DNA of 57,742 nt. Source: Propionivibrio sp. Its GTDB lineage: Bacteria; Pseudomonadota; Gammaproteobacteria; Burkholderiales; Rhodocyclaceae. The notes under the pieces are model-generated. The model ran no database searches, had not been told where the DNA came from, and saw nothing but the letters and a program-made list of their open reading frames with translations. Below are positions 1-57,742 of the stretch, one piece after another (positions within the stretch are counted from its first letter, which is position 1; every line of letters begins with the position of its first letter). The stretch is taken from NCBI RefSeq assembly GCF_029255185.1, contig NZ_JAPUVO010000075.1:1-57742 (forward strand), in the 5' to 3' direction. Made by a program: the position numbers and the translations under genes.

Positions 1-111
1 CGCCTCTATCGCATCACTGAACTCGGCGCTTCCTCCATGTGGGCTGCTATTCGCTTCCGCGAAATCAACTTCCCCAGAGACTTTATTATGACCAAATCAT
101 TCGCGCAGTAG
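1..111 (+). CDS. 3' end of an unidentified gene, possibly an AlpA-like small DNA-binding protein
   Basis: Frame 1 is open from the window edge to a TAG at 109-111, giving 36 C-terminal residues. The pattern RLYRITEL followed by a short helix and FPRDF loosely resembles AlpA/excisionase-type HTH proteins, but the match is too weak to name. It runs head-on into the truncated integrase and overlaps its last 26 bases. An AAGGAG ribosome-binding site follows at 131-136, as if a second gene of the same operon began near 143 and has been cut off. Confidence 0.4.
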   Translation, partial: RLYRITELGASSMWAAIRFREINFPRDFIMTKSFAQ

Positions 112-1501
112 AGACAATTGTTAAGGAGAAATTCCATATCTTATTTTTTCCCAGTCTGTTGGCAACGGTATCGCGAAACGAATGCAGTGTTTTTTTGCGG
201 TATTTATAGACCCCAGCCTTGACGGCCAAACCTTCGTTGAAGTCCCGACTTAAGTAGCGCTCACACTTGCCATCGTCGCCGATGGGTAGGCCGAACAGTC
301 GCTGCGTGCCCGTTGCTTTCATATCAGCGACAAAATCCTCAAATCCGATTGCTAGCAATCTTTCATGCTAGGGAATCCGCCGCTCGGAGGCGGGATTTTT
401 GGTTCGGGTCGGCACGGGATGGTTAGGCTCGTGGGTGATGTCCATGCAGAGCACACCGTTCTCCCGAACAATGTCGATCACACGCAACTGAGCGATTTCG
501 TTGGCACGCGCACCTGTAAAAAGCGCAATCAATGGCCCCCAGAACTGATACGGACGTTTCATATTCGAAAAGAATGTGGGCTGAAAAATCTGCTCCAACT
601 CGCTGTCCGTAAAAGCTTCGGCCCCATCGCCAGTGCCGCCGTGGCTACCTTCGGATGGTTTCACAATCCCTGCAAAGGGATTGTCACCCTTGGGGTAGCG
701 CAGAGTCCCAATGGCCCAATCGAAGAAGTCTTGGATAAGGATGAGATATTCCTTGACCGTAGGTTTGGCAATCGGCTTGCCTTCTGGCGGTTTCGCCAAT
801 ATTTCATCAGCGCAGCTAATCTCCCGCTCGTGGCGAGGAAGTAGTTGTAAGGCTTCGGAAATCCTGACGCACTGAACCGGGCTGACGTCATGGAGCATCT
901 GATTTGCCCCACCGGCAAGTTGCGCAAAAACGTTCAGTCGGCGGCGGTAGGCTGACTGGGTTGATTTGGCGGTGCCGCTCTTGTTTGCCATATAGGACTC
1001 GATAGCAGCCTCAATCGTGCAGGCAAGAGCAGGAATGGACACCTTTGGTTTTGATTCTGCCTTAACCGCCAATGCGGCATCGACGATGGCAGAAAAATTA
1101 TCATGCTCCGCCAACATTTTTTCAGCATCTTCCGCGCTCAGGATCGAGAGGGGGCTCGCTGGACTGACGATCTTTTCGATTTGCCGAAGCTCTTGCGCGG
1201 CAAGCACAGGGTCATTGCTGGTTTCTACGCGGCCAAAATCAACGACAGTGCCATCTGGGTGGGTGATTTTCAGATGCCCAAGGATCAGTTCGCGAACATC
1301 CTTGGGATCAATGCTGTTCGGGTCAAACGCCATTTGCCGCCTCAACAAACGCAAGAGTGGCAACATTTTAGCCGAGAGACGATATGCCGCCAGTCGTGCC
1401 TGTTCTGGGCGCTTTGTGCCAAGGCTTTTGATAAGGCTGCGCTGACCGAGAAGGGCTGCCACGGCATTCGGCAGGACAAGACGAAACTGGTAACCCCCCA
1501 A
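86..1501 (-). pseudogene. Broken tyrosine site-specific recombinase (phage integrase)
   Basis: The reading frame encodes a phage/island integrase of the tyrosine recombinase family. Arg-I of the catalytic domain is visible in LFTGAR at about residue 332. An in-frame TAG at 368-370 then interrupts the gene just after ERRIP. The same frame continues past the stop with a typical C-terminal segment that includes the HSFR (HxxR) box. After GKNKI the sequence no longer looks like an integrase, and no catalytic tyrosine is found before the stop at 86-88. The 5' end is also damaged: the first good alignment-like sequence (GGYQFRLVLP) begins at once, and the only possible start is a TTG at 1501. Truncation at both ends plus an internal stop makes an active enzyme very unlikely. 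It was probably the integrase of the element that ends at the tRNA-Met gene. Confidence 0.88.
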
Positions 1502-1511
1502 AAATATCCGC

Positions 1512-1660
1512 TAAGCGCCGATCAATTCGCCGCCCTGAATCAAGTAGTCGCGCAATCTGTCCGCGCCCGCCTTTGCCGCACTGGTAGCTATTTCGGCGTG
1601 CGCCCCGTCAAACTGGCAAATGGCCGGCTGGCATTTCCGAATGTACAGGTGACCAAGTGA
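1512..1660 (+). pseudogene. 5'-truncated small phage DNA-binding-type gene
   Basis: A protein-like frame starting near LSADQFAALNQ continues for about 49 residues and ends at 1660. The segment GSYFGVRPVKLANGRL resembles the recognition part of small AlpA/HTH phage regulators. No ATG, GTG or TTG start is available after the point where the integrase remnant begins on the other strand, so the 5' end seems lost at the same junction (about 1500-1510). Its stop codon overlaps the GTG start of the next gene, which is the coupling used throughout the following operon. Confidence 0.4.
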
Positions 1661-2067
1661 GCAGCCATCTCGACGACCTGTTCCCCGAGTCTCTGGAGCC
1701 GGAGCGCCCGACTCACCAAGCGCCGCAGCTCCAGCCAGTTGTCACCGGCCAGTGCGCCCAAGTGCTCGAACTGATCCGCAAGCACCAGCCGCTGCTCTCG
1801 TTCGTGCTGACCGCTGACCACGCGATACCTGAGGCGGCAGCGCGCGTGCATGACCTTCGCGCCAAGGGCTTCAACATCATCACGCAGATACAGCAGGAGG
1901 TCGTTTTCCGTGGCCACGTCCGGCACAAAGCGGCAATGTATTCGATTGGCATGCCGGAGTGGATCGCGCCAGCATCGAGCCAGGCCGGGTTCATCGATTC
2001 GACGCTGCTCGGCATGATTGCATTCGCCGTTGCGTGCGCCGTTCTGTTGCTTGGGGTGCCGGCATGA
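1657..2067 (+). CDS. Winged-helix/HTH-like phage protein with C-terminal membrane segment
   Basis: This is a 136-residue protein with a GTG start that overlaps the preceding stop. Residues about 30-100 look like the winged-helix domain common in phage proteins: QVLELIRKHQPL, then a helix PEAAARVHDLRAKG and a beta-type wing. Residues about 115-136 form one hydrophobic stretch (TLLGMIAFAVACAVLLLG) that reads as a transmembrane helix at the very C-terminus. A tail-anchored DNA-binding protein would be unusual. The stop codon overlaps the next start (ATGA). Function unknown; a regulatory or replication role is inferred from position only. Confidence 0.6.
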   Translation: MSSHLDDLFPESLEPERPTHQAPQLQPVVTGQCAQVLELIRKHQPLLSFVLTADHAIPEAAARVHDLRAKGFNIITQIQQEVVFRGHVRHKAAMYSIGMPEWIAPASSQAGFIDSTLLGMIAFAVACAVLLLGVPA

Positions 2068-2633
2068 TCGAGACAAGAGCCCCGCTAAACCTCCTCATCG
2101 ACATTCAAAAATGGAAGGAGTTGACGCAAACGCTGAGCGCTGCCGAGCGTGGCGCATTCCTGTCCATGAAGATGTTCGTCTGGAGAGCCGGCCCGATACC
2201 CGACAGCGATCGTGCCATCGCCCAAATCGCTGGGATGGAATTGAAGGAGTGGAAGAAAGCCCGCAAAGTCCTCGAACCGATGTTCATCGTCAGCGGCGGC
2301 GAGTGGTTCAGAACCGACTGGAACGAGGAACTTGAAGAAGCTTACCGCGCCGTCGCAAAGGCGAAAGAAAAGGGGAAGAACGCGATAACGGCCCGGTGGG
2401 ACCGGAAAAAACGGGGAGAAACGCCGTACTCTGAGAATACTCCGAGTATTCCACAAGTATTCCCCGTGAATACTCCAGCGATACTTAATAATAAGGACAA
2501 CCCCCCTAGCCAGGAAAAGGAGTTTTTCGACTACAACGACCCGGAGATTGATCGGCTGGTTTCAGGGCATGAAGCGAGGTGGAAAGATCAATCCATCATC
2601 GCCATGGCTAGGGAGGGGGCAGACCATGCTTAA
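2064..2633 (+). CDS. DUF1376 (YdaU-like) phage replication-associated protein
   Basis: This 189-residue protein starts at an ATG that overlaps the upstream stop. Residues about 5-95 carry the DUF1376 pattern: an LSAAERGAF opening, a central WRAGPIPDSDRAIAQIAG and a closing W-rich stretch before the E/K-rich helix. The domain is found in phage proteins encoded beside replicative helicases and primases. The second half is polar and low in complexity, with a run of threonine, proline and asparagine. It overlaps the helicase start by eight bases. A role in replication initiation is inferred from gene order. Confidence 0.75.
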   Translation: MIETRAPLNLLIDIQKWKELTQTLSAAERGAFLSMKMFVWRAGPIPDSDRAIAQIAGMELKEWKKARKVLEPMFIVSGGEWFRTDWNEELEEAYRAVAKAKEKGKNAITARWDRKKRGETPYSENTPSIPQVFPVNTPAILNNKDNPPSQEKEFFDYNDPEIDRLVSGHEARWKDQSIIAMAREGADHA

Positions 2634-4140
2634 GCTGAGCCCGCCCGAGCGGTTCAAACTCCGCGCGTACCAGACCAATGCCGAGCAGCTAATCCGTTCA
2701 TCGATGGCTAGGGGGGCGAGGCGTACGGCGCTGTATCTGCCCACAGGCGGCGGCAAGACCTTGACCGCGACCAGCATCATCACCCAGGCGAACAACAAGG
2801 GGCGCAAGGTGGTGTTCCTGGCGAATCGCAAGCAGCTGATAAACCAGACCAGCGCGGTCCTGACCAAATACGGCATCCGGCACGGCATCCTGCAAGCCGA
2901 CAACACCCGAGACACCCGCGAGCTTGTCCTCGTCGCGTCAATCGATACGGTGCATGTCCGTGGCCTGCCTGACGACGTCGGCCTGCTCATCATTGACGAG
3001 TGCCATGCAGTTGCCGGAAGCGAGAAGTACAAGCAGCTGATGTTCAAGTACAACATGGTGCCGGTCATCGGCTTGACGGCGACACCGTTCTCGGCCGGCC
3101 TGGGCAAGCACTACGCCGAACTTGATGGGGCGTTGTTCCAGGAGCTTGTCGTCGGCGCCACAATCAAAGATCTGATCGCAGAAGGTTATCTGGTCGACTG
3201 CGACATTTACGCGCCGTCAGAGCCAGACTTGAAGGGCGTCAAGATCGTTGCCGGCGACTATGCCGACAAGCAACTCGGGGAGGCGGTCGACAAGCCCGAA
3301 CTAATCGGCGACATCGTTTCGCACTGGTTCAAGTTGGCGCGCGGCAAGCAGACGGTCGTATTCGCCTGCAACATTCCCCACTCGAAGCACATCACCGAGT
3401 CATTCATCGCGAAGGGCATTGCCGCCGAGCACATCGATTATTTTGACGACGACGCGACCCGTGCCGACAAACTGGCCCGATTCGCCCGCGGCGAAACGAT
3501 GATCCTGAGCAATTGCAGCCTGCTATCCGAAGGATGGGATTGCCCGAGCACCGAAGTCATGATCCTGGCGCGCCCTACGCGGTCGCTGATCCGCTTCATT
3601 CAGATGGTGGGGCGTGTCCTGCGCCCGGCAGATGGGAAGCTCCGTGCGCTGCTGCTCGATCACTCAGGCAGCACTGCCAGGCTGGGGCATCCGTGCGACG
3701 ACCTGCTGCTCGAACTGGACGACGGCAAACCGAAGAAGTCCGACGTCAAGGACTCGGAGACAAAGGAGAAGTTACCGAAGGCATGCAGCGCGTGTCACTT
3801 CATGAAGCCGGCCGGCGTGCATGTCTGCCCAGAATGTGGATTCGCTCCTGAACGTCAGAATGAAGTTCTTGTCGGCGCCGGGGAACTGGTCAAGCTGGAA
3901 CGAAAGAAACCAGTAGCAAAAGGCGCCAAGCAACACGTCTACAGCCAACTGCTGTTCGTCGAGCGTCAGCGCCGGTACAGGTCGGGATGGGCGGCCAATC
4001 AGTACCGGAGCATCTTCGACGTGTGGCCGCGCGGATTGAATGAAGTCACCGCGACGCCCAGCCAGGAGATTCTGAACAAGATTCGCAGCAACCAGATTGC
4101 CTACGCCAAGCGCCAGGAGGCCGACCATGCACGCGGCTGA
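2626..4140 (+). CDS. Phage superfamily 2 DEAD/DEAH-type helicase
   Basis: The product is a 504-residue ATP-dependent helicase. Walker A is PTGGGKT (residues 39-45), motif II is DECH (124-127) and motif III is GLTATP. The C-terminal RecA-like half holds LLSEGWDCPS and a QMVGRVLRP motif VI with its arginine finger. A CxxC...CxxC zinc knuckle lies at about residues 387-404. The ATG at 2626 is preferred over upstream starts because it gives the usual overlap with the previous gene and begins just before the RAYQ motif. Together with the adjacent primase it forms the replication module of the element. Confidence 0.9.
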   Translation: MLKLSPPERFKLRAYQTNAEQLIRSSMARGARRTALYLPTGGGKTLTATSIITQANNKGRKVVFLANRKQLINQTSAVLTKYGIRHGILQADNTRDTRELVLVASIDTVHVRGLPDDVGLLIIDECHAVAGSEKYKQLMFKYNMVPVIGLTATPFSAGLGKHYAELDGALFQELVVGATIKDLIAEGYLVDCDIYAPSEPDLKGVKIVAGDYADKQLGEAVDKPELIGDIVSHWFKLARGKQTVVFACNIPHSKHITESFIAKGIAAEHIDYFDDDATRADKLARFARGETMILSNCSLLSEGWDCPSTEVMILARPTRSLIRFIQMVGRVLRPADGKLRALLLDHSGSTARLGHPCDDLLLELDDGKPKKSDVKDSETKEKLPKACSACHFMKPAGVHVCPECGFAPERQNEVLVGAGELVKLERKKPVAKGAKQHVYSQLLFVERQRRYRSGWAANQYRSIFDVWPRGLNEVTATPSQEILNKIRSNQIAYAKRQEADHARG

Positions 4141-5035
4141 ACTGGCTGTTGGTCGCTGGCCTGGGCTGTTGGCTCGGTTCGGCATCGAGCGCAACCTACT
4201 CACCGGCAAGCACGTTCCCTGCCCTGCCTGCGAGGGGCGTGACCGGTTCCGATTTGATGACAAGGACGGAAGGGGGACATTCTTCTGTTCGCACTGTGGC
4301 GCCGGCGATGGCTTCAAGCTGTTGAATCTCGTCAAGGGATGGGCGTTCAAACAGGCCGCGACCGAAATCGAGAAGGTGGTCGGCACTGTCGCTGCGATTC
4401 CGCCAAGGCAGTTGCAGACCGACGTCGAGAAGATCGAGTCCTGCCGGAGAATATGGGGTGAGAGTAAGGTCGTCGTCGCTGGAGATCCGGTTAGCAGGTA
4501 TCTGGCTCGACGCACAGGCATCAACGTCGTTCCGGCCTGCGTCCGTTTTCATCCGGCGCTTTCGTACCGGCATGACGACGGGAGCGCCACCCGACACCCG
4601 GCGATGATTGCCAAGGTACAGGATGCCGATGGCAACGGCGTAGCGATACACCGGACATACCTGACCAACGACGGGCAAAAAGCCAGCGTGCCAACTGTCA
4701 AGAAGGTCGTCGGCACGTTGCCTGCGTCAAGCGCTGTGCGATTGGCACCCGCGTCGAGCACCATTGGCATAGCCGAAGGCATAGAAACGGCTCTGAGCGC
4801 GTCTGTGCGCTTCAGCGTTCCTGTCTGGTCGTGCATATCTGCCGGCGGAATGGAGAAATGGGCACCCCCGACCGGCACCGAGCGCGTGATCGTGTTCGGC
4901 GACAACGACCTGAGCGGTACCGGGCAGGCAGCAGCCTGGATTCTGGCAAAGCGGCTGATTGCCTCGGGGCTCGCCGTCGAGGTGAAGATCCCGAACGAGC
5001 CGGGCACGGATTGGGCAGACGGAGTAATCCCGTGA
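4127..5035 (+). CDS. Zinc-ribbon/Toprim phage primase
   Basis: This 302-residue protein starts inside the end of the helicase gene. The N-terminus is a primase zinc ribbon of the P4/T7 type, with Cys32-x2-Cys35 and Cys54-x2-Cys57 around GRDRFRF. A Toprim catalytic domain fills the C-terminal half, with the acidic motifs AEGIETAL at about 213-220 and FGDNDLSGTG at about 256-265. No helicase domain is fused; that function is supplied by the preceding gene. The predicted role is primer synthesis for replication of the element. Confidence 0.88.
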   Translation: MHAAELAVGRWPGLLARFGIERNLLTGKHVPCPACEGRDRFRFDDKDGRGTFFCSHCGAGDGFKLLNLVKGWAFKQAATEIEKVVGTVAAIPPRQLQTDVEKIESCRRIWGESKVVVAGDPVSRYLARRTGINVVPACVRFHPALSYRHDDGSATRHPAMIAKVQDADGNGVAIHRTYLTNDGQKASVPTVKKVVGTLPASSAVRLAPASSTIGIAEGIETALSASVRFSVPVWSCISAGGMEKWAPPTGTERVIVFGDNDLSGTGQAAAWILAKRLIASGLAVEVKIPNEPGTDWADGVIP

Positions 5036-5130
5036 AGAGGCGCAAATTTGAACAGGCTGATTTGCAGTTTGTATCAGGGACAGCACGCGCCGAAAAGTAT
5101 GCTTATGGCATACCCGACAAAAGCCAATAG
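5032..5130 (+). CDS. Possible 32-residue basic peptide
   Basis: A GTG at 5032 overlaps the primase stop and opens a frame of 32 codons beginning KRRKFEQADLQF. The coupling matches the rest of the operon, and a terminator follows directly. The peptide is too short to recognise, and coding potential rests only on position. Confidence 0.3.
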   Translation: MKRRKFEQADLQFVSGTARAEKYAYGIPDKSQ

Positions 5131-5152
5131 CGCGACAGCGGATACATTGTCC

Positions 5153-5197
5153 GCCAAGCGCTACCGCCAGGACTGGCCGCGCTTGGCAGTCTTTTTT
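5153..5197 (+). terminator. Rho-independent terminator after the replication module
   Basis: GCCAAGCGC (5153-5161) pairs with GCGCTTGGC (5179-5187), and a run of six T follows at 5192-5197. It separates the replication genes from the HTH/structural block. Confidence 0.75.
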
Positions 5198-5291
5198 CCA
5201 ACCTCAGATACAGCCCAAGTATTTAGGGGTGCACGTACTGCAAACGGGGTCATGTACAGTCAAATCCATCTAATCAACCGCGAGCACATCA

Positions 5292-5489
5292 ATGGCCCTT
5301 ATTACCCTCACTGAAGCAGCCAGCCGCGCCGGGGTATCGCGCTCGACGGCCGAGCGGATGATCGAGCGCGGCCAGTTCATCGCCTGCTATCAACTCCCAA
5401 CCGGATCACTGCGCTTTGACGACGATGAGCTTGCACAGTGGCTGGCATCCTGCCGCACCAAAACCCAACAGAAAGGCACCCGACCATGA
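5292..5489 (+). CDS. Small HTH (excisionase/AlpA-type) DNA-binding protein
   Basis: This 65-residue protein is almost entirely one helix-turn-helix: LTEAASRAGVSRSTAERMIERG, then a short wing and the acidic DDDELAQWL helix typical of HTH_17/excisionase-like proteins. It is the first gene after a terminator and a leader of about 94 bases, so it probably has its own promoter. The leader has no clean sigma-70 match to my reading. It may act as an excisionase or as a regulator of the downstream genes. Its stop lies four bases past the next ATG. Confidence 0.7.
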   Translation: MALITLTEAASRAGVSRSTAERMIERGQFIACYQLPTGSLRFDDDELAQWLASCRTKTQQKGTRP

Positions 5490-5929
5490 TGACCGACGCA
5501 CTGAATCAACTTTCAACAGCCCAGGCCGTGACCACTACGGCATTGTCGACGAACAGTATCGACCTTGGCCCCCAGCCGGCCAATGCCGGCGATCCTTTGG
5601 TCGCCCTGATCACTGTTGATGCCACAGCAACCGCAGCCGGCGCCGCCACGGTCACTTTCCAAGTGGTCAGCTCGGCATCCGCCAACCTGAGCACGCCGAC
5701 CGTGCTGGCGCAGACCGATGCGATTGGCAAAGCCGAACTGGCCGCAGGCCGGCGCCCGATCGGCCTGGAATTCAACTTCAGAAATCTGACGGCCGGCCAT
5801 CGTTACTTGGGCCTGCAATACCTCGTCGGCACCGGCCCACTCACCGCTGGCGCCTTCTCATGCGTACTCACCGATACGACGAACGCCAGCGGCCTGTACG
5901 GCGCCGCTGGCAGCTTCAAGGTCTACTAA
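5486..5929 (+). CDS. Bbp16-family capsid cement (decoration) protein
   Basis: The product has 147 residues. The N-terminal ALNQLSTAQAVTTTALSTNSIDLG block, the GDPLVALITVDATAT strand and the late LGLQYLVGTGPLTAGAFSCVLT strand match the layout of Bbp16-type proteins of Bordetella phage BPP-1 and relatives. These stabilise the capsid shell. It is the only clear virion-structure gene in the element; no major capsid protein is nearby. Tandem start codons (5486 and 5489) follow the upstream overlap. The stop overlaps the next ATG. Confidence 0.75.
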   Translation: MMTDALNQLSTAQAVTTTALSTNSIDLGPQPANAGDPLVALITVDATATAAGAATVTFQVVSSASANLSTPTVLAQTDAIGKAELAAGRRPIGLEFNFRNLTAGHRYLGLQYLVGTGPLTAGAFSCVLTDTTNASGLYGAAGSFKVY

Positions 5930-6618
5930 TGGAAATTACAATGACATCGAAACTTGCAACTCTCGCCGCGCAGATCGCCGAACTTGAGACCGATCTCGAA
6001 CTGGCGCAGGCTGCGCACAGAGCAGCATCGATCAACCTGGCCGGCAATGCCGCAGACGGCGAAGCGCTCAAGCACGTGCGTGGCACCGAAATACGGATTG
6101 TCGACATCAACGGCGATCTGAAGCTGTTGCGCGATGCGCGGGCCTTCGCCGAAGAGCAAGACCAGAGCGCGGCGGCGCAGTTGCGCAAGGCCGGCGCTGT
6201 GGGCAAGCTGCGCGCCACCGAGGTGCTGATTGCCAAACGTCCGGTCGCAGCGGCCAAGGTGGACCGGGCGCTGGTGGTATTGAAGGACGCCGTGCAGGAA
6301 TGGGTTGATCTGAATCAAGAGGTCAAGGGCGCGGCAATTTCGTTCTATCGCGACGCTCGGCCCGCTTCTCTCACGACGTTTGATCTGTACAGCCAGAGCG
6401 GCGCGAGCAGTGACTTATTCCGCTGCGCCCTGAATGCGATCGCCAGCCAGGTTGAAGAAGCAATGCGGCCATGTGAGCCGCGCAGCGTGATGGCGTTTAA
6501 CTTCGTGCGGTATTCCCCCGACAGCCCCGAACTGGTCGTCAAGGATTCCAAACGCATCGGTGAGCGCCTGATCGCGCACATGAACAGCGTTGCAGCAGCT
6601 GAAGGCATGCAGCTGTGA
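5929..6618 (+). CDS. Phage protein of unknown function with N-terminal coiled coil
   Basis: This 229-residue protein starts at a TAATG overlap; an internal ATG at 5941 is an alternative. The first about 120 residues are alanine-, leucine- and glutamate-rich and predict long amphipathic helices (LAAQIAELETDLELAQAAHRA). The last 100 residues are more globular. I do not recognise a family. Its place between the cement gene and the repeat-motif gene suggests a morphogenesis or regulatory role, but this is only inference. Confidence 0.6.
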   Translation: MEITMTSKLATLAAQIAELETDLELAQAAHRAASINLAGNAADGEALKHVRGTEIRIVDINGDLKLLRDARAFAEEQDQSAAAQLRKAGAVGKLRATEVLIAKRPVAAAKVDRALVVLKDAVQEWVDLNQEVKGAAISFYRDARPASLTTFDLYSQSGASSDLFRCALNAIASQVEEAMRPCEPRSVMAFNFVRYSPDSPELVVKDSKRIGERLIAHMNSVAAAEGMQL

Positions 6619-7334
6619 TGGAGATGACCGCCCGCACCAATGCCGAGCTTGCGGCCGACATGTACGGCCCGCAAGCGGACGCGCCCGCCACGCCGCCCGC
6701 GCCTCAGGCCAGCCCCGAGGGGCAGCGCACGGCGCAGGAACTTGGCGAAGCGCTGTATGGCAAGCCGGCAGCGGATCCGACGCAACAGCCTGCCGACGAC
6801 GCCCCAATCGTCAAGCGTACGGACGCGGAACTTGCAACGGCCATGTACCCCGAGCCGGAGGAGCCCGTGGTTCTCGATCCCGTGCCGCCCGATGTGGCGG
6901 CAATCCGCGACGACATTGCACGGCGCCTGTACTCGGCGCAAGACACGTTCGCGGAGGCAATCCCTGACAAGGTGTTCGCCAACGTCGCAGGGCTCGACCC
7001 AGCCGCAGGACGCAAGACCGCGGCTGAACTTCGCGAAATTTCTGCTGACCTGGACCTGGCGCCGCAAGACGTGCAGAAACTGCGCGAGCGCATTACCTAC
7101 GTGCAGACGAATCAGCCGACCGTCGCCGCCCAGTGGGATGAAACCGTGTCCCTGCTGAACGCTGAATACGGCACCGATGCCAAGCAGGCGCTGCGCGACG
7201 CTCGGGCACTGCTACGGCGCGACCCACGTGCGGCACGCGTCATCGAGGCGATGGGCCTGGGCAACGACCCGCAGACCGTGATGATAATCGCCCGGCGCGC
7301 CAGGTCAGCGAAAGGCACGGGAAGGATCAAATGA
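6615..7334 (+). CDS. Phage protein with repeated RTxxELxxxMY short motifs
   Basis: The protein has about 238 residues. Starts at GTG 6615 or ATG 6618 both fit; the ATG is favoured. The N-terminal 95 residues are proline-, alanine- and acid-rich and disordered. They carry three copies of one short motif: RTNAELAADMY, RTAQELGEALY and RTDAELATAMY. A weaker fourth copy is IRDDIARRLY. The C-terminal half is helical and ends in a basic tail. Disordered spacers with repeated short motifs are seen in phage scaffold or adaptor-like proteins that bind several partner copies; that role is inferred here. No family was recognised. Confidence 0.6.
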   Translation: MMEMTARTNAELAADMYGPQADAPATPPAPQASPEGQRTAQELGEALYGKPAADPTQQPADDAPIVKRTDAELATAMYPEPEEPVVLDPVPPDVAAIRDDIARRLYSAQDTFAEAIPDKVFANVAGLDPAAGRKTAAELREISADLDLAPQDVQKLRERITYVQTNQPTVAAQWDETVSLLNAEYGTDAKQALRDARALLRRDPRAARVIEAMGLGNDPQTVMIIARRARSAKGTGRIK

Positions 7335-7354
7335 CGCGTGGATCGGTGGCGTAA

Positions 7355-7765
7355 TTGGAAAAGAAGGCGCCGAACAGGTGGCCCAAGGGCACAAGCGGAA
7401 ACCTCGCCGGCCGGACGCCTGGCGTGGAAAAGGTTCGTCAGTTGCTCGACCCGCACCGCGAGGAGCTTGTCGCCAAGGCTGTTGAAATGGCTATGGCTGG
7501 CGACGGTATCGCATTGCGCCTGTGTCTTGATCGCATATCACCGCCCCCACGCTCAGAATCGCCGCCAGTGAGGATACCGGGGCTTGCCGCAGGCGGAAGC
7601 ATGAGCGACAAGGCCAGGGCCATCCTGGCCGCCGCAGGCAAGGCGCTAATCAGTCCCGATACGGCAACCATGATGCTGGGCGCCATTGCCAACGCGGCCA
7701 AGATCATCGAGGCGGACGAGTTGGCCGACCGCATTACCGCGCTTGAGTCTAAAACCGCGACTTAA
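7355..7765 (+). CDS. DUF5681-domain phage protein
   Basis: A 136-residue protein opens with RWPKGTSGNLAGRTPG, the DUF5681 signature (KpGqSGNpaGrP). This domain occurs in phage and island proteins near small-terminase positions and is thought to bind DNA. An in-frame TAA at 7352-7354 forces the start to the TTG at 7355 (or a later codon), and no strong ribosome-binding site is visible. A helical C-terminal part follows a proline-rich linker (PPPRSESPPVRIPG). Confidence 0.65.
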   Translation: MEKKAPNRWPKGTSGNLAGRTPGVEKVRQLLDPHREELVAKAVEMAMAGDGIALRLCLDRISPPPRSESPPVRIPGLAAGGSMSDKARAILAAAGKALISPDTATMMLGAIANAAKIIEADELADRITALESKTAT

Positions 7766-7777
7766 GGAGCCAGCACT

Positions 7778-8077
7778 ATGACATTGCACACCCGCCTTGC
7801 CAAGTTGGAAAATCGCAAGGGGACCAGCAGAGACATAGCGCGCATGACCGCCGCCGAGATTGAGGCCGAGCTTTACGAATTGTTTATGCCGGAAAGGCTC
7901 GCTGTCATCTATCACTTGGAGCACCCAAACGGACCCTGGGGCGGATTGGTCAAGACCACCAAGACCGTCGAGGACGTCACCTATCAGGACATCTCCGATT
8001 GCGAGGGCGTCGACAGCGAGATTCGAGAGATTGCCAGGGCCCTTGCTGCCGATGAATCGCGCGGCGAGCACCCATGA
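7778..8077 (+). CDS. Hypothetical phage protein
   Basis: The 99-residue, mostly charged protein starts at an ATG with a good AAGGAG site about nine bases upstream. It has no recognisable domain; the N-terminal 40 residues predict helix. The last four bases overlap the next start. Confidence 0.55.
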   Translation: MTLHTRLAKLENRKGTSRDIARMTAAEIEAELYELFMPERLAVIYHLEHPNGPWGGLVKTTKTVEDVTYQDISDCEGVDSEIREIARALAADESRGEHP

Positions 8078-8343
8078 ATCACGCGAAAATCATCAGGTGT
8101 ATTGCGACAAACGACCGAGGTATTGCCATCGGCAAGTATCACCACAACTGCAAGCACTCTGACGAGACCGTCGACAAAATCAGGGACATGCACGAGGTAG
8201 AAGGGATGGGCTATTTACGCATCGCCAACGCGCTCAATTTGTCAAAAAGCACGGTCGCCGTGATTTGCCGGTATGAGCGACGGGCACAGACTTACGGAAA
8301 TTGGAAGACTATCGAGGTGGCGCCAGCAGCGGAGCCTGCGTGA
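8074..8343 (+). CDS. Small HTH protein (resolvase-type helix-turn-helix)
   Basis: The 89-residue product contains EEGMGYLRIANALNLSKSTV-like spacing (MGYLRIANALNLSKSTVAVI), a typical HTH of the Hin/homeodomain-like type at residues about 47-66. The N-terminus has Cys9, His23/24 and His28 with a second Cys, which could bind zinc but is not a clear motif. The start overlaps the previous stop (ATGA). Confidence 0.55.
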   Translation: MNHAKIIRCIATNDRGIAIGKYHHNCKHSDETVDKIRDMHEVEGMGYLRIANALNLSKSTVAVICRYERRAQTYGNWKTIEVAPAAEPA

Positions 8344-8344
8344 T

Positions 8345-8536
8345 ATGCCCCAACCCAAGGCCAGCGAGGGTTTTGCGCATACTGCCGAAGAGGTAGCCGC
8401 CTGGCTGTCTGCGCAAGAGGGGCGAACGGTGACCATCGTTGACGTGTGGAAGATCGAGGCGCAGGCGCTGCGGAAGCTGCGCGCGGAGTTTGCCAGGCGC
8501 CGGATGTCGTCGCGCGACCTGTTGCCGGATCGGTGA
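8345..8536 (+). CDS. Small phage HTH-like protein (sigma-4-like)
   Basis: The protein has 63 residues and starts just after the upstream TGA. HTAEEVAAWL and VDVWKIEAQALRKLRAEFARR resemble the end of sigma-factor region 4, where a recognition helix is followed by a basic ALRKLR helix. It could be a late-gene activator, but the identity is uncertain. Confidence 0.45.
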   Translation: MPQPKASEGFAHTAEEVAAWLSAQEGRTVTIVDVWKIEAQALRKLRAEFARRRMSSRDLLPDR

Positions 8537-8614
8537 CGGATGGGCCTTGACAGGACGCAGATATTTGCCGGATACTTCTCGAACGGTGCTGAACACACCA
8601 AGTCAAAAGCGGCG

Positions 8615-8639
8615 ATCCACCCCGAAGCGTGGATTTTTT
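8615..8639 (+). terminator. Rho-independent terminator
   Basis: ATCCAC (8615-8620) pairs with GTGGAT (8629-8634) around an 8-base loop, followed by a T run ending at 8639. It lies 79 bases after the sigma-4-like gene and ahead of the structured RNA. Confidence 0.6.
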
Positions 8640-8664
8640 GCGCCTGTTGGTTTTTACTCTCAAT

Positions 8665-8745
8665 GGGCGGGTTCGTCAGTCCGTAAGGCTGGCGGCATGA
8701 CTTTTGACATGTGTTCAAAACCCGCCCACCCCCGCATGAACACGG
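8665..8745 (+). ncRNA. Structured phage RNA, candidate C4 antisense RNA
   Basis: A perfect 9-bp closing stem joins GGGCGGGTT (8665-8673) to AACCCGCCC (8719-8727). Inside it are a CAG-T-CC/GGCTG hairpin with a GTAA loop and a CATG...CATG hairpin around ACTTTTGA. A third hairpin, CCCG/CGGG, follows at 8731-8745. Multi-hairpin RNAs of this form sit in short gaps of many temperate phages, and the C4 antisense RNA of P1/P7 represses a downstream gene by pairing near its start. The next gene begins at 8775. The assignment to C4 is from memory of the motif and needs a covariance-model search. Confidence 0.5.
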
Positions 8746-8774
8746 GATTCTGAGACTCATCAAAAGGAGCAATC

Positions 8775-9221
8775 ATGCAAACCAATACCCCCTTGCAACA
8801 CAGGCCGTTCGACTATCGCCCGACGTCGTTACATCCGTTTTACCGCATCGCCCCCGAGGTCGGGCTTGATGAGGTGCACGATTATCTGAATGCGCGACTG
8901 GGCCAACTTTTCGCGCTGCTGGCAACGACTTACGGCGAAGGTGGCGAATCGTTCCGCGCTTGCAACGATGACATTCAAGATGATTACCTGTGGTCATGCG
9001 CTACGCTCGCTGACGAATGCCGTGCGCTGTTCGGACAATTTCCTTATCCCGCAACAGCCAAGCCAGACGGAGGCAAACTGGCAAGCGTATTCGAGCAACT
9101 GAACCAATTGCATCGAAACGGCGTGCTCATCATCAACCCGCAGGCCGTCAAGCATGAAGTCGACGATGCCCAAGGTTTCCTTGATTGGGCGGGCCAGCAG
9201 GCGAAAGGGGGTGCAGCATGA
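8775..9221 (+). CDS. Hypothetical phage protein downstream of the structured RNA
   Basis: A 148-residue acidic protein with a good AAGGAG site nine bases upstream. It is mainly helical, with the core VGLDEVHDYLNARLGQLFALL; no family was recognised. The stop overlaps the next ATG. Its leader contains the candidate antisense RNA, so it is the likely regulated target. Confidence 0.55.
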   Translation: MQTNTPLQHRPFDYRPTSLHPFYRIAPEVGLDEVHDYLNARLGQLFALLATTYGEGGESFRACNDDIQDDYLWSCATLADECRALFGQFPYPATAKPDGGKLASVFEQLNQLHRNGVLIINPQAVKHEVDDAQGFLDWAGQQAKGGAA

Positions 9222-9478
9222 GCGCCGAAACCATCAGCCGCGAAGCCGCGAGCCGTATCAATCCGATTATTGGCAGCCTCTTCACCGAGGACACGCTAGA
9301 GGCAGCAAGTTCTCTGCTCAAGTCGGTCGATGCTTTGATGTTGCAACTAGACGACATAGATGTGCCGGCGTCTGGCCTCTACCCACTCTTCAGCATCATT
9401 GCAGCGGCAATCGACTACGAGAAGGAAAATCCGCGCCTGTCAGGTTGCGGTAGAGCCAAGCAAATAGCGTCGACCTGA
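9218..9478 (+). CDS. Hypothetical phage protein, last gene of the element
   Basis: The protein has 86 residues and starts in the ATGA overlap with the previous gene. It is helical with alternating hydrophobic positions (ASSLLKSVDALMLQL). No domain was recognised. It is followed by a terminator at 9508-9534 and then the tRNA-proximal end of the element. Confidence 0.5.
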   Translation: MSAETISREAASRINPIIGSLFTEDTLEAASSLLKSVDALMLQLDDIDVPASGLYPLFSIIAAAIDYEKENPRLSGCGRAKQIAST

Positions 9479-9507
9479 CCGATGGCCAGGGGTGCGACGA
9501 ACACACG

Positions 9508-9534
9508 ACCGGCTGTAATGGCCGGTTTTCTTTT
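9508..9534 (+). terminator. Rho-independent terminator closing the element
   Basis: ACCGGC (9508-9513) pairs with GCCGGT (9521-9526), followed by TTTCTTTT. It ends the last plus-strand gene of the phage-derived element. Confidence 0.7.
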
Positions 9535-9598
9535 GCATGCGCCGATTGCCGCGCCGGTTCTTTCTCTGGTGCGAGTTGCTTCGTATTGCCCCGCAAAA

Positions 9599-9617
9599 CC
9601 TACACAGTGCCTACACA
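9599..9617. repeat. Tandem CCTACACA repeats, candidate integrase arm-type sites
   Basis: CCTACACA occurs at 9599-9606 and 9610-9617, an 11-base period. The pair sits 55 bases from the tRNA 3' end, where arm-binding sites of a tRNA-targeting integrase would be expected. Function is inferred from position and spacing only. Confidence 0.35.
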
Positions 9618-9630
9618 AACCAGAGACAGC

Positions 9631-9648
9631 AAAAAGCCTCTGCTTTTT
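9631..9648 (-). terminator. Terminator of the tRNA-Met gene
   Basis: AAAAAGC (9631-9637) and GCTTTTT (9642-9648) form a hairpin that on the minus strand ends in a T run, 24 bases after the tRNA 3' end. Confidence 0.5.
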
Positions 9649-9671
9649 ACCGTGGCTAAGTATTTGTTTTT

Positions 9672-9748
9672 TGGTGGTGATGGGCAGAATTGAACTGCCG
9701 ACCTATGGGTTATGAATCCATCGCTCTAACCAACTGAGCTACATCACC
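9672..9748 (-). tRNA. tRNA-Met (anticodon CAT), elongator type
   Basis: The 77-base gene folds as a complete cloverleaf. The acceptor GGTGATG pairs with CATCACC, the D stem is GCTC/GAGC, the anticodon loop TTCATAA carries CAT, and the T arm is GGCAG-TTCAATT-CTGCC. The A discriminator and CCA are encoded. The closing pair of the anticodon stem is an A-C mismatch. The first acceptor base pairs, so it is not initiator tRNA. A CAT anticodon can also belong to tRNA-Ile2 (modified by TilS), but the body looks like betaproteobacterial elongator Met. The 3' end faces the phage-derived element and is its likely attachment site. Confidence 0.93.
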
Positions 9749-9824
9749 ACGTGGGGCGCGAGATTATAGAGTTGCTGGCGCTTTCTGGTCAAGCGTTACA
9801 GTCACACAAGGCACGCAAGCTTGA

Positions 9825-9830
9825 CTATAA
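9825..9830 (+). promoter_or_regulatory. -10 box (TATAAT) directly before an ATG
   Basis: A perfect TATAAT lies eight bases upstream of the ATG at 9838, and no ribosome-binding site is visible between them. If it is the -10 element, transcription would begin at or within a base of the start codon. No convincing -35 is seen at 17 bases. Confidence 0.4.
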
Positions 9831-9837
9831 TGGCGCC

Positions 9838-10194
9838 ATGCCACTACCTGCATCCCTTGTTGCGTCGATCATCAGCGCCATTATTGAAGCCGCGGCGCAG
9901 AACCCTGCGTCGACAACGGCAAAATACGAAATCTATGCCACGACCCGCACGCTGCCGCCTGAAGCCAAGCTGGGCGTCATGCTGCCGCCGCTGGGCGACG
10001 GCATGGTGGTCATCAACGGCCAGCCGATGACGCTGGCGCCGACCGCCCAGTTCCGCAGCCAGCAGAACCTGATCGTCATGCCGATGACCATTCAGGACCA
10101 ACAAGATGTTGTTTTCATCACTGATGCTTCCGGGTCGATTTATCGCGTCTGGATGATCAGCCCGGCCGAGATTTCGGCGCTCCCCAAAAACTGA
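9838..10194 (+). CDS. Conserved hypothetical protein upstream of miaB
   Basis: The 118-residue protein begins [20 protein letters not shown]. It continues as a compact mixed alpha/beta protein with [20 protein letters not shown] and a C-terminal [13 protein letters not shown] strand. No known domain or signal peptide was recognised. It lies ten bases before miaB on the same strand and may be cotranscribed with it. It is the first gene outside the phage-derived element. Confidence 0.7.
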
Positions 10195-10204
10195 CTCGAA
10201 AAAA

Positions 10205-11554
10205 ATGGCAAAAAAACTGTTCATCCGCACTTTCGGGTGCCAGATGAACGAGTACGATTCGGACAAGATGACCGACGTTCTCGCTGCTTCTGAAGACATC
10301 GTCAAGACCGATACCCCGGAAGATGCTGACATCATTCTCTTCAACACCTGTTCGGTGCGCGAGAAGGCGCAGGAGCGTGTTTTTCACGACCTGGGCCGGG
10401 TACGGCTGCTCAAGCTAAGCAATCCCGACCTGGTGATCGGTGTTGGCGGTTGCGTGGCCAGCCAGGAAGGCGCGGCGATTGTCGCGCGCGCGCCTTACGT
10501 GGACGTGGTTTTCGGGCCGCAAACGCTGCATCGCCTGCCGCAGTTGATCGCCGATCGTCGCCGCCTGGGCCGCTCGCAGGTCGATATCACCTTTCCCGAA
10601 ATCGAGAAATTCGACAATTTGCCGCCGGCCAAGGTCGACGGTGCGTCGGCCTTTGTCTCGATCATGGAGGGGTGCAGCAAGTTCTGTTCGTTCTGCATCG
10701 TTCCCTACACCCGTGGCCAGGAAGTTTCACGCCCCTTCGATGACGTACTGACCGAGGTCGCCGGCCTGGCGGCGCAGGGTGTCAAGGAAGTGACGCTGCT
10801 CGGGCAGAATGTGAATGCCTATCGCGGCGCCATGTCGGCCGGTGATGAAAAGGCCGACCTCGCGCTGGTCATTGAATACATCGCTGAAATTCCCGGCATT
10901 GAGCGCATCCGCTACACGACCTCGCACCCACGCGAGCTTTCGCAGCGGCTAATCGATGTTTACGCCGCCGTGCCGAAACTGGTGTCGCACCTGCATCTTC
11001 CCGTCCAATCCGGCTCCGACCGCGTGCTGGCGGCGATGAAGCGTGGCTATACGGCGCTCGAGTACAAAAGTCTGGTGCGCAAGCTGCGTAGCGCGCGACC
11101 GGGGCTCTCGCTGTCGTCGGATTTCATCGTCGGCTTCCCGGGCGAAACTGCCGAGGATTTCGAAAAGACCATGACGTTGATCGACGACGTCGGTTTTGAC
11201 GCATCCTTCTCCTTCCTGTACAGCGCCCGCCCCGGAACGCCGGCTGCCGAGTTGCACGACGACACGCCGCACGCAGTCCATCTCGAACGTCTGATGCGCC
11301 TGCAAAAACGTATCGAGGATCTGTCGCAGACGGTTTCCGAAGCCATGGTCGGCAGCGTTCAACGGGTGCTGGTCGAAGGCCTATCGAAGAAGAACGAAAA
11401 TGAATTGGCCGGGCGTACCGACAACAATCGCATCGTCAATTTTGACGGCGGGTCTGCCAACAGCGCACGCCTGATTCACCGCTTCGTCGATCTGCTGATC
11501 ACCTCCGCCATGCCGCATTCGCTGCGCGGTGAAATCCTGACTCGGGCATCATGA
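10205..11554 (+). CDS. miaB: tRNA-2-methylthio-N6-dimethylallyladenosine synthase MiaB
   Basis: MiaB is a radical-SAM enzyme that adds a methylthio group to i6A37 of tRNAs reading UNN codons, a cytoplasmic reaction. The 449-residue protein has the N-terminal UPF0004 domain with the three auxiliary-cluster cysteines Cys12, Cys49 and Cys83. The radical-SAM motif is Cys157-x3-Cys161-x2-Cys164 in CSKFCSFC, and a TRAM domain is at the C-terminus. Length and motifs are normal. It opens the miaB-phoH-ybeY-corC operon and overlaps the next gene by four bases. Confidence 0.97.
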
Positions 11555-12540
11555 GCGCCAAAACCACCGCCCGACCCAGAGCCATCGAGTTATTGCTCTC
11601 GCCAATCAATAACCACCAGTTAGCCAATCTATGCGGCGCGCTCGACGAGAACCTGCGCCAGATCGAAACCGCACTCGATGTTTCCATTGCCCGGCGCGGC
11701 GAGCGCTTCACCCTGCGCGGCGAGCCGACGCAGACGGCGCGCGCATCCGAAGCGCTGCAAATGTTCTACGCGCAGGCCAGAAATACATTGTCGGTCGATG
11801 AGATTCAACTCGGCCTGATCGAGTTGATCAACCGCCCCGCGCGCAAAGCCCTGGCCTTAGGCGGCCTGGCCCCGGCGCTACTGACGCGCAAAACTGAACT
11901 GCACGGCCGCACGCCGCGCCAAGCTGAGTATCTGAAGCATATCCAGGAACACGACATCACCTTCGGCACCGGCCCGGCCGGCACCGGCAAGACCTATCTG
12001 GCGGTAGCTTCGGCGGTCGATGCCATTGAACGCGAACTAGTGCAGCGCATTGTGCTGACCCGCCCGGCAGTCGAGGCCGGCGAACGACTTGGTTTCCTGC
12101 CCGGCGATCTGGCGCAGAAGGTCGATCCCTATCTGCGACCACTCTACGACGCACTCTATGACCTGATGGGTTTTGACAAGGTGGCCAAACTCTTTGAGCG
12201 TGGCGCCATCGAAATCGCCCCACTGGCCTACATGCGCGGGCGCACACTGAACCACGCTTTCATCATTCTCGACGAGGCGCAGAACACAACGCCCGAGCAG
12301 ATGAAGATGTTCCTGACACGTATCGGAATCGGCGCCAAGGCCGTGGTCACCGGCGACGTGACGCAGATCGACTTGCAGCACGGGCAGAAGAGCGGGCTGA
12401 TCGAAGCGCGCCAGATTCTCAAGGAAGTGCGCGGCATCGCCTTTACCGAATTCCAGAAGGAAGACGTGGTCCGCCACCCGCTGGTCGCGCGCATTGTCTC
12501 CGCCTACGAAGCGCACACCACGTCGCTTGAGAGACAATGA
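11551..12540 (+). CDS. ybeZ: PhoH-family ATPase (YbeZ)
   Basis: This 329-residue cytoplasmic ATPase of the PhoH/YbeZ family acts with YbeY in RNA and ribosome quality control. Walker A is GPAGTGKT (residues 141-148) and Walker B lies in FIILDEAQN about a hundred residues later. An N-terminal KH-like region (residues about 10-75) precedes the ATPase domain. It starts in an ATGA overlap with miaB and itself overlaps ybeY by four bases, the classic order of this operon. Confidence 0.94.
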
Positions 12541-12998
12541 GCAGCAAGCGCGTGAACCTTAGCGTGCAATACGCCTGTAATACAGCGCAGTTACCCTTAC
12601 GCCCGCAGATTCGCGCCTGGGTACGTGCTGCGCTGGGCGCAGACGGCGGTCGCGGCGGGCAGATTACCGTGCGTTTTGTTGATGTCGAAGAAGGGCAGAC
12701 GCTCAATCGCGACTATCGCGGCAAGGACTACGCGACCAACGTACTGTCCTTCCCTTACGAACAAGAACCGATCGTCTGTGGCGATCTCGTCCTCTGTGCA
12801 CCGGTCGTCGCACGCGAAGCAAACGAGCAGGGCAAACTGCTGGAAGCTCATTACGCGCATCTGATCATTCATGGGCTGCTGCACCTACAGGGTTACGACC
12901 ATGAAGCCGGCCAGAAAGAAGCGCACCGAATGGAGGATCATGAGCGCGTAATTCTCGCTTCACTCGCTTACGCCGACCCCTATTCGGACGGTCAGTAG
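12537..12998 (+). CDS. ybeY: Endoribonuclease YbeY (rRNA maturation factor)
   Basis: YbeY is a single-strand-specific metallo-endoribonuclease needed for 16S rRNA 3'-end processing and ribosome quality control. The 153-residue protein has the diagnostic zinc motif [11 protein letters not shown], with ligands His112, His116 and His122, and an upstream [16 protein letters not shown] block. It overlaps phoH by four bases, so translation is coupled. Confidence 0.96.
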
Positions 12999-13058
12999 GG
13001 CTGCCGGAGACCCGCAATATCACCCGCCACCCATTTCGTTTTACTCCTCACGTGATCT

Positions 13059-13904
13059 ATGGACATACACCCAGACACCCGACCCAGCTTCTTCGAACGC
13101 CTCTCTTCCCTCCTCCTGCGCGAGCCGGAAGACCGGGAGCAACTGATCAAACTGCTACATTCGGCGCACGAGCGCAATCTGCTTGACGCCGACGCGCTGT
13201 CGATCACCGAAGGCGCGCTGGCCGCCTCTGAAATCAGCGTATCCGATGTGATGGTGCCGCGCGCCCAGATGGAAGTCATCGACATTGACGATCCGCTGGA
13301 CAAAATCATTGCCCTGCTCAATCGTACCGGGCACTCGCGCTTCCCGGTCATCGACGGCGATCGTGACCAGGTTATCGGCCTGCTACTGGCCAAGGATTTT
13401 TTGCGCCTGCAAAGCGCTGACAAATTCAATCTGCGTAACTGGCTGCGGCCGGCCGTCTTCATCCCCGAATCCAAACGCCTGAACGTGCTGCTGCGCGAGT
13501 TCCGCGTTTCGCACAACCACATGGCCGTGGTGGTCGACGAATACGCTGGCGTTTGCGGCCTGATCACCATCGAGGATGTTCTCGAACAGATCGTCGGCGA
13601 CATCGAGGACGAATACGATTTTGACGAGGCCGAAGATACTATCCGGCTCGATCAAAGCGGCCGTTACCGTGTCAAGGCGCAAACAACTATTGAGGATTTC
13701 AACGCCCTCCTCGGCACCCATTTTGGCAACGAGGAATGCAACACCGTGGGCGGACTGATCCTGCATCATCTTGGTCGCGTCCCGAAACGCAACGAAGCCG
13801 TCGACCTTGACGGCCTGCACTTCCATGTCTTGCGTGCTGATAGTCGCCGGCTCTACACCCTGTCAGTCAGCGTCGCGCCCGACGCCGCGGATGACCCGTC
13901 CTAG
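13059..13904 (+). CDS. corC: CorC/YbeX-type CBS-domain transporter-associated protein
   Basis: The product has 281 residues. Two CBS domains (about 65-125 and 130-185; VSDVMVPRAQMEVI and HNHMAVVVDEYAGVCGLIT are characteristic) are followed by a C-terminal CorC/HlyC domain (about 200-275). The family is linked to magnesium/cobalt export and to ribosome health through YbeY/YbeZ. It closes the operon, 60 bases after ybeY. The apolipoprotein N-acyltransferase gene that often follows is absent here. Confidence 0.94.
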   Translation: MDIHPDTRPSFFERLSSLLLREPEDREQLIKLLHSAHERNLLDADALSITEGALAASEISVSDVMVPRAQMEVIDIDDPLDKIIALLNRTGHSRFPVIDGDRDQVIGLLLAKDFLRLQSADKFNLRNWLRPAVFIPESKRLNVLLREFRVSHNHMAVVVDEYAGVCGLITIEDVLEQIVGDIEDEYDFDEAEDTIRLDQSGRYRVKAQTTIEDFNALLGTHFGNEECNTVGGLILHHLGRVPKRNEAVDLDGLHFHVLRADSRRLYTLSVSVAPDAADDPS

Positions 13905-13927
13905 TGTTTAATTGCATAACTCAACAA

Positions 13928-13998
13928 CCACCGGCTGAAAGCCGGTGGGCTGGTGTTACGGACTGAAAGTCCGGATACGCGTCGACTAAACGACGCGT
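13928..13998. repeat. Three consecutive hairpins, mobile-element-like or ncRNA-like
   Basis: Three perfect hairpins stand in a row: CCACCGGC-TGAAA-GCCGGTGG (13928-13948), CGGACT-GAA-AGTCCG (13959-13973) and ACGCGTCG-ACTAAA-CGACGCGT (13977-13998). Loops share a GAAA/TAAA character. Such arrays are found at ends of IS200/IS605-family elements and in their TnpB guide RNAs, as well as in non-autonomous derivatives. No transposase gene is near. The first hairpin may also terminate the corC operon, although no T run follows. Confidence 0.5.
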
Positions 13999-14150
13999 CT
14001 TAATCGGGTTCTATCTTGAATACATCATTTGGCTTCGGTTCAAAGTGGTGATTTAAACCTTATGATCGACAATTAACTAGTCAGAAATTCATTCATCTTA
14101 GAACCTGGGGAAACAGTCATCTGCAAGCGATGCTCCTGACCGTGGAAGTA

Positions 14151-14345
14151 TCATTTTTTTGCCGCGTCCTGAATTTTCTCACCGGCCTTTTCGATCTTCT
14201 GCCCAACCTTGTCCGCCGCCTTGTCAACTTCCTTGCCAGCGCGTTCTGCCGGGCCTTCCTGCTTCTGGCAGGCGGGCAGTGTTGCAAACAGCGCGCCGAT
14301 GACCAGGGCAGCGCCGACGGTTTTTCCGAGCTTGATCATGTTCAT
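14151..14345 (-). CDS. Small lipoprotein with amphipathic helix
   Basis: The 64-residue protein has a lipoprotein signal peptide ending in LPAC (Cys about 26). The rest is one lysine/alanine/glutamate-rich amphipathic helix (KEVDKAADKVGQKIEKAG), reminiscent of small stress-induced envelope lipoproteins. Its function is unknown. It is the last of three small envelope genes facing leftward. Confidence 0.65.
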   Translation of the reverse strand: MNMIKLGKTVGAALVIGALFATLPACQKQEGPAERAGKEVDKAADKVGQKIEKAGEKIQDAAKK

Positions 14346-14453
14346 CGCTTGTATCTCCAGTTAAACCGCTCACCCGCAAACCAGCATTTCGGCTGGCCGC
14401 AGGATCAGGGCACAATGGCGCCAGACGTCCAGTCAGGCCCATCGCATCACTCA

Positions 14454-14669
14454 TTACTTGCTGATTTCGTGACCGATGACACCGCCGACGGCAGCACCGC
14501 CAACGGTGCCAAGGGCACCACCACCGGTCAGGATGGCGCCACCGACGGCACCGACGCCAGCGCCGATGGCCGTGTTCTTATCCTGATTCGACATCCCGGC
14601 ACACCCGCCGAGGCAAAACAACACCGCAGCAGCAACCGTACTGAGCGCAACTCTCTGTATCGTTTTCAT
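14454..14669 (-). CDS. Glycine-zipper lipoprotein (OsmB-like)
   Basis: The 71-residue protein has a lipoprotein signal (LGGC, Cys about 23). A glycine-zipper membrane segment follows (GAGVGAVGGAILTGGGALG, residues about 36-66). The layout matches osmotically inducible lipoproteins of the OsmB/YMGG-like type in the outer membrane. The sequence after the zipper is only a few residues long. Confidence 0.75.
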   Translation of the reverse strand: MKTIQRVALSTVAAAVLFCLGGCAGMSNQDKNTAIGAGVGAVGGAILTGGGALGTVGGAAVGGVIGHEISK

Positions 14670-14730
14670 TGGACCACCTCGTTATCAAACATTGGACTAC
14701 CGGCATATCGTCAGTGATCAAGTACGACCT

Positions 14731-15342
14731 TTACTTGCCAGCACTCATTTTTGCCTTGTTCAGGCAGTCATCCTTGCTTGCGCCAGAAAATGCGTCACAC
14801 TTTTCCTTGGCTACTGTGTACTGGGCCTCACCCTTTTCTACCTTGGCATCCTTGCGCGCCTCGCTAACCTTTATGTTGGCATCGCTACGTGCTTCGGCAG
14901 TTTTTTCAGTGGCTGTGGCGTTGGCGCCGGCAGTCGTCTTCTGCGCCTTGGCGTCGGCTTTGGCGGTAGTCTGTGCGGCCTTGGCTTCCTTCACGCAGAC
15001 ATCCTTGACGTTGCCGGACAGGTCGTCACATTTTTGAATGGCCACCTCATAGTCCGCCTCGGCCTTGGCGACGAGTACATTGTAGTGATTCTTGGTGCTT
15101 GGCTTGTAGCCGGCTTCGAGTTCAGCCTTGGCCACATTTTCCTTGCCTTTGGCTTCAGCCACGCAGATGTCGTTGGCATTGCCTGAAAGGGCAGCGCAAT
15201 CCTTCCCGGCGGCCTTGTACTCGGTGGATATCTTGGTTTTGCTATCCTTGTACTCGGTCTTGGTCATGGTTTGCGCCATTGCACCGGCGCTGAATGCGAA
15301 ACCAATGGCCAGTGCGGCCAATTTGATATTGAACTTGTTCAT
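14731..15342 (-). CDS. Secreted protein with three cysteine-pair repeats
   Basis: The 203-residue protein has a Sec signal peptide cleaved after AGAMA (about residue 23). The mature part repeats one unit three times: a Cys, then about seven residues and a second Cys (CAALSGNANDIC, CDDLSGNVKDVC, CDAFSGASKDDC), each followed by an alanine- and lysine-rich helix. Each pair could form one disulphide at a helical hairpin. The linker between units two and three is low complexity (A/K/T). It is likely periplasmic; no enzyme motif is seen. Similar proteins are known to me from Rhodocyclales, without a defined role. Confidence 0.7.
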   Translation of the reverse strand: MNKFNIKLAALAIGFAFSAGAMAQTMTKTEYKDSKTKISTEYKAAGKDCAALSGNANDICVAEAKGKENVAKAELEAGYKPSTKNHYNVLVAKAEADYEVAIQKCDDLSGNVKDVCVKEAKAAQTTAKADAKAQKTTAGANATATEKTAEARSDANIKVSEARKDAKVEKGEAQYTVAKEKCDAFSGASKDDCLNKAKMSAGK

Positions 15343-15670
15343 AATGATTCCTTCATTTAATGGATGGAAAAATGATGCATTGGCAAAATGCCGGATGACC
15401 AGTTATCTTCGCCAAGCGTTCTGCTTTTAACCATCACGCTATGCCACGGTACCGATAAAGCACCTTTGTTGGCTCCGACAGGTTGAAGCGTATTGAGAAA
15501 ATCCGGGATACTCTGTCTGCTGGCGCACACAAGCGATATTCGATTGCCACTGTTTGTTTTCCAAGCACCTGCCGTACTGCGATCGCATGTTAGGATGCGA
15601 TCCACCGTGTCTTCAGTAAGTATTAAAAGTGCCGATTTCGCATCGGCTCATTGGAGAGTAAAACGATCCT
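15343..15670. other. Intergenic region of 328 bases between divergent genes
   Basis: This gap must hold the promoters of the leftward secreted-protein gene and the rightward glycosyltransferase. A small hairpin, GCCGAT-TTCGC-ATCGGC, lies at 15631-15647 just before the ribosome-binding site GGAG (15652-15655) of the next gene. I see no further gene or repeat. Confidence 0.5.
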
Positions 15671-16780
15671 ATGTTGCCTTTGCTTTCTGATTCCTTCTGG
15701 ATTGTTGCCGCAGCGCCGCTGATCTGTGCCGCATTGACGCGCGGGCTGATGGCTCCAGCACAGCGCTATGGTTTGGTCGACCGTCCTGGCGGGCGCAAAA
15801 AACATGGCGCGCCAACACCTCTGGTCGGCGGCCTGGCGATATTCCTGACGATCATGCTGGTGGCCGTATTAATGCGCCAACTTCCTGGAAACAGCGAGAG
15901 CCTGTTAGCCGCGATGGTCGCGATCATCGTTATCGGTGTTTCTGATGATGCACATGAAATTAGTCACCGTTTGAAATTCATCGTGCAGTTCATTGCGGCG
16001 CTGCTGATCGTTTCAGGCACCTCGGTGCATGTCGAATATTTCGGCGACATGCTGGGTTTTGGCCCGATCATGCTCGGCAAGTGGTCGTATATGGTCACCG
16101 CCATCGCAATTGTCGGCCTGATGAATGCAATCAACATGATCGACGGACTGGACGGACTGGCCGGAACGCAGACGCTGTTACCGTTTCTGGTGTTCTCGGT
16201 CATTGCCTTTGTCGGCAATCGTGCAGAGATTGGACTCGAGATGCTGATTCTTTCCGGAGCGATTATCGGCTTCCTTTACTGCAATCTGCGCACGCCATGG
16301 CGGAGTCAGGCCCTCGTCTTCATGGGCGATGCCGGCGGGATGCTGCTCGGCCTGTTGCTGGCCTGGTACTCGGTTCAACTCGCCGGCTCCACCGACGCCG
16401 TGATCAAGCCGATCACGGCGGTGTGGATTCTCGCGCTACCCTTGTTTGATATGGGCAGCGTGATGCTGCTGCGGGTCATGCAGCGCCAGAACCCGTTCCA
16501 TGCCGACCGGCAGCATATGCACTATGTTTTGCTTGACGGGGGCTACTCAGTTGGCCAGGTCGTGGTCATCCTGTCCGGCTTCTCGCTGACCTGCGCCCTG
16601 CTTGCGCTTCAGGCGCAGAGCGTCGGTGTTCCGGAATTCGTCATGTTTTACGGATTTCTCGGCCTGTGGGCTGCCTACCTCGCGGCGCTGAACCAGCCGG
16701 AACGGATTCGCCTGCTTGCATTCCGCTTGATTTCTCCAAGACGCACGCCGATTTCGAGCAATGACAATGAGTGTAATTAG
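15671..16780 (+). CDS. WecA/MraY-family undecaprenyl-phosphate glycosyl-1-phosphate transferase
   Basis: This 369-residue polytopic membrane enzyme should transfer a sugar-1-phosphate from a UDP-sugar to undecaprenyl phosphate, the first step of O-antigen or related glycan synthesis. Typical motifs are present: the GRKKHGAPTPLVGG loop near the N-terminus, SDDAHE, NMIDGLDGLAG at about 154-164, and the HADRQHMHY histidine loop at about 276. About ten hydrophobic helices are visible. No other glycan genes are close, so the pathway cannot be named. Confidence 0.88.
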   Translation: MLPLLSDSFWIVAAAPLICAALTRGLMAPAQRYGLVDRPGGRKKHGAPTPLVGGLAIFLTIMLVAVLMRQLPGNSESLLAAMVAIIVIGVSDDAHEISHRLKFIVQFIAALLIVSGTSVHVEYFGDMLGFGPIMLGKWSYMVTAIAIVGLMNAINMIDGLDGLAGTQTLLPFLVFSVIAFVGNRAEIGLEMLILSGAIIGFLYCNLRTPWRSQALVFMGDAGGMLLGLLLAWYSVQLAGSTDAVIKPITAVWILALPLFDMGSVMLLRVMQRQNPFHADRQHMHYVLLDGGYSVGQVVVILSGFSLTCALLALQAQSVGVPEFVMFYGFLGLWAAYLAALNQPERIRLLAFRLISPRRTPISSNDNECN

Positions 16781-16939
16781 TGCCTGACCGAAAACATGAC
16801 GAGTTTTCGTGGTCATGCTATGCTTCGCGGCTGGTCACTCAAGTACTAGCATAGAAATTTCCTGCTTTGTAACCGATTGATTGTTTTACGTTAGCTGTTA
16901 TTGTTTTTGGAGTGGCTTGCACTCCGCCGATACCCGAAG

Positions 16940-16960
16940 GCGAACGAAAGTTCGCTTTTT
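16940..16960 (+). terminator. Rho-independent terminator upstream of ppiD
   Basis: GCGAAC-GAAA-GTTCGC (16940-16955) is followed by five T. It ends transcription from the glycosyltransferase side; the ppiD promoter must lie between it and 17005 or upstream of it. Confidence 0.7.
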
Positions 16961-17004
16961 CCATTTTTGCTTCGACCCTTCACTTGAACTAGCGGGCAAA
17001 TACC

Positions 17005-18909
17005 ATGTTCGACTCCGTACGCAACAACAAGAAAATCGTTCAAATATTTCTGGCGCTGATCACCTTGCCCTTCGCTTTCTTTGGCGTTGATTCCTACGTC
17101 AGGAACTCGGGAGCAGGCAATGACCTGGCTAGCGTTGGCGATACCAAGATCACCATTCCCCAGTTCGAGCAGGCCTTGCGTGAGCGCCAGGATCAGATGC
17201 GTCGGTCGCTTGGCGCGAATTTCAAGGCGGAGATGATGAATACGCCGGAAGTGAAGCTCTCTGTTCTCAACTCGCTGGTTGATCAACGCCTGCTGTTGCT
17301 CGAAGCCGAGAAAAATCGCCTGCTGACCAGCGACGAGGCACTGCGTGATGTCATCAGTAAAATCCCGTCGCTGCAAGAAAACGGCAAGTTCTCAATGAAC
17401 CGTTACGAAACAGCGCTGCGCGCTCAGGGCATGTCGCAACCGCAGTTCGAGTCCAAACTGCGTCAGGATCTGACGCTGCAACAACTTATTGGCGCCATCG
17501 GCGACACCGCTTTTGTTTCGGATACCCAGGCCGAAGCGATGTTGCGACTGCAATCGGAAACGCGCCAATACAGCGAACTGCGGATCACGCCCGAACAGTT
17601 TGCCGACAAGGTCAAGATCGACCCGGCAGCGGTACAGAACTATTACGACGACAACAAGGCCCGCTTTGAAGTGCCGGAGCAGGTCCGTGCCGAATATCTG
17701 GTGTTGTCACTTGACGCACTGCTGGCCCAGGTGACGGTTGGCGATGCCGAAGTAAATGCCTGGTACGAGACTCACAAGAATCGCTACGAGCAGCCCGAGG
17801 AGCGGCGTGCGAGTCATATTCTGATCCTGACCAACGCCGATACCGACAAGGAAAAAGCCAGGGCCAAAGCCGATGAAGTGCTCAAGGAGGTTCAAAAATC
17901 ACCGGCCAGATTTTCCGAACTAGCCAAACAGCATTCTCAGGATCCCGGTTCCGCCCAGAAGGGTGGTGATCTTGGCTACTTCGGTCACGGCATGATGGTC
18001 AAGGCCTTTGAAGACACCGTCTTCAAACAGAAGGAAGGCGAGATTTCCGGTCTGGTGCAATCCGAATTTGGCTATCACATCATCAAGGTCACTGGCATCA
18101 AGCCCAGCAAACTGCGTTCACTTGATGAAGCGCGTAGCGAAATCGTCAGTGAACTAAAGGCTCAGACGGCGTCGCGAAAATTTGCCGAGGCCGCCGAGGC
18201 GTTCACCAATATGGTCTACGAACAATCGGACAGCCTGGCGCCAGCCGCCGAGAAATTCAAGCTTAGGATCGAGAAATCTGGCCTGATCGCCCGAAATCCT
18301 GACCCCAAAACCCTGCCAGCGCTTGGCCCGCTGGCTAACCCCAAGATTCTTGGTGCGCTCTTTTCGGAAGATACGATCAAGAACAAGCGCAATACCGAGG
18401 CCATCGAGATTGCACCCAATAGCTTGCTGGCAGCGCGCGTTGTTGAGCATGTTGCGGCAGCCAGCATCCCTTTCGATGCGGTAAAAGCCGACATCGAGAA
18501 GCTGCTCAAATCGCAGGAAGTTGCAGCCATGGCCAAGAGATCTGGTGAAGCCCGTCTGGCCGAACTGAAAAAAGGTGGCGAGGACCAATTGGCCTGGTCG
18601 CTGGTCAAGAGCGCTTCGCGCATGCAAAGTCGCGACTTGCCGCCGGCCACCCTGCAAGCCATTTTCAAGGCGGATGTCCAGAAGCTTCCGACCTATGTCG
18701 GCGCCGGCGTTGACGGCAGCTACATGCTCTACAAGATTGTCAAGGTCAGCCAGCCGGAACAGGTCGATGCCGATAAACGCAAAGGGCTGCAAAGCGAATA
18801 CGCTTCGATTGTCGCCCAGGAAGACCTGTCAGCCTATCTTTCCAGCCTTCGCCAGCGCTACAAACTAAATATCAACAAAGCGGCCCTGGAATCGAGAGAG
18901 CGTCAGTAA
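17005..18909 (+). CDS. ppiD: Periplasmic peptidyl-prolyl isomerase/chaperone PpiD
   Basis: PpiD is an inner-membrane-anchored chaperone at the Sec translocon exit. The 634-residue protein has an N-terminal transmembrane anchor (about 10-28). A SurA-N-like chaperone region (about 35-180) is followed by a parvulin PPIase domain (about 265-360; RASHILI and GGDLGYFGHGMMV are visible) and a long C-terminal chaperone domain. Length and order match the family. It is transcribed alone. Confidence 0.94.
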   Translation: MFDSVRNNKKIVQIFLALITLPFAFFGVDSYVRNSGAGNDLASVGDTKITIPQFEQALRERQDQMRRSLGANFKAEMMNTPEVKLSVLNSLVDQRLLLLEAEKNRLLTSDEALRDVISKIPSLQENGKFSMNRYETALRAQGMSQPQFESKLRQDLTLQQLIGAIGDTAFVSDTQAEAMLRLQSETRQYSELRITPEQFADKVKIDPAAVQNYYDDNKARFEVPEQVRAEYLVLSLDALLAQVTVGDAEVNAWYETHKNRYEQPEERRASHILILTNADTDKEKARAKADEVLKEVQKSPARFSELAKQHSQDPGSAQKGGDLGYFGHGMMVKAFEDTVFKQKEGEISGLVQSEFGYHIIKVTGIKPSKLRSLDEARSEIVSELKAQTASRKFAEAAEAFTNMVYEQSDSLAPAAEKFKLRIEKSGLIARNPDPKTLPALGPLANPKILGALFSEDTIKNKRNTEAIEIAPNSLLAARVVEHVAAASIPFDAVKADIEKLLKSQEVAAMAKRSGEARLAELKKGGEDQLAWSLVKSASRMQSRDLPPATLQAIFKADVQKLPTYVGAGVDGSYMLYKIVKVSQPEQVDADKRKGLQSEYASIVAQEDLSAYLSSLRQRYKLNINKAALESRERQ

Positions 18910-18919
18910 GCACCGAAAC

Positions 18920-19029
18920 CAGGGCAAATTTGTTCTACCGCTAACCCATTGATTTACCGTCATTCCGGGCTCTGCACTTCCTACGGTCGCTTGCGCCGGA
19001 CGATGGATGGTTAGAACAAATTTACCCTG
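18920..19029. repeat. Short inverted-repeat element between ppiD and gcvH
   Basis: An 18-base arm CAGGGCAAATTTGTTCTA (18920-18937) is mirrored by TAGAACAAATTTACCCTG (19012-19029) with one mismatch. In addition, an 11-base direct repeat CCCATTGATTT occurs at 18945-18955 and 19042-19052. The interior has no open frame. Size and ends resemble a MITE-like element or a decayed repeat unit. Confidence 0.55.
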
Positions 19030-19112
19030 ACGAAAAACAATCCCATTGATTTTCGTTGTGTCCGTTGTGGTTCAAGATTTTTTCAAATTAATTTATTTTT
19101 CCAGGAGTCACC

Positions 19113-19493
19113 ATGAACGTTCCCGCCAATCTCAAATACACCAAGAGTCACGAATGGGTTCGCAGCGAAACCGATGGAACGATCACCATCGGCATTACCG
19201 AGCACGCGCAGGACCTGCTCGGCGACCTCGTGTTCATTGACCTGCCGGATGTCGGCATGGAACTCGCCGCTGAACAGGAAGCCGCCGTTGTTGAATCGGT
19301 CAAGGCTGCCGCCGACGTCTATGCGCCGGTCGCCGGCACCGTTACCGCAGTCAACACGGCGCTCACCGACGCGCCAGAATCAGTCAATCAGGACGCCTAT
19401 GCGGCATGGTTGTTCAAGATGAAGCCGGTCAATCCCGGTGACGTGGACGCACTGCTCGACGCTGCCGCCTACACCGCCAGCGCTGGCGAATAA
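19113..19493 (+). CDS. gcvH: Glycine cleavage system H protein
   Basis: GcvH is the lipoyl carrier that shuttles the aminomethyl group between P, T and L proteins. The 126-residue protein has its lipoylated lysine at Lys64 in [12 protein letters not shown]. It starts at an ATG with an AGGAG site. gcvP follows 68 bases later. No gcvT lies upstream, so the T protein must be encoded elsewhere. I find no glycine riboswitch in the 5' leader. Confidence 0.96.
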
Positions 19494-19561
19494 GCCTTGT
19501 CGATCGGGTTAACGGTTTGCGCGTGACCCGACAAACAAATCACCTTGACCCCGGAAACGCC

Positions 19562-22471
19562 ATGCCACAGACCTTCTCCCTGAGCGCACTCGAACAACGC
19601 GACGAGTTCATCTCCCGCCACATCGGCCCCTCGCACGCCGACATCAGCGCCATGTTGTCGGTCATTGGCGCATCCAGCCTGGATGCCCTGATCGAGCAGA
19701 CAGTGCCGGCGGCGATCCGCCTGCCCGCCCCGCTGCCGCTCGCCGATTCCCGACCGGAAGCCGAAGCGCTGGCGGCACTCAAGGTGATTGCCGGCAAAAA
19801 CAGGATCAACAAGTCGATGATCGGCATGGGCTATTCCGACACGCAAACGCCCAAGGTCATCCTGCGCAACGTACTCGAGAATCCGGGCTGGTACACCGCC
19901 TACACGCCCTATCAAGCCGAAATTGCACAAGGCCGACTTGAAGCCCTGCTCAATTACCAGCAAATGGTGATCGACCTGACCGGCCTTGAACTCGCCAACG
20001 CCTCGCTACTCGACGAAGCGACGGCGGCGGCCGAGGCGATGACCATGGCGCGGCGGGTGAGCAAGTCAAAGTCCAATCTTTTCTTCGTCGATGCCGGCTG
20101 CTTCCCGCAGACCATCGACGTAATCAGGACACGTGCGGGCTTCTTCGGCTTCGAACTGATTTTCGGCACGCCGGAAGAAGCCGCACTGCAGGAAGTTTTT
20201 GGCGCCATCTTCCAGTATCCGAACGACGCCGGCGAGATCAACGACTTGACCGACCCGATTGCCGCGGTCAAGTTGCGCGGCGGCGTCGTGGCGGTGGCCA
20301 CCGACTTGATGGCGCTGGTGCTGCTCAAATCGCCGGGCGCCATGGGCGCCGACATTGCGCTCGGTTCGTCACAGCGTTTCGGCGTGCCGATGGGTTTCGG
20401 CGGTCCGCATGCGGCCTTTTTCGCAACCCGTGACGAGTACAAGCGCTCGGTTGCCGGACGCATCATCGGCGTGTCCGTCGATACCCGCGGCAACAAGGCG
20501 CTGCGCATGGCGCTGCAGACACGTGAGCAGCACATCCGCCGCGAAAAGGCCAACTCCAACATCTGTACCTCGCAAGTGCTGCTCGCCAACATGGCCGGCA
20601 TGTACGTGGTTTATCATGGGCCGCAGGGGCTACGCGCCATTGCCGAACGCATCCACCGGCTGACCGCTATCCTCGCCGAGGGACTCAAGCGCGCTGGCAT
20701 CGAGCTATTGACCAGGAACTTCTTCGACACCCTGCACATCAACCTTGGCACTCGCGCACTCACCGTCTACCAGGCGGCACTCGGCGCCGGCTATAACCTG
20801 CGCCAGGTCGGCAGCGGCATCCTCGGCATCGCCTTCAATGAAAAATCAACGCGCGACGATGTCGTCATGCTGATCAAACTGATTGCCGGCATCACGATGG
20901 ATATCGAAGCCTTCGATGCACAAATCCAGCAACTCGATACCGCCTTGCCGGAGGCGCTGCGGCGTACCGACGCCGTTCTCACGCATCCGGTCTTCAACAG
21001 CTACCACACCGAACACGAGATGCTGCGCTACCTCAAGCGCCTGCAGAACAGAGATCTGGCGCTTGACCATGCGATGATCTCGCTTGGCTCGTGCACCATG
21101 AAGCTGAACGCCACCAGTGAAATGATTCCGGTCACCTGGCCAGAATTTGGCGACATTCATCCCTTCGCTCCGCTTGATCAGGCACAGGGCTACATGGAAA
21201 TGATCAGTGAGCTGGAAAGCTGGCTCAAGCTCATCACCGGCTTCGATGCGATCTGTATGCAACCAAACTCCGGAGCGCAAGGCGAATATGCCGGAATCGT
21301 AGCCATCACCCGCTATCACGCCAGCCGTGGGGATAGTCAGCGCAACATCTGCCTGATTCCGAAGTCGGCGCATGGCACCAACCCGGCAACAGCGCAGATG
21401 TGCGGCCTGCAGATCGTTGTTGTCGATTGCGACGACAACGGCAACATCGACCTTGCTGATCTCACGGCCAAGGCCGCACAGCACGCTGCCAAACTGGCCT
21501 GTCTGATGGTCACCTACCCGTCGACACACGGTGTCTTCGAGGAGTCGATCAAGGACATCTGCGCGATCATCCACGCCCATGGCGGCCAGGTCTATATGGA
21601 CGGCGCCAACCTCAACGCCCAGGTCGGCCTCACCTCACCCGGCGCCATCGGCGCCGACGTCAGCCACATGAACCTGCACAAGACCTTCGCCATTCCGCAC
21701 GGTGGCGGCGGTCCGGGCATGGGTCCGATCGGACTGAAGGCACATCTGGCGCCGTTTATGCCCGACCATGCTGTGCAGCCAACCGACAGCGCGGCGCGTA
21801 CACAGCGCGGACACGGTGCTGTTTCCGCCGCACCCTGGGGCTCGGCGTCTATCCTGCCGATCTCGTGGATGTACATCGCCATGCTGGGCGGCAAGGGCCT
21901 CATGCGCGCCACCGAAGTGGCAATCCTCAACGCCAACTACGTCGCCAGCCGTCTTAACGCGCTCTACCCGGTGCTGTACACCGGCAAGAACGGCCGCGTC
22001 GCTCACGAATGCATTCTCGATATCCGCCCCATCAAGGCTAGCACTGGCATTGCCGAGATCGACATCGCCAAGCGCCTGATGGATTACGGTTTCCACGCAC
22101 CAACGGTAAGTTTCCCGGTGGCCGGAACGATCATGGTTGAACCGACCGAATCGGAATCAAAAGCCGAACTTGACCGCTTCATCGCGGCGATGACGGCCAT
22201 CCGCGAGGAAATCGGCAAGATCGAACAGGGCGCGTGGCCGGCGGACAATAATCCACTGAAGAATGCTCCGCATACCCAGGCCGACGTCGTCGATGCCAAC
22301 TGGAACCGTCCGTACAGTCGCGAAGAAGCCGTTTTCCCGTTGCCCTGGGTTGCCGCCAATAAGTTCTGGCCGAGCGTCAACCGCATCGACGACGTTTATG
22401 GTGACCGTAACCTCTTCTGCGCCTGCGTGCCGATGAGTGAATATGAACAAACATCGACAATCCACTCTTGA
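19562..22471 (+). CDS. gcvP: Glycine dehydrogenase (decarboxylating), P protein
   Basis: GcvP is the PLP-dependent glycine decarboxylase of the glycine cleavage complex. The 969-residue protein is the single-chain form with both half-domains. The PLP lysine is Lys707 in MNLHKTF, followed by the glycine-rich loop [12 protein letters not shown]. The N-terminal MGMGY and YTPYQAE motifs are also clear. The start at 19562 is the first ATG before [18 protein letters not shown]. Confidence 0.96.
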
Positions 22472-22504
22472 ACTTTTCACCAGATTTCGCTGATCAGACA
22501 CACG

Positions 22505-22888
22505 ATGTGCAACAAGAACTCGACACGCCAGATTCGCCTTTATCTGCTCGGCGCCTGCATCCTGTTTGCCGGATTGTTGGGCGCTGTGGCGATCTATGTG
22601 ACAGCGTCTGATGACAACAGCAATGCCATCGCTTATGAAATAGTCAATGGCGAAGCCTACGCCATCATGGCGTATGAATCCAAGAGCTATCGCCATGACC
22701 TGGAGCGCTTTGGCGGCAAGGCGGCGGTTATGGCGGATGACTTCAACCGCTGGTTTTCCGGTTTATGGATGGGAAAACGGCTGGCCTACACCCTGGCCGT
22801 GCTCGCCACTGGAATCGCCCTGGGCTGCTTCGTGGCGGCCCGCCGATTGTCCAACCATCGCCCGCTCGGCGAGGACCGGGACGGCTAA
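22505..22888 (+). CDS. Small membrane protein with two transmembrane segments
   Basis: This 127-residue protein has hydrophobic helices at about 10-32 and 96-113, with a short periplasmic loop between them. Residues in the loop are mostly polar and include a conserved-looking YESKSYRHDLERFGGK. No family name is recognised. It lies 33 bases after gcvP and may be cotranscribed. Confidence 0.6.
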   Translation: MCNKNSTRQIRLYLLGACILFAGLLGAVAIYVTASDDNSNAIAYEIVNGEAYAIMAYESKSYRHDLERFGGKAAVMADDFNRWFSGLWMGKRLAYTLAVLATGIALGCFVAARRLSNHRPLGEDRDG

Positions 22889-22939
22889 AACGCGCGGACC
22901 GGGCCTTGCACCAGACGCAATTTCGCTGAGGCTGTCGCC

Positions 22940-23272
22940 ATGGACCTACTCGATCTTCTCGGGCTTTTACTGCTGGCCGCTGGCGGCTGGCTCTGGCATG
23001 ACAGCCTCACAGCTCGCGAAATAGCGGTGTCGGCGACCAAAGCGGCCTGCAACTCCGAGGGCCTGCTGTTGCTCGATGATACCGTTGCCATCCAGCGCAT
23101 CAGCCTGATGCGGGATGGCGAGGGGGTCTTGCGTGTCCGTCGCATCTATGATTTTGAGTACAGCGATACGGGCAACGATCGCAGCGCAGGAAGCATCGTC
23201 ATGCTGGGAAGCCGCGTGCTCGTGATCAACCTCAATCTGCCAAACACTCCACCGCGTGCAGTTCTTCACTAA
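22940..23272 (+). CDS. DUF3301-type membrane-anchored protein
   Basis: The 110-residue protein has one N-terminal transmembrane helix (LLDLLGLLLLAAGGWLW). A beta-rich domain follows with a central CNSEGLLLLDDTV strand and a FEYSDTGNDRSAG strand, as in DUF3301 proteins. The function is unknown. It is the last gene before the restriction cassette. Confidence 0.7.
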   Translation: MDLLDLLGLLLLAAGGWLWHDSLTAREIAVSATKAACNSEGLLLLDDTVAIQRISLMRDGEGVLRVRRIYDFEYSDTGNDRSAGSIVMLGSRVLVINLNLPNTPPRAVLH

Positions 23273-23287
23273 CTGCCCGGCGAGGCA

Positions 23288-23321
23288 GGCGACTGTTTCC
23301 GCCTTTGCCGGCGCAGTCGCC
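23288..23321. terminator. Hairpin after the DUF3301 gene
   Basis: GGCGACTG (23288-23295) pairs with CAGTCGCC (23314-23321) across an 18-base loop. No T run follows, so its value as a terminator is doubtful. Confidence 0.3.
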
Positions 23322-23384
23322 AGATTTCGAGTCAACGCGGGTGCTTATGCTGTTACGATAACGGCATTCCGGAAATCAAATATC

Positions 23385-23409
23385 GAGGGCAGAGATCCTG
23401 ATCTGCCTC
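23385..23409 (+). promoter_or_regulatory. Imperfect palindrome just before the restriction gene
   Basis: GAGGGCAGAGATC-CT-GATCTGCCTC is an inverted repeat with two single-base bulges, ending 13 bases before the ATG at 23423. It could be an operator or an RNA hairpin hiding a weak ribosome-binding region (no clear AGGAGG is present). Confidence 0.35.
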
Positions 23410-23422
23410 AGAAAAAACGCCA

Positions 23423-26400
23423 ATGAGTAAGCAGTTTTTCGAGAAGCCGATCCTCAACTCGCCCTACGACTATCCCTCGCGCCACTGGGAACTCGATGAC
23501 ACGGGGCAGCCGACCCAGAAAGTCGCGGAGAGCCGTCGCCGAGCGGAGTTCATCACACCGATCCCGAAGGCAAAAAAACAGAAGTCAGCTCAAAAGCAGG
23601 ACTCGCTGCTATTTGACGAAGGCCTTTCCACCCAATCCCAGCAGTATGCCCATACGGCAATCATCAATGGCGTTCGGCAGGAAGTAGATAAGTGGCGCAG
23701 CCTGCCCAGCGCCAGCGATTGGCGTGTCACCCCCGAAACGGCTCGCCTTCTCCAGCATTGGCGGCACCACAAGTTCGGCAGCATCCGTCCTTTTTTCTGC
23801 CAGGTAGAAGCCGTTGAGACGGCTATCTGGCTAACGGAGGTGGCTCCCCAGGTTGGCAAAACCGGTGAACGGTTTCTGGAGCATCTGGCCGACGCCAACC
23901 CCGAGATCATGCGGCTGGCGCTAAAGCTTGCAACTGGAGCCGGCAAGACAACCGTTATGGCCATGCTCATTGCGTGGCAAACCATCAACGCGGCGCGTCG
24001 GCCCAACAGCAAAAAGTTCACGCGGGGCTTTCTCATCGTCTCGCCGGGCCTGACGATCAAGGATCGCCTGCGCGTTCTACAGCCAAACGACCCGGACAGT
24101 TACTACGCCAGCCGTGAGTTGGTTCCCGGCGACATGATGAATGATCTTGAGCGCGTCAAGATCGTCAATACCAACTACCACGCCTTCAAGCTGCGTGAGC
24201 GCATCGAGATTTCCAAGGGTGGTCGCCTCCTTCTTCAGGGGCGTGGCGGTGAGGAACTGAACACCCTTGAAACCGAAGGGCAGATGATTCAGCGCGTCAT
24301 GCCTGACCTCATGGGCATGAAGAACATCCTCGTCATCAACGACGAAGCGCACCATTGCTACCGTGAGAAGAAAAATCACGACGACGCGGATGATGTTTCC
24401 GATCTGAAAGGTGACGAGAAAAAAGAGGCAGAACAAAACAGCGAGGCGGCCCGCTTGTGGATATCCGGCATCGAGGCCGTCAACCGCAAGCTCGGCGTGG
24501 CGCGGGTACTTGACCTGTCTGCAACGCCATTTTTCTTGAGCGGTTCCGGTTACGCCGAGGGCACCTTGTTCCCCTGGACCATGAGCGACTTTTCGCTGAT
24601 GGATGCCATCGAATGTGGAATCGTCAAGCTGCCGCGCGTGCCGGTGGCCGACAACATTCCGGGCGGGGAAATGCCCAAGTTCCGCAACCTGTGGGAGCAC
24701 ATCGGCAAACGCATGCCGAAAAAAGGCCGTGGTCAGGCCAAGACGCTTGATCCGCTGAGCATCCCCGTAGAACTCCAGACCGCGCTGGAAGCCCTCTACG
24801 GCCACTACGAGAAGACCTACAAACTCTGGGAGCAAAGCGGCATCAAGGTGCCGCCATGCTTTATCGTCGTCTGCAACAACACCTCGACCTCCAAGCTGGT
24901 TTATGACTTCATCTCCGGTTTTCAGCGGCAGAACGATGACGGCTCATCGACGCTGGAGAACGGGCGCTTGGCGCTGTTCCGCAACTTCGATGAACATGGC
25001 AACCTGCTTGGTCGACCACGCACCCTGCTGATCGACAGCGAGCAACTGGAATCCGGTGATGCCTTGGACGATAGTTTCCGCAGCATGGCCGGTCCCGAGA
25101 TCGCGCAGTTCCGCAGTGAAATCTTTGAACGCGGCGGCAGGCTTGCCGATGAACTGCGGGCTGGCAAGGAACTGGACGACGCGTCACTGCTGCGAGAAGT
25201 CATGAATACCGTCGGCAAACCAGGCCGGCTGGGCGACTCCATCCGTTGTGTGGTGTCGGTTTCGATGCTCACCGAAGGATGGGACGCCAACACCGTGACC
25301 CATGTGCTGGGCGTGCGCGCCTTCGGCACCCAGTTGCTGTGTGAGCAGGTCATTGGCCGCGCGCTCCGCCGCCAGTCCTACGAACTGAATGAGGAAGGTC
25401 TGTTCAACGTCGAATACGCCGATGTCCTCGGCATTCCTTTCGACTTCACCGCCAAACCAGTCGTTGCTCCGCCGCAGCCGCCACGCGAAACGATTCAGGT
25501 CAAGGCCATACGGCCAGACCGCGACGTGCTGGAAATTCAGTTTCCGCGTGTGCAAGGCTACCGTGTTGAACTACCCGAAGAACGGCTGACTGCCGAATTC
25601 AACATCGACTCGGTGCTGGAGCTCACGCCCGACCTGGTCGGGCCGTCCATTACCCAGAATTCCGGCATCATCGGCGAGTCCGTCAATCTCAGCCTGACCC
25701 ACTTGGGCGACATGCGCCATTCCACGCTGCTGTTTCACATCACCCAGCGGCTGCTCTACACCAAATGGCGTGACCCCGGCGAAGAAGCCAAGCTTTACCT
25801 GTTCGGGCAGCTCAAACGCATCACCAAACAATGGCTCGACACCTGTTTGGTGTGTAAAGGCGGCACCTATCCGGCGCAGCTCATGTATCAGGAACTGGCG
25901 GACATGGCCTGCGAACGCATTACCGCCGGCATCACGCGGGCACTGGCCGACGAGCGCCCCATCAAGGCCGTGCTTGATCCGTATAACCCAACGGGTACAA
26001 CAGCGCACGTCAGTTTCAACACCTCCAAGATGGATCGTTGGGAGACGAACGGGCCGCCGCCCAAGTGTCACCTCAACTGGGTCATCCTTGACAGCGACTG
26101 GGAAGGTGAATTTTGCCGTGTCGCCGAATCGCATCCACGCGTCAAGGCGTATGTCAAAAACCACAACCTCGGACTGGAAGTACCGTACCGGTATGGCTCG
26201 GAAACACGCCACTACCGCCCCGACTTCGTTGTGCTGGTCGATGATAAAGGCGGCGACGAAGACCCCTTACACCTGATCGTCGAAATCAAGGGCTATCGGC
26301 GCGAAGACGCCAAAGAGAAAAAGACCACCATGGACACCTACTGGGTGCCGGGCGTGAACAACCTCAAACAATATGGCCGCTGGGCGTTTGCCGAGTTCAC

Positions 26401-26488
26401 CGAGGTCTATCAGATTGAGTCCGACTTCGCGAAAAAGGTCGCGGCAGAATTCAACAAAATGATCGAAAGGATTGCCCATGAAAACTGA
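23423..26488 (+). CDS. Type III-like restriction endonuclease subunit (BPTD_3080 type)
   Basis: The 1021-residue protein combines a superfamily 2 ATPase with a nuclease. Walker A is ATGAGKT (residues 170-176), motif II is DEAH (307-310) and motif III is SATPF. A second RecA-like half carries LTEGWDANTVTHVLG and EQVIGRALRR. At the C-terminus is a PD-(D/E)xK nuclease core with Asp934 in PDF and Glu954-x-Lys956. This is the layout of Res subunits that cleave after ATP-driven translocation or sliding. It is the first gene of a res-dinD-mod operon and overlaps dinD by 11 bases. The target sequence cannot be predicted. Confidence 0.88.
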   Translation: MSKQFFEKPILNSPYDYPSRHWELDDTGQPTQKVAESRRRAEFITPIPKAKKQKSAQKQDSLLFDEGLSTQSQQYAHTAIINGVRQEVDKWRSLPSASDWRVTPETARLLQHWRHHKFGSIRPFFCQVEAVETAIWLTEVAPQVGKTGERFLEHLADANPEIMRLALKLATGAGKTTVMAMLIAWQTINAARRPNSKKFTRGFLIVSPGLTIKDRLRVLQPNDPDSYYASRELVPGDMMNDLERVKIVNTNYHAFKLRERIEISKGGRLLLQGRGGEELNTLETEGQMIQRVMPDLMGMKNILVINDEAHHCYREKKNHDDADDVSDLKGDEKKEAEQNSEAARLWISGIEAVNRKLGVARVLDLSATPFFLSGSGYAEGTLFPWTMSDFSLMDAIECGIVKLPRVPVADNIPGGEMPKFRNLWEHIGKRMPKKGRGQAKTLDPLSIPVELQTALEALYGHYEKTYKLWEQSGIKVPPCFIVVCNNTSTSKLVYDFISGFQRQNDDGSSTLENGRLALFRNFDEHGNLLGRPRTLLIDSEQLESGDALDDSFRSMAGPEIAQFRSEIFERGGRLADELRAGKELDDASLLREVMNTVGKPGRLGDSIRCVVSVSMLTEGWDANTVTHVLGVRAFGTQLLCEQVIGRALRRQSYELNEEGLFNVEYADVLGIPFDFTAKPVVAPPQPPRETIQVKAIRPDRDVLEIQFPRVQGYRVELPEERLTAEFNIDSVLELTPDLVGPSITQNSGIIGESVNLSLTHLGDMRHSTLLFHITQRLLYTKWRDPGEEAKLYLFGQLKRITKQWLDTCLVCKGGTYPAQLMYQELADMACERITAGITRALADERPIKAVLDPYNPTGTTAHVSFNTSKMDRWETNGPPPKCHLNWVILDSDWEGEFCRVAESHPRVKAYVKNHNLGLEVPYRYGSETRHYRPDFVVLVDDKGGDEDPLHLIVEIKGYRREDAKEKKTTMDTYWVPGVNNLKQYGRWAFAEFTEVYQIESDFAKKVAAEFNKMIERIAHEN

Positions 26489-27320
26489 GATTGTCCACTC
26501 GCTGACTAACACTTTTGAAGCACACGCCCAACAGACTGAAGGCGGTATCGAATACTGGCTCGCGCGCGACATCCAGCATCTTCTCGGCTATACCAAGTGG
26601 GACAACTTTCTGAATGTCGTCTACAAGGCAAAAACCGCTTGTGAAATCTCGGGGCATGCGGTTCCCGATCATTTTGCCGACGTCGGCAAAACGATCGCCA
26701 TGCCGAAAGGCGCGGAGAAGGAAGTTCCCGACATCATGCTTACCCGCTACGCCTGTTACCTCGTTGCGCAGAACGGTGATCCAAAGAAACAGGAAATCGC
26801 TTTTGCCCAAACCTACTTCGCCATCCAAACCCGCCGCGCCGAACTGATCGAGCAACGCTTGCTGGAAAACGAACGTGTTTCAGCCCGCAAGAAACTGACC
26901 GAAACCGAGAAAGAACTCTCTCAGGTCATCTACGAGCAAACCGGCGGCAATCAGGATTTTGCGACCATTCGCAGCAAAGGTGATCGGGCGCTGTTTGGGA
27001 AAACCACCCAATCGATGAAAGCCCAATGGAAAGTGCCGGATAGCCGGCCGCTCGCCGACTTTGCCCCCACCATCATCCTCAAGGCCAAGGATTTCGCCAC
27101 GGAAATCACCATTTTCAACGCCAGAGAGCACAGCCTGTCCAGCGAAACCGCCATTTCCAGCGAACACATTGCCAACAACGAGGCCGTCCGCCAAACCCTG
27201 CTCGAACGGGGTATCCGGCCGGAGAGTCTGCCCGCTGCCGAGGACGTGAAAAAGGTCGAGCGCCGCCTTGTTTCCGAAGAAAAGAAATCCTTGAAGAATC
27301 CCGACGCGCTGGACGCCTGA
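26478..27320 (+). CDS. dinD: DNA-damage-inducible protein D (DinD)
   Basis: DinD of E. coli is an SOS-induced protein that blocks RecA strand exchange. This 280-residue homologue has the family opening (GGIEYWLARDIQHLLGY, a Bro-N-like fold), the DIMLTRYACYLVAQNGD core and a QTYFAIQTRRAEL helix. The ATG at 26478 is preferred; an upstream TTG at 26472 would add two residues. It lies inside a restriction-modification operon, overlapping the res gene and ending five bases before mod. No SOS box was identified upstream of it. Confidence 0.88.
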   Translation: MKTEIVHSLTNTFEAHAQQTEGGIEYWLARDIQHLLGYTKWDNFLNVVYKAKTACEISGHAVPDHFADVGKTIAMPKGAEKEVPDIMLTRYACYLVAQNGDPKKQEIAFAQTYFAIQTRRAELIEQRLLENERVSARKKLTETEKELSQVIYEQTGGNQDFATIRSKGDRALFGKTTQSMKAQWKVPDSRPLADFAPTIILKAKDFATEITIFNAREHSLSSETAISSEHIANNEAVRQTLLERGIRPESLPAAEDVKKVERRLVSEEKKSLKNPDALDA

Positions 27321-27325
27321 TCGAC

Positions 27326-30133
27326 ATGGCAAAAAAACCAAACCAAACGCTCACCGTCGAAACCCTCAAGCACGACGACGCCACGCGCAAGAACATCCCC
27401 ACCGCCGAATATCAATCGGTGATGCAGAAGGAAGAGCAAAACCCGGTTCGTGTCGCTTACCAGCGCCGCAATCGCGATCTTGACCCGCAACTCGTCTGGC
27501 GCGGCAAGGATGAGCAGGACTGGTCTGATCTGGTGGTGCACGCGCCGCCGCTCTATATCCAGGAAAAGGTGCACCCCAAGGTGCTGATCGACGACCTGAA
27601 ACGACAGACGGATCAGGCCGCAGCAGGCAAAGCGAGCAATCAGCAAGGATTTACCACCGACCTTTTCGCCGATTTCAACGGCCTGCCCGACGACAACGCC
27701 AAAACCGAGTTCTATCAGCACGACGCCCACTGGGCCAATCGCATGATTCTCGGCGACAGCCTGCAAGTCATGGCTTCGCTTGCAGAGCGCGAAGGACTGC
27801 GCGGCAAGGTGCAGTGCATCTATTTCGATCCGCCCTACGGCATCAAATTCAACAGCAACTTCCAATGGTCAACCACCAGTCGGGATGTGAAGGACGGCAA
27901 CGCCGCCCACATCACCCGCGAGCCGGAGCAGGTCAAGGCGTTTCGGGATACGTGGCGCGATGGCATTCACTCCTACCTCACCTATTTGCGCGACCGACTC
28001 ACCGTGGCGCGGGATTTGCTGGCCGACACGGGCTCGATCTTTATTCAGATTGGTGATGAGAATGTGCACCGAGTCAGGGCTGTGATGGACGAGGTATTTG
28101 GAGAGAAAAATTTCGTCAGCCTCATCTCAATACAAACCACAACTGGGTTTAAGACAAATTACATCGGAAACATCGCTGATTATGTCTTGTGGTTCGCGAA
28201 GGACAAACCAACTGGTAAATCGCGTTCCCCGTTCTATCGCAAAAGTTTTGAATTGGGCGAGGGCAATGCGCGCTGGCTTCTACTCGACGACTTTACCTAT
28301 CGCGGTGTTTCAGCAGCCGAGAAACGCGGAGAAAGTCCAGTTCCGGCGGAGGCGCTGCCCTATGCGCCAGACAACATTATTTCGCAAGGTCGTGCCAAGG
28401 AGCCTCAACCCTTCGAGTTTCGCGGGAAGCACTATGATTGTTGGGATAAGAATTCGCACTGGAAAGCATCCTACCCCTCAGGCATGACCCGCTTGGCCAA
28501 GGCCTCGCGAATACATGCCGCCGAAAATTCAATCCGCTATGTGCGGTATCACACAGACTTTGCGCTTGGCATTCATGGCAATGTTTGGACCGACACCGGA
28601 TCGGGAAACTTCACCGATGACAAGGTCTACGTCGTACAAACCAATACCAAAGTCATAGAGCGCTGCATCTTGATGGCGAGCGACCCCGGTGACCTCGTTC
28701 TTGACCCCACTTGTGGTTCCGGCACCACCGCCTATGTCGCTGAACAATGGGGTCGCCGCTGGATCACCATCGACACTTCCCGTGTCTCTCTTGCCCTGGC
28801 TCGTGCTCGCATCATGGGTGCTCGCTATCCCTATTTCCTCCTTGCAGATAGCAGTGATGGCCAGTTCAAAGAAGCGGAAATCAATGGCACGGTCCCGTCT
28901 AGCGCTCCAACGCGCGGCAGTATTCGCCAAGGCTTTGTCTATGAGCGGGTGACGCACATCATGTTGGAAACCATCGCCAACAATGCCGAAATCGACGTAA
29001 TCTGGGACAAGTTCCAGCAAACGCTGGAGCCACTGCGTGAACGACTCAACCTGGCGTCAAGCAAGCAATGGCAGGAATGGGAAATCCCCCGTGATGCCGA
29101 TAGCAAATGGACTGAAGCGACGAAGAAGCTGCACGCCGACTGGTGGCAGCAACGCATCGCCCGCCAGAAAGAAGTCGACGCCTCCATCGCCGCCAAGGCC
29201 GAGCACGAATACCTCTACGACAAGCCCTACGAGGACAAGAAGAAAGTCCGTGTCGCCGGCCCGTTCACCGTCGAAAGTTTGTCGCCGCACCGCGTTTTGG
29301 CCGTGGATGAAAACGACGAGCTGATCGACCGTGCCGCTGAACCAGAAGCAGGCTACGGTGAGGAACGCGATTTCGTTCAGATGATTCTGGAAAACCTCAA
29401 AACCGCAGGCGTGCAACAGGCGCACAAGGAGGACAAGGTTGCTTTCACGTCGCTAACGCCCTGGCCGGGCGATCTGGTCTGTGCCGATGGTCGTTTTGAG
29501 GATGCTGGCGGCGAAAAACGCGCCGCCATTTTCATCGGCCCCGAGTTCGGCACCGTTTCCCGCCCTGATCTGGTCGCTGCTGCCCGCGAGGCAGGCGACG
29601 CCGGCTTCGATGTGCTGATTGCCTGCGCCTTCAACTACGATGCTCACTCGTCGGAGTTCGACAAGCTTGGCCGCATCCCCGTGCTCAAGGCGCGCATGAA
29701 CGCCGATCTGCACATGGCCGCCGACCTCAAGAACACCGGCAAGGGCAACCTGTTCGTCATCTTCGGCGAGCCGGACATCGACATCCTGCAAGCCGATGGT
29801 GGGCAGATTCGCGTCAAGGTGAACGGCGTCGACGTATTTCACCCCAACACTGGCGAAGTCCGCAGCGATGGCGCTGAAGGCATTGCCTGCTGGTTCATCG
29901 ACACCGACTACAACGAAGAAGCCTTCTTCGTTCGCCACGCCTATTTTCTCGGCGCCAACGATCCCTACAAAGCCCTCAAAACCACGCTCAAGGCAGAGAT
30001 CAATGAAGAGGCATGGGCATCGCTCAACAGCGATACCTCTCGTCCGTTCGACAAACCAACGTCAGGGCGAATTGCGGTGAAGGTCATCAATCATCTTGGG
30101 GATGAGGTGATGAAGGTTTTCAAAGTTATCTGA
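27326..30133 (+). CDS. Type III-like adenine-specific DNA methyltransferase (Mod)
   Basis: The 935-residue protein should N6-methylate adenine in the recognition site and guide the Res subunit. The catalytic motif DPPYG is at residues 168-172 and the SAM-binding DPTCGSGTT at about 460-468. This catalytic-first order with the recognition domain between them is that of beta-class enzymes, including Type III Mod. The last 370 residues form an extra domain, longer than in typical 600-700-residue Mod proteins. It starts five bases after dinD. Confidence 0.88.
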   Translation: MAKKPNQTLTVETLKHDDATRKNIPTAEYQSVMQKEEQNPVRVAYQRRNRDLDPQLVWRGKDEQDWSDLVVHAPPLYIQEKVHPKVLIDDLKRQTDQAAAGKASNQQGFTTDLFADFNGLPDDNAKTEFYQHDAHWANRMILGDSLQVMASLAEREGLRGKVQCIYFDPPYGIKFNSNFQWSTTSRDVKDGNAAHITREPEQVKAFRDTWRDGIHSYLTYLRDRLTVARDLLADTGSIFIQIGDENVHRVRAVMDEVFGEKNFVSLISIQTTTGFKTNYIGNIADYVLWFAKDKPTGKSRSPFYRKSFELGEGNARWLLLDDFTYRGVSAAEKRGESPVPAEALPYAPDNIISQGRAKEPQPFEFRGKHYDCWDKNSHWKASYPSGMTRLAKASRIHAAENSIRYVRYHTDFALGIHGNVWTDTGSGNFTDDKVYVVQTNTKVIERCILMASDPGDLVLDPTCGSGTTAYVAEQWGRRWITIDTSRVSLALARARIMGARYPYFLLADSSDGQFKEAEINGTVPSSAPTRGSIRQGFVYERVTHIMLETIANNAEIDVIWDKFQQTLEPLRERLNLASSKQWQEWEIPRDADSKWTEATKKLHADWWQQRIARQKEVDASIAAKAEHEYLYDKPYEDKKKVRVAGPFTVESLSPHRVLAVDENDELIDRAAEPEAGYGEERDFVQMILENLKTAGVQQAHKEDKVAFTSLTPWPGDLVCADGRFEDAGGEKRAAIFIGPEFGTVSRPDLVAAAREAGDAGFDVLIACAFNYDAHSSEFDKLGRIPVLKARMNADLHMAADLKNTGKGNLFVIFGEPDIDILQADGGQIRVKVNGVDVFHPNTGEVRSDGAEGIACWFIDTDYNEEAFFVRHAYFLGANDPYKALKTTLKAEINEEAWASLNSDTSRPFDKPTSGRIAVKVINHLGDEVMKVFKVI

Positions 30134-30194
30134 CAGGCAGTTTTGATAGGCGGTTAGCAGATCACTTCTCCTATCAGCAATTCGGGATAAAAAA

Positions 30195-30223
30195 TTGACT
30201 CGAATAAAGCGCCGAAGGATACT
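30195..30223 (+). promoter_or_regulatory. Sigma-70-type promoter of the paaK-ACT pair
   Basis: TTGACT (30195-30200) and GATACT (30218-30223) are separated by 17 bases, a close match to the consensus. They lie 57 bases before the ATG of the ligase gene. Confidence 0.55.
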
Positions 30224-30279
30224 CCTGAGCTTGCGCTTTTCATCCCCGATTATGACCGTCCCCTTGTAATTAAAAATCT

Positions 30280-31584
30280 ATGTATTGGGAAAAAGAATTA
30301 GAGACCCTGGACAGAAACGCTCTGGAGAAGCTCCAGCTTGAGCGCTTGACGAAGTCGCTGCGTCAAGCTGTAAATGCACCCTGTTATGGTCAAATCCCGG
30401 AAATAAACAATGTTATCAAATCGGGATTGAAGTCGATTGAACAGATTCGGGAACTTCCCTTTACCAGTAAAGAAGATTTGAGAAATGGCTTTCCCTGGGG
30501 ATTTCTTTCGGCCGATAAAAGAGAAGTTGTCCGGCTGCACAGCTCAAGCGGCACCACTGGAAACCCAACCGTTGTTTATCACAACCGGCATGATCTGGAG
30601 AGCTGGGCAAATTTGATGGCACGTTCCATTTTTTCTGCTGGCGTGCGTGATACCGATGTATTTCAGAATATCTGCGGTTATGGATTATTTACTGGCGGTC
30701 TGGGTTTCCAGTATGGCGTCGAAAAGCTGGGCTGTTTAAGCATTCCTGCCGGTGCGGGAAACAGCTTGCGCCAGATCAAATTAATGCGCGATTTTGGTAC
30801 TAGCGTAGCCCATGCCATTCCCAGTTATCTCGGGCGATTGTTTGATGTATTCAAAGACGAAGGGCTCGATCCACGCAAAGATACCCGACTGCATACCCTG
30901 GTGATTGGTGCCGAACCACACACGGAAGAACACCGTCAGCGAATCGAAGAATTGTTTGGCGTAAAAGCTTATAACTCGTTTGGCCTTTCCGAGATGAATG
31001 GTCCGGGCGTGGCGTTCGAATGTACGGAGCAAGATGGTTTGCATATCTGGGAGGACGCTTATGTGGTCGAAATCATCGATCCAATCACGCTGCAACCGGT
31101 TGCCATGGGTGAAATTGGCGAATTGGTGATGACCACGCTCGACCGTCAAGCTATGCCTTTGCTGCGCTATCGCACACGTGACTTGACGCGCTTCATTCCC
31201 GGCGCATGCAAATGCGGGCGCACCCACCGCAGGCTGGACCGCATCGCTGGGCGGTCGGATGACATGTTTATCATCAAGGGATGTAATGTTTTCCCGATGC
31301 AGATTGAGGGCATTTTGCTCAAGCTGCCTGAAGTTGGCGACGATTACCGGATAATTCTTGATACTATGGACGATCAGGACGAAATGATTATCGAGGTAGA
31401 AGTCAAAAAAGAGTGGTTCAACGGTGATCTGGCTTTTCTCAATAATCTTGAGCGGCATATCACTCGTCTTGTTCGGGACGAAGTGCTTGTTCGTCCGCTC
31501 ATAAAACTCGTCGAACCGGGATCAATACCAAAATCGGAAGGCAAGGCGGTGAGGGTTTTTGATCATCGCCAAAATAAGATATGA
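30280..31584 (+). CDS. paaK: Phenylacetate-CoA ligase-family enzyme
   Basis: The enzyme is an AMP-forming acyl-CoA ligase; PaaK activates phenylacetate with ATP and CoA. The 434-residue protein has the AMP-binding P-loop SSSGTTGNPT at about 89-98, the GAEPHTEEHR segment, the YNSFGLSEMNGPG motif and an RYRTRDLTR hinge region. A CKCGRTH cysteine cluster is typical of the family. GC content is lower than in neighbouring core genes (about 45% in lines read by eye). No paa ring-cleavage genes are present, so the true substrate may be another aromatic acid. Confidence 0.85.
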   Translation: MYWEKELETLDRNALEKLQLERLTKSLRQAVNAPCYGQIPEINNVIKSGLKSIEQIRELPFTSKEDLRNGFPWGFLSADKREVVRLHSSSGTTGNPTVVYHNRHDLESWANLMARSIFSAGVRDTDVFQNICGYGLFTGGLGFQYGVEKLGCLSIPAGAGNSLRQIKLMRDFGTSVAHAIPSYLGRLFDVFKDEGLDPRKDTRLHTLVIGAEPHTEEHRQRIEELFGVKAYNSFGLSEMNGPGVAFECTEQDGLHIWEDAYVVEIIDPITLQPVAMGEIGELVMTTLDRQAMPLLRYRTRDLTRFIPGACKCGRTHRRLDRIAGRSDDMFIIKGCNVFPMQIEGILLKLPEVGDDYRIILDTMDDQDEMIIEVEVKKEWFNGDLAFLNNLERHITRLVRDEVLVRPLIKLVEPGSIPKSEGKAVRVFDHRQNKI

Positions 31585-32012
31585 CCTATCAGATTTCAAT
31601 TTTCCTTGAGAACAAACTTGGCCGTCTGGAAAAAGTGACAGCAGTATTGAAAGACGCGCAGATCAATATCCGTTCCATACACCTTAACCATACTGCCAAT
31701 GGCTGGGGCATATTGAATCTTGTTGTTTCAAATCCGGAATTAGCGCTTGAACTTTTAAATCAAAGCGGCATGTCAGCCGCGCTGCGTGAAATTGTTGTGG
31801 TTAAAATGGCCGATACCCCCGGAGGTCTGGACGAACTACTCAAGTGTATTGCCAAAGCCGGCGTAAACTTCACCAACGCCTATGGGCGAGTCGTCGATGA
31901 TGGCGGCAACGCTTTTTTTGTTATTGATATCCAGGATATTCCCGATGCACGAGCGAAGCTCGAAAATATCGGTCTCGAAATAATTTCGAACCCGCTGGTG
32001 TACGGTGTTTAG
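31581..32012 (+). CDS. Double ACT-domain protein linked to the CoA ligase
   Basis: The 143-residue protein consists of two ACT domains, at about 1-70 and 72-140 (SIFLENKLGRLEKVTAVLKD; then GGLDELLKCIAKAGVNFTNAYG). Such stand-alone ACT proteins often accompany phenylacetate-CoA ligase genes and probably sense an amino acid or aromatic acid. It overlaps the ligase by four bases and shares its low GC content. Confidence 0.85.
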   Translation: MTYQISIFLENKLGRLEKVTAVLKDAQINIRSIHLNHTANGWGILNLVVSNPELALELLNQSGMSAALREIVVVKMADTPGGLDELLKCIAKAGVNFTNAYGRVVDDGGNAFFVIDIQDIPDARAKLENIGLEIISNPLVYGV

Positions 32013-32023
32013 TTGTTGTTTGG

Positions 32024-32042
32024 CAGGATATTAACTATCCTG
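32024..32042 (+). terminator. Hairpin after the ACT gene
   Basis: CAGGATA-TTAAC-TATCCTG is a perfect 7-bp hairpin 12 bases after the ACT stop, followed by TTCGTTTA. It may be a weak terminator or an operator before the H-NS-like gene. Confidence 0.4.
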
Positions 32043-32067
32043 TTCGTTTAATCACTAAGGAGATGTT

Positions 32068-32373
32068 ATGCCAAGCTATGAAGAATTGATTTCCCAACGC
32101 AATGAACTCGACCGCCAAATTGACGCAGCACGTCAAGCAGAGCAGTCTAAGGCCATTGAGACGGTCAAAGGTCTGATCAAACAGTTTCAACTGAGCGCCG
32201 ATGATTGCGGTTTCAAGCAGCAAAAAGTGGGGGCGAAGGCCAAACAAGCCGTCCCCGCCAAGTTTCGCGGCCCAAATGGCGAAGCCTGGTCGGGACGTGG
32301 CCGAGTTCCGGGATGGCTTGCCTCACTTGAGAGTCAGGGGGCCTCGCGGGAGACATTCAGGATCAATTCGTAA
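32068..32373 (+). CDS. H-NS-family nucleoid-associated protein
   Basis: A 101-residue protein with an N-terminal coiled-coil oligomerisation helix (residues about 3-45) and a C-terminal AT-hook-like DNA-binding motif, FRGPNGEAWSGRGRVPGWL. This matches the short H-NS/BpH3 group of betaproteobacteria, which silences AT-rich acquired DNA. It lies beside a low-GC gene pair. A good AAGGAG site precedes it. Confidence 0.9.
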   Translation: MPSYEELISQRNELDRQIDAARQAEQSKAIETVKGLIKQFQLSADDCGFKQQKVGAKAKQAVPAKFRGPNGEAWSGRGRVPGWLASLESQGASRETFRINS

Positions 32374-32384
32374 TCCCGGCTGGC

Positions 32385-32426
32385 CCGCAGACTTGCCCTG
32401 AAACCTCCATGGGTATTAGTCTGCGG
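32385..32426. terminator. Inverted repeat after the H-NS-like gene
   Basis: CCGCAGAC (32385-32392) is mirrored by GTCTGCGG (32419-32426) around a 26-base loop. No T run follows; its role is uncertain. Confidence 0.25.
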
Positions 32427-32469
32427 ACCGCTTGGGCGGATATCAACAACGAACAAAAGAGAAAATGGC

Positions 32470-32961
32470 ATGAACGGATCAAACGCTGATCTGTACAAAT
32501 TTACGGCAGAACGCCTGCAGGGGAATACGCAGTCAATCGCTGATTACGCCGGCAAGGTTCTGCTCATTGTCAACACCGCCAGCAACTGCGGTTTCACGCC
32601 GCAGTACGAAGGGCTTGAGTCGCTCTACCAGCATTTTCAAGAACGCGGCTTGGTGATTCTTGGCTTCCCGTGCAACCAGTTTGGCGCGCAGGAACCGGGT
32701 TCGGCCACTGAAATTGCCAGCTTCTGCCAGAAAAACTATGGCGTCAGTTTTCCGATGTTCGCCAAAATCGAGGTCAATGGCGCTGACACCCACCCGCTTT
32801 ACCGCTACTTGAAAAAATCTGCACCCGGACTACTCGGCAGCAAAGGTATCAAGTGGAATTTCACCAAATTCCTGATCAACCGCGAAGGTGACGTCGTTAA
32901 ACGCTACGCTCCGGCGCTAGCGCCTGAAGCCATCGCCAAAGATATCGAAGCGCTGCTCTGA
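32470..32961 (+). CDS. Glutathione peroxidase (cysteine type)
   Basis: This enzyme reduces peroxides with a thiol cofactor. The 163-residue protein has the peroxidatic Cys40 in NTASNCGFTPQ, encoded by TGC rather than a selenocysteine codon. The GFPCNQFGAQEPG block and the KWNFTKFLI tryptophan/asparagine motif are present. Length is normal for bacterial BtuE-like enzymes. It ends 13 bases before the stop of the convergent LysR gene. Confidence 0.93.
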   Translation: MNGSNADLYKFTAERLQGNTQSIADYAGKVLLIVNTASNCGFTPQYEGLESLYQHFQERGLVILGFPCNQFGAQEPGSATEIASFCQKNYGVSFPMFAKIEVNGADTHPLYRYLKKSAPGLLGSKGIKWNFTKFLINREGDVVKRYAPALAPEAIAKDIEALL

Positions 32962-32974
32962 GGTCACAACCCGG

Positions 32975-33901
32975 TCAAGGGATAAACGGCCACTCGATCT
33001 CGTCGCTTCGTTTGGCGCCAGCGGTCATCGCGCGGCACAGCCCGATGAATTCACGCATGCCTGCCGTCTGGAACTTTCGCTTGTGCCAGAGAAAATGAAA
33101 ATGTCGCAACAGATCAAGCTCCGGTGTGTCGATGGCCACCAAGCTGCCGCGCCGGAATGCCTCGCGCAGCGCGAGCCTTGAAATGCAGCCGATGCCAAGA
33201 CCGAATTCCACTGCCCGCTTGATCGCTTCGGTGTGTTCCAGTTCCAGACGCACTTTCAACTCGGAATGATGGTGACGCAATGCCCGGTCCAGCGTCTCGC
33301 GCGTCCCTGAACCTGGCTCGCGCACAATCCAGTGCTCTGCCGAAAGCTCGGCCAGCGTCGCCGAACCCTTGTCTGCCAGGGGGTGGGTCGGCGAACAAAA
33401 CACCACCAGCTCATCTTCCACCCACGTCTCGACGACCAGGTCGGGATGCCGGCAATTGCCTTCAATCAGCCCCAGATCGAGTTCGTAGCCAGCTACCTGA
33501 GCGATGATCGTCGCCGTGTTGTGCACCTGCAACTGGGCTGAACTCTCGGGATGTCGCTTGAGAAAATCGGCAACGATGAGGGTCGCCAGATAGTTACCGA
33601 TGGTCAGCGTCGCGCCAATGCGCAACCTGCCAAAACCGGCGCGGCCTTCAAGCACTGTCTCGATCGCCTGGGCCCGTTCAATCAGTTCAACCGCCTGCGG
33701 CAACAGCGATTGCCCAAGTTCATTGAGGCGCAATGTTTTGCCGACGCGGTCAAAAAGCTGCGTGGCATAGAGCCTTTCCAGTTCGCCAAGCGCCGTGCTG
33801 GCTGCAGACTGCGATAGCGAAAGGGCGACCGCCGCGCGTGAAACACTCTCCTGGCGAGCAACCGCAACAAATACCGCCATCTGACGTAATGTAAATTTCA
33901 T
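32975..33901 (-). CDS. LysR-family regulator (FinR-like)
   Basis: The 308-residue protein has an N-terminal winged HTH (MKFTLRQMAVFVAVARQESV, then SLSQSAASTALGELE) and a periplasmic-binding-like effector domain (about 90-300). The start is set at the ATG at 33901, where the LysR N-terminus begins; a longer frame exists but has no family similarity. It is divergent from a ferredoxin-NADP reductase gene 98 bases away. In Pseudomonas the LysR regulator FinR activates fprA from the same arrangement, so a like role is inferred. Confidence 0.9.
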   Translation of the reverse strand: MKFTLRQMAVFVAVARQESVSRAAVALSLSQSAASTALGELERLYATQLFDRVGKTLRLNELGQSLLPQAVELIERAQAIETVLEGRAGFGRLRIGATLTIGNYLATLIVADFLKRHPESSAQLQVHNTATIIAQVAGYELDLGLIEGNCRHPDLVVETWVEDELVVFCSPTHPLADKGSATLAELSAEHWIVREPGSGTRETLDRALRHHHSELKVRLELEHTEAIKRAVEFGLGIGCISRLALREAFRRGSLVAIDTPELDLLRHFHFLWHKRKFQTAGMREFIGLCRAMTAGAKRSDEIEWPFIP

Positions 33902-33918
33902 ATCCACCCCATGGATAT
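33900..33918. promoter_or_regulatory. LysR-type operator overlapping the regulator's start codon
   Basis: ATATCCA-CCCCA-TGGATAT is a perfect 7-bp inverted repeat fitting the T-N11-A LysR box. It covers the start codon of the regulator gene and lies 82 bases before fpr. Binding would repress the regulator and could activate fpr. Confidence 0.5.
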
Positions 33919-33999
33919 CAGTTATCATAATAATCAATTTTACAGATACATTATCGCGTAATAGTATTCGTCTTATCAAAACTGTTATGGAACGACGCC

Positions 34000-34776
34000 A
34001 TGAGTACACTTTCCACCCAGCATGTCCTGTCCGTCCGCCACTGGAACGACAACCTGTTTAGCTTCCGCACCACACGCGATGACGGACTGCGCTTCATCAA
34101 CGGACAGTTCGTGATGCTTGGCCTTGAACAGGAAGGCCGGCCACTGACGCGGGCTTACAGTATCGCCAGCGCCAACCACGACGAATTTCTGGAATTTTTC
34201 AGCATCAAGGTGCCCAATGGCCCGCTGACCTCGAAGCTGCAACACCTGTCGGTCGGCGATGCCGTCGTCGTCAGCCGCAAGCCGACAGGAACACTGGTCC
34301 TGCGCGACCTCAAGCCGGGTCGAAATCTCTACCTGCTCGCCACCGGCACCGGCCTGGCGCCATTCCTGAGCCTGATTCAGGATCCGGAAAGCTACGAGCG
34401 CTTCGAGAAGGTCATTCTCGTTCATGGCGTACGCACCGTAAGCGAACTGGCCTACCGCGACTTCATCAGCCGCGAACTGCCCACTCACGAGTACTTCGCC
34501 GATCTGGTTCGCGACAAGCTGATTTATTACCCGACCGTAACCCGCGAGTGTTTCGCGAACCAGGGCCGAATCACCCACCTGATCGAAAACGGCAAACTGT
34601 TTTCCGACATTGGCCTGCCGCTCCTCAATCCGGCGCATGACCGAATCATGATTTGCGGCAGCCCGGCGATGATCAAGGACTGCTGCACGCTGCTCGACAA
34701 ACGGGAATTCAAAATCTCCCCGCACATCGGCGCGATGGGCGATTACGTCATCGAGCGCGCCTTCGTCGAGAAATAA
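34000..34776 (+). CDS. fpr: Ferredoxin-NADP reductase
   Basis: The flavoenzyme exchanges electrons between NADPH and ferredoxin or flavodoxin. The 258-residue protein has the FAD-binding RAYS motif (residues 51-54), the NADP-binding GTGLAPFLS loop (about 116) and the C-terminal AFVEK ending typical of bacterial subclass I Fpr. It lies divergent from the LysR gene, which suggests induction under oxidative or iron stress. Confidence 0.94.
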   Translation: MSTLSTQHVLSVRHWNDNLFSFRTTRDDGLRFINGQFVMLGLEQEGRPLTRAYSIASANHDEFLEFFSIKVPNGPLTSKLQHLSVGDAVVVSRKPTGTLVLRDLKPGRNLYLLATGTGLAPFLSLIQDPESYERFEKVILVHGVRTVSELAYRDFISRELPTHEYFADLVRDKLIYYPTVTRECFANQGRITHLIENGKLFSDIGLPLLNPAHDRIMICGSPAMIKDCCTLLDKREFKISPHIGAMGDYVIERAFVEK

Positions 34777-34875
34777 GCCTCAGAACAGCGCTCCCTGACA
34801 TCGCTCTGAGCAAACGAATCCTGGTGAAACCAGCCTGCAGGTACAATGGCGCCATTACCCCCTCAGGAGCGCGCC

Positions 34876-35412
34876 ATGAGTCACAGCAACATTTCCCTCG
34901 TCCTGACCGTTATCGGCGATGATCGTCCGGGTCTTGTTGAACAACTGGCGACGGTCATCAGTTCGTACCAGGGCAACTGGCTAGAATCATCAATGTCGCA
35001 TCTGTCCGGCAAATTCGCCGGGATCGTTTGCGTGAGCGTCCCCGAGACGCAACTCGTGGCGCTCAAGGAAGCGCTTGCCGCGCTGCCCGGCCTGCGCATC
35101 ACGTCGGAGGCCAGCGGACCGACCACCGGCAGCGAAAAAGGCAATAGACGATTGAAGCTCTCTCTGGTCGGCCACGACCGCATCGGCATTGTGCGCGAGG
35201 TATCCCAAGTGCTCGCCAGGCATGCGATCAATGTTGAAGATCTCAGCACGCATACGGCCAGTGCACCGATGTCGGCCGAGATACTGTTCCATGCTACCGC
35301 CGAACTCACCGCTTCGGCCAGCCTTGACGCCCGCGCCTTGACCAGTGATCTGGAACAAATATCGAACGATCTGATGGTCGATATCACGCTCGACGAAACG
35401 ATCCGAACCTAA
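34876..35412 (+). CDS. GcvR-like regulator with two ACT domains
   Basis: The 178-residue protein consists of two ACT domains (about 5-80 and 92-170), opening with SLVLTVIGDDRPGLVEQLA, the pattern of glycine cleavage system transcriptional repressors (GcvR). In enteric bacteria GcvR binds glycine and controls the activator GcvA. The start at 34876 has an AGGAG site. The gcvH-gcvP genes lie about 12 kb upstream in this window; no gcvA was found. Confidence 0.83.
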   Translation: MSHSNISLVLTVIGDDRPGLVEQLATVISSYQGNWLESSMSHLSGKFAGIVCVSVPETQLVALKEALAALPGLRITSEASGPTTGSEKGNRRLKLSLVGHDRIGIVREVSQVLARHAINVEDLSTHTASAPMSAEILFHATAELTASASLDARALTSDLEQISNDLMVDITLDETIRT

Positions 35413-35491
35413 CTGAGCGCATTTTCCGCTACAACGCCTTTGCTTACAGAATGCCGGGGCGCTTATCAACCCTCTCCGAAAGCCCGTCTTA

Positions 35492-37156
<1,665 letters not shown>

Positions 37157-37174
37157 TGTTGCCCAATGAAAAAG

Positions 37175-37208
37175 GCCTGCAAAGTTTAAACTTTGCAGGC
37201 TTTTTTTT
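37175..37208 (+). terminator. Strong terminator after ettA
   Basis: The 26-base palindrome at 37175-37200 (GCCTGCAAAGTTT and its complement with no spacer) is followed by eight T. It can also act on the opposite strand because the palindrome is preceded by an A run. Confidence 0.9.
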
Positions 37209-37264
37209 ATTCCCCGAAAACCGGTGTATTACCAGAAATCAGTGGATTTTTTCACGTTCCTTGC

Positions 37265-37549
37265 TCAGTGTTCTGCCCGCAGGCTGGCTGCAAAGGCGAC
37301 TTCCATGCTTTCCGGAAACTGGAATTGGGTGAAAGCGCGATGGATCTCGGCTTCATTCACACCTGCGCTGTGATCCTGAAAGCGTATGCCGAGCGGGCGA
37401 CCGTTGGACGCCAAGGTGGCAAAGGCAAAGCGCCAGCGCTGTGCTTCGGCGAGGCGCTCACGCAACTCAAGCTCATTGCTGATGGCCACACCCGCTTGTT
37501 TGAGAGAATCCAGAAACTGGTCGAAGGATTCGGTACTAAGACTGCCCAT
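37265..37549 (-). CDS. Conserved hypothetical protein
   Basis: A 94-residue protein starting at the ATG at 37549, six bases after a GGAG site. It is helical at the N-terminus (LSTESFDQFLDSLKQAGV) and alpha/beta further on. No motif was recognised. It converges with ettA across the bidirectional terminator. Confidence 0.6.
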   Translation of the reverse strand: MGSLSTESFDQFLDSLKQAGVAISNELELRERLAEAQRWRFAFATLASNGRPLGIRFQDHSAGVNEAEIHRAFTQFQFPESMEVAFAASLRAEH

Positions 37550-37641
37550 TTTCAACTCCGTTTGGTTTGGTGAAGAGCCACCATGTGCCTAATAACGCGG
37601 CTTCCTGAAAGCGGTTGACACAAATTTCCCGGTTCTTCCGA

Positions 37642-37845
37642 TTAGTAGTGTGGCGGGATTTCGTCGCGCAGGTTCAGTGGCTCGGTGGGCTCGGCATTGG
37701 CCTGCATCTGTCCGTAGATATGACGCAACTGCTCTTGCAACAAATCAAGCTGCTGCTGTTGCCGATAGACCGTGCGATTGAGTTCGTCAAGCAGATCTTC
37801 GTTCAGGCTGGCCTTGATTTCCAGTTCGGTCAAGCGGTCGTTCAT
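37642..37845 (-). CDS. slyX: SlyX protein
   Basis: The 67-residue coiled-coil protein has the SlyX pattern: an N-terminal LTELEIKASLNEDLLDELN heptad helix, a glutamine-rich middle and the C-terminal EPPPHY-like ending (RDEIPPHY). SlyX family proteins are small cytoplasmic proteins of unclear function. Confidence 0.92.
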   Translation of the reverse strand: MNDRLTELEIKASLNEDLLDELNRTVYRQQQQLDLLQEQLRHIYGQMQANAEPTEPLNLRDEIPPHY

Positions 37846-37934
37846 GGCTCAATCCTTAAGGTGGCAAATCGGCCACTGGTCCTAGCAGGAGCCGACGGAC
37901 TATAATCCCGAGTCATCGGAAGAAGGATAACGCA

Positions 37935-38192
37935 ATGTCGCTCGTTACATGCCGTGCTTGTGACCATCAGGTTGACACTTCGGCGCTCGCCTGCCCCAAG
38001 TGCGGCGCCACCGACCCGGCAAAAAAAATCAGCCGGCAACGGCGCGATGCGCGCAACTTCATTATCCAGACGATCATCTGGTTAAGTCTGATCGGCTGCG
38101 CCGGTTGGTACGTCTGGAATACGTTAATTCCCGTGGTCAAGCAGTACATCGTCAAGCCGCAAAACGATCAGTCACCGGTGGGTCGGCCGTAA
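37935..38192 (+). CDS. Zinc-ribbon protein with a membrane helix
   Basis: An 85-residue protein. The N-terminal zinc ribbon has CRAC and CPKC pairs (residues 6-9 and 20-23). A transmembrane helix lies at about 43-62 (FIIQTIIWLSLIGCAGWYVW). A TATAAT lies at 37901-37906, suggesting its own promoter. Function unknown. Confidence 0.7.
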   Translation: MSLVTCRACDHQVDTSALACPKCGATDPAKKISRQRRDARNFIIQTIIWLSLIGCAGWYVWNTLIPVVKQYIVKPQNDQSPVGRP

Positions 38193-38207
38193 GCCTCCCG
38201 TAAGCCT

Positions 38208-39092
38208 CTATTCCACCACCGCTGGCAATTTGGTTTTCGTATCGAGCATTACGCGGCGCGTCGCAGGCGTTTCCAGGCTGATCCGGCCCAGTTTGCCGTC
38301 GCGGTAATCCTGCAACAGTACGCTCGAGGCTTTCTCGAAATCAGGTTCGCCACCACGCATGCGCAGGGCGCGCCGCTTGGCAACCCCTTCTACGACCGCC
38401 ACGGCATCGATTCCTTCAACCGAGAAGCCATAGCGTTCGGCGAGTAGCACCGGGTAGCGGTCGAGCAGGAGGCCAGCAAGAAATACCGCCACTTCCTCGT
38501 CGATGATGGCGTTGCGGCCGACGGCATGGCTCGCGGCAAGCATCAGGCCATCGCTCGGATATTCGATTTTTGGCCACATCAGACCCGGCGTATCGGTGAT
38601 CGAATGGCGCACGCTGATCTGATGCATCTGCTGCGATTTGGTCACCGCCGGCTCATCGCCGACCTTGGCGATCTTGCGCTTGACCAGGGCATTCATCAAA
38701 GTCGATTTTCCGACGTTTGGAATCCCCATGATCATCATGCGCAGTTGTTTGATGTTGTCATTACGGTGCGGCGCCAGGCGTTGACACAGGGCGGGAATGC
38801 GCGCCACCTCACCGTGATTCTTGCTCGACAGGGCGACGGCCTTCACGCCATCTTGCTGGTTGTAGTAATCAATCCAGGCCTTGGTCGCTTCCGGGTCAGC
38901 CAGATCGGCCTTGTTCAGCACCTTCAGGCAAGGACGCTGGCGGTGCAAGCGCAGTTCACGCACGATCGGATTGGTGCTGGCTTCAGGCAAACGAGCGTCG
39001 AGCACCTCGATCACCACATCGATTGACGCCATCGTTTCGGCCGCTTTTTTCCGTGCCGATGTCATGTGACCGGGGTACCACTGAATAGCCAT
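38208..39092 (-). CDS. ylqF: Ribosome biogenesis GTPase YlqF/RbgA family
   Basis: The 294-residue protein is a circularly permuted GTPase. The NKADL (G4) motif precedes GIPNVGKST (G1) and DTPG (G3), the order G4-G5-G1-G2-G3 typical of this family. RbgA acts in late assembly of the 50S subunit in Bacillus. The C-terminal domain (about 210-294) is present. It faces the zinc-ribbon gene tail to tail, with 15 bases between their stops. Confidence 0.92.
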   Translation of the reverse strand: MAIQWYPGHMTSARKKAAETMASIDVVIEVLDARLPEASTNPIVRELRLHRQRPCLKVLNKADLADPEATKAWIDYYNQQDGVKAVALSSKNHGEVARIPALCQRLAPHRNDNIKQLRMMIMGIPNVGKSTLMNALVKRKIAKVGDEPAVTKSQQMHQISVRHSITDTPGLMWPKIEYPSDGLMLAASHAVGRNAIIDEEVAVFLAGLLLDRYPVLLAERYGFSVEGIDAVAVVEGVAKRRALRMRGGEPDFEKASSVLLQDYRDGKLGRISLETPATRRVMLDTKTKLPAVVE

Positions 39093-39178
39093 GAAGAATC
39101 AGAGCCCGTAAAAAACCGATCATTATCCCATTTGTTCGACCATGCGCCTAAAATGGTCGCTTTTGGCAAACACAAGCC

Positions 39179-40009
39179 GTGCTGAATATTCCCGAAATCA
39201 AGCCCGAACAGTCAATTGAACTCCTCAAGGAACTGCACATCCTGACGCGCGATGGCAAACTGAATCAGGACAGTCGGCGCAAACTAAAGCAGGTGTATCA
39301 CCTCTTCCACTTCATCGAGCCGCTGCTCACCGAACTGGTCACCGAAAACCTGACGCTGGCCGACCACGGCGCCGGCAAGTCCTACCTGGGTTTCATCCTC
39401 TACGACCTGTTCTTCAAGACGCGCGCCAGCGGCCATGTCTATGGCATCGAGACGCGCGAAGAACTGGTTGAAAAATCGTGCGCTTTGGCACAGCGTCTGC
39501 ACTTTGAGCGAATGAGTTTCCTCAACCTGACGGTTGAAGACTCAATTTCCTCACCCGCCCTGCCCGCGACAATCGACATCGTCACCGCCTTGCACGCCTG
39601 CGATACGGCGACCGACGACGCCATCCGCTTTGCACTGTGCAAGCAGGCGCAGTTCATCGTGCTGGTTCCGTGTTGCCAAGCCGAGGTCGCCGCCGTGCTG
39701 CGCCAGAACAAGAATGCATCGCTGGCGAAAACACCGCTTTCGGAACTCTGGCGACATCCAATCCATACCCGCGAGTTCGGCAGCCAACTCACCAACGCCC
39801 TGCGCTGCCTGATGCTTGAAGCCAACGGCTATCAAGTGACAGTCACCGAACTCGTCGGCTGGGAACACTCAATGAAAAATGAATTGATTATTGCGCGACA
39901 GACCGATCAGCCGCGAAAGAACGCGCAAACACGACTACAGGCAATATTGCGCGAACTCAATCTTGAAGAATTGCAAGGCCGCTTTACGCTCTCCGGGGAA
40001 AGCGCGTAG
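39179..40009 (+). CDS. SAM-dependent methyltransferase
   Basis: The 276-residue protein starts with GTG at 39179. A Rossmann-type SAM-binding motif is visible in LADHGAGKSYLGF at about residues 60-72, followed by a FVTAL-like region (VTALHACDTATDD) and a VPCCQAEVA loop. The CC pair and the overall order recall rRNA or tRNA methyltransferases of the Methyltransf_32 type. The substrate is unknown. A hairpin ACTCGCC/GGCGAGT (40021-40040) separates it from the convergent gene. Confidence 0.8.
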   Translation: MLNIPEIKPEQSIELLKELHILTRDGKLNQDSRRKLKQVYHLFHFIEPLLTELVTENLTLADHGAGKSYLGFILYDLFFKTRASGHVYGIETREELVEKSCALAQRLHFERMSFLNLTVEDSISSPALPATIDIVTALHACDTATDDAIRFALCKQAQFIVLVPCCQAEVAAVLRQNKNASLAKTPLSELWRHPIHTREFGSQLTNALRCLMLEANGYQVTVTELVGWEHSMKNELIIARQTDQPRKNAQTRLQAILRELNLEELQGRFTLSGESA

Positions 40010-40039
40010 CCCCTGATGCCACTCGCCAGACCAGGCGAG

Positions 40040-40321
40040 TCAGGCAGTAGTATTGACCCGCGTACCCACCGTCTGCCCGCTAGTATTGACCGTAGGCCGG
40101 CTTTTCTCAGCCTCGGCTTGAGCGCGATCCGCTGCCTCGCTTTCATCAACAGGCGGACTGCCCTGCGCCTGCCGGGACTCCTGAGTCTGTTGTGACTGTT
40201 GGGATTGCTGCGCCTGTTGCGCTTGCCGATCCTGCTCCGGCTGGCGTGCGCGCAACTGGGACGAAGCACTCGCGGCCAAAGCGGCGGCGCTGCTACCTGA
40301 AGAAACCGAACCGACGTCCAT
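40040..40321 (-). CDS. Low-complexity glutamine-rich small protein
   Basis: The 93-residue protein has a serine/alanine-rich N-terminus and a long glutamine-rich middle (AQQAQQSQQSQQTQESRQAQ), followed by an acidic segment and a polar tail. It has no signal peptide or domain. Similar small proteins occur in Rhodocyclales; their role is unknown. Confidence 0.55.
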   Translation of the reverse strand: MDVGSVSSGSSAAALAASASSQLRARQPEQDRQAQQAQQSQQSQQTQESRQAQGSPPVDESEAADRAQAEAEKSRPTVNTSGQTVGTRVNTTA

Positions 40322-40422
40322 GATTGACTCCTCCTGCTCCGAGCTTGATCAAGCCCAACAAGCCCATAGTAGATCATTGCTGCGTTGTTTGCCATGATGA
40401 AACTTAAAGCAACAGCGGCCAC

Positions 40423-40971
40423 TCATCCGCTCGATCCAAAAATGAGCGCCGGTTCGATACGGACCGACTCCCCCTCCCCGGTAATCAGCATCTCGCCGTC
40501 CTGAATCATGCATTGCAGATGCATCGCGCGGTTGGCCAACGCCGCCAGGGCCTGGGTGCTTTCCGGCGGCAGCCGGAACACCGTCAGATTCGGCAGTTTT
40601 TCCAGCGTCGCACGGTTTTGTTCCCACCACATTTCCGCCACCCGGCCACCGTAGGAAAACAGGACCACGCGCCTGGCGCGACCCGATGCCTTGCGCAACC
40701 AGCGTTCGTCGGGCTGACCGACGACAATCCAGAGGTCGATGATGCCGGTCAGATCCTTAAGCCAGAGGTCGGGCTCTTCGTCGGTCGACAACCCTTTGCC
40801 GAAGGTCAGCGAAGGGTCGGCATAACGCATAAAGGCGAGCAGACGAACCATCATGCGCTGGTCGTTTTCGGAAGGATGGCGGGCCAGTGTCAGCGCATAG
40901 TTCTCGTAGAGATTGCGATCCATATCCGCAAGCGCGAGATCAACCTTGAAAATCGTTGCCTTGAGTGCCAT
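40423..40971 (-). CDS. yaeQ: YaeQ-family protein
   Basis: The 182-residue protein begins MALKATIFKVDLALADMDRN, as YaeQ proteins do. It contains the conserved ENYALTLARHPSENDQRMMVRLLAF and EEPDLWLKDLTG blocks. The fold is related to PD-(D/E)xK nucleases; the E-x-D and related acidic residues are visible. The start at 40971 is preferred over an earlier ATG for this reason. The cellular role is unclear. Confidence 0.92.
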   Translation of the reverse strand: MALKATIFKVDLALADMDRNLYENYALTLARHPSENDQRMMVRLLAFMRYADPSLTFGKGLSTDEEPDLWLKDLTGIIDLWIVVGQPDERWLRKASGRARRVVLFSYGGRVAEMWWEQNRATLEKLPNLTVFRLPPESTQALAALANRAMHLQCMIQDGEMLITGEGESVRIEPALIFGSSG

Positions 40972-41113
40972 GAGTATTTTTTGCCAAAACCACGTCATCG
41001 CGGCCGGTAACATTGACTAACAGGTCGACGGGCTGACGCCGCGTGAGGAAGAATGAAGGCCGCTATACTAGCGGAAATTTTGACCCGACCGCCAATCCGA
41101 TTCAAGCGACTCA

Positions 41114-42508
41114 ATGCACGCACTGCGCACACGCTCCGTACTGCTGACCCTGCTTACCCTGGCCAGTGCGTTCGCCCCTAAGGCGATGGCCTTTGGCCCG
41201 CTTGATCCTTTCAATACCGAGGCGATCACACCACCACGCCCGCTGCTCTTCCCGGCCGGCGTCCCGTGCCAGGCGCCCCTGCCAAACACCACTTACGATG
41301 TCCTGGACGTTGTTGACCTGGCGCTGTGCCAGAACCCGAGGACCCACGAAGCCTGGGCCAACGCCCGCGCGCAGGCCGCCCAGGTCGGCGTAGCCCAGTC
41401 CGGCTACCTGCCCAGCCTGGATGGCAAGGCAACAACGAGCCGCTTGCGAACTAATGCCGACAACAGCAATCAGCGCAGCGCTTCACTCACTCTTTCCTGG
41501 CTGCTTTACGACTTTGGCGCGCGTTCGGCCAACCTTGAAATAGCCCGACAACTGCTCAGCGCCGCCACCTCAACGCTCGACAACACCGTACAAAGCGTCT
41601 TCCAGGCGGCCTTGCAGGCCTACTACAACACCCAGGCGGCACGTGCCGCAGTAATCGCCGCACTGGAATCGGAAAAAGCCAGCCGCGAAAGCCTCTCGGC
41701 CGCCGAAGTACGCTACAAGGTTGGCACGGGCACCCCGGCCGACCGGCTGCTGGCGCAAACGGCATGGTCACAGGCTACGCTCAACCGAGTCAAGGCTGAG
41801 GGCGCGGTCAAGATCGCCTTTGGCACGCTAGCCAACGTAATGGGAATGAACGCCAGCGTGCCGCTGAAGCTGGCCGACATTGCGCAGGTCACGCCGGACG
41901 CTTCATTCGAGGGCGACATTGACGCCTTGATCAGCGAGGCGCAACTGCGCCGCCCTGATCTCAAAGCCGCCCAAGCACAGCTTGATGCCGCCCAGTCGAA
42001 CATCGAGTACACACGTGCCTCCGTCCTGCCAACGCTTGCGCTGGGCGCCGGCCCAAACTGGTTGGATACGGGAGGTATCTCCAACCATGGTAATTCGATT
42101 GGCTTGACGCTCACCCTGCCGATCTTTTCCGGCTTCGAAACCCGCTACAAGGTTCGCTCGGCACAGGCTGCTGCCGACGCGGCGAGCGCGCAGCGCGAAA
42201 ACCTCCGCCTGCAAGTCGCGCTTGACGTCTGGAGTGCTTACCAGAGCCTGATCACCGCCACCCAAACGATCCGCACCACAGCCGATCTGCTGGCCAGCGC
42301 CGAGCAATCGGAACGCGTCGCGCTTGGCCGTTACAAGGCCGGTGTTGGCAGCATTCTTGATGTCCTCAATGCCCAGAGCGCACTGGCTGCCGCCCGCTTG
42401 CAGCGCATCCAGGCACTACTTGACTGGCACGTCTCGCGCGCCGCACTGGCCAAGGCCGTTGGCGTACTCGACAGCAGCCTGTTAAACCCCGCGGCAGGAA
42501 CCCCATGA
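41114..42508 (+). CDS. TolC-family outer-membrane channel
   Basis: The 464-residue outer-membrane efflux protein has a signal peptide ending about residue 26 (APKAMA). Two repeated OEP domains cover the rest, with conserved LNRVKAEGAVKIAFGTLANVMG and ERVALGRYKAGVGSILDVLNAQSAL. It works as the exit duct of a tripartite exporter with the next three genes and overlaps the next by four bases. A TATACT at 41064-41069 may be its -10 box. Confidence 0.93.
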   Translation: MHALRTRSVLLTLLTLASAFAPKAMAFGPLDPFNTEAITPPRPLLFPAGVPCQAPLPNTTYDVLDVVDLALCQNPRTHEAWANARAQAAQVGVAQSGYLPSLDGKATTSRLRTNADNSNQRSASLTLSWLLYDFGARSANLEIARQLLSAATSTLDNTVQSVFQAALQAYYNTQAARAAVIAALESEKASRESLSAAEVRYKVGTGTPADRLLAQTAWSQATLNRVKAEGAVKIAFGTLANVMGMNASVPLKLADIAQVTPDASFEGDIDALISEAQLRRPDLKAAQAQLDAAQSNIEYTRASVLPTLALGAGPNWLDTGGISNHGNSIGLTLTLPIFSGFETRYKVRSAQAAADAASAQRENLRLQVALDVWSAYQSLITATQTIRTTADLLASAEQSERVALGRYKAGVGSILDVLNAQSALAAARLQRIQALLDWHVSRAALAKAVGVLDSSLLNPAAGTP

Positions 42509-43695
42509 CACCAATCCTCAAGACAAACCTCATCACCCTCGTCGCTGTTTCAATTGTCGGTGGCGGTTTCTACTGGTATCGCAGCAGCGCCGCGCAGTCC
42601 CCTGAGCAGCGCTACAAGTTGCAGGCCATCGAAAAGGGCGATCTCACGCAAACTGTCTCGGCCAGCGGCACGCTCAACCCGGTGGTCCTGGTTAGCGTTG
42701 GAACGCAGGTTTCCGGAACGGTCACCAAACTTTATGTCGACTTCAACGACAAGGTCGAGAAAGACCAGCCCCTGCTTGAGCTTGACCGTTCGCTGTTTGC
42801 CGCGCAGGCCAGGCAATCGGCGGCCAATATCGGCAATATCGCGGCGACGCTTGATCTGGCGCGTGCCAACGAAACACGAATGAAATCGCTGTTCGAGCAG
42901 GAGTATGTGTCGCGGCAGGAACTGGAGCAGGCTGTCCAGGCACGCAAATCAGCAGTGGCGCAGCTCGAACAAGCGCGGGCGGCGGCCGACAAGGATCAGG
43001 TCAACCTCAACTACACCACCATTCGCTCGCCGGTTTCCGGAATCGTCGTTGACCGCGTTGTCGATCTCGGGCAAACCGTTGCCGCCAGCCTGCAAACCCC
43101 GACGCTGATCAAGATCGCGCAGGATCTCTCCGAGATGCGCATCGATTCGAGTTTCGCCGAGGCCGACATCGGCAAGATCAAGGAAGGCCAGAAGGTTCGC
43201 TTTACCGTCGATGCCTTCCCGAACAAAACTTTTTCCGGCGAAGTGCAGCAGATCCGCCTCAACCCGACTGTGCAGCAGAACGTCGTCACCTACAACGTTC
43301 GCGTCTCGCTGCAAAATCCGGATCAGATTCTGTTGCCGGGAATGACCGCCTACGTCAACATCGGCGTCGCCCGCCGCAGCGATGTGCTGATGGTGCCCAA
43401 CGCCGCGCTGCGCTTCAAACCCGCCGACGCCGATGAAAAAGGCGCCGCCGCCCAAAGTGCCTCACCGGCCGGCGAGCCAAAGGGCAAGGGGAAGAAACGC
43501 GACAGCGCCAGCGGCACGGTTTACGTGATCGACGGCAAGGAGCTCAAGCCGGTCAGCATTCAACTGGGCATTACCGACAATCGCACTACCGAAGTCATCG
43601 CTGGCGACCTGAAAGTCGGTGACAAGGTCATCGTCGGAGAAAACAACGCCAGTGCCGGCGGCAAACCCAGCAGCGTCGGCATGAGGCTGTTCTGA
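42505..43695 (+). CDS. macA: MacA-type periplasmic adaptor of an ABC exporter
   Basis: This 396-residue membrane-fusion protein has an N-terminal membrane anchor (about 8-25). Barrel-sandwich, helical hairpin (residues about 100-165) and beta-barrel domains follow, with TVSASGTLNPVVLVSVGTQV as the family opening. It links the MacB permease to the TolC channel. It overlaps the TolC gene by four bases and the ATPase gene by one base. Confidence 0.92.
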   Translation: MTPILKTNLITLVAVSIVGGGFYWYRSSAAQSPEQRYKLQAIEKGDLTQTVSASGTLNPVVLVSVGTQVSGTVTKLYVDFNDKVEKDQPLLELDRSLFAAQARQSAANIGNIAATLDLARANETRMKSLFEQEYVSRQELEQAVQARKSAVAQLEQARAAADKDQVNLNYTTIRSPVSGIVVDRVVDLGQTVAASLQTPTLIKIAQDLSEMRIDSSFAEADIGKIKEGQKVRFTVDAFPNKTFSGEVQQIRLNPTVQQNVVTYNVRVSLQNPDQILLPGMTAYVNIGVARRSDVLMVPNAALRFKPADADEKGAAAQSASPAGEPKGKGKKRDSASGTVYVIDGKELKPVSIQLGITDNRTTEVIAGDLKVGDKVIVGENNASAGGKPSSVGMRLF

Positions 43696-44410
43696 TGCCC
43701 GAAGCAGTTATTCGCGTCGCCGGGCTCGGCAAGTCCTACGTCACCGCCGCCGGGCTGTTCCCGGCGCTCAAGGGCGTCGACCTGACGATCAGGCGCGGTG
43801 AATTCGTCGCCATCATGGGGCCGTCGGGTTCAGGAAAATCGACGTTCATGAACCTGCTCGGCTGTCTTGACACGCCAACCATGGGCGATTACTACCTGGT
43901 CGAACGCAATGTTGCGCACATGGGGAGCGACGAACTTGCTATCTTGCGCAACCGCACCATCGGCTTCGTCTTTCAGGGCTTCAACCTGCTGCCGCGCATG
44001 AGTCTGGAAGACAACGTCGCCCTGCCGCTGGTCTATTCGGGAATCGAGCGTGAAGTGCGCCGCGCGAAGGGCCGCCAAATGCTCGCCCGGGTTGGCCTCG
44101 ACGGCTACGCAAAATCCCTGCCCGCACGCATTTCCGGCGGCCAGCAGCAGCGTGTGGCGATCGCCCGCGCACTAATCAATTCGCCACGTCTGATTCTTGC
44201 CGACGAACCAACCGGCAACCTTGACAGCCATACCGGCGAAGAAATCATGGCGCTCTTTGGCCAACTCAATGACGAGGGAATCACCATCGTCCTGGTCACC
44301 CACGAAGCCGACATCGCCGCCCATGCCAAACGGCAGGTCCGCTTTTTCGATGGCCACATCGTGAGCGACATTATCAACGACAGCGCCACCCTGGCGCGGA
44401 AACCCGCATC

Positions 44411-44417
<7 letters not shown>
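43695..44417 (+). CDS. macB: MacB-type ABC transporter ATPase
   Basis: The 240-residue ATPase has Walker A GPSGSGKST (residues 42-50), a Q-loop FQGFNLLPRMS, the signature ISGGQQQRVAIARAL and Walker B LILADEPTGNLD. The length is that of a LolD/MacB-type ATPase made separately from its permease; E. coli MacB fuses both. It overlaps the permease gene by seven bases. Confidence 0.94.
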
Positions 44418-45634
<1,217 letters not shown>

Positions 45635-45642
45635 GACAGGAA

Positions 45643-46164
45643 ATGCCGGTATACCGTCTTGGAATCCACACTCCGCGAATCGACCCGCAAAGCTGGATCG
45701 CCCCCAGCGCTTCGATTATCGGCCAGGTGCATCTGGCCAGGAACGTCTCAGTCTGGTGGAACGCCACCCTGCGCGGCGATACCGACCTGATCAGCATCGG
45801 CGAGAACAGCAACATTCAAGACGGCTCGGTACTGCATACCGACCAGGGAATCGAGCTCATCGTGGGACGCAATGTCACCGTTGGCCACATGGTGATGCTG
45901 CATGGCTGCACGATTGGCGACGGTTCGCTGATCGGCATCGGCTCCATACTGCTCAACAACTCGGTGATCGGAAAAAACTCGCTGGTCGGCGCTAATACGC
46001 TGATCCCGGAAGGCAAGGTATTCCCGGAACGCGCCCTGATCATCGGTTCACCGGGAAAAGTCGTGCGCGAACTAAGCAATGAGGAAGTCGCCCGTCTGCC
46101 CGACAGTGCGGAGCGCTATGCCGAGAACTGGCAGCGCTATCAGCGTGAGCTACTGGCGATCTGA
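45643..46164 (+). CDS. Gamma-class carbonic anhydrase family protein
   Basis: The 173-residue left-handed beta-helix protein carries hexapeptide repeats and the zinc-binding histidines around VLHTDQG and VGHMVMLHGCTIG. The sequence matches the YrdA/PaaY branch, whose catalytic activity varies. It lies eight bases after the permease gene and is likely part of the same transcript. Confidence 0.9.
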   Translation: MPVYRLGIHTPRIDPQSWIAPSASIIGQVHLARNVSVWWNATLRGDTDLISIGENSNIQDGSVLHTDQGIELIVGRNVTVGHMVMLHGCTIGDGSLIGIGSILLNNSVIGKNSLVGANTLIPEGKVFPERALIIGSPGKVVRELSNEEVARLPDSAERYAENWQRYQRELLAI

Positions 46165-46578
46165 TTTATACGACGGCAAGGAGCCGCTGATGGCACGTCT
46201 GATTCTTTTGGGCTAGCTCCAAAACTATTCATTTCGCATCACAAACAGAAAGAAAGCTCCGCCAAAAAGGCGGCGACGCTCAACTTTGCGGAGCGAGGGA
46301 ATCGCCAACCAACTCACGCACCAGGGTTGCTTCCGTTGCTGTCCTGATATGCGCGATTAGCACCACGTGACCGTTCCGGATGGCATCGAGCCGTAGCGGT
46401 CATGTCTTGATTCCTCTGAGTTGTTCTGCTTGAGCATGCCTGTACGGTAGCCAACAAAACGAGCTTTGCGTTCGGCAGCGCACGGATGACCATTCTCCTT
46501 TCCAGTAGCCTCGCTCCAGGTTGAACAGTGCCGTGCACCGTAGCTGTCATCGTTAGCCATCCAAAAAGGGAACACCCC
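46165..46578. other. Intergenic region of 414 bases with alternative hairpins
   Basis: Two mutually exclusive stems overlap: GCTCCGC (46256-46262) with GCGGAGC (46288-46294), and CCGCC (46259-46263) with GGCGG (46269-46273). Minus-strand frames here lack family features. Near 46390 and 46545 the phrases cgtagcggtcat and cgtagctgtcat look like a degenerate direct repeat. No gene is supported. Confidence 0.4.
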
Positions 46579-47706
46579 ATGGAATACCATCAAGCCAACA
46601 ACGCCAGCCCGGCTGAGCGACAGACGACATCGTCGGTGATCGAGATCCGCACCGGCCAGGCCCCCGGACGTCTGACACGAGCCGAGTTCAGCATCCGTTT
46701 TCGTGCCACCTTCATCGACCCTGCCTTCCGCGCCGAAGATCAGTCCATCGAACGTCTTGAAGACATTGCCTGGCTGGCTTATACGGATGGCCGCAAGGCG
46801 CCATATACCCAGAAAGCCGGTCCCGGCTACGCCGATCCGGACTATGAGCTGTCAAGCGAGTGGATTGCCACGAAACAGCGCATCGATGAAGCGCAAAAGA
46901 ACTGGTCCGAACCCTCGACCCCTTCCCGCGTGTTGCTGATCTGCGGTTCGGCCCGCAACGACGGCAGTTGCCCGAGCGAAATCTCGAAATCGTTTCGGCT
47001 TCTGGGAATCGCCCGCGAAACACTGGAGCATGCCGGCATCGGAGCTGATGTACTCGATCTGAGTCTGCTCACCTCCGAATACGGCCGCAACATCCACCCG
47101 TGCAAGGGCTGCGTGTCGACAGCCATGCCCCTCTGCCACTGGCCGTGCAGTTGCTACCCGAATCACTCGCTCAACCAGACCAATGACTGGATGGCCGAAA
47201 TCTACGAGCGCTGGACGGCCGCCCACGCCGTGATCATCGTCACGCCGGTCTATTGGTACCAAAGCCCGAGCCCCCTGAAGCTAATGATCGACCGCCTGGT
47301 CTGCGCCGACGGCGGCAACCCAGACCCGACGCTGACTTCGGGCAAGAACGCCAATAAAGCAAAGGAACTTGAAATGGCTGGCTGGGACTACCCGCAACAC
47401 CTCGCCGGACGGGCTTACGGAGTGGTCGTGCATGGCGATGTGACCGGAATTGAAGACTCGCGTCGCGCCCTGTCGGACTGGCTCGACTGGATGGGTTTCA
47501 TCGATGCCGGAGCACAGGCGCGACTCGATCGCTACATCGGTTACTACGAGCCGTATGCGACCAGTCACAGCACTCTGGACAAGGACGAGCTGATGCAAGA
47601 AGAGACGCGCAATGTCGCGCGCGCCGTGGCTAAAACCGTCGTCGAATTGCGTGCCGGGCGACTTCAGGAGGTGCGGCCCAAGCTCTCGCGTCCACGACCG
47701 AAATAA
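46579..47706 (+). CDS. NADPH-dependent FMN reductase-family protein
   Basis: The 375-residue protein has a flavodoxin-like core from about residue 113. The FMN phosphate loop is LLICGSARNDGSCPSE, and the region TPVYWYQSPSPLKLMIDRL binds the flavin ring. A cysteine-rich stretch between them (CKGC...C...PCSC) is notable. An N-terminal extension of about 110 residues precedes the core. The start at 46579 follows a weak purine-rich site. The reaction is probably quinone, azo or metal reduction; the substrate is unknown. Confidence 0.82.
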   Translation: MEYHQANNASPAERQTTSSVIEIRTGQAPGRLTRAEFSIRFRATFIDPAFRAEDQSIERLEDIAWLAYTDGRKAPYTQKAGPGYADPDYELSSEWIATKQRIDEAQKNWSEPSTPSRVLLICGSARNDGSCPSEISKSFRLLGIARETLEHAGIGADVLDLSLLTSEYGRNIHPCKGCVSTAMPLCHWPCSCYPNHSLNQTNDWMAEIYERWTAAHAVIIVTPVYWYQSPSPLKLMIDRLVCADGGNPDPTLTSGKNANKAKELEMAGWDYPQHLAGRAYGVVVHGDVTGIEDSRRALSDWLDWMGFIDAGAQARLDRYIGYYEPYATSHSTLDKDELMQEETRNVARAVAKTVVELRAGRLQEVRPKLSRPRPK

Positions 47707-47900
47707 CAAGCCCGACCGACCTTCACGACACGTTTAACAAATTCATGTGCATTGCCTCAAAAGTGAAGACGCGGACCCGGTCCCCGATCATCAATTCATA
47801 GCTCGCCTGCGCTGTCCGTGCGATACCGAACAGACCGTTTGTATCCGTCCCGCTAAGTTCACTCGGCGCCGACCACCAAACTCAGCAAAAGGAGACTCAC

Positions 47901-48335
47901 ATGACTGAAAAGACCGCCAGCGTTCATTGGGAAGGCCAGGGCAAGAAGGGCCTGGGCACAATCAGCACCGAGACCGGTGCGCTGAAACAATGTCCCTATG
48001 GTTTTGCCAACCGCTTCGAGGATGACCGACGCGGCACCAATCCCGAGGAAATTCTGGGCGCCGCCCATGCGGCCTGCTTCACGATGGCGTTTTCGTTCGC
48101 CTGTGACAAAGCGGGATTGGCGACTACCAGTGTGGATACCACAGCCAGCGTGCGCCTATCCAAACAGGGGGAAGGCTTTGTCATCGACCGCATCGCGCTG
48201 ACCCTGCAGGCCACGGTTCCGGGTATTGATGACGCGACATTTCAGGAGCTCGCCGCCGCTGCCAAACGCGACTGTCCGTTATCGAAGGCGTTGGCCAGTG
48301 TCGCGGAGATCACCTTGCTGGCTACATTGAAATAG
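47901..48335 (+). CDS. osmC: OsmC-family peroxiredoxin
   Basis: The 144-residue thiol peroxidase reduces organic hydroperoxides. It has the two redox cysteines Cys59 (AAHAACFTMAF) and Cys125 (RDCPLSKAL). Length matches OsmC. A AAAGGAG site precedes the ATG. Its 3' end overlaps the end of a decayed HAD gene on the other strand. Confidence 0.93.
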   Translation: MTEKTASVHWEGQGKKGLGTISTETGALKQCPYGFANRFEDDRRGTNPEEILGAAHAACFTMAFSFACDKAGLATTSVDTTASVRLSKQGEGFVIDRIALTLQATVPGIDDATFQELAAAAKRDCPLSKALASVAEITLLATLK

Positions 48336-48534
48336 CATTTTCGAAGAAGCGGATGGCGTTTAGCCATTCAGGAAAGTTGTAAATAATGTAGTCGTGCTTT
48401 ACACCATCCTTTTCCTGCAACCCCTGATTTGATTTGAAGAAAACGGTTCTTATCCCGAGTCTCTGCGCCCCATACACGTCGTGATACATATCGTTGCCCA
48501 CAAACACAAGCACAGACGTTCCTTTCCTGTGCAT
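48322..48534 (-). pseudogene. C-terminal remnant of a HAD-superfamily hydrolase
   Basis: The 70-residue frame holds only HAD motif IV and the region after it (VFVGNDMYHDVYGAQRLGIRTVFF). Motifs I-III (DxDGT, S/T and K) are missing; upstream in another frame are only fragments. The gene is 5'-truncated and its 3' end overlaps osmC by 14 bases. Confidence 0.75.
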
Positions 48535-48618
48535 GATGTTCTGCGTAAAAACGGGAGTCTGTTGGCTACCGTACGCAGGCCAATCGAGGGATGAGTACGG
48601 TCACAACATAGCCTCTGC

Positions 48619-49425
48619 TTAACTCCTTGGATACGGCCGCGCACTACGCAATTCAGGTGTCGATTGCGTCGTCACCCGGTCGGATGGGCAAAACTTCACC
48701 TCCGGGAGCAGGCGATCAAACTCTTTCTTCACGATCGCGTAGCACTCACAGGCTCGCGCCTCCAACCCCAGTCGATCGAGCACGGAAATGTGACCACGGC
48801 GATACCCGATCAAGCCAGCCTTATGCAGCTTGCCGGCGGCTTCCGTAACGCTTTCACGACGCACCCCAAGCATGTTGGCGATCAATTCTTGCGTCATAAT
48901 CAGTTCGTTCGAGTACAGGCGGTCGAGACTCATGAGCAGCCAGCGGCAAAGCTGCTGGTCCAAAGAATAATGGCGGTTGCACGCCGAGGTCTGCGCCATT
49001 TGTGTCAGCAACGCCTGGGTGTAGCGCAATAACAAATTGTGCAATGCGCCGGCACGACGTCCGCCCGAGCGATTGAATTCATCCTTCAGCACTTGTCCCC
49101 GAAGCCGATAGGCTTGGCCACCGCTTTGTACGACAGCACGACTGGGCGTAGTTTCACCGCCCATGAAGAGGGATATCCCGATAACCCCTTCATGGCCGAC
49201 TACAGCGATTTCCGACGATGAACCGTCTTCCATGACGTAGAGCAGGGACACAATCGAGTCAATCGGAAAATAAACGTGACGCAACTGAAACCCGGACTCA
49301 TAAAGCGCTGCGCCCAAGGGCAACTGCACCGGTTCGAGATGCGGTAGCAAGCGTGCGTATTCTTCAGATGACAAGGCGCCGAGAAGGTGGTTCTGGTGGG
49401 GGCTACAAGGAGTAAGCACGAGCAT
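48619..49425 (-). CDS. Crp/Fnr-family transcription regulator
   Basis: The 268-residue protein has an N-terminal cyclic-nucleotide-binding-like domain (about 15-140) and a C-terminal winged helix with MTQELIANMLGVRRESVTEAAGKL as recognition region. The Fnr iron-sulphur cysteine pattern is absent and residues for cAMP are not obvious, so the signal is unknown. Regulators of this type in betaproteobacteria lie near stress genes such as csbD, which is present 229 bases away on the other strand. Confidence 0.9.
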   Translation of the reverse strand: MLVLTPCSPHQNHLLGALSSEEYARLLPHLEPVQLPLGAALYESGFQLRHVYFPIDSIVSLLYVMEDGSSSEIAVVGHEGVIGISLFMGGETTPSRAVVQSGGQAYRLRGQVLKDEFNRSGGRRAGALHNLLLRYTQALLTQMAQTSACNRHYSLDQQLCRWLLMSLDRLYSNELIMTQELIANMLGVRRESVTEAAGKLHKAGLIGYRRGHISVLDRLGLEARACECYAIVKKEFDRLLPEVKFCPSDRVTTQSTPELRSARPYPRS

Positions 49426-49653
49426 TCCCTCTGACTATCGATCTGCGTCCAAACGATTCATTGACACCTCATTCGAACAAAAGCCCTGCCCTCGTTATAG
49501 TTTTTGTGAGAAAGGTATTCCATGTGCCCTACATGAACTATGAGCGCTAGCGCACAGAACGTTTCCGATTCAATGCCTATTCTCCTGATTGGGAGCGTTG
49601 CGCCACCGGTTCATCGCTCCCGAGCACTTCCAACAATCACTTAGGAGATCACC

Positions 49654-49839
49654 ATGAACAAGGATCAAACCAGCGGTCGCGTTACAGAAGCCAAAGGTAA
49701 AGTAAAGGAAGTTGTCGGCAACCTGGTTGGCAATAAGGATCTGGAGCTGAAAGGCAAGGTTCAAAATACCCGTGGCAAAGCCCAGGCGGCATACGGCGAT
49801 GCCAAAGCGGATCTCAAAGACGCCATTAAAGGCAATTAA
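49654..49839 (+). CDS. CsbD-family stress protein
   Basis: The 61-residue, highly charged protein reads MNKDQTSGRVTEAKGKVKEV and repeats the GK(V/A) heptad typical of CsbD proteins, which accumulate in general stress. TAGGAG lies seven bases upstream of the ATG. A regulator of Crp type is encoded divergently beside it. Confidence 0.93.
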   Translation: MNKDQTSGRVTEAKGKVKEVVGNLVGNKDLELKGKVQNTRGKAQAAYGDAKADLKDAIKGN

Positions 49840-49934
49840 TCGCGCTCTGCCTTTGCCGTCGAGTTCATCATTGGAGCGGATCGACGGGAAAGCTGCGCTA
49901 TTCGTATCTCAGAGCGTCGTCGCTGGTCACTTCC

Positions 49935-50754
49935 GTGAACGAGATCAAAATTGCACCAGTCAAGAAGCCATCACTGTGGACGAGACTTGGCCCCGGTCTT
50001 ATCACCGGTGCGGCGGATGACGATCCAAGTGGTATCGCCACCTACTCCCAAGTCGGCGCCGGATTTGGTTACGGGATTTTGTGGACCGCGTTCTTCACCT
50101 TTCCGCTGATGGTTGGCATCCAGACGGTGAGTGCCCGCATCGGACGGGTCGCCGGTCAGGGCTTAGCCGCCAACATACGCAAGCATTACCCGCCCTGGCT
50201 GCTCTACGGCATCATCACGTTGCTGTTGATCGCGAATACGATCAACATCGCAGCCGATATCGGCACCATGGGTGCAACCCTAAAACTTCTCATCGGCGGC
50301 CCCGCCCATTGGTACGCAATCGCCTTCGGGGTGATCTCGCTGGCGCTCCAAGTGTTCGTACCCTTTCCGCGCTATGTGCCGCTACTCAAGGTATTAACCC
50401 TTGTTTTCCGCCGGCATCGTGAGCACCGGGTTGCTCGCTGTCCCGATTCTTGCCGGCTCTGCCGCCTACACGGTCGCTGAAGCCTTCAAATGGCGCACGG
50501 GCCTCGGCCTCCAACTCTTGCAGGCGAGAGGGTTTTACGCGATTGTGATCATCGCCACGGCCCTCGGCGTCGCGCTGAATTTCACGCCCATTGATCCGAT
50601 CAAAGCGCTCTTCTGGAGTGCCGTCATCAACGACGTCATTTCTGTCCCGATTATGGTCGTAATGATGCTGATGGCCGTGCGTGCTGACATCATGGGGATT
50701 TTCGTTATCACCCCGAAGGCTGACATGCCGCAAAGTGCGGCGGCGCCATCATAG
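49935..50754 (+). pseudogene. Nramp-family divalent metal transporter with internal deletion
   Basis: The first part (49935 to about 50398) encodes the normal Nramp N-terminus with the metal-binding motif GAADDDPSG and helices to PLLKVLTL. At about 50400 the frame changes by one and the sequence jumps to FSAGIVSTGLLAVPILAGSA, which is near the eighth helix. About 130 residues are missing, including a middle set of helices and loop. The C-terminal part ends normally at 50754. The gene cannot make a functional transporter. Confidence 0.85.
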
Positions 50755-50877
50755 CCAGAGACAATCACCGCGATGATCTTGTCATCCCAGTAACGGGTCA
50801 GTGATTCCAGAAAAACCGTGATTTAGTGGATATCAGAGGGAGGCACTGACATCTGAGTCGCCAAAGCGCACAGCGAC

Positions 50878-51183
50878 TCATTCCTCACCTTGCCCCCAAT
50901 ATCCGGCTTCACGTTGATGACGGATCGCAAGAATCAGGACGGCGTCCTGATCTTCTTCGAGGCTATAGAGGGCCAAGTAACCGCTGCGTCCGCGAGATAT
51001 CACCAGCTCCCGCAATTCATGCTCTACAGGACGGCCGACCAACGGATGACGTATTAATAAATTGACAGCCTCCTCAATCAACTCAACCGTCTCTGCCGCT
51101 GCCGAAGCATCAATCTCAATCAGGAAGTCGGTTAGCCTTTCGAGATCGGCAAGCGCTTGTTCCGAATAGCTCAGTTTTGCCAA
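50878..51183 (-). CDS. ParE/RelE-type toxin
   Basis: The 101-residue protein opens with KLSYSEQALADLERLTDFL and ends with VLILAIRHQREAGYW, the ParE pattern. ParE toxins inhibit DNA gyrase. Its start lies inside the end of the antitoxin gene (13-base overlap), the normal order for this class. Confidence 0.9.
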   Translation of the reverse strand: MAKLSYSEQALADLERLTDFLIEIDASAAAETVELIEEAVNLLIRHPLVGRPVEHELRELVISRGRSGYLALYSLEEDQDAVLILAIRHQREAGYWGQGEE

Positions 51184-51455
51184 GATATGGCTTTCGGTTT
51201 TGCAAATTTACTTCCGGTAATGCGTGCCTTCAGGTAGGTATGAACCTCGCTTGCATCGTAGCCTTTTCCGGTCTTCAACATTTGTTCTCGTGCCGCGTGA
51301 GCATCGGCCACGAAACTGGCCCGCCGTTCTGCTGATGTAGCCGCCTGCTCTATCGCGCGCACCATGAACGCATGTGGCGATATACCTTTCTTCTCGGCAG
51401 CGGCAACTGCCCGCTGCTTGAGTTCGTCCGAAAGCTTCAATGATGTAGTGGACAT
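51171..51455 (-). CDS. Ribbon-helix-helix antitoxin of the ParE-type pair
   Basis: The 94-residue protein has an N-terminal ribbon-helix-helix (TTSLKLSDELKQRAVAAAEK) and a C-terminal toxin-binding helix. The ATG at 51455 is favoured over a longer frame because the RHH strand begins there. It would bind the operon promoter and neutralise the toxin. Confidence 0.88.
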   Translation of the reverse strand: MSTTSLKLSDELKQRAVAAAEKKGISPHAFMVRAIEQAATSAERRASFVADAHAAREQMLKTGKGYDASEVHTYLKARITGSKFAKPKAISWQN

Positions 51456-51552
51456 TGTTGGGATCCCTCTCTCGTGATGGTAGCACCAAAGTAACACCTA
51501 AGCTATGTGAGTTGCAAGTCGTCGGTAGCAATCCGTGTCAACGAAAACGTGC

Positions 51553-52290
51553 TTAAATCAACGGCACTGACTGTGGCTTGCTGGCCGCTGCAAGCGCCTT
51601 GATATGTTTCCAAAGCACAGCCTTGGGGGTATCCATTTTCATGGCCTCAAGGCATTTCTCTAGCCAACCGGGCTGTTTTAATACATGCTCCACAGCCTTA
51701 GCGAGATCGCGTCGGACGCTACCGCCATAGGCGCTTTCTGCTTTAGCGATGGCCATCGGCAGAAGCTTGGGGGACTGCATCATCGCCATGTCGATGAGAT
51801 CCCGGCTAAAGAAGGCGTCATCACGCCAACGATCAACGTTTGCAAGCAGCTTTGAAGCCATGAGGTCGGTAGGCGTCAGTGTTGCAATACCACACACCCG
51901 GTCATCCGATTCTGGTGAGTCAAACTTGATCCGTGCCTCCAAAACAATCTCGAATTTGATCCTGGCATCCCCTACGCCAATCGCAGACTGAATGCTGTAC
52001 CCCGTGGATCTGATTTCGCGCAGCTCATTGATTACTGCACCTGCTTTGGCAATGGCTTTGAGACTGTCTGCCTCTTTGATTAACTGGTGCAGGTTTCGAT
52101 ACCCCCACAAGTCGGAAACAAGAAAGTCAATATCGACAGACTCTCGGTATTCTCCGTACCGCAGGGTAATTGCCGTGCCGCCCCCGAGGAGGCATCGGTT
52201 CCTGGCGAGCAAATCCGCATCCAGTGACTGCAACGCCATTGCAAGCACATGATGGTGTAGCCGGTTATACAAGGAAGAAACCATTCCCAT
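51553..52290 (-). CDS. AbiEii/AbiGii-family nucleotidyltransferase toxin
   Basis: This 245-residue protein is a MNT-type nucleotidyltransferase with LLGGGTAITLRYGEYRESVDIDF near residues 33-55; GG and the D-x-D pair are the catalytic motifs. Members act as toxins in abortive-infection systems, some by modifying tRNA. It overlaps the upstream HTH gene by 26 bases. Two start codons (52290 and 52284) are possible. Confidence 0.85.
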   Translation of the reverse strand: MGMVSSLYNRLHHHVLAMALQSLDADLLARNRCLLGGGTAITLRYGEYRESVDIDFLVSDLWGYRNLHQLIKEADSLKAIAKAGAVINELREIRSTGYSIQSAIGVGDARIKFEIVLEARIKFDSPESDDRVCGIATLTPTDLMASKLLANVDRWRDDAFFSRDLIDMAMMQSPKLLPMAIAKAESAYGGSVRRDLAKAVEHVLKQPGWLEKCLEAMKMDTPKAVLWKHIKALAAASKPQSVPLI

Positions 52291-52744
52291 AGGTCTTAAC
52301 GAGCTTATCGACCACTTTGCGCTCCTTGGCCGTCATCTTCTCTTTGTCGACATGCCGCCAGTTCCGCTCATAAAGATTAAGCGCATCTTTCGCCGGGAGC
52401 GCATCAACGCCATGGACGTGCCAAGCCACTTTCTTTAGCTGCGGACAATCTCTGAACGAAACTGTGCTGGGCCATTTTTGCGCATTCGTTTTTTCTTCAG
52501 GAGCGCGCTCGACTTCAGCCTCTTGGGCCAGCCCCTTGGGAACAACATCAAATGTCAGCCCGAGAACCTCCATGGCCTCAAAATACATACCCAGGGCCAC
52601 CGTAGGTTCACCATGCTCTATGCGGTGCAGCGTCACCCGGGAAATCCTCGCAGCCTCTGCGGCAACAACCGTAGAAATTCTCAGACGCTTGCGTTCAGCA
52701 CGGATGCGCTGGCCGAATTTTTGAAGGGCATTTGCGGTCTTCAC
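52265..52744 (-). CDS. HTH antitoxin of the AbiEii-type pair
   Basis: The 159-residue protein has an Xre-type HTH (FGQRIRAERKRLRISTVVAA, then ISRVTLHRIEHGEPTVALG) in residues about 10-65. A C-terminal domain of some 75 residues follows (DALNLYERNWRHVDKEKM and a closing lysine-rich helix). It should repress the operon and counteract the toxin. Unlike classical AbiEi, its HTH is of Xre type. Confidence 0.82.
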   Translation of the reverse strand: MKTANALQKFGQRIRAERKRLRISTVVAAEAARISRVTLHRIEHGEPTVALGMYFEAMEVLGLTFDVVPKGLAQEAEVERAPEEKTNAQKWPSTVSFRDCPQLKKVAWHVHGVDALPAKDALNLYERNWRHVDKEKMTAKERKVVDKLVKTYGNGFFLV

Positions 52745-52861
52745 GATGCAAATCTTTCCATTAATATGTTTCTCATAGTAGTCAAAATATAATCAGAATC
52801 AAGTATCGGAGCACACTACTTTTGTTTCTGTCGCCAGAGCAGAACGGCTAGAATCCGCAGC

Positions 52862-53437
52862 ATGCCAGACGCCGATTACCCCCTTACCTTACTCTGCCAC
52901 CCAGCAAGTCCGGCGCCGGTAGTGCGCGCGCTCGAAGTGTGGGCGAGGTTGCGACAAGACGGCGCACTCGCTCTTAACTATCGGCTCCGGGGAGACATGG
53001 CACGCTTGCTGATCCCGGCGGCGCAGGCCTCGAATCAACCCGATTTACTCTGGGAACATACCTGTTTCGAGGCTTTTATTGGTTTGCGAGACGATACGGC
53101 TTACCGCGAATTTAACTTCTCGCCGTCCGGTCAATGGGCGGCTTATGCTTTTTCTGACTACCGACAGCGCGACGAAACACGTGTCCTCAGTGCAGCGCCA
53201 CAACTCACATCCCGGCTGTTTGCCGGTCGGCTGGAAATGGAGGCAATCATTGCACCGGAAGCGCTGCCTCCCGGCGCGAGCACGCTTCTGCTCGGTCTTT
53301 CAGCGGTGATCGAAACTGCCGATGTTGTTGAAGGAAGCCACAGTTACTGGGCGCTGAGCCACCCTTCCGCCCGCCCCGACTTTCACCATCGCGACGCCTT
53401 TACGCTGGAACTGACCGTCTCATCCACCCCTGTTTGA
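52862..53437 (+). CDS. DOMON-like domain protein
   Basis: The 191-residue protein is beta-rich, with LWEHTCFEAFIGLRDDTAYREFNFSPSGQWA as the clearest family block. DOMON-like proteins of this type are found next to NamZ-type genes; they may bind sugars or haem. No signal peptide is seen. It is followed 11 bases later by the NamZ-like gene, so they probably share a transcript. Confidence 0.82.
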   Translation: MPDADYPLTLLCHPASPAPVVRALEVWARLRQDGALALNYRLRGDMARLLIPAAQASNQPDLLWEHTCFEAFIGLRDDTAYREFNFSPSGQWAAYAFSDYRQRDETRVLSAAPQLTSRLFAGRLEMEAIIAPEALPPGASTLLLGLSAVIETADVVEGSHSYWALSHPSARPDFHHRDAFTLELTVSSTPV

Positions 53438-53448
53438 AAGCCCCAACG

Positions 53449-54660
53449 ATGCCCGCCATCCAGTTTGGACTCGACCGCCTGCTTGCCGACTCCGCACTGC
53501 GCAAGCCGCTGACCGGCAAACGCCTGGCCCTGCTTGCCCACCCGGCCTCGGTCACCGTCGATCTGACACACGCCCTTGACGCGCTGGCGGCACTCCCCGA
53601 CCTCAGGCTCACCGCCGCCTTCGGCCCGCAGCACGGCCTGCGCGGCGACAAACAGGACAATATGGTCGAGTCACCCGACTTCCTCGATCCACGGCACGGC
53701 ATCCCGGTGTTTAGCCTGTACGGCACAGTGCGCCGGCCGACGGCCACCATGATGGACACCTTCGATGTCCTGCTGATCGACTTACAGGATCTTGGCTGTC
53801 GCATCTACACCTTCATCACCACCCTGCGCTACCTGCTCGAAGCCGCTGCCGAACACGGCAAGACGGTGTGGATACTCGACCGCCCGAACCCCGTCGGTCG
53901 GCCGCTTGAAGGGCTGTTGCTGCGTACCGGCTGGGAGAGTTTTGTCGGCGCTGGTCCATTACCGATGCGTCACGGACTAACGATGGGCGAACTGGCACAC
54001 TGGTTCATTGCCACTTTGAAACTTGATGTCGACTGCCAGGTCATCACCCTCCTGGGCTGGGCGCCCGACGCCGCGCCCGGTTACGGCTGGCCGCTGGGCA
54101 ACCGCAGTTGGGTCAACCCCAGCCCGAACGCGCCCAATGTCTCGATGGCGCGCTGCTACGCCGGCACCGTCATGCTCGAAGGCACGACGCTTTCCGAGGG
54201 ACGTGGCACCACCCGTCCGCTCGAACTATTCGGCGCGCCGGACATCGACGCCCAGGCGCTAATTCGCACAATGACCACCCTAGCCCCGACCTGGCTTGCC
54301 GGATGCCGCCTGCGTGACTGCTGGTTCGAGCCAACCTTCCATAAACACGTTGGCCAACTGTGCAATGGCGTGCAGATTCACGTTGAAGACGCCAGCTACC
54401 AGCACCTCGCGTTCCGCCCATGGCGCCTGCAGGCTCTTGCTTTCAAGGCACTACGCCGAATGCAACCGGACTATCCGCTATGGCGCGACTTTGCCTACGA
54501 ATACGAAAACAACCGGCTGGCCATTGACCTGATCAACGGCAGCCCGCTGCTACGCGAATGGGTTGATGATCCACAGGCAACGCCGGCCGATCTTGACGCA
54601 TTGACCCGGCTCGACGAAACCGCCTGGGAGATCATGCGGAAAGATTTCCTGCTCTACTAA
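53449..54660 (+). CDS. namZ: DUF1343/NamZ-like exo-beta-N-acetylmuramidase
   Basis: NamZ enzymes release N-acetylmuramic acid from peptidoglycan fragments. The 403-residue protein shows the family blocks FGPQHGLRGDKQDNMVES, PVFSLYG, DLQDLGCRIYTFITTL and LDRPNPVGR in its first half, and the C-terminal half carries NVSMARCYAGTVMLEGT. It has no signal peptide visible, which suggests that it works on imported or cytoplasmic fragments. Confidence 0.87.
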   Translation: MPAIQFGLDRLLADSALRKPLTGKRLALLAHPASVTVDLTHALDALAALPDLRLTAAFGPQHGLRGDKQDNMVESPDFLDPRHGIPVFSLYGTVRRPTATMMDTFDVLLIDLQDLGCRIYTFITTLRYLLEAAAEHGKTVWILDRPNPVGRPLEGLLLRTGWESFVGAGPLPMRHGLTMGELAHWFIATLKLDVDCQVITLLGWAPDAAPGYGWPLGNRSWVNPSPNAPNVSMARCYAGTVMLEGTTLSEGRGTTRPLELFGAPDIDAQALIRTMTTLAPTWLAGCRLRDCWFEPTFHKHVGQLCNGVQIHVEDASYQHLAFRPWRLQALAFKALRRMQPDYPLWRDFAYEYENNRLAIDLINGSPLLREWVDDPQATPADLDALTRLDETAWEIMRKDFLLY

Positions 54661-54683
54661 AAGGCAAATTCATTGTGTCGTAA

Positions 54684-54986
54684 AACACATGTTTTACTAT
54701 TGCGGCGCTGCCGTCTGGCAAACGAAGGGACACGCTCCACACCAGTCTTGAGCAGCGAATCTTGCCTATGTTCGTCGGTCGAATACTGCCCTTTGATGCA
54801 GCCGCCTCAGAAGCCTACGCAGTGCTTCGCGCCCGTGCGCGGGCCGAAGGCAAGGCTATCTCGCCCGCAGATGGCTACATTGCCGCGACGGCCACAAGCC
54901 ATCGTTTGATTGTTGCAACGCGAAACACCAGCCCTTTTGAAGCTGCTGGTTTGACTGTCATCAACCCTTGGAATACACAGCACTGA
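54684..54986 (+). pseudogene. 5'-truncated VapC/FitB-type PIN-domain toxin
   Basis: The open frame starts after a TAA at 54681-54683 and shows the VapC C-terminus: IAALPSGKRRD, FVGRILPFD, SPADGYIAATA and VATRNTSPFEAAG. The first about 55 residues with the first catalytic Asp are missing, and no antitoxin gene precedes it. The remaining acid residues cannot complete the active site. Confidence 0.75.
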
Positions 54987-55559
54987 CGGACAGAACAAAT
55001 TCTGCCGGTTTGGGCTTAGAACCACATGAAACGGGTGCGTTTAAATCTGTTGGTCAAAGAAGCCTAATCCCAATGGCGCTACCTTAAGCTGAATGTCAGC
55101 CATTTCCCTTTCCACCACGCACGTCGTCCCGGGTGCGATTCAAACTGATGTGGAGCACAACTCGTCGGGTTAGCACGCAGGGCGTAACCCGACGCGACTT
55201 TCGGTCATGCGCTTGGCGCAACTGTCGTCACATCGTGACGAAATACAGTCGCAATGTGACAATTTATGTCCGCCTTATCCCACCGTGCCCCTCACGCACT
55301 CAGTGTTTTCAAAGGGTTTGATCCTGGCACGAAAATTGAATGTGTAAGCAGGCCGTCCTGCATCGGGCCGGTGACCTCAAGGAGCATTTGACGTTATGTG
55401 CCGCACATCAACCTAGAAATTTTCGTCATAAAAACAATGCAATATCTCTTGACCTGCGTTAAAATCCGCCGCTTTCGCCAGCGCTCAACTGGCGACCAGC
55501 GTCGGCCTATCGGCGACGCCAGTACACATCAAGCAACTCTCTTAACAAAGCCTCGAATT
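54987..55559. other. Intergenic region of 573 bases with a REP-like hairpin
   Basis: The gap holds the hairpin at 55163-55194 and the leader of the TpsB gene. An open frame upstream of 55560 in the same phase has no signal-peptide or family features and is not taken as coding. No other gene is seen. Confidence 0.5.
55163..55194. repeat. REP-like hairpin
   Basis: CGTCGGGTTA (55163-55172) is mirrored by TAACCCGACG (55185-55194) around a 12-base loop. The CGTCGGGTTA type is common in short interspersed bacterial repeats. Confidence 0.55.
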
Positions 55560-57296
55560 ATGCCGCCGCTCCTCCACCTCCTCCACGCTCGCCCGCGTTT
55601 TGCCATCGTCGTCCGCCACGCGCTGTCGCTGTCCATCGCCGGCCTCTATGTGCTCGCCGGCGCCGCCTTCGCGCAAGTCACCGTTGACACGGAAGAGCAA
55701 CGTCGCCGCGCGCAGCAGGAGGCCGAAGAACGGCTGTCTCGGCAACAAGCGCCGGATGTCCACCTGTCACCGGCGGCGCCAACGGTCGATACTGAGGCCC
55801 GCGACCTGCCTGTCGAAACGCCCTGCGTTCGCATTGACCGCGTGCAACTTGACGGTGAGCGTCGTCAAGCCTTCACCTGGCTGGACACCTATCTTGCTGG
55901 CTACGCCGGGCGCTGCATTGGCCCGCAGGGAATCAACCAGATCGTCCAACGCACCGTCGCGCTGATTGTCGCCAAGGGCTATAGCACAACCCGCATCGGC
56001 ATTCCTCCCGAGCAGGATCTGGCGAGCGGCAGCCTGCGCCTTGTTCTTATCCCCGGCGTCATTCGCGCCATCCGCATTGAGGGTGAGGGTGAGGCCCCCG
56101 AACGCAACTGGCGCAGCGCCTTCCCGGTACGCCCCGGCGACCTTCTCAACCTGCGCGACATCGAACAGGGGCTGGAACAAATGAAGCGGACTTCCTCGCA
56201 GGACGTCTCCATTGACATTGTCCCCGAGGGCGCCCCGGGAGAAAGCGACATCGTCCTCACTGTCCAGCGCGGCAAACCCTGGCGCCTGGGCCTCACGCTT
56301 GACGATGCTGGCGCCAAAGCCACCGGCCGCCTGCAAACCTCGCTCACCGCCTCGCTCGACAACCTGCTGGGCATCAACGACCTGCTCAGCCTAACCGTGA
56401 ACAACGACGCCGACCATGACACGGCGCGCCATGGCACGCGCGGCCACAGCCTGCAATACTCGGTACCCTGGGGCTACTGGACGCTCTCCTTAGCGGACAG
56501 CGCGTCGCACTACCTGCAAACCATCCAGGGCATGAACGAGACCTTCCGTTCGAGCGGCAATACGCAGAATCAGGAAATCAAGCTACAGCGTGTGGTCTAT
56601 CGCGACCAGACCGCCAAAACCACCCTGCAATTTCGCGCCCTGCGACGCTACACGCGCAGCTACATCGAAGACACCGAAATTCTCAATCAACGCCGACGCA
56701 GCAGCGCCGCCGAACTCGGTGTTGCCCATCGGCAATACCTCGGCGACGCCCAGATTGACCTGGCCCTGGCGCACCGCCAGGGCGTCTCCTGGTTCGGCGG
56801 GCAGAGCGACGCGGCCGGGCACAGCGCCGACGCCCCGACCCCCGCCTACCGGATGCAGACGCTCGATTTCACGGCCGTCACCCCCTTCAAAATCGTCGCC
56901 CAACCCGTTCGCTGGCTGGCCACGCTACACGGGCAGACGACCAACGACGTGCTCTACGCCGTCGACCATATCGCCATCGGCAACCGCTATACCGTGCGTG
57001 GCTTCGACGGCGAACGTACCCTCGCCGCCGAGCGCGGCTGGTTTCTGCGCAATGAACTCGAAGTCCCATTGGGCGACTCCGGCCAGGCGGCCTACGCCGG
57101 CATCGACCACGGCCAGGTCAGCGGCCCGAGCGCACAAGCGCTGGCCGGCCGTCGCCTGACCGGCGCCGTTCTCGGCCTGCGCGGCGCCGGGCACGGCTTC
57201 AACTACGACCTCTTCGCCGGCTGGGCACTCGCCAAACCCGATGGCTTTGGCACCCGCAGACCGGTGGCCGGGTTTCTGTTGAGTTACCAGCTTTGA
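55560..57296 (+). CDS. ShlB/FhaC-type two-partner secretion transporter (TpsB)
   Basis: TpsB proteins are outer-membrane beta-barrel pores that export a single large TpsA partner. The 578-residue protein has a long signal peptide ending near residue 38 (AGAAFAQ). A POTRA domain follows (CVRIDRVQLDGERR, with RIGIPPEQDLASGSL), and then the barrel domain with the VRGFDGERTLAAERGWFLRNEL motif. The start at 55560 gives the signal peptide; upstream codons add unrelated residues. The C-terminal residue is Leu rather than the usual Phe. Confidence 0.92.
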   Translation: MPPLLHLLHARPRFAIVVRHALSLSIAGLYVLAGAAFAQVTVDTEEQRRRAQQEAEERLSRQQAPDVHLSPAAPTVDTEARDLPVETPCVRIDRVQLDGERRQAFTWLDTYLAGYAGRCIGPQGINQIVQRTVALIVAKGYSTTRIGIPPEQDLASGSLRLVLIPGVIRAIRIEGEGEAPERNWRSAFPVRPGDLLNLRDIEQGLEQMKRTSSQDVSIDIVPEGAPGESDIVLTVQRGKPWRLGLTLDDAGAKATGRLQTSLTASLDNLLGINDLLSLTVNNDADHDTARHGTRGHSLQYSVPWGYWTLSLADSASHYLQTIQGMNETFRSSGNTQNQEIKLQRVVYRDQTAKTTLQFRALRRYTRSYIEDTEILNQRRRSSAAELGVAHRQYLGDAQIDLALAHRQGVSWFGGQSDAAGHSADAPTPAYRMQTLDFTAVTPFKIVAQPVRWLATLHGQTTNDVLYAVDHIAIGNRYTVRGFDGERTLAAERGWFLRNELEVPLGDSGQAAYAGIDHGQVSGPSAQALAGRRLTGAVLGLRGAGHGFNYDLFAGWALAKPDGFGTRRPVAGFLLSYQL

Positions 57297-57307
57297 TTTT
57301 AAAAACC

Positions 57308-57465
57308 TCACCGCAAAGGCGCAAAGACGCAAAGGACGCTAAGAAACATGGAGTTACGAGCTTTCCACCCCACACTCATCGGGTGCCGAACAATTATGCT
57401 GGAATGGTAGGGTAACTCCTTGATCTTCTTTGCGAAACTTTGCGTCCTTTGCGTCTTTGCGGTGA
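57308..57465. repeat. 158-base inverted-repeat element with tandem CGCAAAG units
   Basis: The outer arms consist of tandem NCGCAAAG octamers: 57308-57339 on one side and 57442-57465 (inverted) on the other. The left arm has one extra unit. Inside, GGAGTTAC (57350-57357) pairs with GTAACTCC (57412-57419). The element lies between the TpsB and TpsA genes. Confidence 0.75.
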
Positions 57466-57558
57466 ATAACTGAGTTTTTCAGGTTGATCGCTCTTTGAGG
57501 TCACATCAAAACCACCCTAAACACCTGCCGCACAACCCTTCACCGCCATGAAACAGCT

Positions 57559-57742
57559 ATGATTTCGTCATCCATGCACACCTCCCGCCCCACCTTCTTC
57601 CAGCGCACCATCCTCTGGCTCACCCTAAGCGCACTGATCGCCCAGCCGGTCGCCGTCTCGGCGCAGGTCATCGCCGCCACGGGGAGCGCCTACGCCCCGC
57701 AGCTTGGCGCCGCAGCCAACGGCGTCCCCGTCGTCCAGATCA
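57559..57742 (+). CDS. N-terminus of a TpsA exoprotein (filamentous haemagglutinin type), partial
   Basis: The 61 codons visible start at ATG 57559 (or 57574). They encode a signal peptide (LWLTLSALIAQPVAVSAQ) followed by the start of the TPS domain, GAAANGVPVVQI, as in FhaB-type adhesins where the ANG(V)P-V-NI block begins secretion-signal strand pairing. The gene runs off the window edge. It is the partner of the TpsB gene upstream. Confidence 0.8.
   Translation, partial: MISSSMHTSRPTFFQRTILWLTLSALIAQPVAVSAQVIAATGSAYAPQLGAAANGVPVVQI

Follow-up and report, generated by a model that had tools for sequence, protein, structure and literature searches.

A DinD homologue lies between the res and mod genes of a Type III-like restriction-modification (R-M) operon in Propionivibrio sp. 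(NCBI RefSeq assembly GCF_029255185.1, contig NZ_JAPUVO010000075.1). The stretch analysed, here called the window, comprises 57,742 nucleotides. In E. coli, DinD is controlled by LexA and is reported to inhibit RecA filaments. The locus raises the question of whether DinD is a component of the restriction system, as an earlier note on this DNA had proposed, or a gene that such operons carry on occasion. In the following, loci and genomes are labelled L### and G###, and G000 is the genome of the window itself.

The three genes share the + strand. The first, res (23423..26488), encodes a helicase-nuclease of 1021 aa that is assigned to the BPTD_3080 family by its open reading frame (ORF), family profiles, and motifs. 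Res exceeds the cut-off of NCBIfam NF046055 restr_BPTD_3080 (1363 bits vs 800), has the Pfam domains ResIII and RE_endonuc, and carries the motifs GAGKT at 172, DEAH at 307, RPDF at 932, and EIKG at 954; its PADLOC REase_III score is only 18 bits. The second gene, dinD (26478..27320), encodes 280 aa from its ATG, with a Bro-N domain at residues 22-113 and a C-terminal part at about residues 131-246 that matches DdrC (ORF, profiles, PDC-S13, and fold). A TTG 6 bases upstream of the ATG is a possible alternative start. DinD scores 377 bits against the whole-protein cut-off of 242 in NCBIfam NF008573, its Pfam domain is Bro-N, and PADLOC assigns it to PDC-S13 (381 bits with PDLC04919). The N-terminal part of PADLOC PDLC03083 (Specificity_I) also matches it. 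The dN/dS of dinD is 0.06-0.14 where computable, with dS near or at saturation, which points to constraint on the gene. The third gene, mod (27326..30133), encodes a beta-class DNA methyltransferase of 935 aa with a long conserved C-terminal part (ORF, profiles, and motifs). Mod matches Pfam N6_N4_Mtase, PADLOC MTase_III PDLC03632 spans its residues 46-934, and its DPPY motif at 168 precedes DPTCGSG at 460, an order that we take to be that of the beta class.

An overlap of 11 bases joins res to dinD (26478-26488), and a gap of 5 bases separates dinD from mod (27321-27325). With one strand and the catalytic motifs present, the earlier description of three tightly coupled genes is borne out, and profiles and motifs agree on a DinD homologue flanked by a helicase-nuclease of Res type and a methyltransferase of the beta class. 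Searches of the PDB with phmmer returned no match for DinD (E up to 1) or Res (E up to 0.1). No Hma-named match for Res, Mod, or the UvrD-like helicase described below was found among the PADLOC matches listed, which were the best 25 of 52 for Mod and, for two helicases, the best 25 of 40 and of 34.

The space between res and mod was compared across relatives of Res, of which the best 80 of 381 found were examined. Taking only the best 80 of 381 biases the counts toward the kin of the window, and an even draw of 299 Pseudomonadota genomes was used as a correction. Among the 80 loci, res and mod lie within 150 bases of each other in 30, an insert separates them in 45 (two of which, L023 and L077, are without a clear gene), and five are without a readable mod. 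DinD is found at res in four of these relatives (L007, L017, L028, and L078). All three genes occur in L017, L028, L078 (where mod is cut by the contig end), G145, and the viral contig L167, whereas L007 has res and a partial dinD, with mod not seen. The search for triplet conservation that the earlier note had suggested thus yields five other loci with all three genes, besides L007. These loci rule out an arrangement unique to the window, and the triplet recurs beyond this genome. In the even draw, Res exceeds the cut-off in 22 of 299 genomes. The slot is readable in 17; the other five are G113 (contig end), G105 and G065 (mod not found), and G209 and G122. In these last two, Res is distant and mod lies upstream. 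Fifteen of the 17 readable slots are filled, two of them with DinD (the window and G145).

The inserts are diverse. Among the scanned genes, the Pfam contents of this slot include DUF4062 with HATPase_c_4, AlbA_2 with HATPase_c_4, Bro-N, Fic, YhcG, 23S IVP, ORF6N, GmrSD_N, DUF3800, ASCH, AAA with subtilase, a helicase, and Gp49 with HTH. GmrSD-like guests occur in L039 and L148, PIN-type genes are also present, and the slot gene of L050 has no Pfam match. The labels rest on Pfam matches of representatives, on BLAST clusters, and, for the PIN-type genes, on inspection by eye. Genes in this slot were chosen with a preference for ORFs on the operon strand, which biases the count of their orientations.

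The history of the slot was followed on a FastTree tree of Res with 81 rows, 75 of them labelled; four unreadable and two gene-less loci were dropped from the count. Slot content changed at least 39 times. In 300 shuffles the mean was 43.3 and one was as low, so the changes are close to the shuffled level and little inheritance of content is left. DinD accounts for five separate changes for five rows, the window included. Filled and empty states change 20 times (shuffle mean 23.6; 21 of 300 as low). By this gene content, the window triplet is one among many contents of what we call slot 1 (26467..27326, + strand), a site delimited by a homology gap against locus L004 and by variable content in the 80 loci. 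An essential role of DinD in the system is ruled out by the 30 loci with adjacent res and mod. The description of DinD as built into the system is not supported either: 76 of the 80 relatives have none there, slot 1 holds other genes, and DinD also occurs in Type I and other R-M operons.

The borders of the cassette are given by L004, its nearest relative, whose Res is 94% identical to that of the window in alignments. By blastn, the stretch common to both runs from 23322 to 30126 on the + strand, and no nucleotide homology was found beyond it in L004. Both gcvP and paaK are absent from the L004 stretch. The paaK-ACT pair is kept in three congeners (G650, G651, and G658), and neither res, dinD, and mod nor gcvP has a match in the 1.5 kb upstream of it there. 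The window cassette thus reads as an insertion. Two blastn homology gaps lie inside the common stretch, one at the guest (26467-27326) and one within mod (28068-28638). The L004 guest is a Bro-N gene (PADLOC PDLC04920, 414 bits). Sister cassettes of this kind are pairs matched by nature, in which the contribution of an embedded guest can be studied.

The second gap (28068..28638, + strand) corresponds to Mod residues of about 248-437, a hypervariable stretch of low identity that probably reads the DNA target. Across 58 full-length Mods, residues 276-425 are 16-38% identical to the window, whereas the blocks at 126-250 reach 84-99% and those from 601 on 69-93%. Identity in this region is also low between several Res sisters that are 97-99% identical. 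L057 and L011 carry the same guest, and their recognition regions are 48% identical; L057 and L026 carry different guests, with 29% identity; L046 and L045 have kept the region at 94%. The region thus differs with the same or with a different guest, and some close pairs keep it, so changes at the two sites are not coupled to each other. At the C-terminal end of Mod, residues 505-935 (28838..30130, + strand) are conserved in the alignment and have a predicted helix pair near their start. The earlier note had described a C-terminal extension of about 370 residues. However, the family model covers this part, and together with the conserved blocks this rules out a feature specific to the window Mod. 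Its AlphaFold model is weak (pLDDT 49.5), and the best match of its profile in the PDB is an unrelated protein (E 0.037).

Downstream of mod, most relatives have a gene for a UvrD-like helicase (about 690 aa). It occurs in 40 of the 46 loci that extend 5 kb or more beyond mod and in 47 of 59 loci where the end of mod is seen. On two plasmids this gene carries the annotation 3'-5' exonuclease. The even draw gives a similar count (12 of the 14 cassettes whose mod end is intact), the two cassettes without it being the window and L147. The helicase was not found at L147 (2.8 kb examined), at L153 (mod broken), in L004 (6.3 kb), or in the window, and G000 has no full-length copy, the best partial matches scoring 27 and 24 bits. 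The usual BPTD_3080-type core would then consist of res, mod, and the UvrD-like helicase, with the window as a copy lacking the helicase. No PADLOC system name for such a core is among the matches listed. The gap between mod and the helicase gene is at most 150 bases in 8 of 47 loci and longer in 39, and the longer gap forms a second guest slot. Its contents include an AAA and subtilase pair that is also met in slot 1, and 78 of its 82 ORFs, picked strand-blind, lie on the operon strand.

DinD itself was surveyed in two overlapping sets of 299 and 370 genomes, which gave 27 distinct places over the family cut-off; matches below it were excluded. Sixteen of the 27 lie inside R-M operons or at their edge: three in G000 and one each in G077, G073, G006, G001, G145, G138, G472, G596, G509, G634, G334, G497, and G303. 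These operons are of Type I, Type III-like, mod-DinD-res with an EcoP15I domain, and N6 methyltransferase-DinD-Mrr organization. The three DinDs of G000 are that of the window, one on contig C39 in a Type I operon (hsdM - Bro-N - DinD - hsdS - DUF3800 - hsdR), and one on contig C134, where genes for an AAA ATPase, a methyltransferase, and a ResIII protein lie downstream of it. In G138 and on C134, DinD is the first gene and was counted as at the edge of the operon. In one case (G498), a CRISPR-Cas I-F locus has both DinD and a Bro-N gene upstream of its Cas2-3 and Csy1. Nine are elsewhere (G206, G023, G053, G262, G210, G011, G592, G625, and G614); G592 was counted here despite a Type I operon about 2 kb off on the other strand, and G023 despite a 41-bit HsdM-like remnant beside DinD. 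The DinD of G093, at a contig end, was left unassigned.

DinD lies near methyltransferases more often than chance. An N6 or N6/N4 methyltransferase is within 5 kb of DinD in 8 of 16 places of the 299-genome set (5 of 13 without G000). As a baseline, 15 genomes totalling 61.4 Mb contain 90 N6 and N6/N4 methyltransferase matches, so that a place picked at random would have such a match within 5 kb in about 1.5% of cases. On the DinD tree, from which rows shorter than 240 aa (L118, L119, L123, and L007) were excluded, the window falls in a clade of eight with support 100/99. This clade joins five guests of Res-Mod operons with two of Type I operons and a single DinD upstream of a Type III-like methyltransferase.

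Within Type I operons, DinD directly precedes hsdS in five of eight loci (C39 of G000, G077, G073, G006, and G472) and does not in G596, G509, and G334. Taken with a reported DinD-HsdS fusion, this adjacency could reflect a physical link with the specificity subunit. DinD relatives are also found on viral contigs (302 stretches). Seven plasmid DinDs, from 35 records, have no R-M-named neighbour in an incomplete gene table; two are adjacent to genes of the ParA family, and a DEAD/DEAH helicase gene is close to two. The nine loci outside defence operons, the viral relatives, and the plasmid copies indicate that DinD has other lives. Within this range, it recurs as a guest of defence operons, which belong to several types.

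What such a guest might do is suggested by its predicted fold. An AlphaFold model of the window DinD, built with 46 sequences, has a mean pLDDT of 90 and a pTM of 0.70. In a Foldseek comparison with the PDB, the six best matches are all DdrC of Deinococcus radiodurans, five with E values of 4.6e-5 to 9e-4 and one at 0.022, and the next match, which is unrelated, has an E value of 0.03. The alignments span 237-249 columns at 14-17% identity, with TM scores of 0.29-0.38 by query and 0.38-0.48 by target; the rmsd of 10.8-12.7 indicates that domains are placed differently in DinD and DdrC. Two overlapping DinD profiles, which have rows in common, match an identical set of three DdrC entries weakly in the C-terminal part (E 0.0014-0.0051), and because the model and the profiles were built from related alignments, they are not fully independent. 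The Bro-N guests have the same C-terminal part as DinD (hhalign probability 90.6, E 1.3e-6), and a search of the PDB with their profile did not find DdrC. DinD is thus predicted to have a Bro-N plus a DdrC-like fold, the latter by a remote match. Among the literature searched, one paper, a 2013 review, contains both names, DdrC and DinD. DdrC is described as binding single- and double-stranded DNA, shielding it from nucleases, circularizing linear DNA, and annealing strands, with homologues from Deinococcaceae only (PMC5436757). The match with DdrC points to a biochemical activity of DinD, and perhaps also of those Bro-N guests that have the same C-terminal part.

We give an even chance to the following reading. 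The window would hold a mobile BPTD_3080 Type III-like cassette in which DinD is a swappable accessory with a putative function in binding broken DNA of the invader. Cassette content turns over at three sites, namely slot 1, slot 2 between mod and the helicase, and the Mod recognition region. DinD would be translated in step with res and mod, as the gene overlap suggests, and would probably not be a subunit of the Res-Mod enzyme. It would bind ends, nicks, or single-stranded DNA left on the invader by Res or another nuclease. Bound DinD would hold the broken DNA and hinder its repair or replication, and infection may then fail even where cutting by itself would be mended. A precedent for the guest is TgvAB, which is described as an anti-phage system in its own right within a Type I operon (PMC11411939). 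On this reading, an odd operon becomes a testable scheme for a widespread R-M family, in which the core of motor and methylase is kept while the recognition region and the adjacent accessory gene turn over. A further proposal, which we regard as tentative and rather doubtful, is that DinDs form a broad family of DdrC-like proteins that bind broken DNA and have been recruited repeatedly by various types of defence operon, and that in BPTD_3080 cassettes DinD on ends made by Res blocks recombinational rescue of the invader. If true, a second stage of restriction would begin where the nuclease stops, encoded in a hot-swap slot within a core of three genes.

The same fold match can be turned the other way, since DdrC protects DNA, which fits guarding self as well as trapping invaders. 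DinD might bind and protect chromosomal breaks or gaps that arise when the R-M system cuts poorly methylated DNA of its own host, and so lower the cost of the cassette. This agrees with the reported nuclease protection, end bridging, and strand annealing by DdrC (PMC5436757) and with the DdrC-like predicted fold of DinD, and a host whose cassette has exchanged its recognition region would face new target sites that are still unmethylated. However, 30 of 80 loci do without a gene in slot 1, and other guests, such as Fic, the YhcG nuclease, and the GmrSD-like proteins, do not resemble protectors; we consider a guard of the host unlikely. The empty slots also weigh against a regulator of the operon, whose Bro-N domain would sense infection or damage and control expression. 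Bro-N is known from phage antirepressors, DinD relatives occur on viral contigs, and at the CRISPR locus L158 a gene with a WYL domain lies ahead of DinD. Yet dinD is a middle gene overlapping res, which leaves no intergenic space for a promoter of its own, and no LexA-type box (CTGT-N8-ACAG, at most one mismatch) was found within 19704-27134, although the LexA motif of this host may differ from that consensus. Regulation by DinD is, in our estimation, distinctly improbable.

The original proposal is a built-in DinD that either keeps RecA in check on cleaved DNA or informs the nuclease of damage. It draws on the gene overlap, the recurrence of the arrangement, and homology to the DinD of E. 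coli, a reported inhibitor of RecA (Uranga 2011, as cited in PMC10602874). In the literature as excerpted, DinD figures mostly as an SOS reporter or RecA inhibitor. However, the family mostly does without DinD (present in 4 of 80 relatives and 2 of 17 readable slots), its five rows require five separate changes on the Res tree, and E. coli DinD is 39% identical to that of the window, from which the longest inner branch of the DinD tree separates it. We consider a built-in component very unlikely. A DinD that is not a component may still restrain RecA, which overlaps with the reading of DinD as a swappable accessory.

Several features of this accessory reading have counterparts in known systems. 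PADLOC files DinD as the candidate PDC-S13, so that its embedding is prior art; PDCs are described, in the part available, as single-gene candidates from 'guilt by embedding', citing the Payne 2024 preprint (PMC12988326). The description of PDC-S13, as excerpted, gives no mechanism; the present work contributes the relation to DdrC, the analysis of swaps, and the slot in BPTD_3080 cassettes. More generally, defence genes embedded in R-M operons are already known (PMC11411939, PMC12255303, PMC3710099). TgvAB in Vibrio cholerae (PMC11411939) and DarTG2 in E. coli (PMC12255303) lie, like the window DinD, within an R-M operon. Both are reported as phage-tested and have Type I hosts, whereas the window has a DinD guest in a Type III-like host. 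PrrC of EcoprrI (Type IC) is likewise an accessory gene inside an R-M operon (PMC3710099, PMC12707154). PrrC is portrayed as a tRNA nuclease kept inactive by its R-M partner, whereas in DinD Pfam finds Bro-N only. We know of no partner contact for DinD. In the Type I system Btr190I, dinD is fused to hsdS, and methylation is reported still to work (PMC4996451); unlike this fusion, the window dinD is a separate gene beside the mod of another R-M type. Among the literature searched, available in part, DinD was joined to restriction-modification only in that report, and BPTD_3080 was not met by name.

Similarity to EcoP15I lies in a beta-class Mod with a central variable region and in a Res with an SF2 motor and a C-terminal PD-(D/E)XK motif. 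Type III enzymes cut 25-27 bp away from one member of a pair of asymmetric sites in inverse orientation. Unlike EcoP15I, the window has the gene order res-mod rather than mod-res, and most BPTD_3080 relatives have the UvrD-like helicase as a third gene. The EcoP15I C-terminal domain PF18273 was not found in the window Mod at E 0.01 and is present in the Mod of L164. DdrC (PDB 7udi, 8u0g, and 7qvb) is related to DinD by a predicted fold match and a weak C-terminal profile match, and differs from it in domain placement, with low sequence identity (14-17%). Against this background, and as far as our searches show, the following are new: the analysis of swaps in the BPTD_3080 slot, a third core gene encoding a UvrD-like helicase, the DinD clade common to several R-M types, and the relation of DinD to DdrC.

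The range of DinD-type guest genes, which in the window's BPTD_3080-type cassette are represented by the dinD between res and mod, extends beyond restriction-modification (R-M) operons, since DinD and a Bro-N gene are also found at a CRISPR-Cas I-F locus. In this locus (L158, on contig C8 of genome G498, 2145-11324), DinD, the Bro-N gene and a WYL-domain gene lie upstream of Cas2-3 and Csy1. Within the window's own genome, a Type I operon on contig C39 (L084, 2928-11717) carries three extra genes, with Bro-N and DinD placed between hsdM and hsdS and DUF3800 between hsdS and hsdR.

DinD genes also occur on their own and on plasmids. Two stand-alone copies (L165, 9246-11134; L120, 7615-10910) appear to be insertions into conserved operons, and their neighbours are rimM/trmD-like and ureC/ureE-like genes, names assigned by eye only. 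The plasmid DinD genes of L131 and L134 adjoin partition genes. DinD adjoins ParA and ParB on a Thiothrix fructosivorans plasmid, whereas on the plasmid of a Flammeovirgaceae bacterium its neighbours are ParA and one hypothetical gene.

A related cassette is present on a contig from a viral collection (IMGVR_UViG_647000304; L167, 1918-10835), which carries res (68%), dinD (76%) and mod (64%), followed by part of the helicase gene where the fetched stretch ends. Among related cassettes, an AAA ATPase gene is a recurrent guest of both slots, lying between res and mod in L042 and downstream of mod in L006, L012, L017, L035, L045, L072 and L083. A subtilase-like gene follows it in every such locus except L035.

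The Mods of L014, L022, L032, L053 and L056 contain approximately 140-170 extra residues at a common site near residue 820-834, as judged from tblastn pieces and protein lengths. This site falls within the C-terminal part of these five proteins.

BPTD_3080 cassettes frequently carry, as a third gene, a UvrD-like helicase of approximately 690 residues, which is encoded at L125 (11968-14061) and 3' of mod in 47 of the 59 related loci in which the mod end was seen. When compared with the PADLOC models, its top match scored only 94 bits, to a NERD+UvrD model.
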